Positions 1 to 64,000 of a stretch of 64,000 nt of DNA are shown piece by piece. The translations under genes were made by a program, and so were the position numbers. The notes under the pieces were generated by a model. That model searched no databases. It saw only the letters and a list, made by a program, of their open reading frames with translations, and was not told the DNA's origin. Where the stretch lies: positions 49,421,667-49,485,666 of the forward strand of contig OY282610.1 of NCBI GenBank assembly GCA_958298945.1, given 5' to 3'. Origin of the DNA: Atherix ibis (lineage: Eukaryota > Arthropoda > Insecta > Diptera > Athericidae). Positions within the stretch are counted from its first letter, which is position 1. The number at the start of each line of letters is the position of its first letter.

Positions 1-566
1 TCATCAGTTTTATACAAGTATAAGCCGAAAACAAATCCAAATCACTTAAAAGTAAGTCTCCCATATCCGTCCAAATCATTTCCAGAGCTTGGCCATTTTG
101 AACGCAAATGCTCTCTAGCAATTGCCAGCATCGTTTCTTCACTTTTTCCAAATCGGATTGATATTGTTCATCGATATTAGTCTTCGGTTTGAAAGTGATT
201 ATTGTCCGCAGGGATTGTGAAAATTCCCTCCTAGAGGATATGTAATCCCGTACGTGACTACCATTTGGACAAAAGTTCCTCAACACTGTTAAGCATTCCA
301 AACCAATTTTAATTATAAACTTATCTGTATCCGACTCATTTTTCAATTTGTAAGACAAATTGAAAATGTGATTGTATGCTTCGTCAATCACACTTTGTAA
401 GGACTCCTCTGAACTAGTACTTCTACAAAATAATACACCGCATATATATGTTGTGTTTTTTGAAATAAATTGTTATTAATATTTAATATATTCTATTATA
501 AATCAACTTACATTATATAAAACTGCTCAATGCGATCAAGGCATTTTAAGAAGTCTTTATCGTCCA
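1..566 (-). CDS. Ataxin-10 homologue, second copy, cut by window edge
   Basis: This matches, almost base for base, the first part of the ataxin-10 gene at 18788-20267. Exon 1 is 566 down to 511, with the ATG at 566-564 and a GTAAGT donor just below 511. Exon 2 starts at 421 after a TTTTGTAG acceptor and runs off the left edge of the window. The start codon, both splice signals and the reading frame are kept, so the visible part is not obviously dead. Only about 159 codons are visible, corresponding to the N-terminal armadillo-like half; whether the C-terminal domain exists here cannot be seen. It lies inside a segmental duplication (1-2829 with 19702-22513). An assembly artefact, such as two haplotypes placed in tandem, is an alternative to a real duplicate. 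Confidence 0.7.
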
Positions 567-1538
567 TGTCTATTTCGTAAGAGACCTCAACTGACAGCCA
601 AATATTATACAAAGAGTTTTGTAAACTGTATATTATATGTGTAGAAATTTTTGTGTGATATGATTCCTACTGATATCTAGTTCAGTCATGAAAGTTTTCT
701 ATACATTATAAAAAATAACGACAAATATTATTTAAAGATAACGACAGCACTTACCTTCTTCGGTTTTTTTTGTCACAACTTTGTGATTTGTCTATCGTTA
801 TAGTCTATATTCTAAAGTACGGGGCTTAGATTATACGGTAAAAACACAATTCCGACTGAAACTGAAAACTGAACTACAAATACTGTCAAAGTAAACAAAT
901 TTCGTCCAAATTGACCAATTAAATACAATTGCAATAATAATTTTTTATTTATAAATTATGTTTGATTCCATATTTTCATAGTACTACAAGTAATGTATTC
1001 ACTAACCTTATTTCTATTTCAATTTAAACTGTCAACCAACAAGCCTGCCACATAACAAAACACTGAAATATATGGTAGCACTTGGACCACAACTGATTAA
1101 TTTAAAGAAGATTTAATTCGGCGATAAAACAGTTGGAGTTTTGTGACATCCCCTAAGATTGTGGTGGTTTAGAAATTTTGACAGTCCAACTGGATGCAGT
1201 TCTCAGTTTCAGTCAGAATTATGTTCCTGTCAATGCAGTATAACGATTAAACATTACCTGGATAGTCCCGTACGTCAGATTTTCGTATATGTGGACGCAA
1301 CACATTTTCCCATATTACAAATATGGATTCATATTTTTACATATTTAATATTGTCCATTATAGGGCATAATTTTTGACAATGTAAACATATAAAATCAGG
1401 GGAACCCCCATCAGAAAGTAATCAGGCGATAGTCATTGAAACGTAACTCTGATTACTACTACTGTTGCAAACGAATTTTGTAGTTTTTAAGTTCTTATAG
1501 CCGATGAACTCCAGTAAACGTCAGTCGAATGATAGGCA
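567..1538. other. Upstream region of ataxin-10 copy 1, no gene seen
   Basis: This holds the 5' flank of the minus-strand ataxin-10 copy and continues as AT-rich DNA with only short shadow frames. I see no coding signature, RNA gene or clear promoter box. It contains a 14-bp stretch (602-615) that is inverted relative to the other copy (20303-20318). Confidence 0.5.
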
Positions 1539-2875
1539 ACTATTTGCTTATTTATTTATATATAAGGTCTCTTAGACATGTGCTAGGAGCCACTTCATAA
1601 CGGCATAACCATGAGGACATTTGGCGACTCCATAGTACGTGTGGGAAGCTATTCGAATGAGACTGGTCGTTGGTTAGTATGATAGGATAATGAGTATTTT
1701 GTTATAGTTTGTGAAGAAAGTTAGTACGCTGGAGAATTTCAAATAGGGAACTAGGAAATGGAGTTGTTGAATCCAGGAGCTCCATAATGGGAGGAATGCT
1801 CCTAGCGAAATAATTCTTGGTATTAATTCATATAAAATATGGATGATGGTGAGATGAGTGCCACAGAATCTAAAATTATGAGTGCGAGCAGTATGTCCAG
1901 AATTTCGGTATGGATGTTGAATAGACTGGTTTATTGGTGGCTATCCAATGAGCGGACAAACATTTCTCGTAATTTTGGCCAGTCATCGTGTATGCTGATT
2001 GCTAATGGTGTTAGTTACCATTCATTTAGTAGATGAGGTAGATTGGAAATGACTACGATCACAAACATGAACACAAGGTGAGTTTGATGCACAGATTATT
2101 TTACCGTTTATACGGCTCCAAGTGTTGATGTTGCAGATGGCGGTGTTAATTTGTTGTCGTAGCTCAGTATCAGGCACAAAAATATTTTCAGCATATATGT
2201 AGTAGTTGAATTGTGATAGGAGTTGGGAAAGAGAGTAAATATATATATTGAATAGGCTCGTAGATAGAGGGGATCCTTGTAGGATGCTGTTTTGCGTTTC
2301 GATTTTTGACGAAAAATGACCATTGGCGCATATCGTGAAGGTTCTACCAGTTAGGTAGGAACGTGGAAGTGCCAATATTGCAGGATCTACTCTATGTCAG
2401 CGCTAATAGTATCCTGTACTAGCAAATTTGGTCATACGCCTTTTCTAAGTTAAACAGCACCATACTCAGAGTTCCCCTGCCCAATCCGTAGGCATATTAT
2501 TGGGATTAAGTCTGTTAGCAAGATCCGCGATAAGTCTTGTACCTAAAATCTTTTTCAAGCTCCAAGGCAATAATAAAATTGATCTAAAAGATAAGCCGAA
2601 TAATGGGAGAGATTTTATTTGGAAACTGGATTGGCAGTTGTAACCTTCCAATCATTTGGGAAAATAAATATTTCCCGAAGTTTTGTTAAAGAGGTTGACA
2701 ATTTTAATATGAAAAGTCGAAGAGGCATATTTAAACCTGTTAAAAGAAACCTTGTCTCTGCCAAGTCAATATTGTCCTTGAAGGAATTTACCGAAAAGTT
2801 GAAGTGCGTAAGCGTTACTGTCTGGTTCAAGATTAGAATTTTTTGGATCTTAGCAATCTGCTGATGAAGAGGCAA
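1539..2875 (-). pseudogene. Decayed non-LTR retrotransposon, reverse transcriptase part
   Basis: Read on the minus strand, the stretch gives broken pieces of a LINE-type reverse transcriptase. Near 2875-2615 is the upstream RT region with a FPNDWKV motif, typical of the segment before the catalytic core. Near 2375-2022 follow QGSPLSTSLFNIYIYSL and then YAEN where the active-site YADD would be expected. The second catalytic position pair is therefore degraded, and several stops and frameshifts separate the pieces. Downstream on the minus strand (about 1610-1540) is an AATAAATAAATAA-like stretch that would suit the element's 3' end. No endonuclease part is seen. It was present before the segmental duplication, since the same relic occurs at 21240-22513. 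Confidence 0.7.
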
Positions 2876-3880
2876 ATAATTATCACATTATTGGTTAAAA
2901 TTTAAAGTTGGCAGAGCGAAATACCTAACGTTGTTTCTTATACCATTGATATAGCTACTTCCCGTAGTGAAAAATAAAGCAAGCGAATTCTGTCAATAAT
3001 TTGATGTTTGTCAGAAGATAAACCAATCCCTGTTCACTAGATTGAAGCTTCGTGCTCTTAGTAAAAATATAAATTATATTATTTATTAGAGCTAGTTCCT
3101 GGATTTTCAGACTTCATTTTGCAGCTATGTAAGAACAGTGTTGCGTTTTTCTGGATTAAGATCTTTCAGCGTATTGATTAATGTATCAACTTATTCGATG
3201 ATAAATCGGAAGTGGGTTTAAGCTGTTTGGAGATTTTGATTTGGGGATTTTCATAATGTGGCAATATATTTATCTAAAGAAAAGTTAATTTTTGATTTTA
3301 TTATAAGTTATTTTATTATTATTTTTTATTATGACTGAAATGCTTAAGAGACAGACTAGTTTTAAATGGACGAAGCTGGTTCATTATATATTTTGATTCA
3401 GGTGAACTGGAGATTATTAAGAATCGGGGTTAATCGGTAACTTCAATTGGAAGGAAGGAAAAGTTAATGAATTTGTTTAGTACAAAAAAGTTCTAGTTAT
3501 TTCGATTGTGGTTGTTTTTGTGATTGTAGTTTGGGTTTTTGTTGGTGTAGTAGTAGATGTATCGGGAAACAAAAGGCAAATACCTGTATCTGAAGACAGA
3601 GGCGAATCCAAGAAGCTGATAACTATCTTCATAGTTAACACTTACACACTTACACTAGATACTATTTCACATTAGGACTAAACGCTGATTTCATTATGTA
3701 ATCAGAGGTGAAATTTATAAGCAGAATAAATATGAAGTCTAAAACTAATGAAAATTTTATAGTAAAAATCCTAAAAAAAACTAAGTAACTGGGTTAAGCC
3801 GCACTCAACTAAGTGCTAATCTATTAAGACATTCATACCGTTCTCTCATACCCAACACACCACTCACATCCACCTAAGTC
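2876..3880. other. Unassigned AT-rich DNA
   Basis: I see no coding frame of useful length, no RNA gene and no clear repeat structure. It is the continuation of duplication copy 1 beyond the point where copy 2 is interrupted by a gypsy element. Confidence 0.4.
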
Positions 3881-3885
3881 ACGCA

Positions 3886-4330
3886 AATCCCCATATAGGC
3901 CGCTTTACTATCATTCCGGTAGAAAAAACCCTCGTAGAAAAATATATCTTGCATTTTGGAATTCCTGCCAGAATCACAACAGATCAGAATACCCAGTTCG
4001 AATTTAAATTATTTCTGTAATTAACCAAACCACTAGGAGTACATCAAATCCAAATAAGTCCTTCTCATCCAAAAGTGAACGGTCTCGTTGAATGTTTCCA
4101 CTATCAGTAAAAATACGATTTTAAAGCGCGACGAAATAGCGAAAATTGGCATAGTTAACTTCCAATTATATTACTTGAGATCAGAGCCTCCGTAAAAGAA
4201 GATTTACAATGTTCCACTGCTGAATTAGTGTATGGACACACTTTAAAATTACCAAGAGAGTTTCTTATTAATGAAAAACCTGAGTCTAATATTCATAATG
4301 TACTCATTACTAAGCTCCGAGAAATAATGT
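3886..4330 (+). pseudogene. Relic of a Ty3/gypsy integrase
   Basis: In one forward frame the sequence reads as the middle and end of a retroviral-type integrase core. It has an IPARITTDQNTQFE-like segment (second catalytic Asp in TDQ, followed by QFE), then LGVHQIQISPSHPKVNGLVE, which carries the NG-x-VE motif with the catalytic Glu. After that comes the usual tail ending in TAELVYGHTLKLPREF. In-frame stops (for example near 4018 and 4108) and frameshifts break it. No LTRs, RT or gag are visible around it. It is unrelated in detail to the two mag/K02A2.6-like gypsy elements in the window and lies on the opposite strand, so it is an older independent insertion. Confidence 0.75.
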
Positions 4331-4679
4331 GAAAATTGATTCCGACACCAAAACGTCTGGGATATCAAAAATGCATTTTCATTTGTTATGGTTTTAAAAG
4401 AAAAATATTTACATGCAAAAATATTTTTCCTGAGTGTTGGAAAGGGACGGAGAAGGTGATAAAGTTTTGATAAAAATGTTATAAACGGTAAGTTCATCAG
4501 GAGTGTGGTCTATGACCATACTCAGAGAGCCCATATTTTAGCTGGGCATGCTTGATGCTAACTTTATGGACAGATTGTGGAAGGATTCGGAATTTGGGCT
4601 AATATGTGCCCTCACACCCACCATAAACAGAAAGATCATGTCCCATGAAAGGAGTAAGGGAGATACCAGAGGGAGTTAA
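4331..4679. other. Unassigned DNA after the integrase relic
   Basis: This may be the 3' remainder of the gypsy relic at 3886-4330, but no LTR, primer-binding site or coding frame can be shown. Confidence 0.3.
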
Positions 4680-4980
4680 GTTCTCCATGGGCGGGGAAAG
4701 AAAAAAAATAAAAGAAAAATATTAAAAGAAGTGAAAGGAGAAAAAAAATTATAAAAATTATTAAAAGAAATAAATAAACAGAAAATTTAAAGATGGAGAA
4801 GAAAAAAATAAATAGGCGAGAAAAGAAAAAATTGCAAAAAAATATTATTTTTCTTAAGAGAAAAGAAAATAAAAATAAGAAGAAACGAAAAAAATTAATA
4901 TAATAAAAACATCCCAAAGGAAACTAAAAAAAAATAAAAGAAAAAGGAGAAGAAAAGAAAAAGAATGGGTGAAGCCGACT
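4680..4980 (+). repeat. Purine-rich (A/G) tract
   Basis: About 300 bases are almost entirely A and G on the plus strand (runs such as GAAAAG and AAAAAATAAAAG), with a few T and hardly any C. The phenylalanine-rich minus-strand frame here is just the complement of this composition and is not a gene. Confidence 0.8.
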
Positions 4981-6406
4981 GACCACCCGTTTGGGAGAGC
5001 CTTAGATGAACATGCTCTCCCTGGCCTGCCCCAACCACCCTATGATACTCCGCGGGTAGCATATAGTTGAAGTGCCCCTTTTCTATTCTCGACGATGATC
5101 TCTTTCAGCCCATCATAGGGCAATCGTGAAACCTGTGGAGGCTGAACAAAAATATCGATTAGTTTAATTTCATTATAATTTTAATTTATGGCTTCATTTA
5201 CAACGTAGGTTCAAGTGTGTGTGTCCTTGCGAATTTATTTTGGAATGAAGTGTAGAGGTGTTTTATCTAAGGTTCGAAGTGTAACCAGGCCTTCCTCTGA
5301 AATATTAATTTTGTGGATAAGAAAATTGTTATCAATGTTTTGCTTAAATTAAAGCATTCCTGCAGTCATTGAAATGCATGGCAATTCAAAATGTATTTTA
5401 GTTGTTTTATTAAAATATGCACAAAAGTCATATAATTTTCTTAGTTTTTCGGAACAATACCCATGATACATACACATATATTATTGTGCAAACATATAAA
5501 TATAATTAAAAATTAAAAACAAAATGCGTAATAGAAGTAGTTCGAAATAAAATTAATTTAAAATATATAAGGGTGTAGAAAAGGAGTGGAATGGAAGTGT
5601 TGACGTTAACATAAATACTAGTGTGAAAATGCCCAATCACTGATTGTATTTGCAAAAAAGTTAATAGAGTGCAGGTCGGTGAATTGACAATTGCTAAGCC
5701 TTTTCACACTTGGGTATTTTCCTGTCCGAATAGAAATATATTGTAATATACAATTAAAATTATTGAAAACTATTTAACACAAAAATTAAGTAGTAATAGA
5801 CAAATTTTAATTAATGTAGAAATTTCAAAATTTTATTTTTATACCTTTTAAACGTATTATTTTATTTTTAATAATTACAAGTTCAGAACAAATATTGTAC
5901 AATGTTAAATATAGAAAAAAATGTTCGTCACTTTCATATTTAAGTATACAGATTCCCATTCCTTATGGAGAAAAGTACTATATGGAGCGAAATGCGACGA
6001 ATACGCCATAGCCGGAGCTTTTAGGAAACAAAAGTATTTTCAAAATGTCAGAATACCGCTCACTCCACACACATGTTGTGAGGAACGAATTTGTAAAACT
6101 AAGAAGTTAGGAGGAGAAAGGGAGGAGCAAAGAGAGCAAATATTTTCTCTTTTTCTTTCCCATTGCAGCAAACGCTCGCTCACTTTAACCGAATAAATCA
6201 CCATATAAAATGTGTCGGTTAGAATACGCGGAGATTATGCATCGTTCGTGAGGATGGATTATTTGACGATTGCCTATTTCGTACTGTTGCATCAATGTTT
6301 GATTGAAAGTATGAATGAGTTAGTAATTGGTCTTTTCTTTCATATTGGTCTTTTCTTGCGCTGCTAATCTGTCTATTTCTTCCAACTGAATAATAGAAAA
6401 TGTATC
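4981..6406. other. Unassigned DNA left of the gypsy element
   Basis: The first ~170 bases (4981-5150) are noticeably more GC-rich than the surroundings and may be a transposon end. The rest is AT-rich. A 91-codon frame at 5921-6196 has no recognisable domain and I do not regard it as a gene. The 5-bp target duplication GTATC of the next element ends at 6406. Confidence 0.35.
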
Positions 6407-6583
6407 TGTTAAAGTATGGAACTTTAATAATGAAACGCAATTATTATGTTTATTAATTAGTGTCATTTATTAACTTTACTGATTACGTGTGTTGTGTACA
6501 AAGGTTGAAGCTCAACTGATTATCATCAAGTTAGCACAGCATGAGCTGAACTGTCACATTTAAAAATGTCAAATGACAATCTA

Positions 6584-6972
6584 CCCAAGTAACACCAGTT
6601 ACGGAAATTATGGTATTTAACGGCACTCTGGCGAAACTGTGTTCCGTCATATGATTACGAATTTGTTCAAGATGGGTTCAGAAACGGTTCAGAAACGGTT
6701 CAGAAACTGTTCGTTCTTTGTCTGTGAAAGCCGATGCTCAAACAATTAGTTTGCTTTCATGTATGGGTGCATTCATACATGAAATTGCATGTATGGGTGC
6801 ACCCATACATGAAAGCAAAAAATTTTCGAGTTCCGGCTTGTAGCGACAAAGCACGAACAGTTTCTGAACCGTTTCTGAACCCATCTTGAACAAATTCGTA
6901 ATTATATGACGGAACAGAGTTCCGTCAGAGTGCCGTTAAATAGCTTTATTTTCGTAGCTTGCGTTACTTGGG
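6584..6972. repeat. Foldback palindrome, about 390 bp
   Basis: The left arm (6584-~6775) and the right arm (~6780-6972) are inverted copies at roughly 85-90% by eye, with almost no loop. Both begin CCCAAGTAAC when read inward. Inside the arms a GGTTCAGAAAC unit is repeated three times on the left and twice on the right. It forms the left terminus of the 1.8-kb TIR element. Confidence 0.85.
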
Positions 6973-7103
6973 TCTTCATTATAGTTAAATATTTTTAATT
7001 TTTTTTGTAATCAAATATATTTTCATAACATTAAAAAATTAATAACAAAAAATTAAATAAAATAGCCTCTTCTAGCTATATAACCATATAAAAAACTTAA
7101 AAC

Positions 7104-7528
7104 CTATTCAATTTCTAGGAACTCGATGTCATCGAACAATTCGGTGTCCGAAGTAGTTGCACAATGTTGTTCTTTTTTTTTGGTTTTTTTGGATATATTG
7201 TCTTTTGCGGTATAAAAAAACCTCCTCAAAATTTTATTTATATCATCTTCCCTAACGAAGGGAAATTTATCCAATGCACAATCTATATTAAAAAATAGTT
7301 ATTAGTTATGTTATCATAGATTTAAAAATAATTTAGATTATGCTTACTCTTCATTATTTTTGACACATTCAGGTCCTTGAAGCCAATATTTCCCTGCCTC
7401 CCATCAAATGTAAATTTGGAGGCCAATTCTTCGGTAAACAATATTTTGCACGTTGTATATAAAAACTTTTTCAATTCTGTTCCCGACTGCTTCATAAAAA
7501 TATCTATCTGTTGATCAATATAGTACAT
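7104..7528 (-). CDS. DUF4806-like protein, C-terminal part, two exons
   Basis: On the minus strand, an exon from 7528 to 7348 is followed by GTAAGC, and an exon from 7282 to 7104 follows an ATATAG acceptor. The joined frame is open to TAG at 7106-7104. The first exon reads LKKFLYTTCKILFTEELASK, then a GRQGNIGFKDL motif. The second reads on into FVREDDINKILRRFFYTAKD and an acidic end. This is the pattern I know from the C-terminal DUF4806 domain found in many uncharacterised insect proteins (helix, L-F-t-eLa-k-f, G-r-x-G, aF-k, then a terminal helix). The molecular function is unknown. The true start lies further upstream (7540-7930 has acidic frames that could be earlier exons) and was not resolved. 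It lies wholly inside a TIR element, so it is a transposon-borne gene or a captured one. Confidence 0.5.
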
Positions 7529-8495
7529 ACATTAAAATGATAACTTGTAATAATATCACAAATATGATTATACCAATTCTATTTTCACGTCTTCACTTGC
7601 TTCTAAAAGCGATTCATCAAATAGTTTGAATTTATCAACTCGGCCTATATCAACTCGTGCTGCACCTTCCTTCTGTTTCATCCGAACTTTGAAGATATTC
7701 AGTGGAATAATGTTGTATTTGTGGAGTGCTGGAGCTTTCTTCTGTTTTATCCAAACTTTCAAGATATTCAATGGAATTGTCGGTTTCAATTATATTACCT
7801 TGCACCGGTATACGCAAATCAACAAGTGTGAATTCTAGGTTTTTTTTTTTACTGCACATACTAATTTTCTTTTTATTTCGTTCGCGACTTCCCTTTCGTA
7901 CGCTCTTTTGGACATTTTCCTTTTAATAATATTATTATTTATTATATATTTTAATTCTAATAATATAGTTTAATTAATATAATGTACTATTACGTTTCTT
8001 TTTTTTACGCACGAGAAAAACTTGTTGTCGCCGCAACATTCAATTAGCAATTGGTTATTTCACAACTAATAGAAATGAAAATTTACAATTCTAATAATAT
8101 AATTTAATTATAATATAATGTACTATTATGTTTCTTTATTTTACGCACGAGGAAAACTTGTGTCGCCGCAACATTCAATTAGCAATTGGTTATTTTGACA
8201 ACTAATAGAAATGTAAATTTACAATACATTCACACTAAATTCATTTCGAGTTCAGTTAGTTCCGTCATTCAAGTCCATAGACGACACTCATTCGTAATAC
8301 GACATAATCCTGAACTAAGAGCCGTCAGAGGTAATAAAAACGGAACTCATTGACGGAACTTATTGAATGAGTTCCGAGTGCGTTACTTGGGTATTGACAT
8401 TATTACACGCATTTTTTTTTTTAAATTAAGATTTTTAAAACATCAATATATAATTTGATTTCGATCAAGCTACCCCTAATGACTGTTACAAATCA

Positions 8496-9030
8496 TTACC
8501 AGCCATATCTTTGTGGTTGTCTAACTACTCGACTACTTCGCGTTCGATAACCATTTTGAATCGCAGCGTCTACATTTTCATTATTATTGCTCTCTATACT
8601 TGCTTCTGAATCATCACTTCCAGCAGTCTTATATTCCGAGGAAGGGTAATTATTCATTTGTTCCACTGGAAGTTCTGGTTCATCTGCAGTTACAATATCC
8701 ATTGGAGGTTCAATGTTGATTTCCCCATTATAATGCCTTCAACTGGCTTAACTATTTGAATTTCCGGTAACTCATCAAATACCCTGATTTAATATTTTCT
8801 TCGAATAGCAATTCACTAGCATTAAAATCTTCATTTTTTGTCTTTGCAATGAATCTACGATTACGGCGGAAATGATTTTCAAAACTATCCCTAATAATGT
8901 AAGACCGGTCATTAACAATTCCAACTATATTGCCATAATACCATTCTTTTCCTGTTTTCTTAAATATAACTTAATCGTCCACTCGCAATGACGGCAACGC
9001 TCATAGTAATATTTTTGTTTTTCCTTCTTC
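8496..9030 (-). pseudogene. Gypsy pol C-terminal tail
   Basis: The last 68 codons before the stop at 8496 are Ser/Glu/Asn-rich and finish in a basic RTRSSRVVRQPQRYGW motif, a typical end for the polyprotein of K02A2.6-like elements. The stretch 8703-9030 links it to the integrase core but is shifted in frame. The same tail, also damaged, occurs at 22816-23100 in the second element. Confidence 0.7.
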
Positions 9031-9530
9031 TATATAATTTTATCTTGAATGATCTCTTCGGATACATTCCTCCGAAGGAGCAATTGTTCCGAAACTGGCC
9101 ACTTTGTCTTTACCAACCGACCAAAGAATAGTTCAGAAGATGTCATACCCATACTTGCAATCGGCGTTGTGTTATATTCCAGAATCCTATACTGGTATTG
9201 ATCCACTTCATTTGTCTCATAACATCGTTTTAACAAATTTTTCGCAATGGCCACTCCTTTCTCTGCCAATCCATTACTTTGTGGACACCGTGGACTTGAG
9301 TAAATAAATCTGATATTAAAGTCTTCTCCAAACTTTTCAAACCCCGCCGAATTAAATGGAACGTTATCAATTTTAATTATTGACGGATAACCAATGTTTT
9401 CAAAAATGCGACCAATGACATCAATAATATGTCCAGAAGACTTGTTGTTCAATTTGGCCGCAATCAAATAATTTGAATATGCATCAAAGATTGCAATGTA
9501 ATCCTGACCAACATACTCAAATATATCCAT
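9030..9530 (-). pseudogene. Gypsy integrase catalytic core
   Basis: The frame carries the DDE-type integrase core. The first Asp is in IAIFDAYSNY, the second in KIDNVPFNS, and the Glu in SNGLAEKGV, so all three catalytic residues survive. A C-terminal portion follows with LEYNTTPIASMGMTSSELFF, a conserved segment of these integrases. It is separated from the integrase zinc-binding domain (in 9579-11369) by two in-frame TAA codons at about 9536 and 9580, so it could not be made as part of an intact polyprotein. Confidence 0.85.
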
Positions 9531-9578
9531 GGAAACAAATTAAAATGGATATTTCGGACTTTGTTCCTGAACCAATGG

Positions 9579-11369
9579 TTATTTTTGATTATTCCGTCTA
9601 AACTTCTCACAAACGTTGCAGGATGCAACCATTTCCGTTATTTGACTGTTCATACCAGGCCAATAATACAACATTCTTGCGCGTGCAAGTGTTTTTTCTG
9701 TCCCTAAATGTGGTTCATGAAGCCACTTTGCAATTTTCCATTGTAATTTGGCTGGAATAATCAATCTGTGATTCAGAAACAGTAACCCATTTTCGAAATG
9801 CAATTCCGATTTGAATTTATGAAACTGTTTACTCAAATTATTTAAATGATGATATCCCGGCCAACCATTTTCAACATAACCACAGATGCGTTTATAATTC
9901 TCGTCTGAATCGAGCAATTGTTTGTAAAACTTGTAATTTTCTTCCGAAAGACAAACAGATTTTGTGACTGCGTGAATCACGCTCGATAATTGTGGTAACT
10001 CAGAAATCTCCGACAACTGTGCACGAGAAAGACAGTCGGCGACTAGCATATTTTTTCCGGGTTTGTACATGATTTCCATTTTTGGATATTTTAACAGCAA
10101 CATGATCATTCTTTGTAATCTTTGTGTTACGTCATCAATATACCGTTTTATTAGTGTTTCCAGCGGTTTGTGATAACTTTCCACAATAAATTCACGACCG
10201 TAAACATAGTAATGAAAACGTTCACACGCGAAAACAATAGCCAACAGTTCTTTTTCAATTTGTGCCCATTTTTGCTCCGTTTTACTAAGAGTTCTGGATG
10301 CAAAGGCAACGGGATGCCCATCTTGAATCAAAACCGATCCAAGTCCATCCTTTGATGCATCGGTTTGAATTGTAACCGGTTTTTCAGGGTCATATGCCAT
10401 TAAAATAGGTTCCGATGTGATAATGTTCAACAAATTGCTAAGTTCTATGTCATGTTTCTCATTCCACTCAAATGGAACATCCTTTCCCGTTAATCGTCGT
10501 AATTCAGCTGTTAGCTTTGACAGATTTGGAATAAATTTTGCCAAATATTTGAATACCCCATGCTTATCTGATGGTTTTTTAATTGCTAAGATGGCCTCTC
10601 TGTATTTATTGGCCGGTTGTAATGTGCCATTAGAAATAATGTGACCCATGAATTTGACTTCGGACTTACGATATTGAATTTTCTTTGAATTAAACTTGAC
10701 ATTGTGCAAACGTGCACGTTCAAGAACAATTGACAAAATTCTATCGTGTTCCTCTTCATCCGATGCTACAATGGCAATATCATCGAAGTAAACGATGACA
10801 CCCGGTATGTCACCAAAAACCTGTACCATTACTCTTTGAAATATTTCCGTTGCACAATTTAACCCAAATGGCAGTCGATTGAACTTATATCGGCCAAAGG
10901 GTGTCATGAATGTTGTCAATTCCGAACTTTTTTCATCTAATTCCAATTGCCAAAATCCATTTGAGCAATCAAGTACCGTGAAAACTTTTTTATTGCATAG
11001 TTCCGATGTGAAATTTTCCATCATACCAATTAAGAAATATTCCCGTTTAATACAAGCATTAAGTGGTTTTGGATCCAAGCAAATACGCAAATCATCCGGT
11101 TTTTCCACCACTTGTATGTTATGCACCCAATCAGTTGGATGCGACACTCGCGATATTACTTTCGCGATTTCCATTGCATCCAATTTAGGCTTAAGTTTCT
11201 TTATTATCATGTTTGGAAATCTCTTTTTGTAGTGAACAACCGGCTTTGCATCTTCTTTTAACTGAATAGTGACTTTTCCCGGTAATTTTCCAAGCCCATT
11301 AAATATGTCACTGTTGCTACTTACAAATTCTTCTTGACTTTCCGTTAATTGAATTGAATTAACGTTCAA
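9579..11369 (-). pseudogene. Gypsy reverse transcriptase, RNase H and integrase zinc-binding domain
   Basis: This is a 596-codon open stretch. The RT occupies roughly residues 30-270, with LRICLDPKPLNAC, FTVLDCSNGFWQLELDE (first catalytic Asp), and YFDDIAIVA as the Y-x-DD active site. RNase H follows at about 320-450, with TDASKDGLGSVL containing its first Asp. The HHCC zinc-binding domain of integrase lies near the end (HEPHLGTEKT ... CNVCEKF). The frame is cut at its start by a single-base shift near 11388 that separates it from protease, and at its end by a stop. The catalytic residues are therefore all visible, but the polyprotein is broken. In life it copies the element's RNA into DNA in cytoplasmic particles. 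Confidence 0.92.
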
Positions 11370-11374
11370 TCGTT

Positions 11375-11760
11375 TTATAAGACAAATCTAATGCAAGTAT
11401 CAAGGCCAAGTATTGGTTCAAGTGCATCACTCACTACCAAAAAATGAGCTAACTTCTCCGTTTGAGAATTCAAATCCATTAAATTAAATTTGACAGTACA
11501 AAAAATTTTTACTTTTTTACTGCTATAATCGAATACAGGATAGTCATTTTGTTCATTACTCAATTTTATCTTTAATTTTTCAATAAATTTCAATGGCACA
11601 CAATTGACGTCAGATCCAGTATCGATTTTGAAGTTAACTACGTCTAATCCTAATTGGTATGCTTTGGGTCCATCGTTTGCATTTATTCCCGATTGAATTT
11701 ATTCTATAAACACAATTATTACTAAGCGTGTATTCCAAGTTATCTTTTATACTGATGGAT
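11375..11760 (-). pseudogene. Gypsy protease region
   Basis: Reading toward lower coordinates there is VVNFKIDTGSDVNCVPL, where DTG is the aspartic-protease active-site triad, then a LEPILGLDTCI motif (the ILG/GLD hydrophobic segment near the protease C-terminus). It is separated from gag upstream and RT downstream by frameshifts (near 11680 and 11388). Confidence 0.8.
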
Positions 11761-12669
11761 TTACCTGACATATCACGCCAGTCGAGATGATTGATTTGTG
11801 GTTTCGAAACTTGTCCGGCAATTTGCGATTTATTGCTCTTCTTGCGACACATTCGGAGAAAATGTCCCTTTTTTCCACATTGACAGGTGAAATCCTTCGC
11901 TGGACACTGTTTTTGTGTTCCGGTTTCCAATTACCACCACAGTTGAAACAAAAATGTTTGTTGATTGCATTGATTGAATCCGGTTCATTGTTGTTTGATG
12001 ATGATGGAAAGCAGCAACCAATTGTTTCTTCGAATCCAAAATTCCTTTGTTGATGTTTGCTGATTCATACGTTTTGCACATTTCAACGACACGATCCAAT
12101 GACAGATTATTTCCATCCAGCAATTTCAACTGGAGTTTTTTTCCGAAAACACCCGTGATTATGCGATCAAGCAACATTTTGTTTTCGTATGAATTGCCAC
12201 ATTCACAGCTAAAATCTCAACGCTCAATTTGCATGTGTAATTCAGTCAAAAACTCGTTGAATGTCTGCCGTTCCCTTTGAATCATATTATTGGATTTATA
12301 TGATTCCATTGTGACATTCTTTTGTGGCAAACAGTGTGCATCAAAAGCATTTAATACTTCCGTCAATGTTCGCTGGTGTGTTTCTTCTTCAACGTGTGCT
12401 GCGACATTACCCTGTGCCGGTACCATTCGTTGTATAGTGACTGTACCCAGCAACGAATTCTCAGAACTATCATTCGGAAACAATGTATTTTATATATTGG
12501 AGCCTTTTGTTCCAATCAACCAGAGAAAAAGTGCGATTTTTGTTTCTTCTGGTTGAGCATTCTTGTCGTTTGCTATCATGAAAACCACAAAATCACGTTT
12601 CCAATTTTTCTAGTCAATCGCGAAATTCGTGCAATCCAATTCTCTGAGGTCTTTCCGTGTATTTGACAT
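11634..12669 (-). pseudogene. Gypsy gag with zinc knuckle, broken
   Basis: The likely start is the ATG at 12669-12667. Pieces in three frames follow: a capsid part (IALFLWLIGTKG; then VLNAFDAHCLPQKNVTME and RERQTFNEFLTELH, characteristic of this gag type) with in-frame stops including a TGA near 12217, then IITGVFGKKLQLKLL. A Cys/His region has CFNCGG and then CQCGKKGHFLRMC, where the last knuckle has only one residue between its first two cysteines. A frameshift near 11940 splits the two Cys clusters. Gag forms the particle and binds the RNA; this copy cannot. Confidence 0.8.
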
Positions 12670-12936
12670 TTTGTATGGTTTTCCGATGAATATTCAAAAT
12701 ATCTGGTTTATTGCACTTTTTCCAAGAAATAATGTGAACATAAACTTTCCGATGTTCAATTTCTTCCGATGAAAATTGCTCAATCACAATGTTGTTTTGC
12801 AATAGTATGCTCCGATGACGAAATTCAATGTGTTTGCAATGCAATGCTCCGGTGATGAAATTGAAAAATTTCTTGAATTCCCGATTGTGAACTCACTTTC
12901 AGTATTCTTATTTTACGTTAAAATAACTGATTTTTT

Positions 12937-12950
12937 CACTTTTGACACCA
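12937..12950 (-). promoter_or_regulatory. Primer-binding site of the gypsy element
   Basis: TGGTGTCAAAAGTG on the minus strand begins at the first base after the 5' LTR's terminal CA. TGG at this position pairs with the CCA end of a primer tRNA. The match looks closest to a leucine-type primer, from memory only. Confidence 0.65.
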
Positions 12951-13123
12951 TGAAAAAGTATGGAACTTTTATAATGAAACGCAATTATTATGTTTATTAG
13001 TTAGTGTCATTTCTTAACTTTACTGATTACGTGTGTTGTGTACAAAGGCTGAAGCTCATCAAGTTAGCACAGCATTAGCTGAACTGTCACATTTACATTT
13101 GACAATCTATTGACATTATTACA
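12951..13123 (-). repeat. 5' LTR of the gypsy element
   Basis: This 173-bp LTR, bounded TG...CA, is followed by the GTATC target repeat at 13124-13128. It differs from the 3' LTR at several positions and small indels, which means the insertion is not recent. Confidence 0.88.
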
Positions 13124-13128
13124 GTATC

Positions 13129-14559
13129 AACTTTTGTGTGTATTTCCTTTTAAGAATTGTATTTCTGGTATCATTTCAGAATTTTGTTGATGAATGAAAA
13201 TAAGGATACGCAAGCATGTTCTAACGTGAATTAGAATATATGCATGAGGAAGTAAAATGTTTAAAATAAAATAGAATATTCCTTGTACACAATCTAGGAA
13301 TGTACACAAACTCGAGGAAGATTAACTATGGCAAGTACTCTCTTAGGAATTCACAAAATGTCCCACGAATAATAAGTGCACGGATTGCACTTATCCATAT
13401 GCTATACGAAAATTAATTATTTTGAAGCAATTATAATTCAGAACTCTTTAACGTGATGGCCATTAAGAGTTCTATCGTAATCATCTCACTTGAAACCAGA
13501 AACCTTTAGTCTGAGTCAAATCAGACTGAAGAAATTCACTTATTATCAGCTTTACTATAGCACGCGTCCACTCGTACCATGTGAGACCACATAAGCCGTA
13601 TTCCAATGGACCAATTTTGCCACTCGCAAGTACTTGGGAGCAGATGCCCATAGGAACGCACAGTTTACTGACAGAAGTAAAATATAACCTCAAAATAGTC
13701 AACAACAATACTGAGTTTACTCACACAAAAAACAATAAAAACTGAGTTTATTCACACATAAACAATACTGATAAAAATATGACTCTTCAACATAATCAAC
13801 GAACCGTAAATTGTATGGCGTAACTACGTAAATTGTATGGCGTAACTATGATGACAGCTAGAACTACTCGTGACGAAATTGGTCCATTGGAATACGGCTA
13901 TAGAATTTCAAGTGTGGGCATAGTAATACTCATTCATAAGCGTAAATTTAATAGGCTGGCATCGGCCAGTCAGTTTCGCTTAGACAAATATACATGTGGG
14001 ATTGTCCAGATATTACTACATCAGTGACCCATTTGAAATTTTTCATAGCAGGATAATTATCACGAATTTAAGGGCTTGAATATGATGGTTATAACAACGC
14101 TTATTTGATATAAAGAATCATCCTGCATAAAGGCGATTCGAATTTTGTATCCCAGTTTCAATAATTTGTTGGCCAATTTTTCGAATGTGAGTGGACTCGT
14201 TGGAATTTTTTTGAAAATCTCAACATGATCTTTATAAATTTCATAAAAAAAGCAGAGATTTTGTTGAATCAAATTGTTGAAATTTTATCAAAAGGTTCTT
14301 TCGAAATTATTTTGAAATCCAGAATTATAAGGTAGAAAGAGAATTTTTTTAATGTCCTATTCCTAAAATAATAATTTTCAAACTGAATTTCAATTATTTC
14401 TCTAGAAATCCCATATATTTAACCCGGTTCTAAAATTTCGGAACACACTTTTTAGGAAATTGAAAAAATTTTCTGCTCGAATTCGAAATTACTTTTGCTC
14501 GACAAAATAGAAAAACACATTTTGTTCCGAGACATTATTTTGTTTGAAATGTTTTTCAT
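13129..14559. other. Gene-free DNA with dispersed repeats
   Basis: An inverted pair of a short repeat lies at 13591-13626 and 13867-13903 (core: AATTGGTCCATTGGAATACG). The larger stretch 13583-13770 is also related, in inverse orientation, to 15838-15970. A 22-bp unit is tandemly doubled at about 13806-13849. No gene is visible. Confidence 0.5.
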
Positions 14560-15728
14560 TTCGTAAATATAATTCAAATATAAAGCGCCTCAATTTTGTA
14601 GACTTTAGGAGAGTTTTCAAACGCGCCATTCTCCATGAAAGTGGTGACATACCGAAATAACGGTCTATTTTTAACATTCCTCAAGTTTTATTTTGACACT
14701 TATCGGAAAGTGCAAGTGAAAGTGTATATTTTATGTTTTTTGGAGTACACGTATTTACGAAAAAGTAAGTATTTATATAAATAGCTATATTGTTAATAAA
14801 ACTTAATACGAAGTTTTTTGTGAATAATTGCTTCTCATACGAAAAAATGAGGAAGCTGGGAATTTCTTTCTTCGGTAAGTTGACATTTTCATTTTTACTA
14901 CAGAAATTAACAAAAATTTAGTTTATAATGTGTTTGGATGGTTTTGAATGATTTATTTTATCCAAAAAGTGGTTAAAAAGTGGAAAGTTCGGCATTCAAT
15001 AAATGTAAACAAATGCGATGGTGACAGTTCAATGTTTACCATAAAATAGTTCAGTGCCGGTGTATATAAAGTGTGTGTAAGAAAGTTTAAGGGACCGAAT
15101 TTTACAGTCTATTTTCCATTGCTGTTTTCATTGTGTGAAAATAAATAAAGTTTATTCTTCGTTAAGCTTATTATTTAAATAAATTTGTTTTGCTTGCTCT
15201 ATTAGACCATATTATAATGCAGTTACTAAATAATATTTTTTTTTATTTTTTTAAAATATTAGTTATTAATTTTTTAAGTGCATCAAATTTTTTATCTTGT
15301 AATTTAGTTTCAAAGCATTTCCTTTAATGTTGTATACGATTAACTTCTTATTGTGCACATAATTGTTTTGATATAATCAAATAACTTACAATTTATATTT
15401 TTAAATGCTCTTCCACTTTATAATTCTGTTTTAATAAATAATATATTGTGGAATATCTGTGTTTTATTATAAATTTCCAAAACTAATTCCCTCAAACTTC
15501 AATACCCGTAACATTAAAAAATCTATTTGCTTACGCATAAATGACATCGCATATGAAAATGGTTTTGAACGAACCGCTTCAATCGCATACTGAAGTTTAA
15601 AATTGGCTCCCAATGGCTTACGCCGTTTCTGTTGTATTACATGTGGGTGCGTTCTACGAATGTGTTGCCAACAAAATTTGGACAGAATTTTTGTGTAGAG
15701 GTCTATCCAGTTCTTCTTTAATCTAAGG
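14560..15728 (+). mobile_element. Degraded copy of the CTTAGATTAAAG TIR element
   Basis: This is similar in several blocks to the well-bounded 738-bp element at 30532-31269: the CGCCTCAATTTTGTAGACTT block near 14585, the TCAATGTTTACCATAAAATA block near 15029, and the right end TCCAGTTCTTCTTTAATC at 15709-15726. Extra DNA lies between the blocks (about 14655-15010 and 15150-15500). The left terminus was not found. Confidence 0.6.
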
Positions 15729-16426
15729 GCCCTACAATGACCGGCTTAATGATTTCATTAAACGGAAAAATGATATTATGTAATATTCTTGCTTTAGGAT
15801 AACATTGGTTATGTTGAAATGTCATATTTTTGTTTTTATTGTTTATGTGTGAATAAACTCGGTATTGTCGGTGACTATTGTGAGATTGTATTTTACTGCT
15901 GTAAGTGATATGTTCATTTTATTGAGAGTCTACAGCGCTGTAGCAAAATTGGTCCAAACGAATACAGCTATTATTTCCTAAAATACTCGTCAAATATATG
16001 CTTTCTTAATAAACCAAGCGCATTGGATGTATTCCTAATGGCTGAGGAACAGTAAATACATACAAGAAGTGCGATTTCTCGCCGCTTTAGCACTTATGCA
16101 GCAAATCTGATGTTAGGGTCTATGCAGGTAGTCTTTAATCTAAGCGTTTAAGGCGTATTGTGTTTTGCCAATTTGACATTGGACCGCATTAATTAGAGAA
16201 CTGTGCAAGTTAGCAAGTTATTTCATTTATTTGTACACAAAAAATTCTCAAATAAAAACGCATTAGATATTGAAAACCGACGAGGTATTTACAGCAATCG
16301 ATATTGTTTTAACCAGTTTTTGTAGTTTATGATGCAGTGTGATGAGGTTATGTTAAAGCTTTTATTGATGATTTAATTAATGAAGCCGATAAGTTGATAC
16401 AAGTTTCAATTAATACAAGTTTAATT
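15729..16426. other. DNA upstream of the RING gene, with repeat fragments
   Basis: 15838-15970 is an inverted relative of 13583-13770. Around 16040-16142 is another fragment ending in CTTTAATCTAAG, related to 18340-18440. The promoter of the RING gene must lie near the right end, but I see no clear TATA box. Confidence 0.4.
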
Positions 16427-16999
16427 ATGAACCCAAAACGTAGAGAAGACAGATTTGCGAGTTCGGACGTTCAAGTATTGATGGAGAGAAGACGTAAGTT
16501 GATATATTTGATTGATAAGGAAATGCATGGATTTTCAATAACTTGATATATTAATTTGATAAGAAGCCTTCTTTCAGAGTCGAATGCTATTGAAGACCAT
16601 GACAACGACGTTATTTATATTGGAACTGTTCCTTCGGAAGTAATAAATTTGTGCACACCTACGAAGAAAAATCAACCAAGGAAAAGACGAGGCAACCCTA
16701 AAGAAATTCAAATAAGTGCTGGTGTAAATTGTGGTGGAACACAGACAATTAGTGGTTCTAATAGAAAGAAGAAAAATCTAGATGAAGGAAACGGAAGCAG
16801 CAGCATTGCAATTGTGTCTCCTGAGAAGGGGGAATGTTCCGTATGCTTAGAATCTGCTTTAGCTAACAATCCTACATCGACCATATGTGGACATGTGTAC
16901 TGTTATGGATGCATAGTTGCTTCCATTCGAGCAACGGAAAAATGTCCCTTATGCTTCAAACGTCTTTCTATAGAAAATATTCATCCAATTTACTTATAA
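16427..16999 (+). CDS. RING-finger protein, RNF4/Degringolade-like SUMO-targeted ubiquitin ligase
   Basis: There are two exons. The first, 16427-16493, starts MNPKRREDRF and ends at a GTAAGT donor. The second, 16578-16999, follows a pyrimidine-rich CTTCTTTCAG acceptor. The phases fit, giving about 162 residues. The C-terminal ~55 residues are a C3HC4 RING: CSVC, then ICGHVYCYGCI, then CPLC, ending shortly after as in RNF4. The N-terminal half is basic and disordered and holds two hydrophobic patches next to acidic residues, VIYI and VINL within DNDVIYIGTVPSEVINL, which look like SUMO-interaction motifs. From the family: such proteins bind poly-SUMO chains and ubiquitinate the carrier in the nucleus; the fly member is Degringolade. 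The RING assignment is firm; the SUMO-targeted role is inferred from motif and size. Confidence 0.8.
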
Positions 17000-17047
17000 A
17001 TTGATTAAGAAACTTGAACATCCATCTGAGAAATTTCATCATCTTCA

Positions 17048-17160
17048 TAGATGAAATAAATGTTTCGATATCCGTAATAATGTTCAACATTATTTGAAGT
17101 ATTTTTAAACCGATATTCTTAAATTAATGTTGAACATTATTTCGGATATCGTATTTCATT
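17048..17160. repeat. Imperfect palindrome downstream of the RING gene
   Basis: The arms 17048-17089 and 17124-17160 are inverted copies (TTTCGATATCCG ... TAATGTTCAACATTA against TAATGTTGAACATTATTTCGG), with a 34-base loop. They begin about 50 bases after the stop codon. This could be a small foldback element or part of the 3' UTR. Confidence 0.65.
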
Positions 17161-17399
17161 GAACACAATTTTCGTACTTTAAAATATTGTAATAAATAAA
17201 ATTTGAATTTTTTATCAATTGTTTGTATTTGGTTCTTTTGATAATTATATGGATTTTCTTGAAAATTATTAGTTATTTTCGACAGTTTAGTTGTGTACAC
17301 TAGAAAAATACAAACCAAATCAGCAATAAAGTATAATAAATATCTTATGTAATTACGGACTGAAATTACTTTTGAAATTTTTAATGCATATTATTTTCA

Positions 17400-18260
17400 G
17401 AATCGGTGTAATATTCATAATCAACCGTCAAGAATTCAAAACTCATCACTTGCATCTGAATCGTCTTCGTAATCATCTTCAACGGCTACCTAAGATTTGA
17501 ATGATTTCGTTAATGCGTTTTTATATTTAAGCTGGTCTTTTTAAATTACTATTTGTCCAGTTTCAATGCTAATTTCTACTTGCAGTCCAATTCGCATTAA
17601 TATAAAAGCTGTAGTTATAAGAATAGGCAAAGAAACGCGGCATTTCCATGCTAAATTGGTTAAAAATAAAAATGTTTCGCGTAATTGCAAATCCATTTTT
17701 TGAATAAATTTTATTCTGAGAGTTGGTTCACTGGCAGTTGCCTCTTGATTAAGAATACTCTGCACTTCTAGCTGATCGTGTTTGAGGATGTGGATAATTT
17801 TTCTAACATTTAAGGCTTGTTCCGGTTGAATATGCCTACATAATTCATGTACGGTAGATACGCCACTGTTTAAGGGTGTATTTAATGCACAATCGTCTTA
17901 CTTGCCAATATTGAGACTATTTTCTAACAGTTGTCGTAGACAGTCTTTAAGTTTCTCAGATACTTACCTTAGCACATTTGAATTACCTCTGATCTTGAAT
18001 AGTTTCCTTTCTAAAATGTTTTATATCAAAATAACATGAATGTAAACAACGAGCTTTGAAATTTGATATTTGAATAGTTCAAAAATATTATATCTTTTGT
18101 GAACATGCCAAGTATTTCGAGATATTCTTTGAAACCAGATACTGCGGAATGCGTTTCGATTCCTTTTTCAGGGATAAAGTTGTCTTCAAATCCAGTTGAT
18201 ATCCGTGATTCTCCACTATAATCAGAATGTTTTATTTGACATTTCGTTGCGTTCAAAAAT
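17400..18260 (-). other. Unresolved stretch with possible exons of an unknown or decayed gene
   Basis: Several minus-strand pieces look protein-like, but I could not join them into one gene. An acidic end, VAVEDDYEDDSDASDEF, is followed by a stop at about 17440, after a possible CTTAG acceptor. A 17541-17900 piece is rich in Leu and contains LNVRKIIHILKHDQLEVQS and LRETFLFLTNLAWKC. A third piece at 18026-18256 contains TGFEDNFIPEKGIETHSAV. In-frame stops occur between them (for example near 17880). No family is recognised. It could be a pseudogene or a gene whose introns I misplace. Confidence 0.3.
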
Positions 18261-18787
18261 AAAATTACATTACGGAAATATGGTGTTGTGCATTCAGATT
18301 GCAGTCTAGTACTGCCGAGAATAAGATGTTAAGATGACAATAGTACGATTTCTCGTTGCTTTGGAAATTATGCAAACAGAAAATTACATACGCATGTACG
18401 AAAATCTAACGGTAGGACCTGCCCAATTATTCTTTATTCTAATGTTCTGAAATTCCGGCAGCCGATGAAACTATTGACTAATCAACTGGGCTTTTTTTTG
18501 ATCAAATAAACAAGTGCATAATTCAAGTTCGCTAGGTCAATTAATTAAATTTATTCGTAAGAGGATAACAAATTTATGGCAAATCTAAAGTCAGAAGATC
18601 AAGTAAATGTTTACTTTCCTGGCACAAAAGGGGACGATGGGAACAGTTGGTGTTCAGACTACGTTAAACCAATAGTAAATCACATTTAAGAAATATTTTT
18701 TATTAATTCTCGTGCAAAATATAAACACATCCCAACATCACAAAATATATACAGTCGACATTTTATATCTATTCATTTGATTTCATT
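18261..18787. other. Intergenic DNA 3' of ataxin-10
   Basis: About 18340-18440 resembles 16040-16142 (shared GATTTCTCG-TGCTTT...TTATGCA), another small dispersed repeat. Nothing else is recognised. Confidence 0.4.
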
Positions 18788-20267
18788 TTAAGAGTTTGGT
18801 ATGTCAATTGCATTCAGAATACTATTTTGGAGGATATTATTCCTTTTTAGATTAATTATAAATTTCTGATTTTCCAAATTATTATCACAAAAATTTTGGA
18901 TGGCTAAAATACTCCACTCTCGTACCACTAAAATAGAAAAATGAAAAAATGACAATTTATAATCAAATTAACAATCCTTACATGGATTTCTAATGAACAA
19001 AGAACAAGCTTACATGGATTTCTGGCATCGATGTTGGTACATTCTAGAATCACATTTATAAAGCCCATCTCTCTGGCAAGGTCTTGATTTATTTTATTCT
19101 TAAACAAGAGATTCGAAATTATTCGAACCAACATTTCACGCAACTTTGGCGCTGCCTGGCTAAGCATTTGTAGAGGCGTAAATAAACTATCGAAATATTG
19201 TCCAACTTCATTGATTTTCTTTAGTAAATAACCTGCATGCAAAAATAACGAAGAATCACTTTCGAATATGTCTGAATATCTTGCCTCTCCTGAAGAAACT
19301 GCTATCACTTCAATGATGACTATCACCTCTTTAACATTAATTTCATCCGGAGATGTGCTTACAATACTTAGAATGTTATCGGACCTTACTTTAAAACTGT
19401 TTGTTAAATGTTCCAATAACTGGAATTTTACTAGTCCGCCAATACTTCCATTGCGAATGTAATCGGCGACAAATTCCAGGAATACCATTTGTTGCTCAGC
19501 GGTAGACTGCTCGTATAAACCAACGAGATTTTCATATTTCGTTAGAAAATGTTCAATCAATATGTGGATAAATTCAATATAGTTGCCAGTTGCCGAAGCA
19601 TCGTGATTGCCCTTCGCCTGTTCCAATAACAGCAGAACCGATTTGAAAATTTCTTTGTCTTTACTTTGTACTGATTGTAAGGTGAACATGTTATATATGA
19701 TCATCAGTTTTATACAAGTATAAGCCGAAAACAAATCCAAATCACTTAAAAGTAAGTCTCCCATATCCGTCCAAATCATTTCCAGAGCTTGGCCATTTTG
19801 AACGCAAATGCTCTCTAGCAATTGCCAGCATCGTTTCTTCACTTTTTCCAAATCGGATTGATATTGTTCATCGATATTAGTCTTCGGTTTGAAAGTGATT
19901 ATTGTCCGCAGGGATTGTGAAAATTCCCTCCTAGAGGATATGTAATCCCGTACGTGACTACCATTTGGACAAAAGTTCCTCAACACTGTTAAGCATTCCA
20001 AACCAATTTTAATTATAAACTTATCTGTATCCGACTCATTTTTCAATTTGTAAGACAAATTGAAAATGTGATTGTATGCTTCGTCAATCACACTTTGTAA
20101 GGACTCCTCTGAACTAGTACTTCTACAAAATAATACACCGCATATATATGTTGTGTTTTTTGAAATAAATTGTTATTAATATTTAATATATTCTATTATA
20201 AATCAACTTACATTATATAAAACTGCTCAATGCGATCAAGGCATTTTAAGAAGTCTTTATCGTCCAT
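18788..20267 (-). CDS. ATXN10: Ataxin-10 homologue
   Basis: There are three exons on the minus strand. Exon 1 is 20267-20212 (MDDKDFLKCLDRIEQFYI, GTAAGT donor). Exon 2 is 20122-19014 (TTTTGTAG acceptor, GTAAGC donor). Exon 3 is 18927-18788 (CTATTTTAG acceptor, stop TAA at 18790-18788). The phases fit, giving about 434 residues, near the family's usual 450-480. The body is helical, armadillo-like repeat sequence (for example LECLTVLRNFCPNG). The diagnostic C-terminal ataxin-10 domain is split between exons 2 and 3: LECTNIDARNP, then REWSILAIQNFCDNNLENQ. Known family members are cytoplasmic scaffold proteins linked to cytokinesis, ciliary function and neuronal survival. Just inside intron 2 the donor region is repeated 32 bases further on; only the first site keeps the frame. 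A partial second copy is at 1-566. Confidence 0.88.
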
Positions 20268-21239
20268 GTCTATTTCGTAAGAGACCTCAACTGACAGCCA
20301 AAATCTTTGTATAATATAGTTTTGTAAACTGTATATTATATGTGTAGAAATTTTTGTGTGATATGATTCCTACTGATATCTAGTTCAGTCATGAAAGTTT
20401 TCTATACATTATAAAAAATAAAGAGAAATATAATTTAAAGATAACGACAGCACTTACCTTCTTCGGTTTTTTTTGCCACAACTTTGTGATTTGTCTATCG
20501 TTATACTCTATATTCTAAAGTACGGGGCTTAGATTATACGGTAGCAACACAATTCCGACTGAAACTGAAAACTGAACTACAAATACTGTCAAAGTAAACG
20601 AATTTCGTCCAAATTGACCAATTAAATACAATTTCAATAATAATTTTTTATTTATAAATTATGTTTGATTCCATATTTTCATAGTACTACAAGTAATGTA
20701 TTCACTAACCTTATTTCTATTTCAATTTAAACTGTCAACCAACAAGCCTGCCACATAACAAAACACTGAAATATATGGTAGCACTTGGACCACAACTGAT
20801 TAATTTAAAGAAGATTTAATTCGGCGATAAAACAGTCGGAGTTTTGTGACATCCCCTAAGATTGTGGTGGTTTAGAAATTTTGACAGTTCACCTGGATGC
20901 AGTTCTCAGTTTCAGTCAGAATTATGTTCCTTCCAATGCTGTATAACGATTAAACGTTACCTGGCCCGTACGTCAGATTTTCGTATATGTGGACGCAACA
21001 CATTTTCCCATATTACAAATATGGATTTATATCCATATATTATGTCCATTATAGGGTATAATTTTTGACAATGTAAAAATATAAAATCAGGGGAACCCCC
21101 ATCAGAAAGTAATCAGGCGATAGTCATTGAAACGTAACTCTGATTACTACTACTGTTGCAAACGAATTTTGTAGTTTTTAAGTTCTTATAGCCGATGAAC
21201 TCCAATAAACGTCAGTCGAATGATAGGCAACTATTTGCT
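20268..21239. promoter_or_regulatory. Upstream region of ataxin-10
   Basis: This is the 5' flank of the minus-strand gene. No clear core-promoter motif can be assigned. Apart from small differences it matches 567-1538, including a 14-bp inverted segment at 20303-20318. A second short intron and 5' UTR are possible, but nothing proves them. Confidence 0.35.
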
Positions 21240-22513
21240 TATTTATTTATATATAAGGTCTCTTAGACATATGCTAGGAGCCACTTCATAACGGCATAAC
21301 CATGAGGACATTTGGCGACTCCATAGTACGTGTGGGAAGCTATTCGAATGAGACTGGTCGGTGGTTAGTATGATAGGATAATGAGTATTTTGTTATAGTT
21401 TTTGAAGAAAGTTAGTACGTTGGAGAATTTCAAATAGGCAACTGGGGAATGGAGTTGTTGAATCCAGGAGCTCCATAATGGGAGGAATGCTCCTAGCGAA
21501 GTAATTCTTGGTATTAATTCATATAAAATATGGATGATGGTGAAATGAGTGCCACAGAATCGAAAATTATGGGTGCGAGCAGTATGTCCAGAATTTCCGT
21601 ATAGATGTTGAATAGACTGGTTTATTGGTGGCTATCCAATGAGCGGAGAAACATTTCTCGCAATTTGGGCAGTCATCGTGTATGCTGATTGCTAATGGTG
21701 TTAGTTACCATTCATTTAGTAGATGAGGCAGTTTGGAAATGACTACGATCACAAACATGAACACAAGGTGAGTTTGATGCACAGATTATCGTACCGTTTA
21801 TACGGCTCCAAGTGTTGATGTTGCAGATGGCGGTGTTAATTTGTTGTCGTAGCTCAGTGTCAGATATAAGCACAAAAATATTTTCAGCATATATGTAGTA
21901 GTTGAAGTGTGATAGGAGTTGGGAAAGAGAGTAAATATATATATTGAATAGGCTCGTAGATAGAGGGGATCCTGGTGCGATGCTGTTTTCCATTTCGATT
22001 TTGGACGAAAAATGACCATTGGCGCATATCGTGAAGGTTCTACCAGTTAGGTAGGAACGTGGAAGTGCCAATATTGCAGGATCTACTCTATGTCAGCGCT
22101 AATAGTATCCTGTACTAGCATATTTGATTATACGCCTTTTCTAAGTTAAACAGCACCATACTCAGAGTTCCCCTGCCCAATCCGTAGGCATATTATTGGG
22201 GTTAAGTCTGTTAGCAAGATCCGCAATAAGTCGTGTACCTAAAATCTTTTTCAAGCTCCAAGGCAATAATAAAATTCATCTAAAAGATAAGCCGAATAAT
22301 GGGAGGGATTTAATTTGGAAACTGGATTGGTAGTTGTAACCTTCCAATCATTTGGGAAAATAAATATTTCCCGAATTTTTGTTAAAGAGGTTGACAATTT
22401 TAATATGAAAATTCGGAGGGGCATATTAAAACCTTTTAAAAGAAACCTTGTCTCTGCCAAGTTGAAGGAATTTACCGAAAAGTTGAAGTGCTTAAGTGTT
22501 ACTGTCGGGGTCA
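21240..22513 (-). pseudogene. Decayed non-LTR reverse transcriptase, duplicate copy
   Basis: This is the counterpart of 1539-2875. It includes SYLTGRTFTICANG, GSPLSTSLFNIYIYSL and the degraded active site YAEN, and upstream FPNDWKV. Its reading frames are broken at similar places, showing that it was already dead before duplication. It is truncated on the right by the gypsy LTR. Confidence 0.7.
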
Positions 22514-22715
22514 TGTAATATGCATGCAAAATAATAAATAACAAATTTATTTATTATTTAATTATTAGATTTACTCAATGCTTATTAATATTACGGGTTA
22601 CTTTGTACATGATTGAAGCTCAACTAACTTCAAACGTCAGCTGTCACATGCAGCAATGTTGCCTGTTTATGGCCATGTTATTTTTTTGATGACATTGCTT
22701 TAATGTCACATTACA
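22514..22715 (-). repeat. 3' LTR of the second gypsy element
   Basis: This ~202-bp LTR is bounded TG...CA and shares the TTGAAGCTCA, CAGCTGTCACAT and TGTCACATTACA blocks with the LTRs of the first element. Inside it the sequence continues CGCTTTTTT, as the first element continues CGCATTTTTT. Confidence 0.75.
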
Positions 22716-22815
22716 CGCTTTTTTCTTTAAGTCTAAATTAGTAACCATAATAATTTGGACAAGGCTACTCCTAATAACTGTAACAATTTTCACCAGCCAT
22801 ATCTTTGCGGTGGTC

Positions 22816-23100
22816 TTACAGTGCGACCACTGCGCATTCTGTAACTGCCCTGAACCACTGGTCTACATCACTGCCCATATTTGCATCAGAATCATCACTT
22901 TCAGCAGTTTCATATTCCAAAGACGAATTATGATAATCGTCAATTTCCACCTGTACTGGAAGCTCTGGTTCATCCGCAATTACAATATTCATGGGAGTTT
23001 TGCTATTCCGATTATTGCCAACATTTGACTCACCGAGATCAACATTTACTGGCTTTGCGATTTGAATTTCTGGCAAATTGTCCAAGTACCCTGTCTTAAC
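22816..23100 (-). pseudogene. Gypsy 2 pol C-terminal tail
   Basis: An acidic tail (ADEPELPVQVEIDDY..., SDDSDAN) matches the 8496-8702 tail of element 1, but it loses the basic RTRS...QPQRYGW end through a frameshift. Confidence 0.6.
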
Positions 23101-23143
23101 ATTTTCTTCAAAAACTAGATCACTAGCACTAAAATCCCTCTTC

Positions 23144-23250
23144 TTCGTTTTGGCAATGAATCTACGATTACGTCTAAAATCGTAGATTCATTGGCAAAAC
23201 GAAGAATAATAATATACGAGCGTAGATTCATTGCCAAAACGAATCCTTAA
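23144..23250. repeat. Small inverted duplication inside gypsy 2
   Basis: A ~26-base segment (GCAATGAATCTACGATT core) is followed after 7 bases by its inverted copy, then by a third partial copy at 23222-23245 in inverted orientation. Element 1 has only one copy at the matching place (about 8847-8865). Confidence 0.75.
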
Positions 23251-23363
23251 TAATATACGGGTGGTCGTTAACTACAATATTCTAACAATTGTTCCGTAAT
23301 GCCATTCTTTTCCATTCTTTTTGAAAATTACCAAATAACTCAGGCTTAATGCTGGCAACGACT

Positions 23364-24188
23364 TTACGTTCCGATCATAGTAATACTTTTGTTTTTCCTT
23401 TTCCTTGTCAATTTTTTTTTGTTTCTGATCAGCTGGCAATTTTGTTCCGATACTGGTAATTTTGTTTTGACCAATCTTCCGAAGAATAATTCCGATGGAG
23501 TAAGTTGCATGCTTGCGACAGGTGTGGTGTTATATTCCATGATTCTGTATTGAAACTGATCCACGCTGTTAGTCTCATAACAACGCTTCAAAATGTTCCT
23601 TGCAATGGTGACTCCTTTTTCAGCCAGCCTTTTGCTTTGTGGATATCAAGAACTCGAATATTTGAATTGCACATTAAATTTCCGTGCAAACTTTTCGAAC
23701 TCTGCTGAGTTGAACGGAACGTTATCACTTTTTATTATCGATGGATATCCGATTATGTTGAAAATGGAACAAAAGACATCGATAATGTACCCAGAAGTTT
23801 TGTTATTTACTTTAGTCGCAACTAAAAAATTTGAATATGCATCAAAAATTGAGATGAAATCACGACCCGCATATTCGAACAAGTAAACAGAAGCAATATA
23901 ATATGGATATTTGGGCTTAACTTCTTGAACCAATGATTTCTTTTGATTGTTTCGTTCACACACATTACATGACGCAATCATGTCTTTAATTTGTGCATTC
24001 ATTCCAGGCCAAAAGTATAACATTCTGTCTCTTGCAGGTGTTTTTTCGATTCCAAGATTTGGTGCATGCAACCATTTTTTAATTTTTCCTTGAAATCCTG
24101 TTGGAATCACCAGTCTATGATTTCTGAACAGTTGTCCGTTTTCAAAGTGGAGTTCCAATTTAAATTTGTGAAATTCCCGGCCAACCAT
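23364..24188 (-). pseudogene. Gypsy 2 integrase
   Basis: From right to left there is the HHCC zinc-binding domain (HAPNLGIEKTPARDRM ... CNVCERN), then the core with Asp in ISIFDAYSNF and Asp in KSDNVPFNS. After a frameshift near 23646 come the Glu in RLAEKGV and the LEYNTT-like EYNTTPVASMQLTPSELFF. The zinc-binding domain here runs on into the core without the two stops seen in element 1. Confidence 0.8.
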
Positions 24189-24327
24189 TCAGAGTTCGGT
24201 ACTCAGGCCAACCATTTCTTACGTATTCACACACGCATTTAAGGTTTTCATCCGATTCCAGTATCTGTTTGCAATAATCGTAATTGTCCTTTGACACACA
24301 AGAAGATCGGGTTACTGTGTGAATGAC

Positions 24328-25528
24328 TCAACTCAATTCCGTTTTCTTCGAGATCATATCCAACTGAGCACGAGAGAGACAATCGTCTACCAACATGGTT
24401 TTTCCCGGTTTGAAAACAATTTCCATTTTCGAATATTTCAGTAGCATTATGAACATTTGCTGCAATCTTGGCGTTACAGCGTCAATATCGCGTAAATTCA
24501 ATGTTTCCAGCGGCTTGTGATCACTCTCAACAGTGAAATCGCGCCCATAAATGAAATGATGGAAACGTTTACATGCAAAAATCCCGGCCAGAAGTTCTTT
24601 TCCAATTTGCGTCCATCTCTGTTCACATTTGTTAAGAGTTTGAGAAGCAAATGCAATCGGATGACCATCTTGCATCAAAACTGATCCAAGTCCATCTTTC
24701 GATGCATCAGTCTGAATAATAACTGGCTTTTCCGGGTCATATGCCTTTAAAATTGGGTCCGATGTAATGATTTTTACTAAATTCTTAAGTTCCGAGTCAT
24801 GTTTTTCCGTCCATTCAAAAGGAATGTCTTTTCCGTTTAATCTTGTTAGTTCCGCTGTCAGCTTGGACAGGTTTGGAATGAACTTTGCCAAACACTTGCC
24901 AAGACCCAACAAGGGCGTTACACCATGTTTATCGATTGGTTGTTTAAGCTTTACAATCCCTTCAATGTGTTTGTCAACCGGTTTTATTTTACCATCCAAT
25001 AAGATATGACTCATGAATTTTACTTCCGATTTACGATATTGCATTTTTTCCAAGTTAAATTTAACATTATTCACGCGTGCGCGCTCAATAACAATTGCCA
25101 ACATTTTATCATGTTCCTCTTCGTTCGATGCTAGGATTCCAATATCATCCAATTAAACAAAGACCGAATATATGTATCATACGTTTTTGAAAAATTTCCG
25201 GTGAAACGTTCAATCCAAAAGCAAGTCTTTCGAATTTGTAACGACCAAAGGGTGTCATGAACGTTGTCAGTTCTGATCTCTTTTCGTCCAATTCCAATTG
25301 CCAAAATCCATTTGAACAATCCAAAACCGTGAATAATTTTTTGTTAGCTAATTCCGAAGTAAAATTATCGATTGTTGGAATCAAAAAATGTTCGCGCTTA
25401 AAGCACTTATTAAGTGGTTTTGGATCCAAGCAAATCCGTAATTCACCATTTGGTTTTTCCACCACTTGTAAATTATTAACCCAGTCTGTTGGGTAAGACA
25501 CCGGTGAAATGATTCCATTTTTAACCAT
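24328..25528 (-). pseudogene. Gypsy 2 reverse transcriptase and RNase H
   Basis: Two overlapping pieces. 25528-25145 holds WVNNLQVVEKPNGELRICLD and FTVLDCSNGFWQLELDE (first catalytic Asp). 25152-24328 begins at the active site (DDIGILASNEEEH) and continues through RNase H (TDASKDGLGSVL). The tyrosine codon of the Y-x-DD motif reads TAA, and about 18 bases just before it are missing compared with element 1 (the GDIPGVI segment), so the enzyme is broken exactly at its catalytic centre. Confidence 0.85.
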
Positions 25529-25557
25529 CTCATCAAGTTTTGGCTTGAGTTTTTTAA

Positions 25558-26390
25558 CTATTGTGTCCGGGAAACGTTTACGATATAATGCACGACTGGC
25601 TTTGCATTTTCTTGTAAGTGTATGGCAATTTTTCCAGGCATTTTTCCAAGTCCGGTGAATACATTGTTATGTTCACTTACAAATCTCTCCTGTTTATCCG
25701 AGAATTCAATCGAGTCAATATCCAATCGCTTAATCAGTTCAAACTCAATGCATGTATCAAGTCCGATTATCGGTTTAAATGCGTTATCAACGACTACAAA
25801 TTCCGCTAATCTTTCCATATTAGATTTTGAATCAAGAAATTTAATTTCGACAATACCCAAAATGTTGACTTTATTATTACTATAATCAAATACAGGAAAG
25901 TCATTTTGCTCATGGCCCATTTTTAATTTCAATTCCTTGACAATTTTCAATGGAACACAATTGACGTCCGCTCCTGTATCAATTTTGAATTTAACTAGCT
26001 TATTCCCTATTTGGTATCTCTTAGTCCAACGTGTCTTTTGTCGTCCTAATGAATTTATTCTAAAAATATGATTTTTAACATTAAGTAGCTTAGTCGTTAA
26101 TTTCGGGTGTATTTTAATCGTTTTACAGTGAACATTGTCAATCCGTGATTTTCCATTAGCAAACGATTCCGATGTAGTTGCGTCCGATTTGTTCGTCTTA
26201 TGTATTGCGACACATCCGACGAAAATGACCCTTTTTTCCGCATTGGCACGTGAAATCCTTGGCTGGACACTAGCTTTTATGATCTGGTTCCCAATCACCA
26301 CCACAGTTGAAGCAAAAATGCCGATTGGTTGCATTAATTGCGTTAATTGAATCGGTCACTGAGGAATTTGGGCTTTGCACACTGCGCAAA
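25558..26390 (-). pseudogene. Gypsy 2 protease and gag zinc-knuckle region
   Basis: The protease is intact over the visible part: VKFKIDTGADVNCVPLKIV (DTG active site), then FKPIIGLDTCIEFEL. It runs on in one frame into the region before RT (FTGLGKMPGKIAIHL). Upstream (26220-26334) the cysteine cluster of gag is visible only by changing frame. At about 26340-26390 the similarity to element 1 fades. Confidence 0.75.
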
Positions 26391-26392
26391 AT

Positions 26393-26621
26393 TTAATTAA
26401 TCATACTATGACAGTTACCATCATTGTTGTGCATGGGATGGCAAGATGTATTTGCACTGCTTGTCGTATTGTTCACCATACGATTTATAATGAGTAATGC
26501 TTCTGCCGTAGCATTCATAAATTTATTCATTATGTCTATGGCATCGGAAGGCGTTGAGATTGTTTTCGTCATAGCACCTACGGCATCGGCTTGTGACTTC
26601 ATTTGGTGGTTTATTACGATA
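26393..26621 (-). pseudogene. Unknown coding fragment, split by a mariner
   Basis: A minus-strand frame rich in Asn, Ala and Thr (MKSQADAVGAMTKTISTPSD, MNKFMNATAEALLIINRMVN) ends at 26393. The mariner 26622-27868 sits directly upstream. Beyond it, 27930-27869 continues in a plausible frame (ATELVDSITADPESASKV). It could be the N-terminal part of the gypsy 2 gag or an unrelated gene piece; I recognise no family. Confidence 0.4.
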
Positions 26622-27868
26622 CGAGGGTCGTTCAATAAGTCCTTAGAAAAAGATGGAAAAAACGGTTTTTTTTAAAAAAAATTTTTTATTTTTTAACATG
26701 TCTTCTCCAACCGTTTTTCCAAAATTTTTATCCCGTCAAAAAAATAGGATTTCGGAAGTTCTGCAAAATACTCATCCGTTTGAGCAAGGACGAACCGTCG
26801 TCCGCCAAGCCATTTCTTCAGATTGGGGAAAAGAAAATAGTCAGTCGAGGCCAAATCGATTAAGCGGGATGATGAAACAATTCCATTCTCAATTCCACAA
26901 TTTTTGGCCATGGAAACAGCGCAAGTGTGCACACGCGCATTGTCCTGATGCAAGAGGATTTTTTTCTTCTTCAGATGGGGGCGTTTCTCTTTGATTTCCT
27001 CGCTCAGCCGTTGCAATAACGACGCGTAATACACTCCTGCTATTGTTTTTGCTTTTTCCAAGTAGTCGATAAAAATGATGCCCTGCGAATCCCAAAAGAC
27101 CGTGGCCATCACCTTGCCAGCCGATGGCACAGTTTTTGCCTTCTTTGGAGCCCGTTCACCCTTGAAAATCCACTGTGATGACTGTCTCTTCATTTCTGGA
27201 GTGTAGTAGTGTATCCAGGTTTTGTCCACAGTGACATATCGACGAAGGAATTCGGCAGGATTGCGATGAAAGAGTGTCAACATAGCCTCAGAGTCCACTA
27301 CACGATTGCGCTTATTCTCCTCTGAGAGCAAACGCGGCACCCATCTTGCCGAAATTTTTTTCACAGACAATTTTTCATGCAAAATTGAAGCGACTGTACC
27401 TTGTGATATGGCCGTGGCCTCAACTAATTCGCGCACTTTAATTCACCGATCGGTCAAAATCAGATCGTGGATTTTGTCGCTGATTTCAGGAGTAGACACC
27501 TCAACTGGGCGTCCTGAACGATGTTCATCTTTTGTGGATGAACGGCCACGTTTAAATTCATTCACCCAATTGTAAACCGTCGCAAACACAGGTGCAGATG
27601 TACCATGAACTGCATCCAACTCGGCTTTGATTTCTTTCGGGCTTAAGCCTTTCAAATGGAGATGTTTGATGACAGCCCTAAACTCGCTTTTTTCCATTGT
27701 TATGCACAAAAAAATGTCGTTAACTTTAATCGACGATAGAAATTGACCTACGCTATGGATCGAGCTGAAATTTTGACAGCTTTCCTGTCGATAATGGTAC
27801 TTACAATCTTTACCGATACTACGAGCGCAATTTCTTGGATTTTCTAAGGACTTATTGAACGACCCTCG
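26622..27868 (-). mobile_element. Mariner element with CGAGGGTCG ends, full length but dead
   Basis: This 1,247-bp element is bounded by inverted ends CGAGGGTCGTTCAATAAGTC and its complement, and flanked on both sides by the target TA (26620-26621 and 27869-27870). It contains one transposase gene on the minus strand. Its four terminal bases, CGAG/CTCG, are exactly those found as small TA-flanked scars throughout the neighbouring mitochondrial insertion. Confidence 0.95.
26693..27709 (-). pseudogene. Mariner transposase with internal stop
   Basis: The frame from 27709 starts MCITMEKSEFRAVIKHLHLK and carries the paired helix-turn-helix DNA-binding region. A single in-frame TGA (27445-27443, where CGA would fit) interrupts it after LILTDR. 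It then continues through WVPRLLSEEN (the conserved WVPR linker) to the catalytic domain: the Asp of TVDKTW (the family has VDETW), the Asp of HQDNARVHT, and DLASTDYFLF where SPDLAPSDFFLF is usual. The segment between the second and third Asp is partly frame-shifted, and the C-terminus is shortened. In the family the protein cuts the element out and pastes it at TA; this copy should be inactive. Confidence 0.9.
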
Positions 27869-27929
27869 TACCTTTGAAGCGCTCTCCGGATCAGCGGTAA
27901 TGCTATCAACAAGTTCCGTTGCGGAATTA

Positions 27930-28420
27930 GTTTGATTTAATCCTCCTAATGAAAATAAAATAATTAATATTAGATATTTTTGTAAATTAAAGTATGAAAT
28001 TAATATTATTGGAGCAATTTTTTGTCATGTTTTTAAAATAAAATTATTATTTCAAGATAAACCTTCTATAATTGTAGGAAATCAGAAATGGAAAGGTGCA
28101 GCACCTAATTTTAATAATAATGTTGAAACAATTATTAAATTTAATAAATTATTAAAATAAAATTGGAAAATAAAATTAAAGTTAATTATTGAAATAATAA
28201 TTGAAAATAATAAAATTATTGAAGCTAGTGATTGAATTAAAAAATATTTTAAAGATGCTTCTGAGGGTATTACAATAAATTATTTTTATCATTTATTAGG
28301 GGAATAAATGATAATAAATTAATTTCTAGTCCTATTCAAGCAGTTAATCAAGAGTTTGATGAAATTGTAATTAATGTTCCAAATATTAATGTTGAAATAA
28401 ATAAAATCTTTGAAGTATTT
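27930..28420 (-). pseudogene. NUMT ND2 fragment
   Basis: In the mitochondrial code on the minus strand it reads LITISSNSWLTAWMGLEINL, then SEASLKYFL, LLKLGAAPFHFWFP and ILFSLGGLNQTN: the N-terminal two-thirds of NADH dehydrogenase subunit 2. A small indel near 28275 breaks the frame. Its 3' end is cut at the junction with the unknown fragment (about 27930), and its 5' end at the deletion joining ND1. Confidence 0.9.
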
Positions 28421-28820
28421 TTTATACTCGTACCTTTAATATTAGTTTGATTTGCTTCTTGTTTAGCTGAAACTAATCGAACTCCTTTTGATTTTGCTGA
28501 AGGAGAATCAGAATTGGTTTCAGGGTTTAATGTAGAATATAGAAGAGGAGGATTTGCTTTAATTTTTTTAACTGAATATGCAAGAATTTTATTTATAAGA
28601 ATATTCTTTGTTGTTTTATTTTTAGGTTGTGATATTTTTTCTATTTTTTTTTTTTTTAAGTTAGTATTTTTATCTTTTTGTTATTTGTTAGTTTGTGGTA
28701 CTTTACATCGATTCCGTTATGATAAATTAATGTATTTAGCTTGAAAGAGTTTTTTACCTTTTTCATTAAATTATATTATATTTAATATAATTTCTTTTAT
28801 ATTATTAATTAATTTTAGTA
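28421..28820 (+). pseudogene. NUMT ND1, C-terminal half
   Basis: Reads [20 protein letters not shown] and [16 protein letters not shown], a hallmark of NADH dehydrogenase subunit 1, through [16 protein letters not shown] to the C-terminus. The N-terminal half is lost at the deletion. A TA-CTCG-TA scar lies at 28425-28432, just before PLMLVW. Confidence 0.93.
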
Positions 28821-28821
28821 T

Positions 28822-28889
28822 AAAAATAATAGAAATATTAATTCTATCGTATGTTTTCAAAACATATGCTTATATCAAGCTCATTAACT
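28822..28889 (-). tRNA. NUMT tRNA-Ser(UCN), degenerate
   Basis: On the minus strand AGTTAATGAGCTTGATATAA is followed by a stem-loop with loop TTTGAAA, anticodon TGA, as in insect tRNA-Ser(UCN). The 3' half of the acceptor stem has decayed. It lies between cytb and ND1, as in the ancestral order, and would not work in the nucleus. Confidence 0.8.
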
Positions 28890-28891
28890 TA

Positions 28892-30034
28892 TTAGTTTAA
28901 TAAATTATCTCATCATTTTGTAATAATTGGATTAATTAAGTAATATAAAAAGTATAAGACTGTTAAAATTTGTCCTGTTAAAATATAAGGATCTTTTACA
29001 GGTCGAAAATATAAGGATCTTCTACAGGTCAAAATTACAATAATTACTATAAATCAAAATAATCTTTGGTTAATTGGATAGAATTGAATTCCTCGAAATT
29101 TACTTTAATGATAAAATGGTAAAATTATTAGAATTGCAATTGATATAATTAATGCAATTACTTCTCCTAATTTATTTGGAATTGATCGTAAAATTGCATA
29201 AGCAAATAAGAAATATCATTCTGGTTGAATATGAACTGGTGTTACTAAAGGATTTGCTGGAATAAAATTATCTGGATCTCCTAGTAAATATGAGTTAATT
29301 AGAGTTAATAATGTTAATAATATTAATAAAAATATAAATCCAACAATATCTTTGAATGTGAAATATGGATGAAATGGAATTTTATCAATATTTGAATTAA
29401 TTCCTAGTGGATTATTAGATCCTGTTTGGTGAAGAAATATTAAGTGAACAATAGTTATGGCTAAAATAATAAATGGAAAAATAAAATAGAAAGTGAAGAA
29501 TCGTGTTAAAGTTGCATTGTTAATAGCAAATCCTTTTCAGATTCATTGGACTAAATCTGTTCTTAAATATGGGACAGCTGAAAGTAAATTAGTAATTACT
29601 GTAGCTCCTCAAAATGATATTTGTCCTCATGGTAATACATATCCTATAAAAGCTGTTCCTATAACTAAAAATAAAATAATTACACCAACTAATCATGTAG
29701 GAGTATATAAATATGTTCTGTAATATATTCCTCGTCCTACATGTAAATAAATACAAATAAAAAAAAATGATGCTCCGTTAGCATGTAAGGTTCGTAATAA
29801 TCATCCGTAATTTACATCTCGGCAAATATTAGCAACACTATTAAATGCAGTATTGATATCTGCAGTATAATGTATAGCTAGGAATAATCCAGTTAAGATT
29901 TGAATAATTAAACATAATCCTAATAGTGAGCCGAAATTTCATCATGCTGAAATATTAGTTTGTGCTGGTAAATCAACAAGGGCATTATTTATAATTTTGA
30001 ATAGATGATGTTGTAGTCGGAATGGTTTATTCAT
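28892..30034 (-). pseudogene. NUMT cytochrome b, nearly complete
   Basis: In the mitochondrial code it reads from MNKPFRLQHHLFKIINNALV through [66 protein letters not shown] and [20 protein letters not shown] to WWDNLLN and TAA. All heme-ligand regions are recognisable. The only large change is near 29000, where a WIGA-type segment is replaced by a 26-base local duplication, shifting the frame. The start overlaps the end of ND6 as usual. Confidence 0.96.
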
Positions 30035-30294
30035 TAGTTTATTATTGGTCGTAAAAGGGCCATAAAAAATATTAGTAATTTTTACTGTTGCAATTAATGT
30101 TAATAGTAAATAATTAATTAAGATTAAAGTAATAATATTTGTTGGATAATTATATAATTTATTTAGATTTAAGGTATTTTCGTAATTTATTGAGGAAACA
30201 ATTGTTGAAATTATTTCATTATTAATAAATGATAATGAATAAGTTTTATCTATAATTAAAAATAATGGAATTATAATAACCTTAAATCTTAATA
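30035..30294 (-). pseudogene. NUMT ND6, C-terminal part
   Basis: Reads LYNYPTNIITLMLINYLLLT and LIATVKITNIFYGP, the conserved end of ND6. An extra T in GGCCCTTTT shifts the frame, so the standard-code frame runs through into cytb (30298-29942) without a stop. The gene is split at 30294/31580 by a mariner relic; the other part is 31580-31850. Confidence 0.9.
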
Positions 30295-31579
30295 ACAAGT
30301 ACTTGGCTCACCGCCCGATGGAACTGCTGTCATAAAAGAAACTGCTGTCACAAAAGAAATTTACCATCGTGCCTACTGTCAAAGTTTCAGTCGATTCCCT
30401 TCATTAGTTTTGTTTTGAGAGCCTTTGAAAGCGAGCGTGTCGGTCGGTTGCACAAAAATGGAAAAAGAACAATATCGTTCGGAGATTTTTTGGAAGGGAA
30501 AACGCGCAGCGAAATCAAAGATCGCTTGGATCTTAGATTAAAGAATACCTGGATAGGCCCCTACCGTATATGTATACGCAATTTTGTGTAAGAATTTTTA
30601 CGTGGGGGATATGACTGTCAAAAATTTTTTATGTAGACATGACACCCACTACCATCTATGTGTCATAATGGAAATTTACTTAATTGCAAAAGCATAATTT
30701 ATATTTATTTTAATTCACTTATTGGAAACAAAAATACAATTTAAATACAACGATAGGTCATTTTTATTTTTTGTACAATCTTTTGATACGAAATGGAATT
30801 CTATTTTAGGTTTATTATACATTTCGTAAATATCAATCAAATATAAACCGCCTCAATTTTGTAGACTTTCGGAGAGTTTGAAAACTTTAATTCTCCATGA
30901 AAGTGGAGACTTGGGGGTTAGCTTTGTCATTTGTGAATCCGATGTTGACAGTTCAATGTTTACCATAAAATAGTACAGTGCTGGTGTATATAAAGTGTGT
31001 GTAAGAAACTTTAAGGGACAGAATTTTTCTGTCTATTTTCTATTGCTGTTTTCAAAACACGCAATATTAAAAAAATCTGCTTCTTTACGCATAAATGATA
31101 TCACATATGAAAAATGGTTTTAAACGAACCGCTTCAATCGCATACTGAACTTTTAATGATTAACGCCGTTTCTGTTGTATTGCATGTGTGTACGTTCTAT
31201 GAATGTATTGCCACAAAATTTGGTCAGAATTTTTGTGTAGAGGCCTATCCAGTTCTTCTTTAATCTAAGGCTTGGATACTGTGTATGGTGACTCTTCTCC
31301 TTCGATGGCAACCGTCAAGAATTAGTTCAACGAGTTTGTTCCTGGCCGCACGTCGGTTTTTGATGAGCCACGCCCAGGTGCCCCGAAAACGGCTGCTACG
31401 GAGGAAAACGTTAAAAAAGTCCACGATCTCGTGTTGGCAGACCGTCGATTGAAGGTTCACGAGATAGTTGAGACTGTGGGCATCGCAGTAGGAAGAAGAT
31501 TATGTGGAAAAATAAATTGCCACCTTTCCAAAATTTTCGTTTTTCTTTTGTAGGCTAAGTACTTGTTGAATGACCCACG
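30295..31579 (+). mobile_element. Mariner relic in ND6, with another element inside
   Basis: The right end CTTGTTGAATGACCCACG lies before the target TA (31580-31581). The left end keeps ACAAGTACTTGG but lacks the outer 13 bases. Inside are the N-terminal transposase parts on the plus strand: MEKEQYRS at about 30459, then, after a 738-bp nested element, RTSVFDEPRPGAPKTAATEE and VKKVHDLVLADRRLKVHEIV near 31340-31470, the paired HTH region. The catalytic domain is deleted. Its termini (CGTGGG) differ from the other two mariner families in the window. Confidence 0.85.
30532..31269. mobile_element. 738-bp TIR element with 8-bp target duplication
   Basis: Ends are about 33-base inverted repeats starting CTTAGATTAAAGAA and continuing CTGGATAGGCC. 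The 8-bp repeat GCTTGGAT flanks it exactly (30524-30531 and 31270-31277), inside the mariner transposase gene. No coding frame is visible. An 8-bp duplication fits hAT or P superfamilies, so this is probably a non-autonomous member. A larger, decayed relative is at 14560-15728. Confidence 0.88.
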
Positions 31580-31850
31580 TATTATTAAAATTGTATTTAT
31601 TAATGTTAATTTTATTGATATTGAAAATATTTCATTTGAAGCTAGTGAAGTTACATACCTCCTAAAATACAAGGAATAAAATATATGAGAATCAAAAAGT
31701 TTTGGCAAATATTCCTCTAATTAAGCAAATTAATAGTGTTTGAATTAATAGTATTAATCCTATTGCTAGTGGGTGATTTATTTGTAAAAAGGTAAATCTT
31801 GAAATAATTGTTATTAAGTAAATAATTAATTGGTAAATATCAGAAAATAA
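31580..31850 (-). pseudogene. NUMT ND6, N-terminal part
   Basis: In the mitochondrial code it reads HPLAMGLMLLIQTLLICLIS, FAKTFWFSYILFLVFLGGM, then SLASNEMFSMSMKLTLMNT. A short deletion after GGM (the usual LVLFIY segment) breaks the frame. It joins across the mariner relic to 30294. Confidence 0.88.
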
Positions 31851-31921
31851 TTTAAATAAAATATTAATTTTGGGGATTAATGATAGGATATATATGTATA
31901 TATTACAATACCTTTTTTCTG
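31851..31921 (+). tRNA. NUMT tRNA-Pro
   Basis: Acceptor arms CAGAAAA and TTTTCTG pair; the anticodon loop TTTTGGG holds TGG. It lies between ND6 and tRNA-Thr as in the ancestral order. Nuclear copy, not functional. Confidence 0.85.
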
Positions 31922-31923
31922 AA

Positions 31924-31993
31924 GTTTTAAAAGAAAAGTTGTTATTTTTGATTTACGAGTACAAGACCAATGTTTTTATTAAACTGTTAAAAC
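31924..31993 (-). tRNA. NUMT tRNA-Thr with an insertion in the anticodon arm
   Basis: Minus strand: acceptor arms GTTTTAA and TTAAAAC pair, and the anticodon TGT follows GGTCT. Six bases are inserted right after the anticodon (31955-31960, giving TA-CGAG-TA on the plus strand), which destroys the anticodon stem. Confidence 0.85.
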
Positions 31994-31995
31994 TA

Positions 31996-32252
31996 ATGAT
32001 AGTTTTATTTAATGGATTAATTATTTTATTTATATTTATAATAGGGGAATTTATAGTATTAAGATTATTTTTTTTTATATTGTATTTGTTTTTTTTTTAA
32101 ATAAAATAAATTATGAAAATTTTTTTAGAATAATATTTTTAACTTTTTGTGTTTGTGAAGGTGCATTAGGCTTATCAATTTTAGTTTCTATAATTCGAAC
32201 TCATGGTAAAGATTATTTTCAATCATTTAATACTCGTATTTTACAATGTTAA
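31996..32252 (+). pseudogene. NUMT ND4L
   Basis: Starts MMVLFNGLIMLFMF, is frame-shifted in a poly-T run near 32090, then reads [18 protein letters not shown] and DYFQSFN...LQC to TAA. A TA-CTCG-TA scar splits the final FNILQC. The stop overlaps the ND4 start in the usual ATGTTAA. Confidence 0.92.
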
Positions 32253-33077
32253 AATTTTTATTTGCAATTCTTTTTTTATTTTTTTGTTGTTTTAATAAAA
32301 AAATATTTTGAATGGTACAAAATATAATTTTATTATTAAGTTTTTTATTTATTTTAAATAATTTTTTTTAGAAATTTTTATATATATTTATGTTAAGTTA
32401 TTTTTTAGGATGTGATTTAATTTCATATGGAATAATTTTATTAAGATTTTGAATTTGTAGTTTAATAGTACTCGTAATAGCAAGTGAATCTATTTTTAAA
32501 TATAGAAATTATTCTATTTTTTTTTTAGTTAATGTATTATTTTTATTAATATTTTTATATTTAACTTTTAGAAGAATGAGTTTATTTATATTTTACGAGT
32601 ATTTATTTTTTGAAAGTAGTTTAATTCTTACACTATTTTTTATTTTAGGTTGAGGGTATCAACCTGAACGATTACAAGCAGGGGTATATTTATTATTTTA
32701 TACTTTATGTTATTAGCTTCTTTACCAATATTAGTGGGTATTTTTTATTTATATCAAAATAGAATAACTATAAATTTTTATTTATTAAGAAAAAGTAATT
32801 ATTTATTTAATTTATTATATTTTAGTATAATTTTAGCTTTTTTAGTTAAAATACCAATATTTTTGGTTCATTTATGATTACGTAAAGGTCATGTAGAAGC
32901 TCCGGTTTCTGGATTGATAATTTTAGCTGGTGTTTTATTAAAATTAGGGGGTTATGGATTATTACGGGTTTTTTCTTTTTTAACAAGTTTAGGAATAAAA
33001 ATGAATTTTGTTTGAATTAGAATTTGATTAGTTGGTGGATTTTTAGTTAGTTTAATATGTTTACGTCAAACAGATTT
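32246..33077 (+). pseudogene. NUMT ND4, first part
   Basis: Begins [15 protein letters not shown]; recognisable are [49 protein letters not shown] and [14 protein letters not shown], then FLVSLMCLRQTD. Three small insertions at TA (32469-32476, 32594-32601, 32706-32712) break or lengthen the frame. It is interrupted at 33077 by a 3.5-kb TIR element; it resumes at 36610 and again at 38093. Confidence 0.95.
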
Positions 33078-33191
33078 CCCAAGCAGCACCAAATAACTTC
33101 TAAGTTAGATTACTAATTTACGACGTTGTAGCGACGTCAGATTTTGCGAAAATATTACTTTTTTGTCAATTTTTGAAAATGATTGAAAAAA

Positions 33192-34468
33192 ACAGTTCGG
33201 CTGAAAAGTTGAGAACCATGACGTCTAGATGGCACCTCTTGCAAAAATCTTTTTAATTATCACAAAGCACCATGCTTCAAATGATTCCTGTCAAAATTTG
33301 ACAGCAATCGGTCGATTGGTTCGTGAGATATAGCATTTTGAGTGGAGCAACTTTTGTTATTGAAAAATGGATGAAGACGAATTTCGTGTATTGATAAAAC
33401 ATTGCTTTTTGATGAAAAAAAATACAGTGGAAACCAAAGCATGGTTCGACAAACGTTATCCGGACTCTGCTCCAGCTATTTCAACTGTGAAATATTGGTT
33501 TCGTCAATTTCGAACTGGTCGTACGAGCACAGTTGATGCAGAACGCAGTGGACGCCCAAAAGAAATGGTTACGGCAGAAAACATCAAAAAAATCCACAAA
33601 ATAATTTTAAATGACCGTAAAGTGAAGTTGAGCGAGATAGCTGAGACTCTGAAGATATCGAAAGAGCGTGTTGGACATATCTTGCATGAATATTTGGGCA
33701 TGCGAAAGCTGTGTGCAAAATGGGTGCCGCGTGAGCTCACTGTGGACCAAAAACAACAACGTGTTGATGATTCTGAGCAGTGTTTGGAGCTGTTCAAGCG
33801 TAATAAACCCGAATTTTTGCGTCGATATGTGACAATGGATGAAACATGGCTCCGTCACTACACTCCAGAGTCCAATCGGCAGTCGGCAGACTGGAGAGCG
33901 AGGGACGAACCGAATCCAAAGCGTGGAAAGACGCAACAGTCGGCTGGCAAGGTGATGGCGTCTGTATTTTGGGATGCGCATGGTATAATATTCATTGACT
34001 ATCTCCAGAAGGGACAGACGATCAACAGCGACTATTATATAGCGTTATTTGATCGTTTGAAAAAAGAAATCGCTAAGAAACGGCCTTATTTGAAGAAGAA
34101 AAAAGTGTTGTTTCACCAAGACAATGCACCATGTCACAAGTCGATGAAAACGATGGTCAAACTCAATGAATTGGGCTACGAATTGCTTCCCCATCCACCG
34201 TATTCTCCAGATCTGGCCCCCAGCGACTTTTTCCTATTTGCAGACCTCAAGAGAATGCTCGCTGGCAAGAAATTTAAGACCGATGATGAAACTGAGGCCT
34301 ATTTTGAGGTAAAACCGAAAGAGTACTATAAAAATGGTTCCAAAAAGTTGGAAGATCGCTATAATCGCTGTATCGCCCTCGAAGGCAACTATGTTGAATA
34401 ATGAAAATGAATTTTGCAAAAAAAAATATTTCTACTGTGTTTTGTTCTAAACTTTTCAGCCGAACTGT
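33192..34468 (+). mobile_element. Mariner, irritans (Himar-like) group, apparently intact gene
   Basis: This 1,277-bp element has inverted ends ACAGTTCGGCTGAAAAGTT and its complement, TA on the right (34469-34470) and AA on the left where TA is expected. It contains a complete transposase gene on the plus strand. A second, dead copy is at 36836-38092. Confidence 0.95.
33367..34401 (+). CDS. Mariner transposase (irritans group), full length
   Basis: 344 residues with no interruption. Two helix-turn-helix motifs occupy residues ~1-110 (including KISKERVGHILHEYLGMRKL), followed by the WVPREL linker. The catalytic domain has Asp in TMDETWLRHYTPES, Asp in FHQDNAPCHKS, and Asp in YSPDLAPSDFFLF. 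I count 34 residues between the second and third, the D,D34D signature of mariner. It ends EGNYVE like Himar1. It is four residues shorter than the usual 348: after KFKTDDE the copy at 36836-38092 has VIAE, which is missing here as a 12-base deletion between GAA repeats. The gene could make protein; whether that protein is active is unknown. It acts in the nucleus, cutting at the ends and inserting at TA. Confidence 0.93.
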   Translation: MDEDEFRVLIKHCFLMKKNTVETKAWFDKRYPDSAPAISTVKYWFRQFRTGRTSTVDAERSGRPKEMVTAENIKKIHKIILNDRKVKLSEIAETLKISKERVGHILHEYLGMRKLCAKWVPRELTVDQKQQRVDDSEQCLELFKRNKPEFLRRYVTMDETWLRHYTPESNRQSADWRARDEPNPKRGKTQQSAGKVMASVFWDAHGIIFIDYLQKGQTINSDYYIALFDRLKKEIAKKRPYLKKKKVLFHQDNAPCHKSMKTMVKLNELGYELLPHPPYSPDLAPSDFFLFADLKRMLAGKKFKTDDETEAYFEVKPKEYYKNGSKKLEDRYNRCIALEGNYVE

Positions 34469-34942
34469 TAGATAACTTTTTTATCGGTAGGACTACACAC
34501 CGACAATAAAGTTACGAAGTAATTCTCGCGTTATTTTTCAACTACCACTTTACTTTTTGTTCTTGTATAAAACTAACACCCGACTAAAAATACATCGCCG
34601 CCGTCTAAATGACCAGATAATGACGTTAAAGTTATACCGTCGAATTTTGGTTATTTTTTAACTTTGTTGCAACTCTGTTCTTGGTTTATGACTATGAAAC
34701 AACTTTTTAGTCGGATTCTAAAAAATTAGTTATTTGTTCAACCGCTGCACGACTAATTTGTTTTAAACTGTCATAGTTTGTTGTCGAATCAAAGAACACA
34801 TTAATTATTATTAAAAATTGAATTAAATTAAAAAAATGGATTTGTTAAATTCACCTAATAAAAAAACCCTCAAAATAACATAAAACGATTCAAACATACG
34901 ACATCATATTATCGTAAAGTTAAGTTTTATTTAAATCAACCA

Positions 34943-35227
34943 TTGAGGCAGAAAAATTCTTCAGGTAAAACCAAAACATTTACAATGCAGCTCCTGGATA
35001 ATTTTAATATTTTTTATTTTTCTCCAGATCCGAATGCCTCAATTAATTTAAAGCCTTCTGTGAGAATATTAGCAATCAAATCTTCTTCCAATAACAAGCC
35101 ACCTCCGCCTTTTTCAAATAATTTAAATTCATCTACGAATATCTTACCAAGTCAATTACATTTATCATCATCAAATAATATTAACCATCACGAAAACCTA
35201 GTGATGGCGAAATACTTGACGGAGTAA
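34943..35227 (+). other. Open frame of unknown meaning in the TIR element
   Basis: 94 codons, low complexity (Asn, Ser, Pro), overlapping the end of the minus-strand DUF4806-like frame. No domain is recognised; probably chance. Confidence 0.2.
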
Positions 35228-35591
35228 CATAATCATTTTCGAACATGTCATTTAAATCATCAAGCTGTGATAAATCATTATTGAGTTTCTTAATATTTTT
35301 CCTCTTTGAATCAGTAAAAACAATTGGTTGTTCTGATTCAGAACTGGAATAGTCCAGCATTTGTTTTTCCATTCTAACACCGTTAACATATGTATCGATT
35401 TCAGTCATTTTGACTACACAAGGAAATTTATCCCAATTTAATTCTGGCACGCTTTCTGCAGTTTTTAGTTTTAGTAAAGCATTAGCCTTACATTTAGGCC
35501 AATGAAGAATTCCATTATCCATCCAGATTTGTGGCACTGTGGAAAGATAATATTTTCCTTTTTCGATCGTCTGTACAATTGAAAAAGGCAT
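35181..35591 (-). CDS. DUF4806-type N-terminal region, transposon-borne
   Basis: 136 residues starting MPFSIVQTIEKGKYYLSTVP, with WMDNGILHWPK, NWDKFPCVV and an acidic, Ser-rich second half. Short N-terminal modules of this shape (hydrophobic start, VVPxxW, WP, a later W) are typical of insect proteins that end in a DUF4806 domain. No DUF4806 C-terminus is seen downstream in this element, but one is present in the element at 6584-8391, which has related ends. The start codon is unambiguous; further exons are possible. Function unknown. Confidence 0.4.
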   Translation of the reverse strand: MPFSIVQTIEKGKYYLSTVPQIWMDNGILHWPKCKANALLKLKTAESVPELNWDKFPCVVKMTEIDTYVNGVRMEKQMLDYSSSESEQPIVFTDSKRKNIKKLNNDLSQLDDLNDMFENDYVTPSSISPSLGFRDG

Positions 35592-36609
35592 CTTTACAGA
35601 TCACTTTTTACAAGCACAAACTAAAGACACAAACTATCGATACGAACTGAACAACTGCGACGATGTTGACAAAAGCGAACTGTCAAAAATACGGTTGCGA
35701 TTTTAACTTTTATGTGCGTTACAAAACTTTATGGTCATATACATTTATTTTTTGTAATTTAATTGTCAAAATAGTTGGGACGCTGACTTTTCCGTTATTA
35801 CGACAACTAGAAAGTCTATCACGTTACTTTTTTGTAATCTGATAGTTAATTCAATAACTTTTTCGTTTCAATATAGAATTCGCCATTTTAAATGCATATA
35901 ATTCAATAACTAAAAAAATAAAGTAGAACCAAATATATGAAAAAAGTCGTTTTAATAGGCAAAATTACGATTAAAACTACATTTTTTGCCCAAAAAAGCT
36001 ATCAAAAATATTTTAGAAATAGTTTTAAACAAAAAATTAAGCTAAAATGAAAATCATCTACAAATTTTTTATAAATTTTTCATTTATTTCGAGCATTATT
36101 TGAGAGGGGAATGAATTATTTGTAAATTTTTAGGTATATGTTATTTCACAGCAAAAATGTTCTTCGTTTGTTAATTTGGGTTTTACAGTGCTATATATGC
36201 CAGAAAATATATTTCGATATTCTCATATTTAAAAGAAATATTAATAAAGAAAGATATATAAATTAGAGAGAGACTTTATATACAGATGTTGTTGATTAAA
36301 AGAAGACAACAATACATGACTGCAACTTATTTTAGTAGCTTAATTTAACAATATTGTAATAAATATTACAGCAAACCGACTAAAAAGTTAAAAAAAACAC
36401 GCTCAAATAACTTTTTTCACTTGTCACTTCTTAGTCATTTCAATGGTCGAGAGGAAGTTATTATGACGTCGGACCGACCCAAAAATCATTCCCCAAATCG
36501 GTCGGCTCGACGTTGGTGCGATGTTGTACCAACGTTGCACAGCCGACCACCTGAAGTCATGTGACCGACTACGGCTCGACGTCATTACAACCAGGCGGTG
36601 CTACTTGGG

Positions 36610-36835
36610 TTAAAGGCATTAATTGCTTATTCTTCAGTAGCTCATATAGGAATTGTTTTAAGTGGATTAATAACTTTAAGATATTGAGGATTTAGTGGTT
36701 CTTATATATTAATGATTGCTCATGGATTATGTTCGTCTGGATTATTTAGATTAGCAAATGTTTCTTATGAACGATTGGGAAGTCGTAGATTAATAATTAA
36801 TAAGGGTTTATTAAATCTTATACTTTCTATAACTA
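36610..36835 (+). pseudogene. NUMT ND4, middle part
   Basis: In the mitochondrial code [32 protein letters not shown] and [20 protein letters not shown], ending in LMPSM-like sequence where the mariner enters at TA 36834-36835. Confidence 0.93.
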
Positions 36836-38092
36836 ACAGTTCGGCTGAAAAGTTTATAAGGTAACACAGCAAAAATATTTTTTTTGCAAAATTCATTTTT
36901 ATTATTCAACATAGTTTCCTTTGAGGGCGATACAGCGATTATAGCGATCTTCCAACTTTTCGATACCATTTTTATAGTACTCTTTCGGTTTTGCCTCAAA
37001 ATAGGCCTCAGTTTCGGCAATTACTTCATCATCGGTCTAAAATTTCTTGCCAGCGAGCATTCTCTTGAGGTCTGCAAACAGGAAAAAGTCGCTGGGGGCC
37101 AGATCTGGAGAATACGGTGGAGGGGGAAGCAATTCGTAGCCCAATTCATTGAGTTTGACCATCGTTTTCATCGACTTGTGACACGGTGCATTGGCTTGGT
37201 GAAACAACACATTTTTCTTTTTCAAATGAGGCCGTTTCTTAGCCATTTCTTTCTTCAAACGATCCAATAACGCTATATAATAGTCGCTGTTGATCGTCTG
37301 TCCCTTCTGGAGATAGTCAATGAATATTATACCATGCGCATCAAAAAATACAGACACCATCACCTTGCTAGCCGACTGTTGCGTCTTTCCACGCTTTGGA
37401 TTCGGTTCGTCGCTCGCTCTCCACTCTGCCGACTGTCGATTGGACTCTGGAGTGTCGTGACGGAGCCATGTTTCATCCATTGTTACATATCGACGCAAAA
37501 ATTCGGGTTAATTGCGCTTTAACAGCTCCAAACACTGCTCAGAATCATCAACACGTTGTTGTTTTCGGTCCACAGTGAACTCACGCGGCACCCATTTTGC
37601 ACACAGCTTTCGCATGCCCAAATATTCATGCACGATATGTCCAACACGCTCTTTCGATATCTTCAGAGTCTCAGCTATCTCGCTCAACTTCACTTTACTG
37701 TCATTTAAAATTATTTTGTGGATTTTTTTGATCCACTGCGTTCTGCATCAACTGTGCTCGTACGACCAGTTCGAAATTGACGAAACCAATATTTCACAGT
37801 TGAAATAGCTGGAGCAGAGTCCGGATAACGTTTGTCAAACCATGCTTTGGTTTCCACTGTACTTTTTTTCATCAAAAAGCAATGCTTTATCAATACACGA
37901 AATTCGTCTTTATCCATTTTTTTTTCAACAACAAAAGTTGCTCCAATCAAAATGCTATATCTAACGAACCAATCGAGCGATTGCTGTCAAATTTTGACAG
38001 GAATCATTTGAAGCATGGTGCTTTGTGATAATTAGATTTTTGCAAGAGGCGCCATCTAGACGTCAATCTTATAAACTTTTCAGCCGAACTGT
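36836..38092 (-). mobile_element. Second irritans-type mariner, dead, in ND4
   Basis: This 1,257-bp element has ends ACAGTTCGGCTGAAAAGTTT and complement, flanked by TA (36834-36835 and 38093-38094). It is inserted directly in mitochondrial sequence, so it postdates the NUMT. It is closely related to 33192-34468 but in the opposite orientation. Confidence 0.95.
36890..37950 (-). pseudogene. Mariner transposase, inactivated
   Basis: Compared with 33367-34401: about 37 bases are deleted after AERSG (near 37728), a TAA replaces a Lys codon before PEFLRR (37508-37510), and a TAG follows GKKF (about 37039). The second catalytic Asp is changed to Ala (FHQANAPCHKS). The first (MDETWLRH) and third (LAPSDFFLF) Asp remain. 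It keeps the VIAE residues missing from the intact copy. Confidence 0.93.
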
Positions 38093-38338
38093 TATATGAT
38101 GATTTTTATTTAAAGCTGCTAATATAGCTGCTCCTCCTATATTACGTGCAAATTTATTAAGAGAAATTAGTTTAATTAATTGCTTTGTTAGTTGATCATG
38201 ATTAACTATAACATAATAGTTATATCATTAATTTCTTTTTTTAGTGTTGCTTATACATTATATTTATATGCTTATAGTCAACATGGAAAATATTTTTCTG
38301 GTATATTTTCTAATTTAAGTAATAATATTCGTGAATAA
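38093..38338 (+). pseudogene. NUMT ND4, last part
   Basis: Continues MWWFLF...AANMAAPPMLRANLL and [20 protein letters not shown] to NNIRE and TAA at 38336-38338. A TA-ACA-TA scar at 38210-38216 breaks the frame before LISFF. A 79-base spacer of unclear origin follows before tRNA-His; the two are normally adjacent. Confidence 0.9.
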
Positions 38339-38417
38339 TTATAAATATGTTTACATTGATTACCTTTAAATTTATTGATTATGAAAAGTGAATATTTTTT
38401 ATTGTGATTATAATAAT

Positions 38418-38481
38418 ATTTAAGTAGTTTAAATAAAATATTGATTTGTGGTGTTAATAATATGAAATTTTCATCTTAGAT
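38418..38481 (+). tRNA. NUMT tRNA-His
   Basis: Acceptor arms ATTTAAG and CTTAGAT pair; the anticodon GTG lies in GATTTGTGGTG. Position between ND4 and ND5 fits. Confidence 0.85.
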
Positions 38482-40194
38482 CATTAAGTATATTTCTATT
38501 TGTTTAAATAGATTTTTATTTTTATTTTCTATTAGTATTAGATTATTTATTTTAAGAATAAAATTTTTATTGAATAATTTGGTAATTTTTATTGAATGAG
38601 AAGTTGTTTCTTTAAATAGTCCAAGAATTGTAATAACATTTTTATTTGTTTGAATAAGATTAATATTTATGTCATTTGTTTTATTAATTTCTTCTTTAGT
38701 AATTTTTTACAGCAAGGAATATATGAGAGGAGATATTAATATTATTCGTTTTATTATATTAGTTTTAATATTTGTGTTATCTATAATATTATTAATTATT
38801 AGTCCTAATTTAATTAGTATTTTATTAGGTTGAGATGGTTTAGGGTTGGTTTCTTATTTATAGTAATTTTTTTTCAAAATGTAAAATCTTATAGTGCTGG
38901 GATATAAACGGCTTTATCTAATCGGATTGGTGATGTTGCTATTTTATTATCTATTGCTTGAATATTAAATTATGGAGGATGAAATTATATTTATTATTTA
39001 GAAGAAATGAAAAATGATTTTGAAATAATAGTTATTGGTATATTAGTAATATTAGCGGCAATAACTAAAAGTGCTCAAATTCCATTTTTTTCTTGATTAC
39101 CAGCGGCTATAGCAGCACCTACTCGTACACCTGTTTCTGCATTAGTTCATTCTTCAACTTTAGTGACTGCTGGTGTATATAAATTATGTTAATTCGATTT
39201 AATATTTTATTAGTAGAAACTTGAATAGGACAGTTATTATTATTATTATCTGGATTAACAATATTTATGGCAGGTATAGGGGCAAATTTTGAATTTGATT
39301 TAAAAAAGATTATTGTTTTATCTACGTTAAATCAATTAGGACGAATAATAATAATTTTATCAATAGGATTTTTTAAATTAGCATATTTTCATTTATTGAC
39401 TCATGCTTTATTTAAGGCTTTATTATTTATGTGTGCAGGTGCTATTATTCATAATATAAGAAATTCTCAGGATATTCGTTTAATAGGGGAATTCGTAAAT
39501 CATATACCTTTTACTTCTTCTTGTTTAAATGTTGCTAATTTAGCTTTATGTGGTATGCCTTTTTTAGCTGGATTTTACTCAAAGGATATAATTAAGAAAT
39601 TGTATCTTTATCTTATTAAAATATATTTAGTTTTTTCTTTTATTTTTTTTCTACAGGATTAACTGTTTTTTATTCAATTCGGTTAGTTTATTATACAATG
39701 ACTGGAAATTTTAATGTAATATCTTTACATTTATTAAATGATGAGGGTTGAATTATATTAAAGGGAATAATGGGATTATTATTTATAGCAATTATTGGTG
39801 GAAGTATATTAAATTGATTAATTTTTGCAGTTCCTTATATAATTTGCTTACCTAATTATTTAAAGTTAATAACTCTATTTATTTGTATTATAGGGGGTAA
39901 TATAGGTTATTTATTTTCGAATGTTTCTTTATATTTTTTAAATAAATCATTAAAGTATAATTTTTTATATTTCTACTTATTGAATTATTTATTATCCTTT
40001 ATTTTTAAGAAGTCAAATATTAAAAAATGTTGATCAAGGATGATCAGAATTTATAGGAGGTCAAACAATTTATAATTCTTAAAAAAGTTATTCTATTATT
40101 AATCAATTAATTCAAAATAATAATTTAAAAATTTATTTAATAGTGTTTGTTATATGAATTTTTACATTATTATTATTATTTTTATTTATTTAAA
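38482..40194 (+). pseudogene. NUMT ND5, full span, frame-shifted
   Basis: In the mitochondrial code: FIEWEVVSLNSP, GWDGLGLVSYL, KSAQIPFFSWLPAAMAAPT, PVSALVHSSTLVTAGVY, GQLLLLLSGLTMFMAGMGAN, FFKLAYFHLLTHALFKALLF, GMPFLAGFYSKD and a long C-terminal tail. Breaks include stops near 38862, a TA-CTCG-TA scar (39120-39127), a TA-TGT-TA scar (39185-39191) and an indel near 39655. The 131-codon standard-code frame at 39267-39662 is just a surviving open piece. Confidence 0.95.
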
Positions 40195-40200
40195 AATAAA

Positions 40201-40267
40201 ATTCAAATAGCTTATAATTTAGAGCGTGACATTGAAGATGTTAAAGAGATTAAATTAATCTTTGAAT
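40201..40267 (+). tRNA. NUMT tRNA-Phe
   Basis: Starts ATTCAAATAGCTTA; acceptor arms ATTCAAA and TTTGAAT pair; the anticodon GAA lies in ACATTGAAGATGT. Next to ND5 as expected. Confidence 0.88.
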
Positions 40268-40285
40268 AAATAATTAATTTTAGTA

Positions 40286-40350
40286 ATTTATAAAAGAATT
40301 CCTTTATTTTTACAGTAAAAATGGAAGGTTTTAGTTTAAACTATATAAAT
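40286..40350 (-). tRNA. NUMT tRNA-Glu with altered anticodon
   Basis: Minus strand: starts ATTTATATAGTTTAAAC; acceptor arms pair with 40286-40292. At the anticodon position it reads TTT where insect tRNA-Glu has TTC, a C-to-T change consistent with decay in the nucleus. Confidence 0.75.
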
Positions 40351-40413
40351 TAAATTATATAAAATAATATATAAAATACGAGTATATAAAATAATTTAGT
40401 GAATAATTAAGTA

Positions 40414-40479
40414 GAAGTATAAATGGAATTAAACCATTAAAGTTAAAAGTTAGCAGCTTTTTCTCGATCTTTATACTTC
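40414..40479 (-). tRNA. NUMT tRNA-Ser(AGN)
   Basis: Minus strand: GAAGTATAAAGATCGAG, then AAGCTGCTAACTT with anticodon GCT, ending TTTATACTTC. The D-arm is absent, as is normal for this tRNA. Confidence 0.85.
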
Positions 40480-40480
40480 C

Positions 40481-40544
40481 TTAATTGGAATAATAATTAA
40501 ATTATATCATTAACAGTGATATGCCTCTTTTTGGCTTCAATTAA
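40481..40544 (-). tRNA. NUMT tRNA-Asn
   Basis: Minus strand: TTAATTGAAGCCAAAAAGAG, anticodon GTT in ATCACTGTTAATGAT, ending CAATTAA. Last recognisable mitochondrial gene of the insertion; tRNA-Arg and tRNA-Ala, next in the ancestral order, are absent. Confidence 0.88.
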
Positions 40545-40587
40545 TAATTTAATTAAATTTTTACAAAGTGGTTTCTTATGAGATTTA

Positions 40588-41152
40588 TTATAAAATTATC
40601 AATATGTATGATTTATTTTCGCGATTATTTCTATTTAAGATTTCTAGCAACTCATTTAAATAAATTATAAACAGAATTGGTGAGGTAACTGTTCCTTGTT
40701 GCAATCCGTTTTTAATATCATACGTCTCGTCTGTTAGAACTCCATTTGCTTTCACTAAAAATTTTCTACCTATTATCATAGTTCTGATTATTTTAATCAA
40801 ATTTATTGGGAAGTTGTATTTAACTACAATAGTTTAAAAATCAATCCGTCAATCCACACTGACGTAAATGCATCTGAGAAATCAACAAGAAGACTCCCCA
40901 CGCATTCTTTATTGTTTTTCGCCCAGCATATGTCAATGGTCACTGTCATAAATAACATTTTCAAGCATGCCTGAAGTTCCTGTTGTACTAAACGTTAATC
41001 TGGTATCTGCAATACAAATGTCCAAGTATGAATCGCATCTTGGGTATGTCGGGTATTCACTATGAAGTCTAGCTTTATAATTAATATGATTTTTTTGGGT
41101 TGGGTGGGCTTGCACCGCTTTGTCGGTTCCTCTTCTATTCGTATGGTACAAT
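40588..41152 (-). pseudogene. Non-LTR retrotransposon scrap: endonuclease end and RT start
   Basis: From the right: the end of an APE-type endonuclease (TNRRGTDKA, YLDICIADTRLTF, ending IYDSDH, the conserved SDH). Then, after only about 40 bases, the early RT (LLVDFSDAFTSVWIDGL with the first catalytic Asp) and IIRTMIIGRKFLVKANG ... GLQQGTVTSPILFIIYLNEL. The usual few hundred residues between endonuclease and RT are missing, and the RT stops before YxDD. The right edge is the first satellite base. Confidence 0.75.
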
Positions 41153-41899
41153 ATCGATGCAGTTTTCAGCAATTTAAGCATTTTGAATGTTTCTCCATGG
41201 CTTGGAGCTAAAAAATCGTGGATTGACAAAAGTTAAATTTTCGAAAAAAATTACAAATCTTCCAAGGATCCCCCAAAGGAAAATTTTCAAATTTACTGTA
41301 TTTTTCAAGAAATCGTATTTTCCGCAAATTTCGGCCAAAATCGATGCAGTTTTCAGCAATTTAAGCATTTTGAATGTTTCTCCATGGTTTGGACCAAAAA
41401 GTCGTAGATTGACAAAAGTTAAATTTTCGAGAAAAATTACAAATCTTCCAAGGTTCCCCAAAAGGAAAATTTTCAAATTTACTGCATTTTTCAAGAAATC
41501 GTATTTTCCGAAAATTTCGGCCAAAATCGATGCAGTTTTCAGCAATTTAAGCATTTTGAATGTTTCTCCATGGTTTGGACCAAAAAGTCGTAGATTGACA
41601 AAAGTTAAATTTTCGAGAAAAATTACAAATCTTCCAAGGTTCCCCAAAAGGAAAATTTTCAAATTTACTGCATTTTTCAAGAAATCGTATTTTCCGCAAA
41701 TTTCGGCCAAAATCGATGCAGTTTTCAGCAATTTAAGCATTTTGAATGTTTCTCCATGGTTTGGACCAAAAAGTCGTAGATTGACAAAAGTTAAATTTTC
41801 GAGAAAAATTACAAATCTTCCAAGGGTCCCCCAAAGAAAAATTTTCAATTTTACTGCATTTTTTCAAAAAATCGTATTTTTCGCAAATTTCGGCCAAAA

Positions 41900-43620
41900 T
41901 CGATGCAGTTTTCAGCAATTTAAGCATTTTGAATGTTTCTCCATGGTTTGGACCAAAAAATTTGTGGATAGACAAAAGTTAAATTTTCGAGAAAAATTAC
42001 AAATCTTCCAAGGTTCCCCAAAAGGAAAGTTTTCAAATTTACTGCATTTTTCAAGAAATCGTATTTTCCGCAAATTTCGGCCAAAATCGATGCAGTTTTC
42101 AGCAATTTAAGCATTTTGAATGTTTCTCCATGGTTTGGACCAAAAAGTCGTAGATTGACAAAAGTTAAATTTTCGAGAAAAATTACAAATCTTCCAAGGG
42201 TCCCCCAAAGAAAAATTTTCAATTTTACTGCATTTTTTCAAAAAATCGTATTTTTCGCAAATTTCGGCCAAAATCGATGCAGTTTTCAGCAATTTAAGCA
42301 TTTTGAATGTTTCTCCATGGTTTGGACCAAAAAATTTGTGGATAGACAAAAGTTAAATTTTCGAGAAAAATTACAAATCTTCCAAGGTTCCCCAAAAGGA
42401 AAGTTTTCAAATTTACTGCATTTTTCAAGAAATCGTATTTTCCGCAAATTTCGGCCAAAATCGATGCAGTTTTCAGCAATTTAAGCATTTTGAATGTTTC
42501 TCCATGGTTTGGACCAAAAAGTCGTAGATTGACAAAAGTTAAATTTTCGAGAAAAATTACAAATCTTCCAAGGGTCCCCCAAAGAAAAATTTTCAATTTT
42601 ACTGCATTTTTTCAAAAAATCGTATTTTTCGCAAATTTCGGCCAAAATCGATGCAGTTTTCAGCAATTTAAGCATTTTGAATGTTTCTCCATGGTTTGGA
42701 CCAAAAAATTTGTGGATAGACAAAAGTTAAATTTTCGAGAAAAATTACAAATCTTCCAAGGTTCCCCAAAAGGAAAATTTTCAAATTTACTGCATTTTTC
42801 AAGAAATCGTATTTTCCGAAAATTTCGGCCAAAATCGATGCAGTTTTCAGCAATTTAAGCATTTTGAATGTTTCTCCATGGTTTGGACCAAAAAGTCGTA
42901 GATTGACAAAAGTTAAATTTTCGAGAAAAATTACAAATCTTCCAAGGGTCCCCCAAAGAAAAATTTTCAATTTTACTGCATTTTTTCAAAAAATCGTATT
43001 TTCCGCAAATTTCGGCCAAAATCGATGCAGTTTTCAGCAATTTAAGCATTTTGAATGTTTCTCCATGGTTTGGACCAAAAAATTTGTGGATAGACAAAAG
43101 TTAAATTTTCGAGAAAAATTACAAATCTTCCAAGGTTCCCCAAAAGGAAAATTTTCAAATTTACTGCATTTTTCAAGAAATCGTATTTTCCGCAAATTTC
43201 GGCCAAAATCGATGCAGTTTTCAGCAATTTAAGCATTTTGAATGTTTCTCCATGGTTTGGACCAAAAAGTCGTAGATTGACAAAAGTTAAATTTTCGAGA
43301 AAAATTACAAATCTTCCAAGGGTCCCCCAAAGAAAAATTTTCAATTTTACTGCATTTTTTCAAAAAATCGTATTTTTCGCAAATTTCGGCCAAAATCGAT
43401 GCAGTTTTCAGCAATTTAAGCATTTTGAATGTTTCTCCATGGTTTGGACCAAAAAATTTGTGGATAGACAAAAGTTAAATTTTCGAGAAAAATTACAAAT
43501 CTTCCAAGGTTCCCCAAAAGGAAAATTTTCAAATTTACTGCATTTTTCAAGAAATCGTATTTTCCGCAAATTTCGGCCAAAATCGATGCAGTTTTCAGCA
43601 ATTTAAGCATTTTGAATGTT
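41900..43620. repeat. 374-bp dimer (higher-order) zone 1
   Basis: Two monomer types alternate (GTCGTAGATTG type and TTTGTGGATAG type). Identical landmarks recur every 374 bases, for example at 42107, 42481, 42855 and 43229. A similar dimeric zone lies at 46030-50160. Confidence 0.9.
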
Positions 43621-46029
43621 TCTCCATGGTTTGGGCCAAAAAAATCGTGGATTGATAAAAGTTAAATTTTCGAGAAAAATTACAAATCTTCCAAGGGTCT
43701 CCCAAAGGAAAATTTTCAATTTTACTGCATTTTTTCAAGAAATTGTATTTTCCGCAAATTTCGGCCAAAATCGATGCAGTTTTCAGCAATTTAAGCATTT
43801 TCAATGTTTGTCCATGGTTAAGACCAAAAAAATCGTAGATTGATAAAAGTTAAATTTTCGAGAAAAATTACAAATCTTCCAAGGGTCCCCCAAAGGAAAA
43901 TTTTCAATTTTACTGCATTTTTTCAAGAAATCGTATTTTCCGCAAATTTCGGCCAAAATCGATGCAGTTTTCAGCAATTAAAGCATTTTGAATTTTTCTC
44001 CATGGTTTGGGCCAAAAAAATCGTGGATTGATAAAAGTTAAATTTTCGAGAAAAATTACAAATCTTCCAAAGGTCCCCCAAAGTAAAATTTTCAATTTTA
44101 CTGCATTTTTCAAGAAATCGTATTTTCCGCAAATTTCGGCCAAAATCGATGCAGTTTTCAGCAATTTAAGCATTTTGAATGTTTCTCTATGGTTTGGACC
44201 AAAAAGTCGTAGTTTGACAAAAGTTAAATTTTCGAGAAAAATTACAAATCTTCCAAGGGTCCCCCAAAGTAAAATTTTCAATTTTACTGCATTTTTCAAG
44301 AAATCGTATTTTCCGCAAATTTCGGCCAAAATCGATGCAGTTTTCAGCAATTTAAGCATTTTGAATGTTTCTCCATGATTTAGACCAAAAAATTCGTGGA
44401 TTGACAAAAGTTAAATTTTCGAGAAAAATTACAAATCTTCCAAGGTTCCCCAAAAGGAAAATTTTCAATTTTACTGCATTTTTCAAGAAATCGTATTTTC
44501 CGCAAATTTCGGCCAAAATCGATGCAGTTTTCAGCAATTTAAGCATTTTGAATGTTTCTCCATGATTTGGACCAAAAAATTCGTGGATTGACAAAAGTTA
44601 AATTTTCGAGAAAAATTACACATCTTCCAAGGTTCCCCAAAAGGAAAATTTTCAAATTTACTGCATTTTTCAAGAAATCGTATTTTCCGCAAATTTCGGC
44701 CCAAATCGATGCAGTTTTCAGCAATTTATGCATTTTGAATGTTTCTTCATGGTTTGGACCCAAAAAATCGTGGATTGACAGAATTTAAATTTTTGAGAAA
44801 AATTACAAATCTTCCAAGGTTCCCCAAAAGGAAAATTTTCAATTTTACTGCATTTTTCAAGAAATCGTATTTTCCGCAAATTTCGGCCAAAATCGATGCA
44901 GTTTTCAGCAATTTAAGCATTTTGAATGTTTCTCCATGATTTAGACCAAAAAATTCGTGGATTGACAAAAGTTAAATTTTCGAGAAAAATTACAAATCTT
45001 CCAAGGTTCCCCAAAAGGAAAATTTTCAATTTTACTGCATTTTTCAAGAAATCGTATTTTCCGCAAATTTCGGCCAAAATCGATGCAGTTTTCAGCAATT
45101 TAAGCATTTTGAATGTTTCTCCATGATTTGGACCAAAAAATTCGTGGATTGACAAAAGTTAAATTTTCGAGAAAAATTACACATCTTCCAAGGTTCCCCA
45201 AAAGGAAAATTTTCAAATTTACTGCATTTTTCAAGAAATCGTATTTTCCGCAAATTTCGGCCAAAATCGATGCAGTTTTCAGCAATTTAAGCATTTTGAA
45301 TGTTTCTCCATGGTTTGGCCCAAAAAAATCGTGGATTGATAAAAGTTAAATTTTCGAGAAAAATTACAAATCTTCCAAGGGTCCCCCAAAGTAAAATTTT
45401 CAATTTTACTGCATTTTTCAAGAAATCGTATTTTCCGCAAATTTCGGCCAAAATCGATGCAGTTTTCAGCAATTTAAGCATTTTGAATGTTTCTCTATGG
45501 TTTGGACCAAAAAGTCGTAGATTGACAAAAGTTAAATTTTCGAGAAAAATTACAAATCTTCCAAGGTTCCCCAAAAGGAAAATTTTCAAATTTACTGCAT
45601 TTTTCAAGAAATCGTATTTTCCGCAAATTTCGGCCAAAATCGATGCAGTTTTCAGCAATTAAAGCATTTTGAATTTTTCTCCATGGTTTGGGCCAAAAAA
45701 ATCGTGGATTGATAAAAGTTAAATTTTCGAGAAAAATTACAAATCTTCCAAGGGTCCCCAAAAGGCAAATTTTCAAATTTACTGCATTTTTCAAGAAATC
45801 GTATTTTCCGCAAATTTCGGCCAAAATCGATGCAGTTTTCAGCAATTTAGGCATTTTGAATGTTTCTCCATGGTTTAGGCTAAAAAAATCGTGGATTGAT
45901 AAAAGTTAAATTTTCGAGAGAAATTACAAATCTTCCAAGGTTCCCCAAAAGGAAAATTTTCAAATTTACTGCATTTTTCAAGAAATCGTATTTTCCGCAA
46001 ATTTCGGCCAAAATCGATGCAGTTTTCAG

Positions 46030-49000
46030 CAATTTAAGCATTTTGAATGTTTCTCCATGGTTTGGACCAAAAAATTTGTGGATAGACAAAAGTTAAATTT
46101 TCGAGAAAAATTACAAATCTTCCAAGGTTCCCCAAAAGGAAAATTTTCAAATTTACTGCATTTTTCAAGAAATCGTATTTTCCGCAAATTTCGGCCAAAA
46201 TCGATGCAGTTTTCAGCAATTTAAGCATTTTGAATGTTTCTCCATGGTTTGGACCAAAAAGTCGTAGATTGACAAAAGTTAAATTTTCGAGAAAAATTAC
46301 AAATCTTCCAAGGGTCCCCCAAAGAAAAATTTTCAATTTTACTGCATTTTTTCAAAAAATCGTATTTTTCGCAAATTTCGGCCAAAATCGATGCAGTTTT
46401 CAGCAATTTAAGCATTTTGAATGTTTCTCCATGGTTTGGACCAAAAAATTTGTGAATAGACAAAAGTTAAATTTTCGAGAAAAATTACAAATCTTCCAAG
46501 GTTCCCCAAAAGGAAAATTTTCAAATTTACTGCATTTTTCAAGAAATCGTATTTTCCGCAAATTTCGGCCAAAATCGATGCAGTTTTCAGCAATTTAAGC
46601 ATTTTGAATGTTTCTCCATGGTTTGGACCAAAAAGTCGTAGATTGACAAAAGTTAAATTTTCGAGAAAAATTACAAATCTTCCAAGGGTCCCCCAAAGAA
46701 AAATTTTCAATTTTACTGCATTTTTTCAAAAAATCGTATTTTTCGCAAATTTCGGCCAAAATCGATGCAGTTTTCAGCAATTTAAGCATTTTGAATGTTT
46801 CTCCATGGTTTGGACCAAAAAATTTGTGGATAGACAAAAGTTAAATTTTCGAGAAAAATTACAAATCTTCCAAGGTTCCCCAAAAGGAAAATTTTCAAAT
46901 TTACTGCATTTTTCAAGAAATCGTATTTTCCGCAAATTTCGGCCAAAATCGATGCAGTTTTCAGCAATTTAAGCATTTTGAATGTTTCTCCATGGTTTGG
47001 ACCAAAAAGTCGTAGATTGACAAAAGTTAAATTTTCGAGAAAAATTACAAATCTTCCAAGGGTCCCCCAAAGAAAAATTTTCAATTTTACTGCATTTTTT
47101 CAAAAAATCGTATTTTTCGCAAATTTCGGCCAAAATCGATGCAGTTTTCAGCAATTTAAGCATTTTGAATGTTTCTCCATGGTTTGGACCAAAAAATTTG
47201 TGGATAGACAAAAGTTAAATTTTCGAGAAAAATTACAAATCTTCCAAGGTTCCCCAAAAGGAAAATTTTCAAATTTACTGCATTTTTCAAGAAATCGTAT
47301 TTTCCGCAAATTTCGGCCAAAATCGATGCAGTTTTCAGCAATTTAAACATTTTGAATGTTTCTCCATGGTTTGGGCCAAAAAGATCGTGGATTGATAAAA
47401 GTTAAATTTTCGAGAAAAATTACAAATCTTCCAAGGGTCCCCCAAAGGAAAATTTTCAAATTTACTGCATTTTTCAAGAAATCGTATTTTCCGCAAATTT
47501 CGGCCAAAATCGATGCAGTTTTCAGCAATTTAAGCATTTTGAATGTTTCTCCATGGTTTGGACCAAAAAATTTGTGGATAGACAAAAGTTAAATTTTCGA
47601 GAAAATTACAAATCTTCCAAGGTTCCCCAAAAGGAAAATTTTCAAATTTACTGCATTTTTCAAGAAATCGTATTTTCCGCAAATTTCGGCCAAAATCGAT
47701 GCAGTTTTCAGCAATTTAAGCATTTTGAATGTTTCTCCATGGTTTGGACCAAAAAGTCGTAGATTGACAAAAGTTAAATTTTCGAGAAAAATTACAAATC
47801 TTCCAAGGGTCCCCCAAAGAAAAATTTTCAATTTTACTGCATTTTTTCAAAAAATCGTATTTTTCGCAAATTTCGGCCAAAATCGATGCAGTTTTCAGCA
47901 ATTTAAGCATTTTGAATGTTTCTCCATGGTTTGGACCAAAAAATTTGTGGATAGACAAAAGTTAAATTTTCGAGAAAATTACAAATCTTCCAAGGTTCCC
48001 CAAAAGGAAAATTTTCAAATTTACTGCATTTTTCAAGAAATCGTATTTTCCGCAAATTTCGGCCAAAATCGATGCAGTTTTCAGCAATTTAAGCATTTTG
48101 AATGTTTCTCCATGGTTTGGACCAAAAAGTCGTAGATTGACAAAAGTTAAATTTTCGAGAAAAATTACAAATCTTCCAAGGGTCCCCCAAAGAAAAATTT
48201 TCAATTTTACTGCATTTTTTCAAAAAATCGTATTTTTCGCAAATTTCGGCCAAAATCGATGCAGTTTTCAGCAATTTAAGCATTTTGAATGTTTCTCCAT
48301 GGTTTGGACCAAAAAATTTGTGGATAGACAAAAGTTAAATTTTCGAGAAAAATTACAAATCTTCCAAGGTTCCCCAAAAGGAAAATTTTCAAATTTACTG
48401 CATTTTTCAAGAAATCGTATTTTCCGCAAATTTCGGCCAAAATCGATGCAGTTTTCAGCAATTTAAACATTTTGAATGTTTCTCCATGGTTTGGGCCAAA
48501 AAGATCGTGGATTGATAAAAGTTAAATTTTCGAGAAAAATTACAAATCTTCCAAGGGTCCCCCAAAGGAAAATTTTCAAATTTACTGCATTTTTCAAGAA
48601 ATCGTATTTTCCGCAAATTTCGGCCAAAATCGATGCAGTTTTCAGCAATTTAAGCATTTTGAATGTTTCTCCATGGTTTGGACCAAAAAATTTGTGGATA
48701 GACAAAAGTTAAATTTTCGAGAAAATTACAAATCTTCCAAGGTTCCCCAAAAGGAAAATTTTCAAATTTACTGCATTTTTCAAGAAATCGTATTTTCCGC
48801 AAATTTCGGCCAAAATCGATGCAGTTTTCAGCAATTTAAGCATTTTGAATGTTTCTCCATGGTTTGGACCAAAAAGTCGTAGATTGACAAAAGTTAAATT
48901 TTCGAGAAAAATTACAAATCTTCCAAGGGTCCCCCAAAGAAAAATTTTCAATTTTACTGCATTTTTTCAAAAAATCGTATTTTTCGCAAATTTCGGCCAA

Positions 49001-50160
49001 AATCGATGCAGTTTTCAGCAATTTAAGCATTTTGAATGTTTCTCCATGGTTTGGACCAAAAAATTTGTGGATAGACAAAAGTTAAATTTTCGAGAAAATT
49101 ACAAATCTTCCAAGGTTCCCCAAAAGGAAAATTTTCAAATTTACTGCATTTTTCAAGAAATCGTATTTTCCGCAAATTTCGGCCAAAATCGATGCAGTTT
49201 TCAGCAATTTAAGCATTTTGAATGTTTCTCCATGGTTTGGACCAAAAAGTCGTAGATTGACAAAAGTTAAATTTTCGAGAAAAATTACAAATCTTCCAAG
49301 GGTCCCCCAAAGAAAAATTTTCAATTTTACTGCATTTTTTCAAAAAATCGTATTTTTCGCAAATTTCGGCCAAAATCGATGCAGTTTTCAGCAATTTAAG
49401 CATTTTGAATGTTTCTCCATGGTTTGGACCAAAAAATTTGTGGATAGACAAAAGTTAAATTTTCGAGAAAAATTACAAATCTTCCAAGGTTCCCCAAAAG
49501 GAAAATTTTCAAATTTACTGCATTTTTCAAGAAATCGTATTTTCCGCAAATTTCGGCCAAAATCGATGCAGTTTTCAGCAATTTAAGCATTTTGAATGTT
49601 TCTCCATGGTTTGGGCCAAAAAAATCGTGGATTGATAAAAGTTAAATTTTCGAGAAAAATTACAAATCTTCCAAGGGTCCCCCAAAGGAAAATTTTCAAA
49701 TTTACTGCATTTTTCAAGAAATCGTATTTTCCGCAAATTTCGGCCAAAATCGATGCAGTTTTCAGCAATTTAAGCATTTTGAATGTTTCTCCATGGTTTG
49801 GACTAAAAAGTCGTAGATTGACAAAAGTTAAATTTTCGAGAAAAATTACAAATCTTCCAAGGGTCCCCCAAAGAAAAATTTTCAATTTTACTGCATTTTT
49901 TCAAAAAATCGTATTTTCCGCAAATTTCGGCCAAAATCGATGCAGTTTTCAGCAATTTAAGCATTTTGAATGTTTCTCCATGGTTTGGACCAAAAAATTT
50001 GTGGATAGACAAAAGTTAAATTTTCGAGAAAAATTACAAATCTTCCAAGGTTCCCCAAAAGGAAAATTTTCAAATTTACTGCATTTTTCAAGAAATCGTA
50101 TTTTCCGCAAATTTCGGCCAAAATCGATGCAGTTTTCAGCAATTTAAGCATTTTGAATGT
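46030..50160. repeat. 374-bp dimer (higher-order) zone 2
   Basis: Landmarks recur at 46221, 46595 and 46969. Within it a ~1.12-kb (six-monomer) block is doubled, with the AAACATTTTGAATG variant at 47346 and 48466. Some copies share a one-base deletion (GAGAAAATTACAA instead of GAGAAAAATTACAA). Confidence 0.85.
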
Positions 50161-53100
50161 TTCTCCATGGTTTGGACTAAAAAGTCGTAGATTGACAAAA
50201 GTTAAATTTTCGAGAAAAATTACAAATCTTCCAAGGGTCCCCCAAAGAAAAATTTTCAATTTTACTGCATTTTTTCAAAAAATCGTATTTTCCGCAAATT
50301 TCGGCCAAAATCGATGCAGTTTTCAGCAATTTAAGCATTTTGAATGTTTCTCCATGGTTTGGGCCAAAAAAATCGTGGATTGATAAAAGTTAAATTTTCG
50401 AGAAAAATTACAAATCTTCCAAGGGTCACCCAAAGTAAAATTTTCAAATTTATTGCTTTTTTCAAGAAATCGTATTTTCCGCAAATTTCGGCCCAAATCG
50501 ATGCAGTTTTCAGCAATTTATGCATTTTGAATGTTTCTCCATGGTTTGGACCAAAAAGATCGTGGATTGACAGAATTTGAATTTTTGAGGAAAATTACCA
50601 ATCTTCCAAGGGTCCCCCAAAGTAAAATTTTCAATTTTACTGCATTTTTCAAGAAATCGTATTTTCCGCAAATTTCGGCCAAAATCGATGCAGTTTTCAG
50701 CAATTTAAGCATTTTGAATGTTTCTCTATGGTTTGGACCAAAAAGTCGTAGATTGACAAAAGTTAAATTTTCGAGAGAAATTACAAATCTTCCAAGGGTC
50801 CCCCAAAGGAAAATTTTCAATTTTACTGCATTTTTCAAGAAATCGTATTTTCCGCAAATTTCGGCCAAAATCGATGCAGTTTTCAGCAATTTAAGCATTT
50901 TGAATGTTTCTCCATGGTTTGGACCAAAAAAATCGTAGATTGACAAAAGTTAAATTTTCGAGAAAAATTACAAATCTTCCAAGGGTCCCCCAAAGGAAAA
51001 TTTTCAATTTTACTGCATTTTTCAAGAAATCGTATTTTCCGTAAATTTCGGCCAAAATCAATGCAGTTTTCAGCAATTTAAGCATTTTGAATGTTTTTCC
51101 ATAGTTTGGACAAAAAAATCGTAGATTGACAAAAGTTAAATTTTCGAGAAAAATTACAAATCTTCCAAGGGTCCCCCAAAGTAAAATTTTCAATATTACT
51201 GCATTTTTCAAGAAATCGTATTTTCCGCAAATTTCGGCCAAAATCGATGCAGTTTTCAGCAATTTAAGCATTTTGAATGTTTCTCCATGGCTTGGAGCTA
51301 AAAAATCGTGGATTGACAAAAGTTAAATTTTCGAGAAAAATTACAAATCTTCCAAGGGTACCCCAAAGGAAAATTTTCAATTTTACTGCATTTTTTCAAA
51401 AAATCGTATTTTCCGCAAATTTCGGCCAAAATCGATGCAGTTTTCAGCAATTTAAGTATTTTGAATGTTTCTCCATGGTTTGGACCAAAAAAGTCGTGGA
51501 TTGACAAAAGTTAAATTTTCGAGAAAAATTACAAATTTTCCAGGGTTCCCCAAAAGGAAAATTTTCAAATTTACTGCATTTTTCAAGAAATCGTATTTTC
51601 CGCAAATTTCGGCCAAAATCGATGCAGTTTTCAGCAATTTAAGCATTTTGAATGTTTCTCCATGGCTTGGAGCTAAAAAATCGTGGATTGACAAAAGTTA
51701 AATTTTCGAGAAAAATTACAAATCTTCCAAGGGTCCCCCAAAGGAAAATTTTCAATTTTACTGCATTTTTTCAAAAAATCGTATTTTCCGCAAATTTCGG
51801 CCAAAATCGATGCAGTTTTCAGCAATTTAAGTATTTTGAATGTTTCTCCATGGTTTGGACCAAAAAAGTCGTGGATTGACAAAAGTTAAATTTTCGAGAA
51901 AAATTACAAATTTTCCAGGGTTCCCCAAAAGGAAAATTTTCAAATTTACTGCATTTTTCAAGAAATCGTATTTTCCGCAAATTTCGGCCAAAATCGATGC
52001 AGTTTTCAGCAATTTTAGCATTTTGAATGTTTCTCCATGGTTTGGATCAAAAAAATCGTGGATTGATAAAAGTTAAATTTTCGAGAAAAATTACAAATCT
52101 TCCAAGGGTCCCCCAAAGGAAAATTTTCAAATTTATTGCTTTTTTTAAGAAATCGTATTTTCCGCAAATTTCGACCAAAATCGATGCAGTTTTCAGCAAT
52201 TTAGGCATTTTCCATGTTTCTCCATGGTTTGGACCAAAAAATCTTAGATTGACAAAAGTTAAATTTTCGAGAAAAATTACAAATCTTCCAAGGGTCCCCC
52301 AAAGGAAAATTTTCAATATTACTGCATTTTTCAAAAAATCGTATTTTCCGCAAATTTCGGCCAAAATCGATGCAGTTTTCAGCAATTTAAGTATTTTGAA
52401 TGTTTCTCCATGGTTTGGACCAAAAAAGTCGTGGATTGACAAAAGTTAAATTTTCGAGAAAAATTACAAATTTTCCAGGGTTCCCCAGAAGGAAAATTTT
52501 CAAATTTACTGCATTTTTCAAGAAATCGTATTTTCCGCAAATTTCGGCCAAAATCGATGCAGTTTTCAGCAATTTAAGCATTTTGAATGTTTCTCCATGG
52601 TTTTGACCAAAAAAATCGTGGATTGACAAAAGTAAACTTTTCGAGAAAAATTACAAATCTTCCAAGGATCCCCCAAAGGAAAATTTTCAATTTTACTGCA
52701 TTTTTCAAGAAATCGTATTTTCCGCAAATTTCGGCCAAAATCGATGCAGTTTTCAGCAATTTAAGTATTTTGAATGTTTCTCCATGGTTTGGACCAAAAA
52801 AGTCGTGGATTGACAAAAGTTAAATTTTCGAGAAAAATTACAAATTTTCCAGGGTTCCCCAAAAGGAAAATTTTCAAATTTACTGCATTTTTCAAGAAAT
52901 CGTATTTTCCGCAAATTTCGGCCAAAATCGATGCAGTTTTCAGCAATTTAAGCATTTTGAATGTTTCTCCATGGTTTTGACCAAAAAAATCGTGGATTGA
53001 CAAAAGTAAACTTTTCGAGAAAAATTACAAATCTTCCAAGGATCCCCCAAAGGAAAATTTTCAATTTTACTGCATTTTTCAAGAAATCGTATTTTCCGCA

Positions 53101-56100
53101 AATTTCGGCCAAAATCGATGCAGTTTTCAGCAATTTAAGCATTTTGAATGTTTTTCCATGGTTTGGACAAAAGAAATCGTAGATTGACAAAAGTTAAATT
53201 TTCGAGAAAAATTACAAATCTTCCAAGGGTCCCCCAAAGGAAAATTTTCAATTTTACTGCATTTTTCAAGAAATTGTATTTTCCGCAAATTTCGGCCAAA
53301 ATCGATGCAGTTTTCAGCAATTTAAGCATTTTGAATGTTTCTCCATGGTTTGGTCAAAAAAAATTGTAGATTGACAAAAGTTAAATTTTCGAGAAAAATT
53401 ACAAATCTTCCAAGGGTCCCCCAAAGTAAAATTTTCAATATTACTGCATTTTTCAAGAAATCGTATTTTCCGCAAATTTCGGCCAAAATCGATGCAGTTT
53501 TCAGCAATTTAAGCATTTTGAATGTTTCTCCATGGCTTGGAGCTAAAAAATCGTGGATTGACAAAAGTTAAATTTTCGAGAAAAATTACAAATCTTCCAA
53601 GGGTCCCCCAAAGGAAAATTTTCAATTTTACTGCATTTTTTCAAAAAATCGTATTTTCCGCAAATTTCGGCCAAAATCGATGCAGTTTTCAGCAATTTAA
53701 GTATTTTGAATGTTTCTCCATGGTTTGGACCAAAAAATTTGTGAATAGACAAAAGTTAAATTTTCGAGAAAAATTACAAATCTTCCAAGGTTCCCCAGAA
53801 GGAAAATTTTCAAATTTACTGCATTTTTCAAGAAATCGTATTTTCCGCAAATTTCGGCCAAAATCGATGCAGTTTTCAGCAATTTAAGCATTTTGAATGT
53901 TTCTCCATGGTTTGGACCAAAAAGTCGTAGATTGACAAAAGTTAAATTTTCGAGAAAAATTACAAATCTTCCAAGGGTCCCCCAAAGAAAAATTTTCAAT
54001 TTTACTGCATTTTTTCAAAAAATCGTATTTTTCGCAAATTTCGGCCAAAATCGATGCAGTTTTCAGCAATTTAAGCATTTTGAATGTTTCTCCATGGTTT
54101 GGACCAAAAAATTTGTGGATAGACAAAAGTTAAATTTTCGAGAAAAATTACAAATCTTCCAAGGTTCCCCAAAAGGAAAATTTTCAAATTTACTGCATTT
54201 TTCAAGAAATCGTATTTTCCGCAAATTTCGGCCAAAATCGATGCAGTTTTCAGCAATTTAAGCATTTTGAATGTTTCTCCATGGTTTGGGCCAAAAAAAT
54301 CGTGGATTGATAAAAGTTAAATTTTCGAGAAAAATTACAAATCTTCCAAGGTTCCCCAAAAGGAAAATTTTCAAATTTACTGCATTTTTCAAGAAATCGT
54401 ATTTTCCGCAAATTTCGGCCCAAATCGATGCAGTTTTCAGCAATTTATGCATTTTGAATGTTTCTCCATGGTTTGGACCCAAAAAATCGTGGATTGACAG
54501 AATTTAAATTTTTGAGAAAAATTACAAATCTTCCAAGGGTCCCCCAAAGTAAAATTTTCAATTTTACTGCATTTTTCAAGAAATCGTATTTTCCGCAAAT
54601 TTCGGCCAAAATCGATGCAGTTTTCAGCAATTTAAGCATTTTGAATGTTTCTCCATGGTTTGGCCCAAAAAAATCGTGGATTGATAAAAGTTAAATTTTC
54701 GAGAAAAATTACAAATCTTCCAAGGGTCCCCCAAAGTAAAATTTTCAATTTTACTGCATTTTTCAAGAAATCGTATTTTCCGCAAATTTCGGCCAAAATC
54801 GATGCAGTTTTCAGCAATTTAAGCATTTTGAATGTTTCTCTATGGTTTGGACCAAAAAGTCGTAGATTGACAAAAGTTAAATTTTCGAGAAAAATTACAA
54901 ATCTTCCAAGGTTCCCCAAAAGGAAAATTTTCAAATTTACTGCATTTTTCAAGAAATCGTATTTTCCGCAAATTTCGGCCAAAATCGATGCAGTTTTCAG
55001 CAATTTAAGCATTTTGAATGTTTCTCCATGGTTTGGCCCAAAAAAATCGTGGATTGATAAAAGTTAAATTTTCGAGAAAAATTACAAATCTTCCAAGGGT
55101 CCCCAAAAGGCAAATTTTCAAATTTACTGCATTTTTCAAGAAATCGTATTTTCCGCAAATTTCGGCCAAAATCGATGCAGTTTTCAGCAATTTAGGCATT
55201 TTGAATGTTTCTCCATGGTTTAGGCTAAAAAAATCGTGGATTGATAAAAGTTAAATTTTCGAGAAAAATTACAAATCTTCCAAGGGTCCCCAAAAGGCAA
55301 ATTTTCAAATTTACTGCATTTTTCAAGAAATCGTATTTTCCGCAAATTTCGGCCAAAATCGATGCAGTTTTCAGCAATTTAAGCATTTTGAATGTTTCTC
55401 CATGGTTTGGACCAAAAAGTCGTAGATTGACAAAAGTTAAATTTTCGAGAAAAATTACAAATCTTCCAAGGGTCCCCCAAAGAAAAATTTTCAATTTTAC
55501 TGCATTTTTTCAAAAAATCGTATTTTTCGCAAATTTCGGCCAAAATCGATGCAGTTTTCAGCAATTTAAGCATTTTGAATGTTTCTCCATGGTTTGGACC
55601 AAAAAATTTGTGGATAGACAAAAGTTAAATTTTCGAGAAAAATTACAAATCTTCCAAGGTTCCCCAAAAGGAAAATTTTCAAATTTACTGCATTTTTCAA
55701 GAAATCGTATTTTCCGCAAATTTCGGCCAAAATCGATGCAGTTTTCAGCAATTTAAACATTTTGAATGTTTCTCCATGGTTTGGGCCAAAAAGATCGTGG
55801 ATTGATAAAAGTTAAATTTTCGAGAAAAATTACAAATCTTCCAAGGGTCCCCCAAAGGAAAATTTTCAAATTTACTGCATTTTTCAAGAAATCGTATTTT
55901 CCGCAAATTTCGGCCAAAATCGATGCAGTTTTCAGCAATTTAAGCATTTTGAATGTTTCTCCATGGTTTGGACCAAAAAATTTGTGGATAGACAAAAGTT
56001 AAATTTTCGAGAAAAATTACAAATCTTCCAAGGTTCCCCAAAAGGAAAATTTTCAAATTTACTGCATTTTTCAAGAAATCGTATTTTCCGCAAATTTCGG

Positions 56101-59100
56101 CCAAAATCGATGCAGTTTTCAGCAATTTAAGCATTTTGAATGTTTCTCCATGGTTTGGACCAAAAAGTCGTAGATTGACAAAAGTTAAATTTTCGAGAAA
56201 AATTACAAATCTTCCAAGGGTCCCCCAAAGAAAAATTTTCAATTTTACTGCATTTTTTCAAAAAATCGTATTTTTCGCAAATTTCGGCCAAAATCGATGC
56301 AGTTTTCAGCAATTTAAGCATTTTGAATGTTTCTCCATGGTTTGGACCAAAAAATTTGTGGATAGACAAAAGTTAAATTTTCGAGAAAATTACAAATCTT
56401 CCAAGGTTCCCCAAAAGGAAAATTTTCAAATTTACTGCATTTTTCAAGAAATCGTATTTTCCGCAAATTTCGGCCAAAATCGATGCAGTTTTCAGCAATT
56501 TAAGCATTTTGAATGTTTCTCCATGGTTTGGACCAAAAAGTCGTAGATTGACAAAAGTTAAATTTTCGAGAAAAATTACAAATCTTCCAAGGGTCCCCCA
56601 AAGAAAAATTTTCAATTTTACTGCATTTTTTCAAAAAATCGTATTTTTCGCAAATTTCGGCCAAAATCGATGCAGTTTTCAGCAATTTAAGCATTTTGAA
56701 TGTTTCTCCATGGTTTGGACCAAAAAATTTGTGGATAGACAAAAGTTAAATTTTCGAGAAAAATTACAAATCTTCCAAGGTTCCCCAAAAGGAAAATTTT
56801 CAAATTTACTGCATTTTTCAAGAAATCGTATTTTCCGCAAATTTCGGCCAAAATCGATGCAGTTTTCAGCAATTTAAGCATTTTGAATGTTTCTCCATGG
56901 TTTGGGCCAAAAAAATCGTGGATTGATAAAAGTTAAATTTTCGAGAAAAATTACAAATCTTCCAAGGGTCCCCCAAAGGAAAATTTTCAAATTTACTGCA
57001 TTTTTCAAGAAATCGTATTTTCCGCAAATTTCGGCCAAAATCGATGCAGTTTTCAGCAATTTAAGCATTTTGAATGTTTCTCCATGGTTTGGACTAAAAA
57101 GTCGTAGATTGACAAAAGTTAAATTTTCGAGAAAAATTACAAATCTTCCAAGGGTCCCCCAAAGAAAAATTTTCAATTTTACTGCATTTTTTCAAAAAAT
57201 CGTATTTTCCGCAAATTTCGGCCAAAATCGATGCAGTTTTCAGCAATTTAAGCATTTTGAATGTTTCTCCATGGTTTGGACCAAAAAATTTGTGGATAGA
57301 CAAAAGTTAAATTTTCGAGAAAAATTACAAATCTTCCAAGGTTCCCCAAAAGGAAAATTTTCAAATTTACTGCATTTTTCAAGAAATCGTATTTTCCGCA
57401 AATTTCGGCCAAAATCGATGCAGTTTTCAGCAATTTAAGCATTTTGAATGTTTCTCCATGGTTTGGGCCAAAAAAATCGTGGATTGATAAAAGTTAAATT
57501 TTCGAGAAAAATTACAAATCTTCCAAGGGTCACCCAAAGTAAAATTTTCAAATTTATTGCTTTTTTCAAGAAATCGTATTTTCCGCAAATTTCGGCCCAA
57601 ATCGATGCAGTTTTCAGCAATTTATGCATTTTGAATGTTTCTCCATGGTTTGGACCAAAAAAATCGTGGATTGACAGAATTTAAATTTTTGAGGAAAATT
57701 ACCAATCTTCCAAGGGTCCCCCAAAGTAAAATTTTCAATTTTACTGCATTTTTCAAGAAATCGTATTTTCCGCAAATTTCGGCCAAAATCGATGCAGTTT
57801 TCAGCAATTTAAGCATTTTGAATGTTTCTCTATGGTTTGGACCAAAAAGTCGTAGATTGACAAAAGTTAAATTTTCGAGAGAAATTACAAATCTTCCAAG
57901 GGTCCCCCAAAGGAAAATTTTCAATTTTACTGCATTTTTCAAGAAATCGTATTTTCCGCAAATTTCGGCCAAAATCGATGCAGTTTTCAGCAATTTAAGC
58001 ATTTTGAATGTTTCTCCATGGTTTGGACCAAAAAAATCGTAGATTGACAAAAGTTAAATTTTCGAGAAAAATTACAAATCTTCCAAGGGTCCCCCAAAGG
58101 AAAATTTTCAATTTTACTGCATTTTTCAAGAAATCGTATTTTCCGTAAATTTCGGCCAAAATCAATGCAGTTTTCAGCAATTTAAGCATTTTGAATGTTT
58201 TTCCATAGTTTGGACAAAAAAATCGTAGATTGACAAAAGTTAAATTTTCGAGAAAAATTACAAATCTTCCAAGGGTCCCCCAAAGTAAAATTTTCAATAT
58301 TACTGCATTTTTCAAGAAATCGTATTTTCCGCAAATTTCGGCCAAAATCGATGCAGTTTTCAGCAATTTAAGCATTTTGAATGTTTCTCCATGGCTTGGA
58401 GCTAAAAAATCGTGGATTGACAAGAGTTAAATTTTCGAGAAAAATTACAAATCTTCCAAGGGTCCCCCAAAGGAAAATTTTCAATTTTACTGCATTTTTT
58501 CAAAAAATCGTATTTTCCGCAAATTTCGGCCAAAATCGATGCAGTTTTCAGCAATTTAAGTATTTTGAATGTTTCTCCATGGTTTGGACCAAAAAAGTCG
58601 TGGATTGACAAAAGTTAAATTTTCGAGAAAAATTACAAATTTTCCAGGGTTCCCCAAAAGGAAAATTTTCAAATTTACTGCATTTTTCAAGAAATCGTAT
58701 TTTCCGCAAATTTCGGCCAAAATCGATGCAGTTTTCAGCAATTTAAGCATTTTGAATGTTTCTCCATGGCTTGGAGCTAAAAAATCGTGGATTGACAAAA
58801 GTTAAATTTTCGAGAAAAATTACAAATCTTCCAAGGGTCCCCCAAAGGAAAATTTTCAATTTTACTGCATTTTTTCAAAAAATCGTATTTTCCGCAAATT
58901 TCGGCCAAAATCGATGCAGTTTTCAGCAATTTAAGTATTTTGAATGTTTCTCCATGGTTTGGACCAAAAAAGTCGTGGATTGACAAAAGTTAAATTTTCG
59001 AGAAAAATTACAAATTTTCCAGGGTTCCCCAAAAGGAAAATTTTCAAATTTACTGCATTTTTCAAGAAATCGTATTTTCCGCAAATTTCGGCCAAAATCG

Positions 59101-60700
59101 ATGCAGTTTTCAGCAATTTTAGCATTTTGAATGTTTCTCCATGGTTTGGATCAAAAAAATCGTGGATTGATAAAAGTTAAATTTTCGAGAAAAATTACAA
59201 ATCTTCCAAGGGTCCCCCAAAGGAAAATTTTCAAATTTATTGCTTTTTTTAAGAAATCGTATTTTCCGCAAATTTCGACCAAAATCGATGCAGTTTTCAG
59301 CAATTTAGGCATTTTCCATGTTTCTCCATGGTTTGGACCAAAAAATCTTAGATTGACAAAAGTTAAATTTTCGAGAAAAATTACAAATCTTCCAAGGGTC
59401 CCCCAAAGGAAAATTTTCAATATTACTGCATTTTTCAAAAAATCGTATTTTCCGCAAATTTCGGCCAAAATCGATGCAGTTTTCAGCAATTTAAGTATTT
59501 TGAATGTTTCTCCATGGTTTGGACCAAAAAAGTCGTGGATTGACAAAAGTTAAATTTTCGAGAAAAATTACAAATTTTCCAGGGTTTCCCAGAAGGAAAA
59601 TTTTCAAATTTACTGCATTTTTCAAGAAATCGTATTTTCCGCAAATTTCGGCCAAAATCGATGCAGTTTTCAGCAATTTAAGCATTTTGAATGTTTCTCC
59701 ATGGTTTTGACCAAAAAAATCGTGGATTGACAAAAGTAAACTTTTCGAGAAAAATTACAAATCTTCCAAGGATCCCCCAAAGGAAAATTTTCAATTTTAC
59801 TGCATTTTTCAAGAAATCGTATTTTCCGCAAATTTCGGCCAAAATCGATGCAGTTTTCAGCAATTTAAGTATTTTGAATGTTTCTCCATGGTTTGGACCA
59901 AAAAAGTCGTGGATTGACAAAAGTTAAATTTTCGAGAAAAATTACAAATTTTCCAGGGTTCCCCAAAAGGAAAATTTTCAAATTTACTGCATTTTTCAAG
60001 AAATCGTATTTTCCGCAAATTTCGGCCAAAATCGATGCAGTTTTCAGCAATTTAAGCATTTTGAATGTTTCTCCATGGTTTTGACCAAAAAAATCGTGGA
60101 TTGACAAAAGTAAACTTTTCGAGAAAAATTACAAATCTTCCAAGGATCCCCCAAAGGAAAATTTTCAATTTTACTGCATTTTTCAAGAAATCGTATTTTC
60201 CGCAAATTTCGGCCAAAATCGATGCAGTTTTCAGCAATTTAAGCATTTTGAATGTTTTTCCATGGTTTGGACAAAAGAAATCGTAGATTGACAAAAGTTA
60301 AATTTTCGAGAAAAATTACAAATCTTCCAAGGGTCCCCCAAAGGAAAATTTTCAATTTTACTGCATTTTTCAAGAAATTGTATTTTCCGCAAATTTCGGC
60401 CAAAATCGATGCAGTTTTCAGCAATTTAAGCATTTTGAATGTTTCTCCATGGTTTGGACAAAAAAAATTGTAGATTGACAAAAGTTAAATTTTCGAGAAA
60501 AATTACAAATCTTCCAAGGGTCCCCCAAAGTAAAATTTTCAATATTACTGCATTTTTCAAGAAATCGTATTTTCCGCAAATTTCGGCCAAAATCGATGCA
60601 GTTTTCAGCAATTTAAGCATTTTGAATGTTTCTCCATGGCTTGGAGCTAAAAAATCGTGGATTGACAAAAGTTAAATTTTCGAGAAAAATTACAAATCTT
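48470..60700. repeat. Large duplicated blocks in the satellite, ~7.1-kb offset
   Basis: Rare monomer variants reappear in the same order: 48476 and 55766 (offset 7,290), 49596 and 56887 (7,291), then 50344 and 57448, 52027 and 59131, 53522 and 60626 (all 7,104). The offset drops by one monomer between 49.6 and 50.3 kb. Similarly 45300 and 54645 match. This is amplification of blocks of tens of monomers. Confidence 0.85.
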
Positions 60701-63700
60701 CCAAGGGTCCCCCAAAGGAAAATTTTCAATTTTACTGCATTTTTTCAAAAAATCGTATTTTCCGCAAATTTCGGCCAAAATCGATGCAGTTTTCAGCAAT
60801 TTAAGTATTTTGAATGTTTCTCCATGGTTTGGACCAAAAAAGTCGTGGATTGACAAAAGTTAAATTTTCGAGAAAAATTACAAATTTTCCAGGGTTCCCC
60901 AAAAGGAAAATTTTCAAATTTACTGCATTTTTCAAGAAATCGTATTTTCCGCAAATTTCGGCCAAAATCGATGCAGTTTTCAGCAATTTTAGCATTTTGA
61001 ATGTTTCTCCATGGTTTGGATCAAAAAAATCGTGGATTGATAAAAGTTAAATTTTCGAGAAAAATTACAAATCTTCCAAGGGTCCCCCAAAGAAAAATTT
61101 TCAAATTTATTGCTTTTTTTAAGAAATCGTATTTTCCGCAAATTTCGACCAAAATCGATGCAGTTTTCAGCAATTTAGGCATTTTCCATGTTTCTCCATG
61201 GTTTGGACCAAAAAATCTTAGATTGACAAAAGTTAAATTTTCGAGAAAAATTACAAATCTTCCAAGGGTCCCCCAAAGGAAAATTTTCAAATTTACTGCA
61301 TTTTTCAAGAAATCGTATTTTCCGCAAATTTCGGCCAAAATCGATGCAGTTTTCAGCAATTTAAGCATTTTGAATGTTTCTCCATGGTTTGGACCAAAAA
61401 GTCGTAGATTGACAAAAGTTAAATTTTCGAGAAAAATTACAAATCTTCCAAGGGTCCCCCAAAGAAAAATTTTCAATTTTACTGCATTTTTTCAAAAAAT
61501 CGTATTTTTCGCAAATTTCGGCCAAAATCGATGCAGTTTTCAGCAATTTAAGCATTTTGAATGTTTCTCCATGGTTTGGACCAAAAAAATCGTGGATTGA
61601 CAAAAGTAAACTTTTCGAGAAAAATTACAAATCTTCCAAGGTTCCCCAAAAGGAAAATTTTCAAATTTACTGCATTTTTCAAGAAATCGTATTTTCCGCA
61701 AATTTCGGCCAAAATCGATGCAGTTTTCAGCAATTTAAGTATTTTGAATGTTTCTCCATGGTTTGGACCAAAAAAGTCGTGGATTGACAAAAGTTAAATT
61801 TTCGAGAAAAATTACAAATTTTCCAGGGTTCCCCAAAAGGAAAATTTTCAAATTTACTGCATTTTTCAAGAAATCGTATTTTCCGCAAATTTCGGCCAAA
61901 ATCGATGCAGTTTTCAGCAATTTAAGCATTTTGAATGTTTCTCCATGGTTTTGACCAAAAAAATCGTGGATTGACAAAAGTAAACTTTTCGAGAAAAATT
62001 ACAAATCTTCCAAGGATCCCCCAAAGGAAAATTTTCAATTTTACTGCATTTTTCAAGAAATCGTATTTTCCGCAAATTTCGGCCAAAATCGATGCAGTTT
62101 TCAGCAATTTAAGCATTTTGAATGTTTTTCCATGGTTTGGACAAAAGAAATCGTAGATTGACAAAAGTTAAATTTTCGAGAAAAATTACAAATCTTCCAA
62201 GGGTCCCCCAAAGGAAAATTTTCAATTTTACTGCATTTTTCAAGAAATTGTATTTTCCGCAAATTTCGGCCAAAATCGATGCAGTTTTCAGCAATTTAAG
62301 CATTTTGAATGTTTCTCCATGGTTTGGACCAAAAAGTCGTAGATTGACAAAAGTTAAATTTTCGAGAAAAATTACAAATCTTCCAAGGGTCCCCCAAAGA
62401 AAAATTTTCAATTTTACTGCATTTTTTCAAAAAATCGTATTTTTCGCAAATTTCGGCCAAAATCGATGCAGTTTTCAGCAATTTAAGCATTTTGAATGTT
62501 TCTCCATGGTTTGGACCAAAAAAATCGTGGATTGACAAAAGTAAACTTTTCGAGAAAAATTACAAATCTTCCAAGGTTCCCCAAAAGGAAAATTTTCAAA
62601 TTTACTGCATTTTTCAAGAAATCGTATTTTCCGCAAATTTCGGCCAAAATCGATGCAGTTTTCAGCAATTTAAGTATTTTGAATGTTTCTCCATGGTTTG
62701 GACCAAAAAAGTCGTGGATTGACAAAAGTTAAATTTTCGAGAAAAATTACAAATTTTCCAGGGTTCCCCAAAAGGAAAATTTTCAAATTTACTGCATTTT
62801 TCAAGAAATCGTATTTTCCGCAAATTTCGGCCAAAATCGATGCAGTTTTCAGCAATTTAAGCATTTTGAATGTTTCTCCATGGTTTTGACCAAAAAAATC
62901 GTGGATTGACAAAAGTAAACTTTTCGAGAAAAATTACAAATCTTCCAAGGATCCCCCAAAGGAAAATTTTCAATTTTACTGCATTTTTCAAGAAATCGTA
63001 TTTTCCGCAAATTTCGGCCAAAATCGATGCAGTTTTCAGCAATTTAAGCATTTTGAATGTTTTTCCATGGTTTGGACAAAAGAAATCGTAGATTGACAAA
63101 AGTTAAATTTTCGAGAAAAATTACAAATCTTCCAAGGGTCCCCCAAAGGAAAATTTTCAATTTTACTGCATTTTTCAAGAAATTGTATTTTCCGCAAATT
63201 TCGGCCAAAATCGATGCAGTTTTCAGCAATTTAAGCATTTTGAATGTTTCTCCATGGTTTGGACAAAAAAAATTGTAGATTGACAAAAGTTAAATTTTCG
63301 AGAAAAATTACAAATCTTCCAAGGGTCCCCCAAAGTAAAATTTTCAATATTACTGCATTTTTCAAGAAATCGTATTTTCCGCAAATTTCGGCCAAAATCG
63401 ATGCAGTTTTCAGCAATTTAAGCATTTTGAATGTTTCTCCATGGCTTGGAGCTAAAAAATCGTGGATTGACAAAAGTTAAATTTTCGAGAAAAATTACAA
63501 ATCTTCCAAGGGTCCCCCAAAGGAAAATTTTCAATTTTACTGCATTTTTTCAAAAAATCGTATTTTCCGCAAATTTCGGCCAAAATCGATGCAGTTTTCA
63601 GCAATTTAAGTATTTTGAATGTTTCTCCATGGTTTGGACCAAAAAAGTCGTGGATTGACAAAAGTTAAATTTTCGAGAAAAATTACAAATTTTCCAGGGT

Positions 63701-63860
63701 TCCCCAAAAGGAAAATTTTCAAATTTACTGCATTTTTCAAGAAATCGTATTTTCCGCAAATTTCGGCCAAAATCGATGCAGTTTTCAGCAATTTTAGCAT
63801 TTTGAATGTTTCTCCATGGTTTGGATCAAAAAAATCGTGGATTGATAAAAGTTAAATTTT
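60626..63860. repeat. Higher-order blocks of 5 and 15 monomers
   Basis: The variant series starting at 60626 recurs at 63431 (2,805 bases, 15 monomers). The series at 61361 recurs at 62296, and that at 62109 at 63044 (935 bases, 5 monomers). Confidence 0.8.
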
Positions 63861-64000
63861 CGAGAAAAATTACAAATCTTCCAAGGGTCCCCCAAAGAAA
63901 AATTTTCAAATTTATTGCTTTTTTTAAGAAATCGTATTTTCCGCAAATTTCGACCAAAATCGATGCAGTTTTCAGCAATTTAGGCATTTTCCATGTTTCT

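Follow-up and report, generated by a model that had tools for sequence, protein, structure and literature searches.

What repeatedly interrupts a stretch of mitochondrial DNA in the nuclear genome of the fly Atherix ibis with the same six bases at a TA? The locus lies in a window of 64,000 nucleotides (the whole stretch of DNA that was analysed), in which an initial annotation had noted seven TA-CGAG-TA / TA-CTCG-TA octamers and read them as excision scars of one mariner family. An exact match search of the whole window recovered all seven where they had been placed, and all lie within a mitochondria-like sequence of approximately 6.6 kb (the NUMT). The observation is confirmed as real. In 100 whole-window shuffles, the octamer count averaged 0.42 and never exceeded 2, and Markov models predict 0.037-0.058 octamers for the NUMT if these are left out of the model and 0.046-0.34 if they are left in. 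Among NUMT 8-mers with at least four occurrences, TACGAGTA ranks first. The coordinates of all features are collected in Table 1.

Table 1. Excision scars and resident mariners in the window (C144, mtDNA contig of the species)
Feature	Position	Strand	Remarks
Mariner family A copy	26622..27868	-	TA next to both CGAG ends; a TGA interrupts the transposase frame
TA-CAA-TA 3-nt scar, ND2	28271..28277	+	5-bp insertion vs mtDNA
TA-CTCG-TA scar	28425..28432	-	exact junction of ND2-side piece (left, ends C144 6219) and ND1 piece (right, begins C144 10051)
Mariner family D remnant, rearranged, in ND6	30294..31579	.	right end CGTG, left end lost
TA-CGAG-TA scar, tRNA-Thr	31954..31961	+	6-bp insertion vs C144; ARAGORN
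TA-CTCG-TA scar close to ND4L 3' end	32231..32238	-	insertion vs C144; mammalian chains
TA-ACA-TA 3-nt scar, ND4	32389..32395	-	5-bp insertion vs C144
TA-CTCG-TA scar, ND4	32469..32476	-	insertion vs C144; +2 residues vs best ND4 chain
TA-CGAG-TA scar, ND4	32594..32601	+	insertion vs C144; +2 residues vs best ND4 chain
TA-ACA-TA 3-nt scar, ND4	32706..32712	-	5-bp insertion vs C144
Mariner family B copy, ACAGTTCGG ends	33192..34468	+	transposase frame open (33367-34398); lies within another insertion in ND4
Second mariner family B copy	36836..38092	-	TA both sides; inserted in ND4
TACGTGCA (TA-CGTG-CA), read as a TA-CGTG-TA scar in which one T has become C	38143..38150	+	6-bp insertion at 38144 vs C144
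TA-ACA-TA 3-nt scar, ND4	38209..38215	+	5-bp insertion vs C144
TA-CTCG-TA scar, ND5	39120..39127	-	insertion vs C144; APT[RT]PVSALVHSS vs best ND5 chain
TA-ACA-TA 3-nt scar, ND5	39185..39191	-	5-bp insertion vs C144, gap re-placed
TA-CGAG-TA, AT-rich spacer by tRNA-Ser1	40377..40384	+	probable scar; AT repeat, no unique alignment

Comparison with the mitochondrial genome

The true mtDNA of the species is present in the assembly as a contig of 15,766 bp (C144), and the octamers are not already there, as none occurs in the 9.6 kb of C144 examined (7,467 + 600 + 1,501 bp). Aligned to the mtDNA, the NUMT carries 16 insertions, namely six of 6 bp, four of 5 bp and six of 1, 8, 9 or 16 bp. Five of the six 6-bp insertions read CGAG/CTCG and the sixth CGTG, i.e. 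one base different. The claim that six bases interrupt the mitochondrial sequence at a TA holds cleanly for five sites (31954, 32231, 32469, 32594 and 39120), but 40377 is not uniquely placeable, and 28425, formerly assigned to ND1, is actually a junction between the ND2 start side (left) and ND1 (right), which are approximately 3.8 kb apart in C144. None of the seven sites was seen in an occupied state, and the departing element itself was thus not observed.

Removal of the six bases had also been expected to restore the protein genes. Protein chains bear this out for three sites, two in ND4 and one in ND5, where the complex I chains that match best (8b9z and kin, which we take to be Drosophila chains) lack exactly two residues, and for the ND4L site, where two residues are absent from mammalian chains and the fly chains end before the site. 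The tRNA-Thr (tgt) was recognised by ARAGORN only once the six bases at 31954 had been removed, and an Rfam search of the window gave no match. Twelve other NUMT pieces (14.2 kb) contain no CGAG scar, with approximately 1.7 expected, and the scar density in the present NUMT is therefore a local peak. The insertions in these pieces that fit no scar are homopolymers, 3-, 4-, 7- and 11-bp insertions and a 6-bp GTATAC (L035).

Scars of other types in the same NUMT

All four 5-bp insertions of the alignment read ACA/TGT, one of them (39185) after its gap had been re-placed; the aligner set this gap at 39180, and the scar reading moves it and leaves two substitutions. A further 5-bp insertion, CAA, was found in ND2 by a separate comparison with the mtDNA, which brings the total to five. 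The ACA and CAA scars match two other mariner types. With four ACA, one CAA and one CGTG, the NUMT holds six additional scars, which are the strongest evidence that excision scars are at hand, and the joint record of both scar lengths, 3 nt and 4 nt, in one locus serves as an internal control. The proposal of Tc1/mariner-type excision scars with a four-base remnant is well supported.

Resident mariners

The family A copy measures 1,251 bp with both TA, and its inverted ends are perfect over 31 bp including the TA; in its length (about 1.3 kb) and its short inverted ends it conforms to a mariner. The ND4 of the NUMT contains two copies of family B (ACAG ends). A TA flanks the family A element and the second family B element on both sides, and the first family B element on one side only. 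Both transposases match Pfam PF01359 (Transposase_1), with E 9.7e-25 for family A (piece after the stop) and E 3.2e-22 for family B, and are Mos1-like, Mos1 and SETMAR chains having been matched in the PDB. The second and third D are separated by 34 residues in the family B translation (counted by eye), and the A copy is degenerate there.

In a survey that covered 200 kb sampled from the genome and 41 kb from the window, TA-CGAG ends were found in no fewer than three families of mariners or mariner-like elements, A (CGAGGGTCGTTCAATAAGTCC), C (CGAGGTCTGTTCAAAAAGTAT) and D (CGAGGGTCATTCAACAAGTAC). Ends reading TACGAG accounted for 11 of 15 from the family A search (D-type ends included) and 9 of 16 from the C search, and family A ends have 11,699 matches genome-wide at up to two mismatches (control 0). 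CGTG was seen at one family D end only. CGAG-ended mariners are thus abundant, but with these ends shared by three families, the attribution of the scars to a single mariner family is not established.

Scar counts in the sample and the genome

Genome-wide, TACGAGTA occurs 64,228 times against approximately 14,700 expected, an about fourfold excess (reversed control 16,030). This excess matches one half of the initial concern that the octamer might be widespread without relation to family A; the other half is offset by CGAG-ended mariners, which are abundant too. Among the TA-NNNN-TA classes (n = 136, 189.8 kb), CACG (4.97) and CGAG (4.31) reach the highest observed/expected ratios, and other TA-x-TA classes exceed expectation as well (ATAA, z 6.9; CGTA, 16 vs 5.2; CGAC, 10 vs 3.5). 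TAGACCTA, the top class of the raw sample, was discarded as a tandem repeat with 26 of 27 occurrences in L011, which was excluded from later class counts, the 189.8-kb count among them. For TACGTGTA, the fivefold excess suggested by the sample was dropped in favour of the whole-genome figure, 28,981 vs approximately 11,400 expected and 1.3 times the reversed control of 21,835, i.e. an excess of about 2.5-fold at most. TACGATA, the 3-nt form of the CGAG scar, shows no excess in the sample (26 vs 26.5 expected). Counted there on both strands, the mixed heteroduplex product TACTAGTA is not in excess either (4 vs 4.9 expected), and the occurrences of the other, TACGCGTA, are too few to tell (4 vs 1.8 expected).

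Insertions of 3-10 bp between paralogs (L009-L038 and 41 kb of the window) that fit TA-x-TA read ACA (7), CGAG (6), CACG (4) or otherwise (8), with some single sites counted repeatedly as repeat views in the ACA and CACG rows. A clean six-base gap was obtained in one of four paralog pairs, in which the six bases at L009 3648 are exactly missing from the repeat copy in L027; L018 is ambiguous, and L020 and L025 align too poorly.

Origin of the scars

Instead of mariners, a Minos-type (Tc1-like) element with ends beginning ACGAG and a 6-bp excision scar could be the source. The Minos end starts with ACGAGCCCCAACC, and a 4-nt remnant of it would be identical to the CGAG scar. According to PMC10992017, the Minos footprint is 6 bp, the same length as the 6-bp insertions of the NUMT. 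However, a 20-base Minos end has 11 matches at up to three mismatches in 670 Mb (control 3), compared to the 11,699 of family A ends at up to two, its first 12 bases give four weak matches in the window, which is below chance, and the sampled sites that start with TACGAG include no Minos-like family. A Minos-type origin is very improbable, and close Minos relatives are nearly refuted as the source, since the Minos end is practically absent.

Only slightly better placed, and still unlikely, is an extinct or very rare CGAG-ended element as the maker of most scars, with the abundant CGAG mariners as bystanders. The sample holds no abundant element with CGTG ends and yet CGTG scars exist, so a visible source can be outnumbered by its scars; exact TA-CGAG ends, however, are carried by families A, C and D, all of them common. 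Chance, sequencing error or mtDNA polymorphism can practically be dismissed. By chance alone, approximately 14,700 TACGAGTA are expected genome-wide, and single octamers elsewhere thus prove nothing, but the NUMT contains seven against 0.04-0.06 expected, the mtDNA examined (9.6 kb) has none, and the same four bases recur in five of six 6-bp insertions, the sixth being one base off.

Our best reading, held with high confidence, is that CGAG-ended mariners excised by cut-and-paste with a 4-nt stagger and left the scars in the NUMT. Cut-and-paste mariners would have repeatedly entered and left the NUMT of this brachyceran fly. CGAG-ended elements, presumably of families A, C or D, would insert at a TA and duplicate it; upon excision, the 5'-ended strand would be cleaved within the element, four bases from its end, and the other strand right at the end, so that both flanks would retain a 3' overhang TA-CGAG. 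Rejoined flanks would keep the overhang of one side, resulting in TA-CGAG-TA or TA-CTCG-TA, and ACA and CAA would be ordinary three-base scars of the two other mariner types. At 28425, the same joining may have closed the gap between two distant TA sites, and a junction at a scar is what the joint departure of the outer ends of two insertions should produce.

The two scar sizes suggest that one mariner group cuts itself out unlike the textbook pattern. Possible, though rather doubtful, is that this group shifted its first cut one base further inwards, to four bases from the end instead of three, and exposes a self-pairing overhang: CGAG could pair with itself through C-G, two adjacent G.A pairs and G-C, and CGTG likewise with two G.T pairs. 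If this were true, excision gaps would close directly and uniformly, the genome would keep identical scars by the tens of thousands, which could be counted as a ledger of departures besides insertions, and the family could be read from scar length and letters.

Transposon histories are normally reconstructed from the copies still in place, and elements that have left go unseen. At the alignable sites of the NUMT, the mtDNA supplies the ancestral sequence, which allows departures to be counted and sorted according to the type of scar. With both scar lengths, 3 nt and 4 nt, next to each other in one locus, sequence data alone can test where mariner transposases cut. Excisions may be as numerous as resident copies or more so, since approximately 50,000 octamers in excess stand against 11,699 ends of family A (families C and D are not in this genome-wide count). 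Among the literature matches listed, most subscription papers aside, there was no comparable genome-wide scar count and no 4-nt mariner scar.

Comparison with known systems

Tc1/mariner elements are described as leaving 2-3 nt on excision (PMC2170065, PMC3878927), Mos1 cleavage yields a 3-base overhang (PMC4505599), and the Hsmar1 footprint is T(T/A)A (PMC3878927). The CGAG scars with their 4 nt differ from Mos1, Hsmar1 and this norm, whereas the ACA and CAA scars of the NUMT have the 3 nt of DD34D mariners. The Tc1-like Minos of Drosophila hydei shares the letters CGAG with the scars. This element has 255-bp inverted ends and a 6-bp footprint (PMC10992017); the footprint resembles ours, and the inverted ends are unlike the 31 bp (including TA) of family A. 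Aphid mariners of the irritans subfamily have inverted ends that begin with CGAGG and in this are similar to the CGAG-ended elements found here; in its accessible part, the report on them (PMC5490172) describes no excision scars. With their TA target, short inverted ends and Mos1-like transposase (A, B), the present elements resemble Mos1, Hsmar1 and other DD34D mariners.

Octamer Abundance and Mitochondrial Reference

The initial annotation had described seven TA-CGAG-TA or TA-CTCG-TA octamers (TACGAGTA) in the mitochondria-like DNA of the window (NUMT). This observation is real: a pattern search of the window found the seven copies exactly where they had been reported, while 100 shuffles gave a mean of 0.42 and a maximum of 2. 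All seven fall in mitochondria-like sequence (approximately 6.6 kb in four pieces), for which Markov expectations were 0.037–0.058 with the octamers taken out and 0.046–0.34 with them left in, and TACGAGTA ranks first among the 8-mers present at least four times there.

The assembly comprises 670 Mb in 144 contigs (window: C6:49421667-49485666). A search of it with window 31700-33080 returned contig C144 and many NUMTs, with 40 of 143 candidates scored. C144, the true mitochondrial genome, is 15,766 bp long, and its part read as L029 has four long open frames (ND1, CytB, ND4, and ND5). Its ND5 was nearest to Suragina sp. (Athericidae) at 89% identity, with the other 119 of the best 120 of 7,999 matches at 84% or less; on this basis, the genome is assigned to a brachyceran fly close to Athericidae. 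The reservation that the true mitochondrial DNA might already carry the octamers did not hold, as TACGAGTA is absent from the 9,568 bp of C144 read.

Genome-wide, TACGAGTA was counted 64,228 times, compared with approximately 14,700 expected from an order-3 model of a 189.8-kb sample (without L011, which contains a tandem repeat) and 16,030 for the reversed pattern. The count proposed earlier thus bore out an excess, of roughly 50,000. In the same sample, CACG and CGAG were the top two of 136 TA-NNNN-TA classes by observed/expected ratio, and first and third by z, with ATAA between them. TACGTGTA occurs 28,981 times genome-wide, which exceeds the model expectation approximately 2.5-fold and the reversed control 1.3-fold, so the sample overstated its excess. 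Four further 10-kb stretches held seven TACGAGTA in total, one stretch having none. Ends of mariner family A (up to two mismatches) occurred 11,699 times genome-wide versus 0 for the control, many of them paired approximately 1.25 kb apart among the 100 places listed.

Insertions Relative to the Mitochondrial Genome

Over 5,604 aligned positions, the NUMT differs from C144 by 243 substitutions (4.3%), seven deletions, and 16 insertions, which measure 6 bp (six), 5 bp (four), 1 bp (three), and 8, 9, and 16 bp (one each). The 16-bp insertion (31892-31910, beside tRNA-Pro/Thr) contains TACAATA, possibly another CAA scar.

Short insertions of the NUMT relative to C144
Position in window	Length	Form	Basis
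31954	6 bp	TACGAG/TACTCG	alignment to C144
32231	6 bp	TACGAG/TACTCG	alignment to C144
32468 (equivalent to 32469)	6 bp	TACGAG/TACTCG	alignment to C144
32594	6 bp	TACGAG/TACTCG	alignment to C144
39120	6 bp	TACGAG/TACTCG	alignment to C144
38144	6 bp	TA-CGTG-CA	alignment to C144
32388	5 bp	TA-ACA/TGT-TA directly	alignment to C144
32705	5 bp	TA-ACA/TGT-TA directly	alignment to C144
38208	5 bp	TA-ACA/TGT-TA directly	alignment to C144
39180 as placed; 39185 with gap moved	5 bp	TA-TGT-TA	gap moved, leaving two substitutions
ND2 piece	5 bp	TA-CAA-TA	separate alignment to C144

The claim that removing six bases restores conserved residues stood for ND4, ND5, and ND4L. PDB complex I chains (best match 8b9z, presumably the Drosophila complex) are two residues shorter at each of the ND4 sites and at the one in ND5, and mammalian ND4L chains lack two residues at 32231. 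For ND1, the alignment to the PDB chain starts at site 28425. ARAGORN found tRNA-Thr only once the six bases were removed.

On its left, site 28425 is flanked by sequence from the start side of ND2, which follows C144 as far as a TA that ends at 6219; on its right, ND1 sequence begins with the TA at C144 10051. The scar coincides exactly with this junction. Joint excision of the outer ends of two insertions, deleting the intervening 3.8 kb, would produce such a junction; alternatively, two copies might have recombined, with excision following.

Scar Types and Candidate Source Elements

Insertions of 3–10 bp between paralogous copies were sought in sampled genome stretches (L009-L038) together with 41 kb of window sequence. 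The TA-x-TA rows comprised ACA (7), CGAG (6), CACG, equal to CGTG (4), and others (8). The ACA rows trace to two sites of the window, each recorded twice, a site that L034 and L035 share, and a single L037 site; L034, L035, and L037 are other NUMTs with TGT scars. Each of the six CGAG rows is a different site, and only that in L018 lies outside the NUMT, whereas two of the four CACG rows share one ancestral site. At L009 3648, likewise not in the NUMT, a repeat carries TACTCG, which is absent from its L027 copy. At L010:4564-4577 (TACTCGTACGTGTA), two scar types have one TA in common, as if a scar had been reused as a target.

The ACA scars equal the first three bases of family B ends (ACAGTTCGGCTGAAAAGT), and two copies of this mariner lie in the NUMT ND4, one nested in another insertion (3.5 kb, 33078-36609). 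For the CAA scar, the corresponding ends are TTGGGTGTATAACTTAAA, those of an apparently mariner-like 1.2-kb element in L023, and families A, C, and D all begin with CGAG. These matches indicate that, in a single neutral sequence, elements with ACA or TTG ends left three bases behind, compared with four for CGAG elements. The attribution to mariner excision is right in kind, with the departing element not caught at any site, and the scars are not linked to a single family.

With a correction for TA content, the excess measured across the genome predicts approximately 0.8 CGAG scars in this NUMT, against the seven present (P ~3e-5). A further 12 NUMT pieces, taken from the 40 scored matches and totaling 14.2 kb, had none versus 1.7 expected. 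Local hopping and permissive chromatin beside the satellite are candidates for this peak. Scars of other types do occur in these pieces: besides the TGT scars noted above, L041 has a CAA scar. L035 also carries a 6-bp insertion, GTATAC, that matches none of the three scar types. The older NUMT L042 (C1:67611380-67612040) has a single 5-bp insertion, TA-TGG-TA, the form expected of a putative mariner with CCA ends.

A long satellite array immediately next to the NUMT (approximately 41100-64000) is suggested by repeat units, which were read up to 42500, and by a composition that stays even to 64000. A duplication within the window (approximately 1-2300 and 19700-22000) is likewise suggested, by words that recur approximately 19.7 kb apart with little variation in spacing. 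ND4 pieces (query approximately 622-1346, approximately 90% identity) lie up to approximately 105 kb from the ends of contigs C1, C2, C3, C5, C6, and C7, in most cases several per end, with C4 missing among the 40 of 143 scored; it is as if a NUMT had turned into part of a subtelomeric repeat.

Proposed Excision Mechanism and Known Systems

A 4-nt stagger would account equally for TA-CGAG-TA and TA-CTCG-TA. Two CGAG 3' overhangs could pair as C-G, G.A, A.G, and G-C, and those of CGTG would do so with two G.T pairs; adjacent G.A pairs are stable in such a context. Independent repair of the mismatches would make CTAG and CGCG scars common as well. Since both were few in the sample (4 versus 4.9 expected and 4 versus 1.8, respectively) and absent from the NUMT, the scar seems as a rule to retain one complete overhang. 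An ACA overhang cannot self-pair, so pairing is not needed for a clean scar in general.

In Tc1/mariner elements, one strand is cut 2–3 bases inside the end and the other exactly at the end (PMC2170065, PMC3878927, available portions), a pattern from which the four-base remnant departs, as the initial annotation had remarked. A literature search, mostly by search entries alone, found neither a genome-wide scar census nor a 4-nt mariner scar, and the portions available of PMC2874221, PMC4350095, and PMC3355041 held nothing contrary. According to excerpts of the respective papers, Minos leaves a 6-bp footprint (PMC10992017), and CGAGG ends occur in aphid mariners of the irritans subfamily (PMC5490172). 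Non-canonical footprints were reported for Hsmar2 (PMC3770610, in part); these are variable, whereas the CGAG scars described here are uniform.
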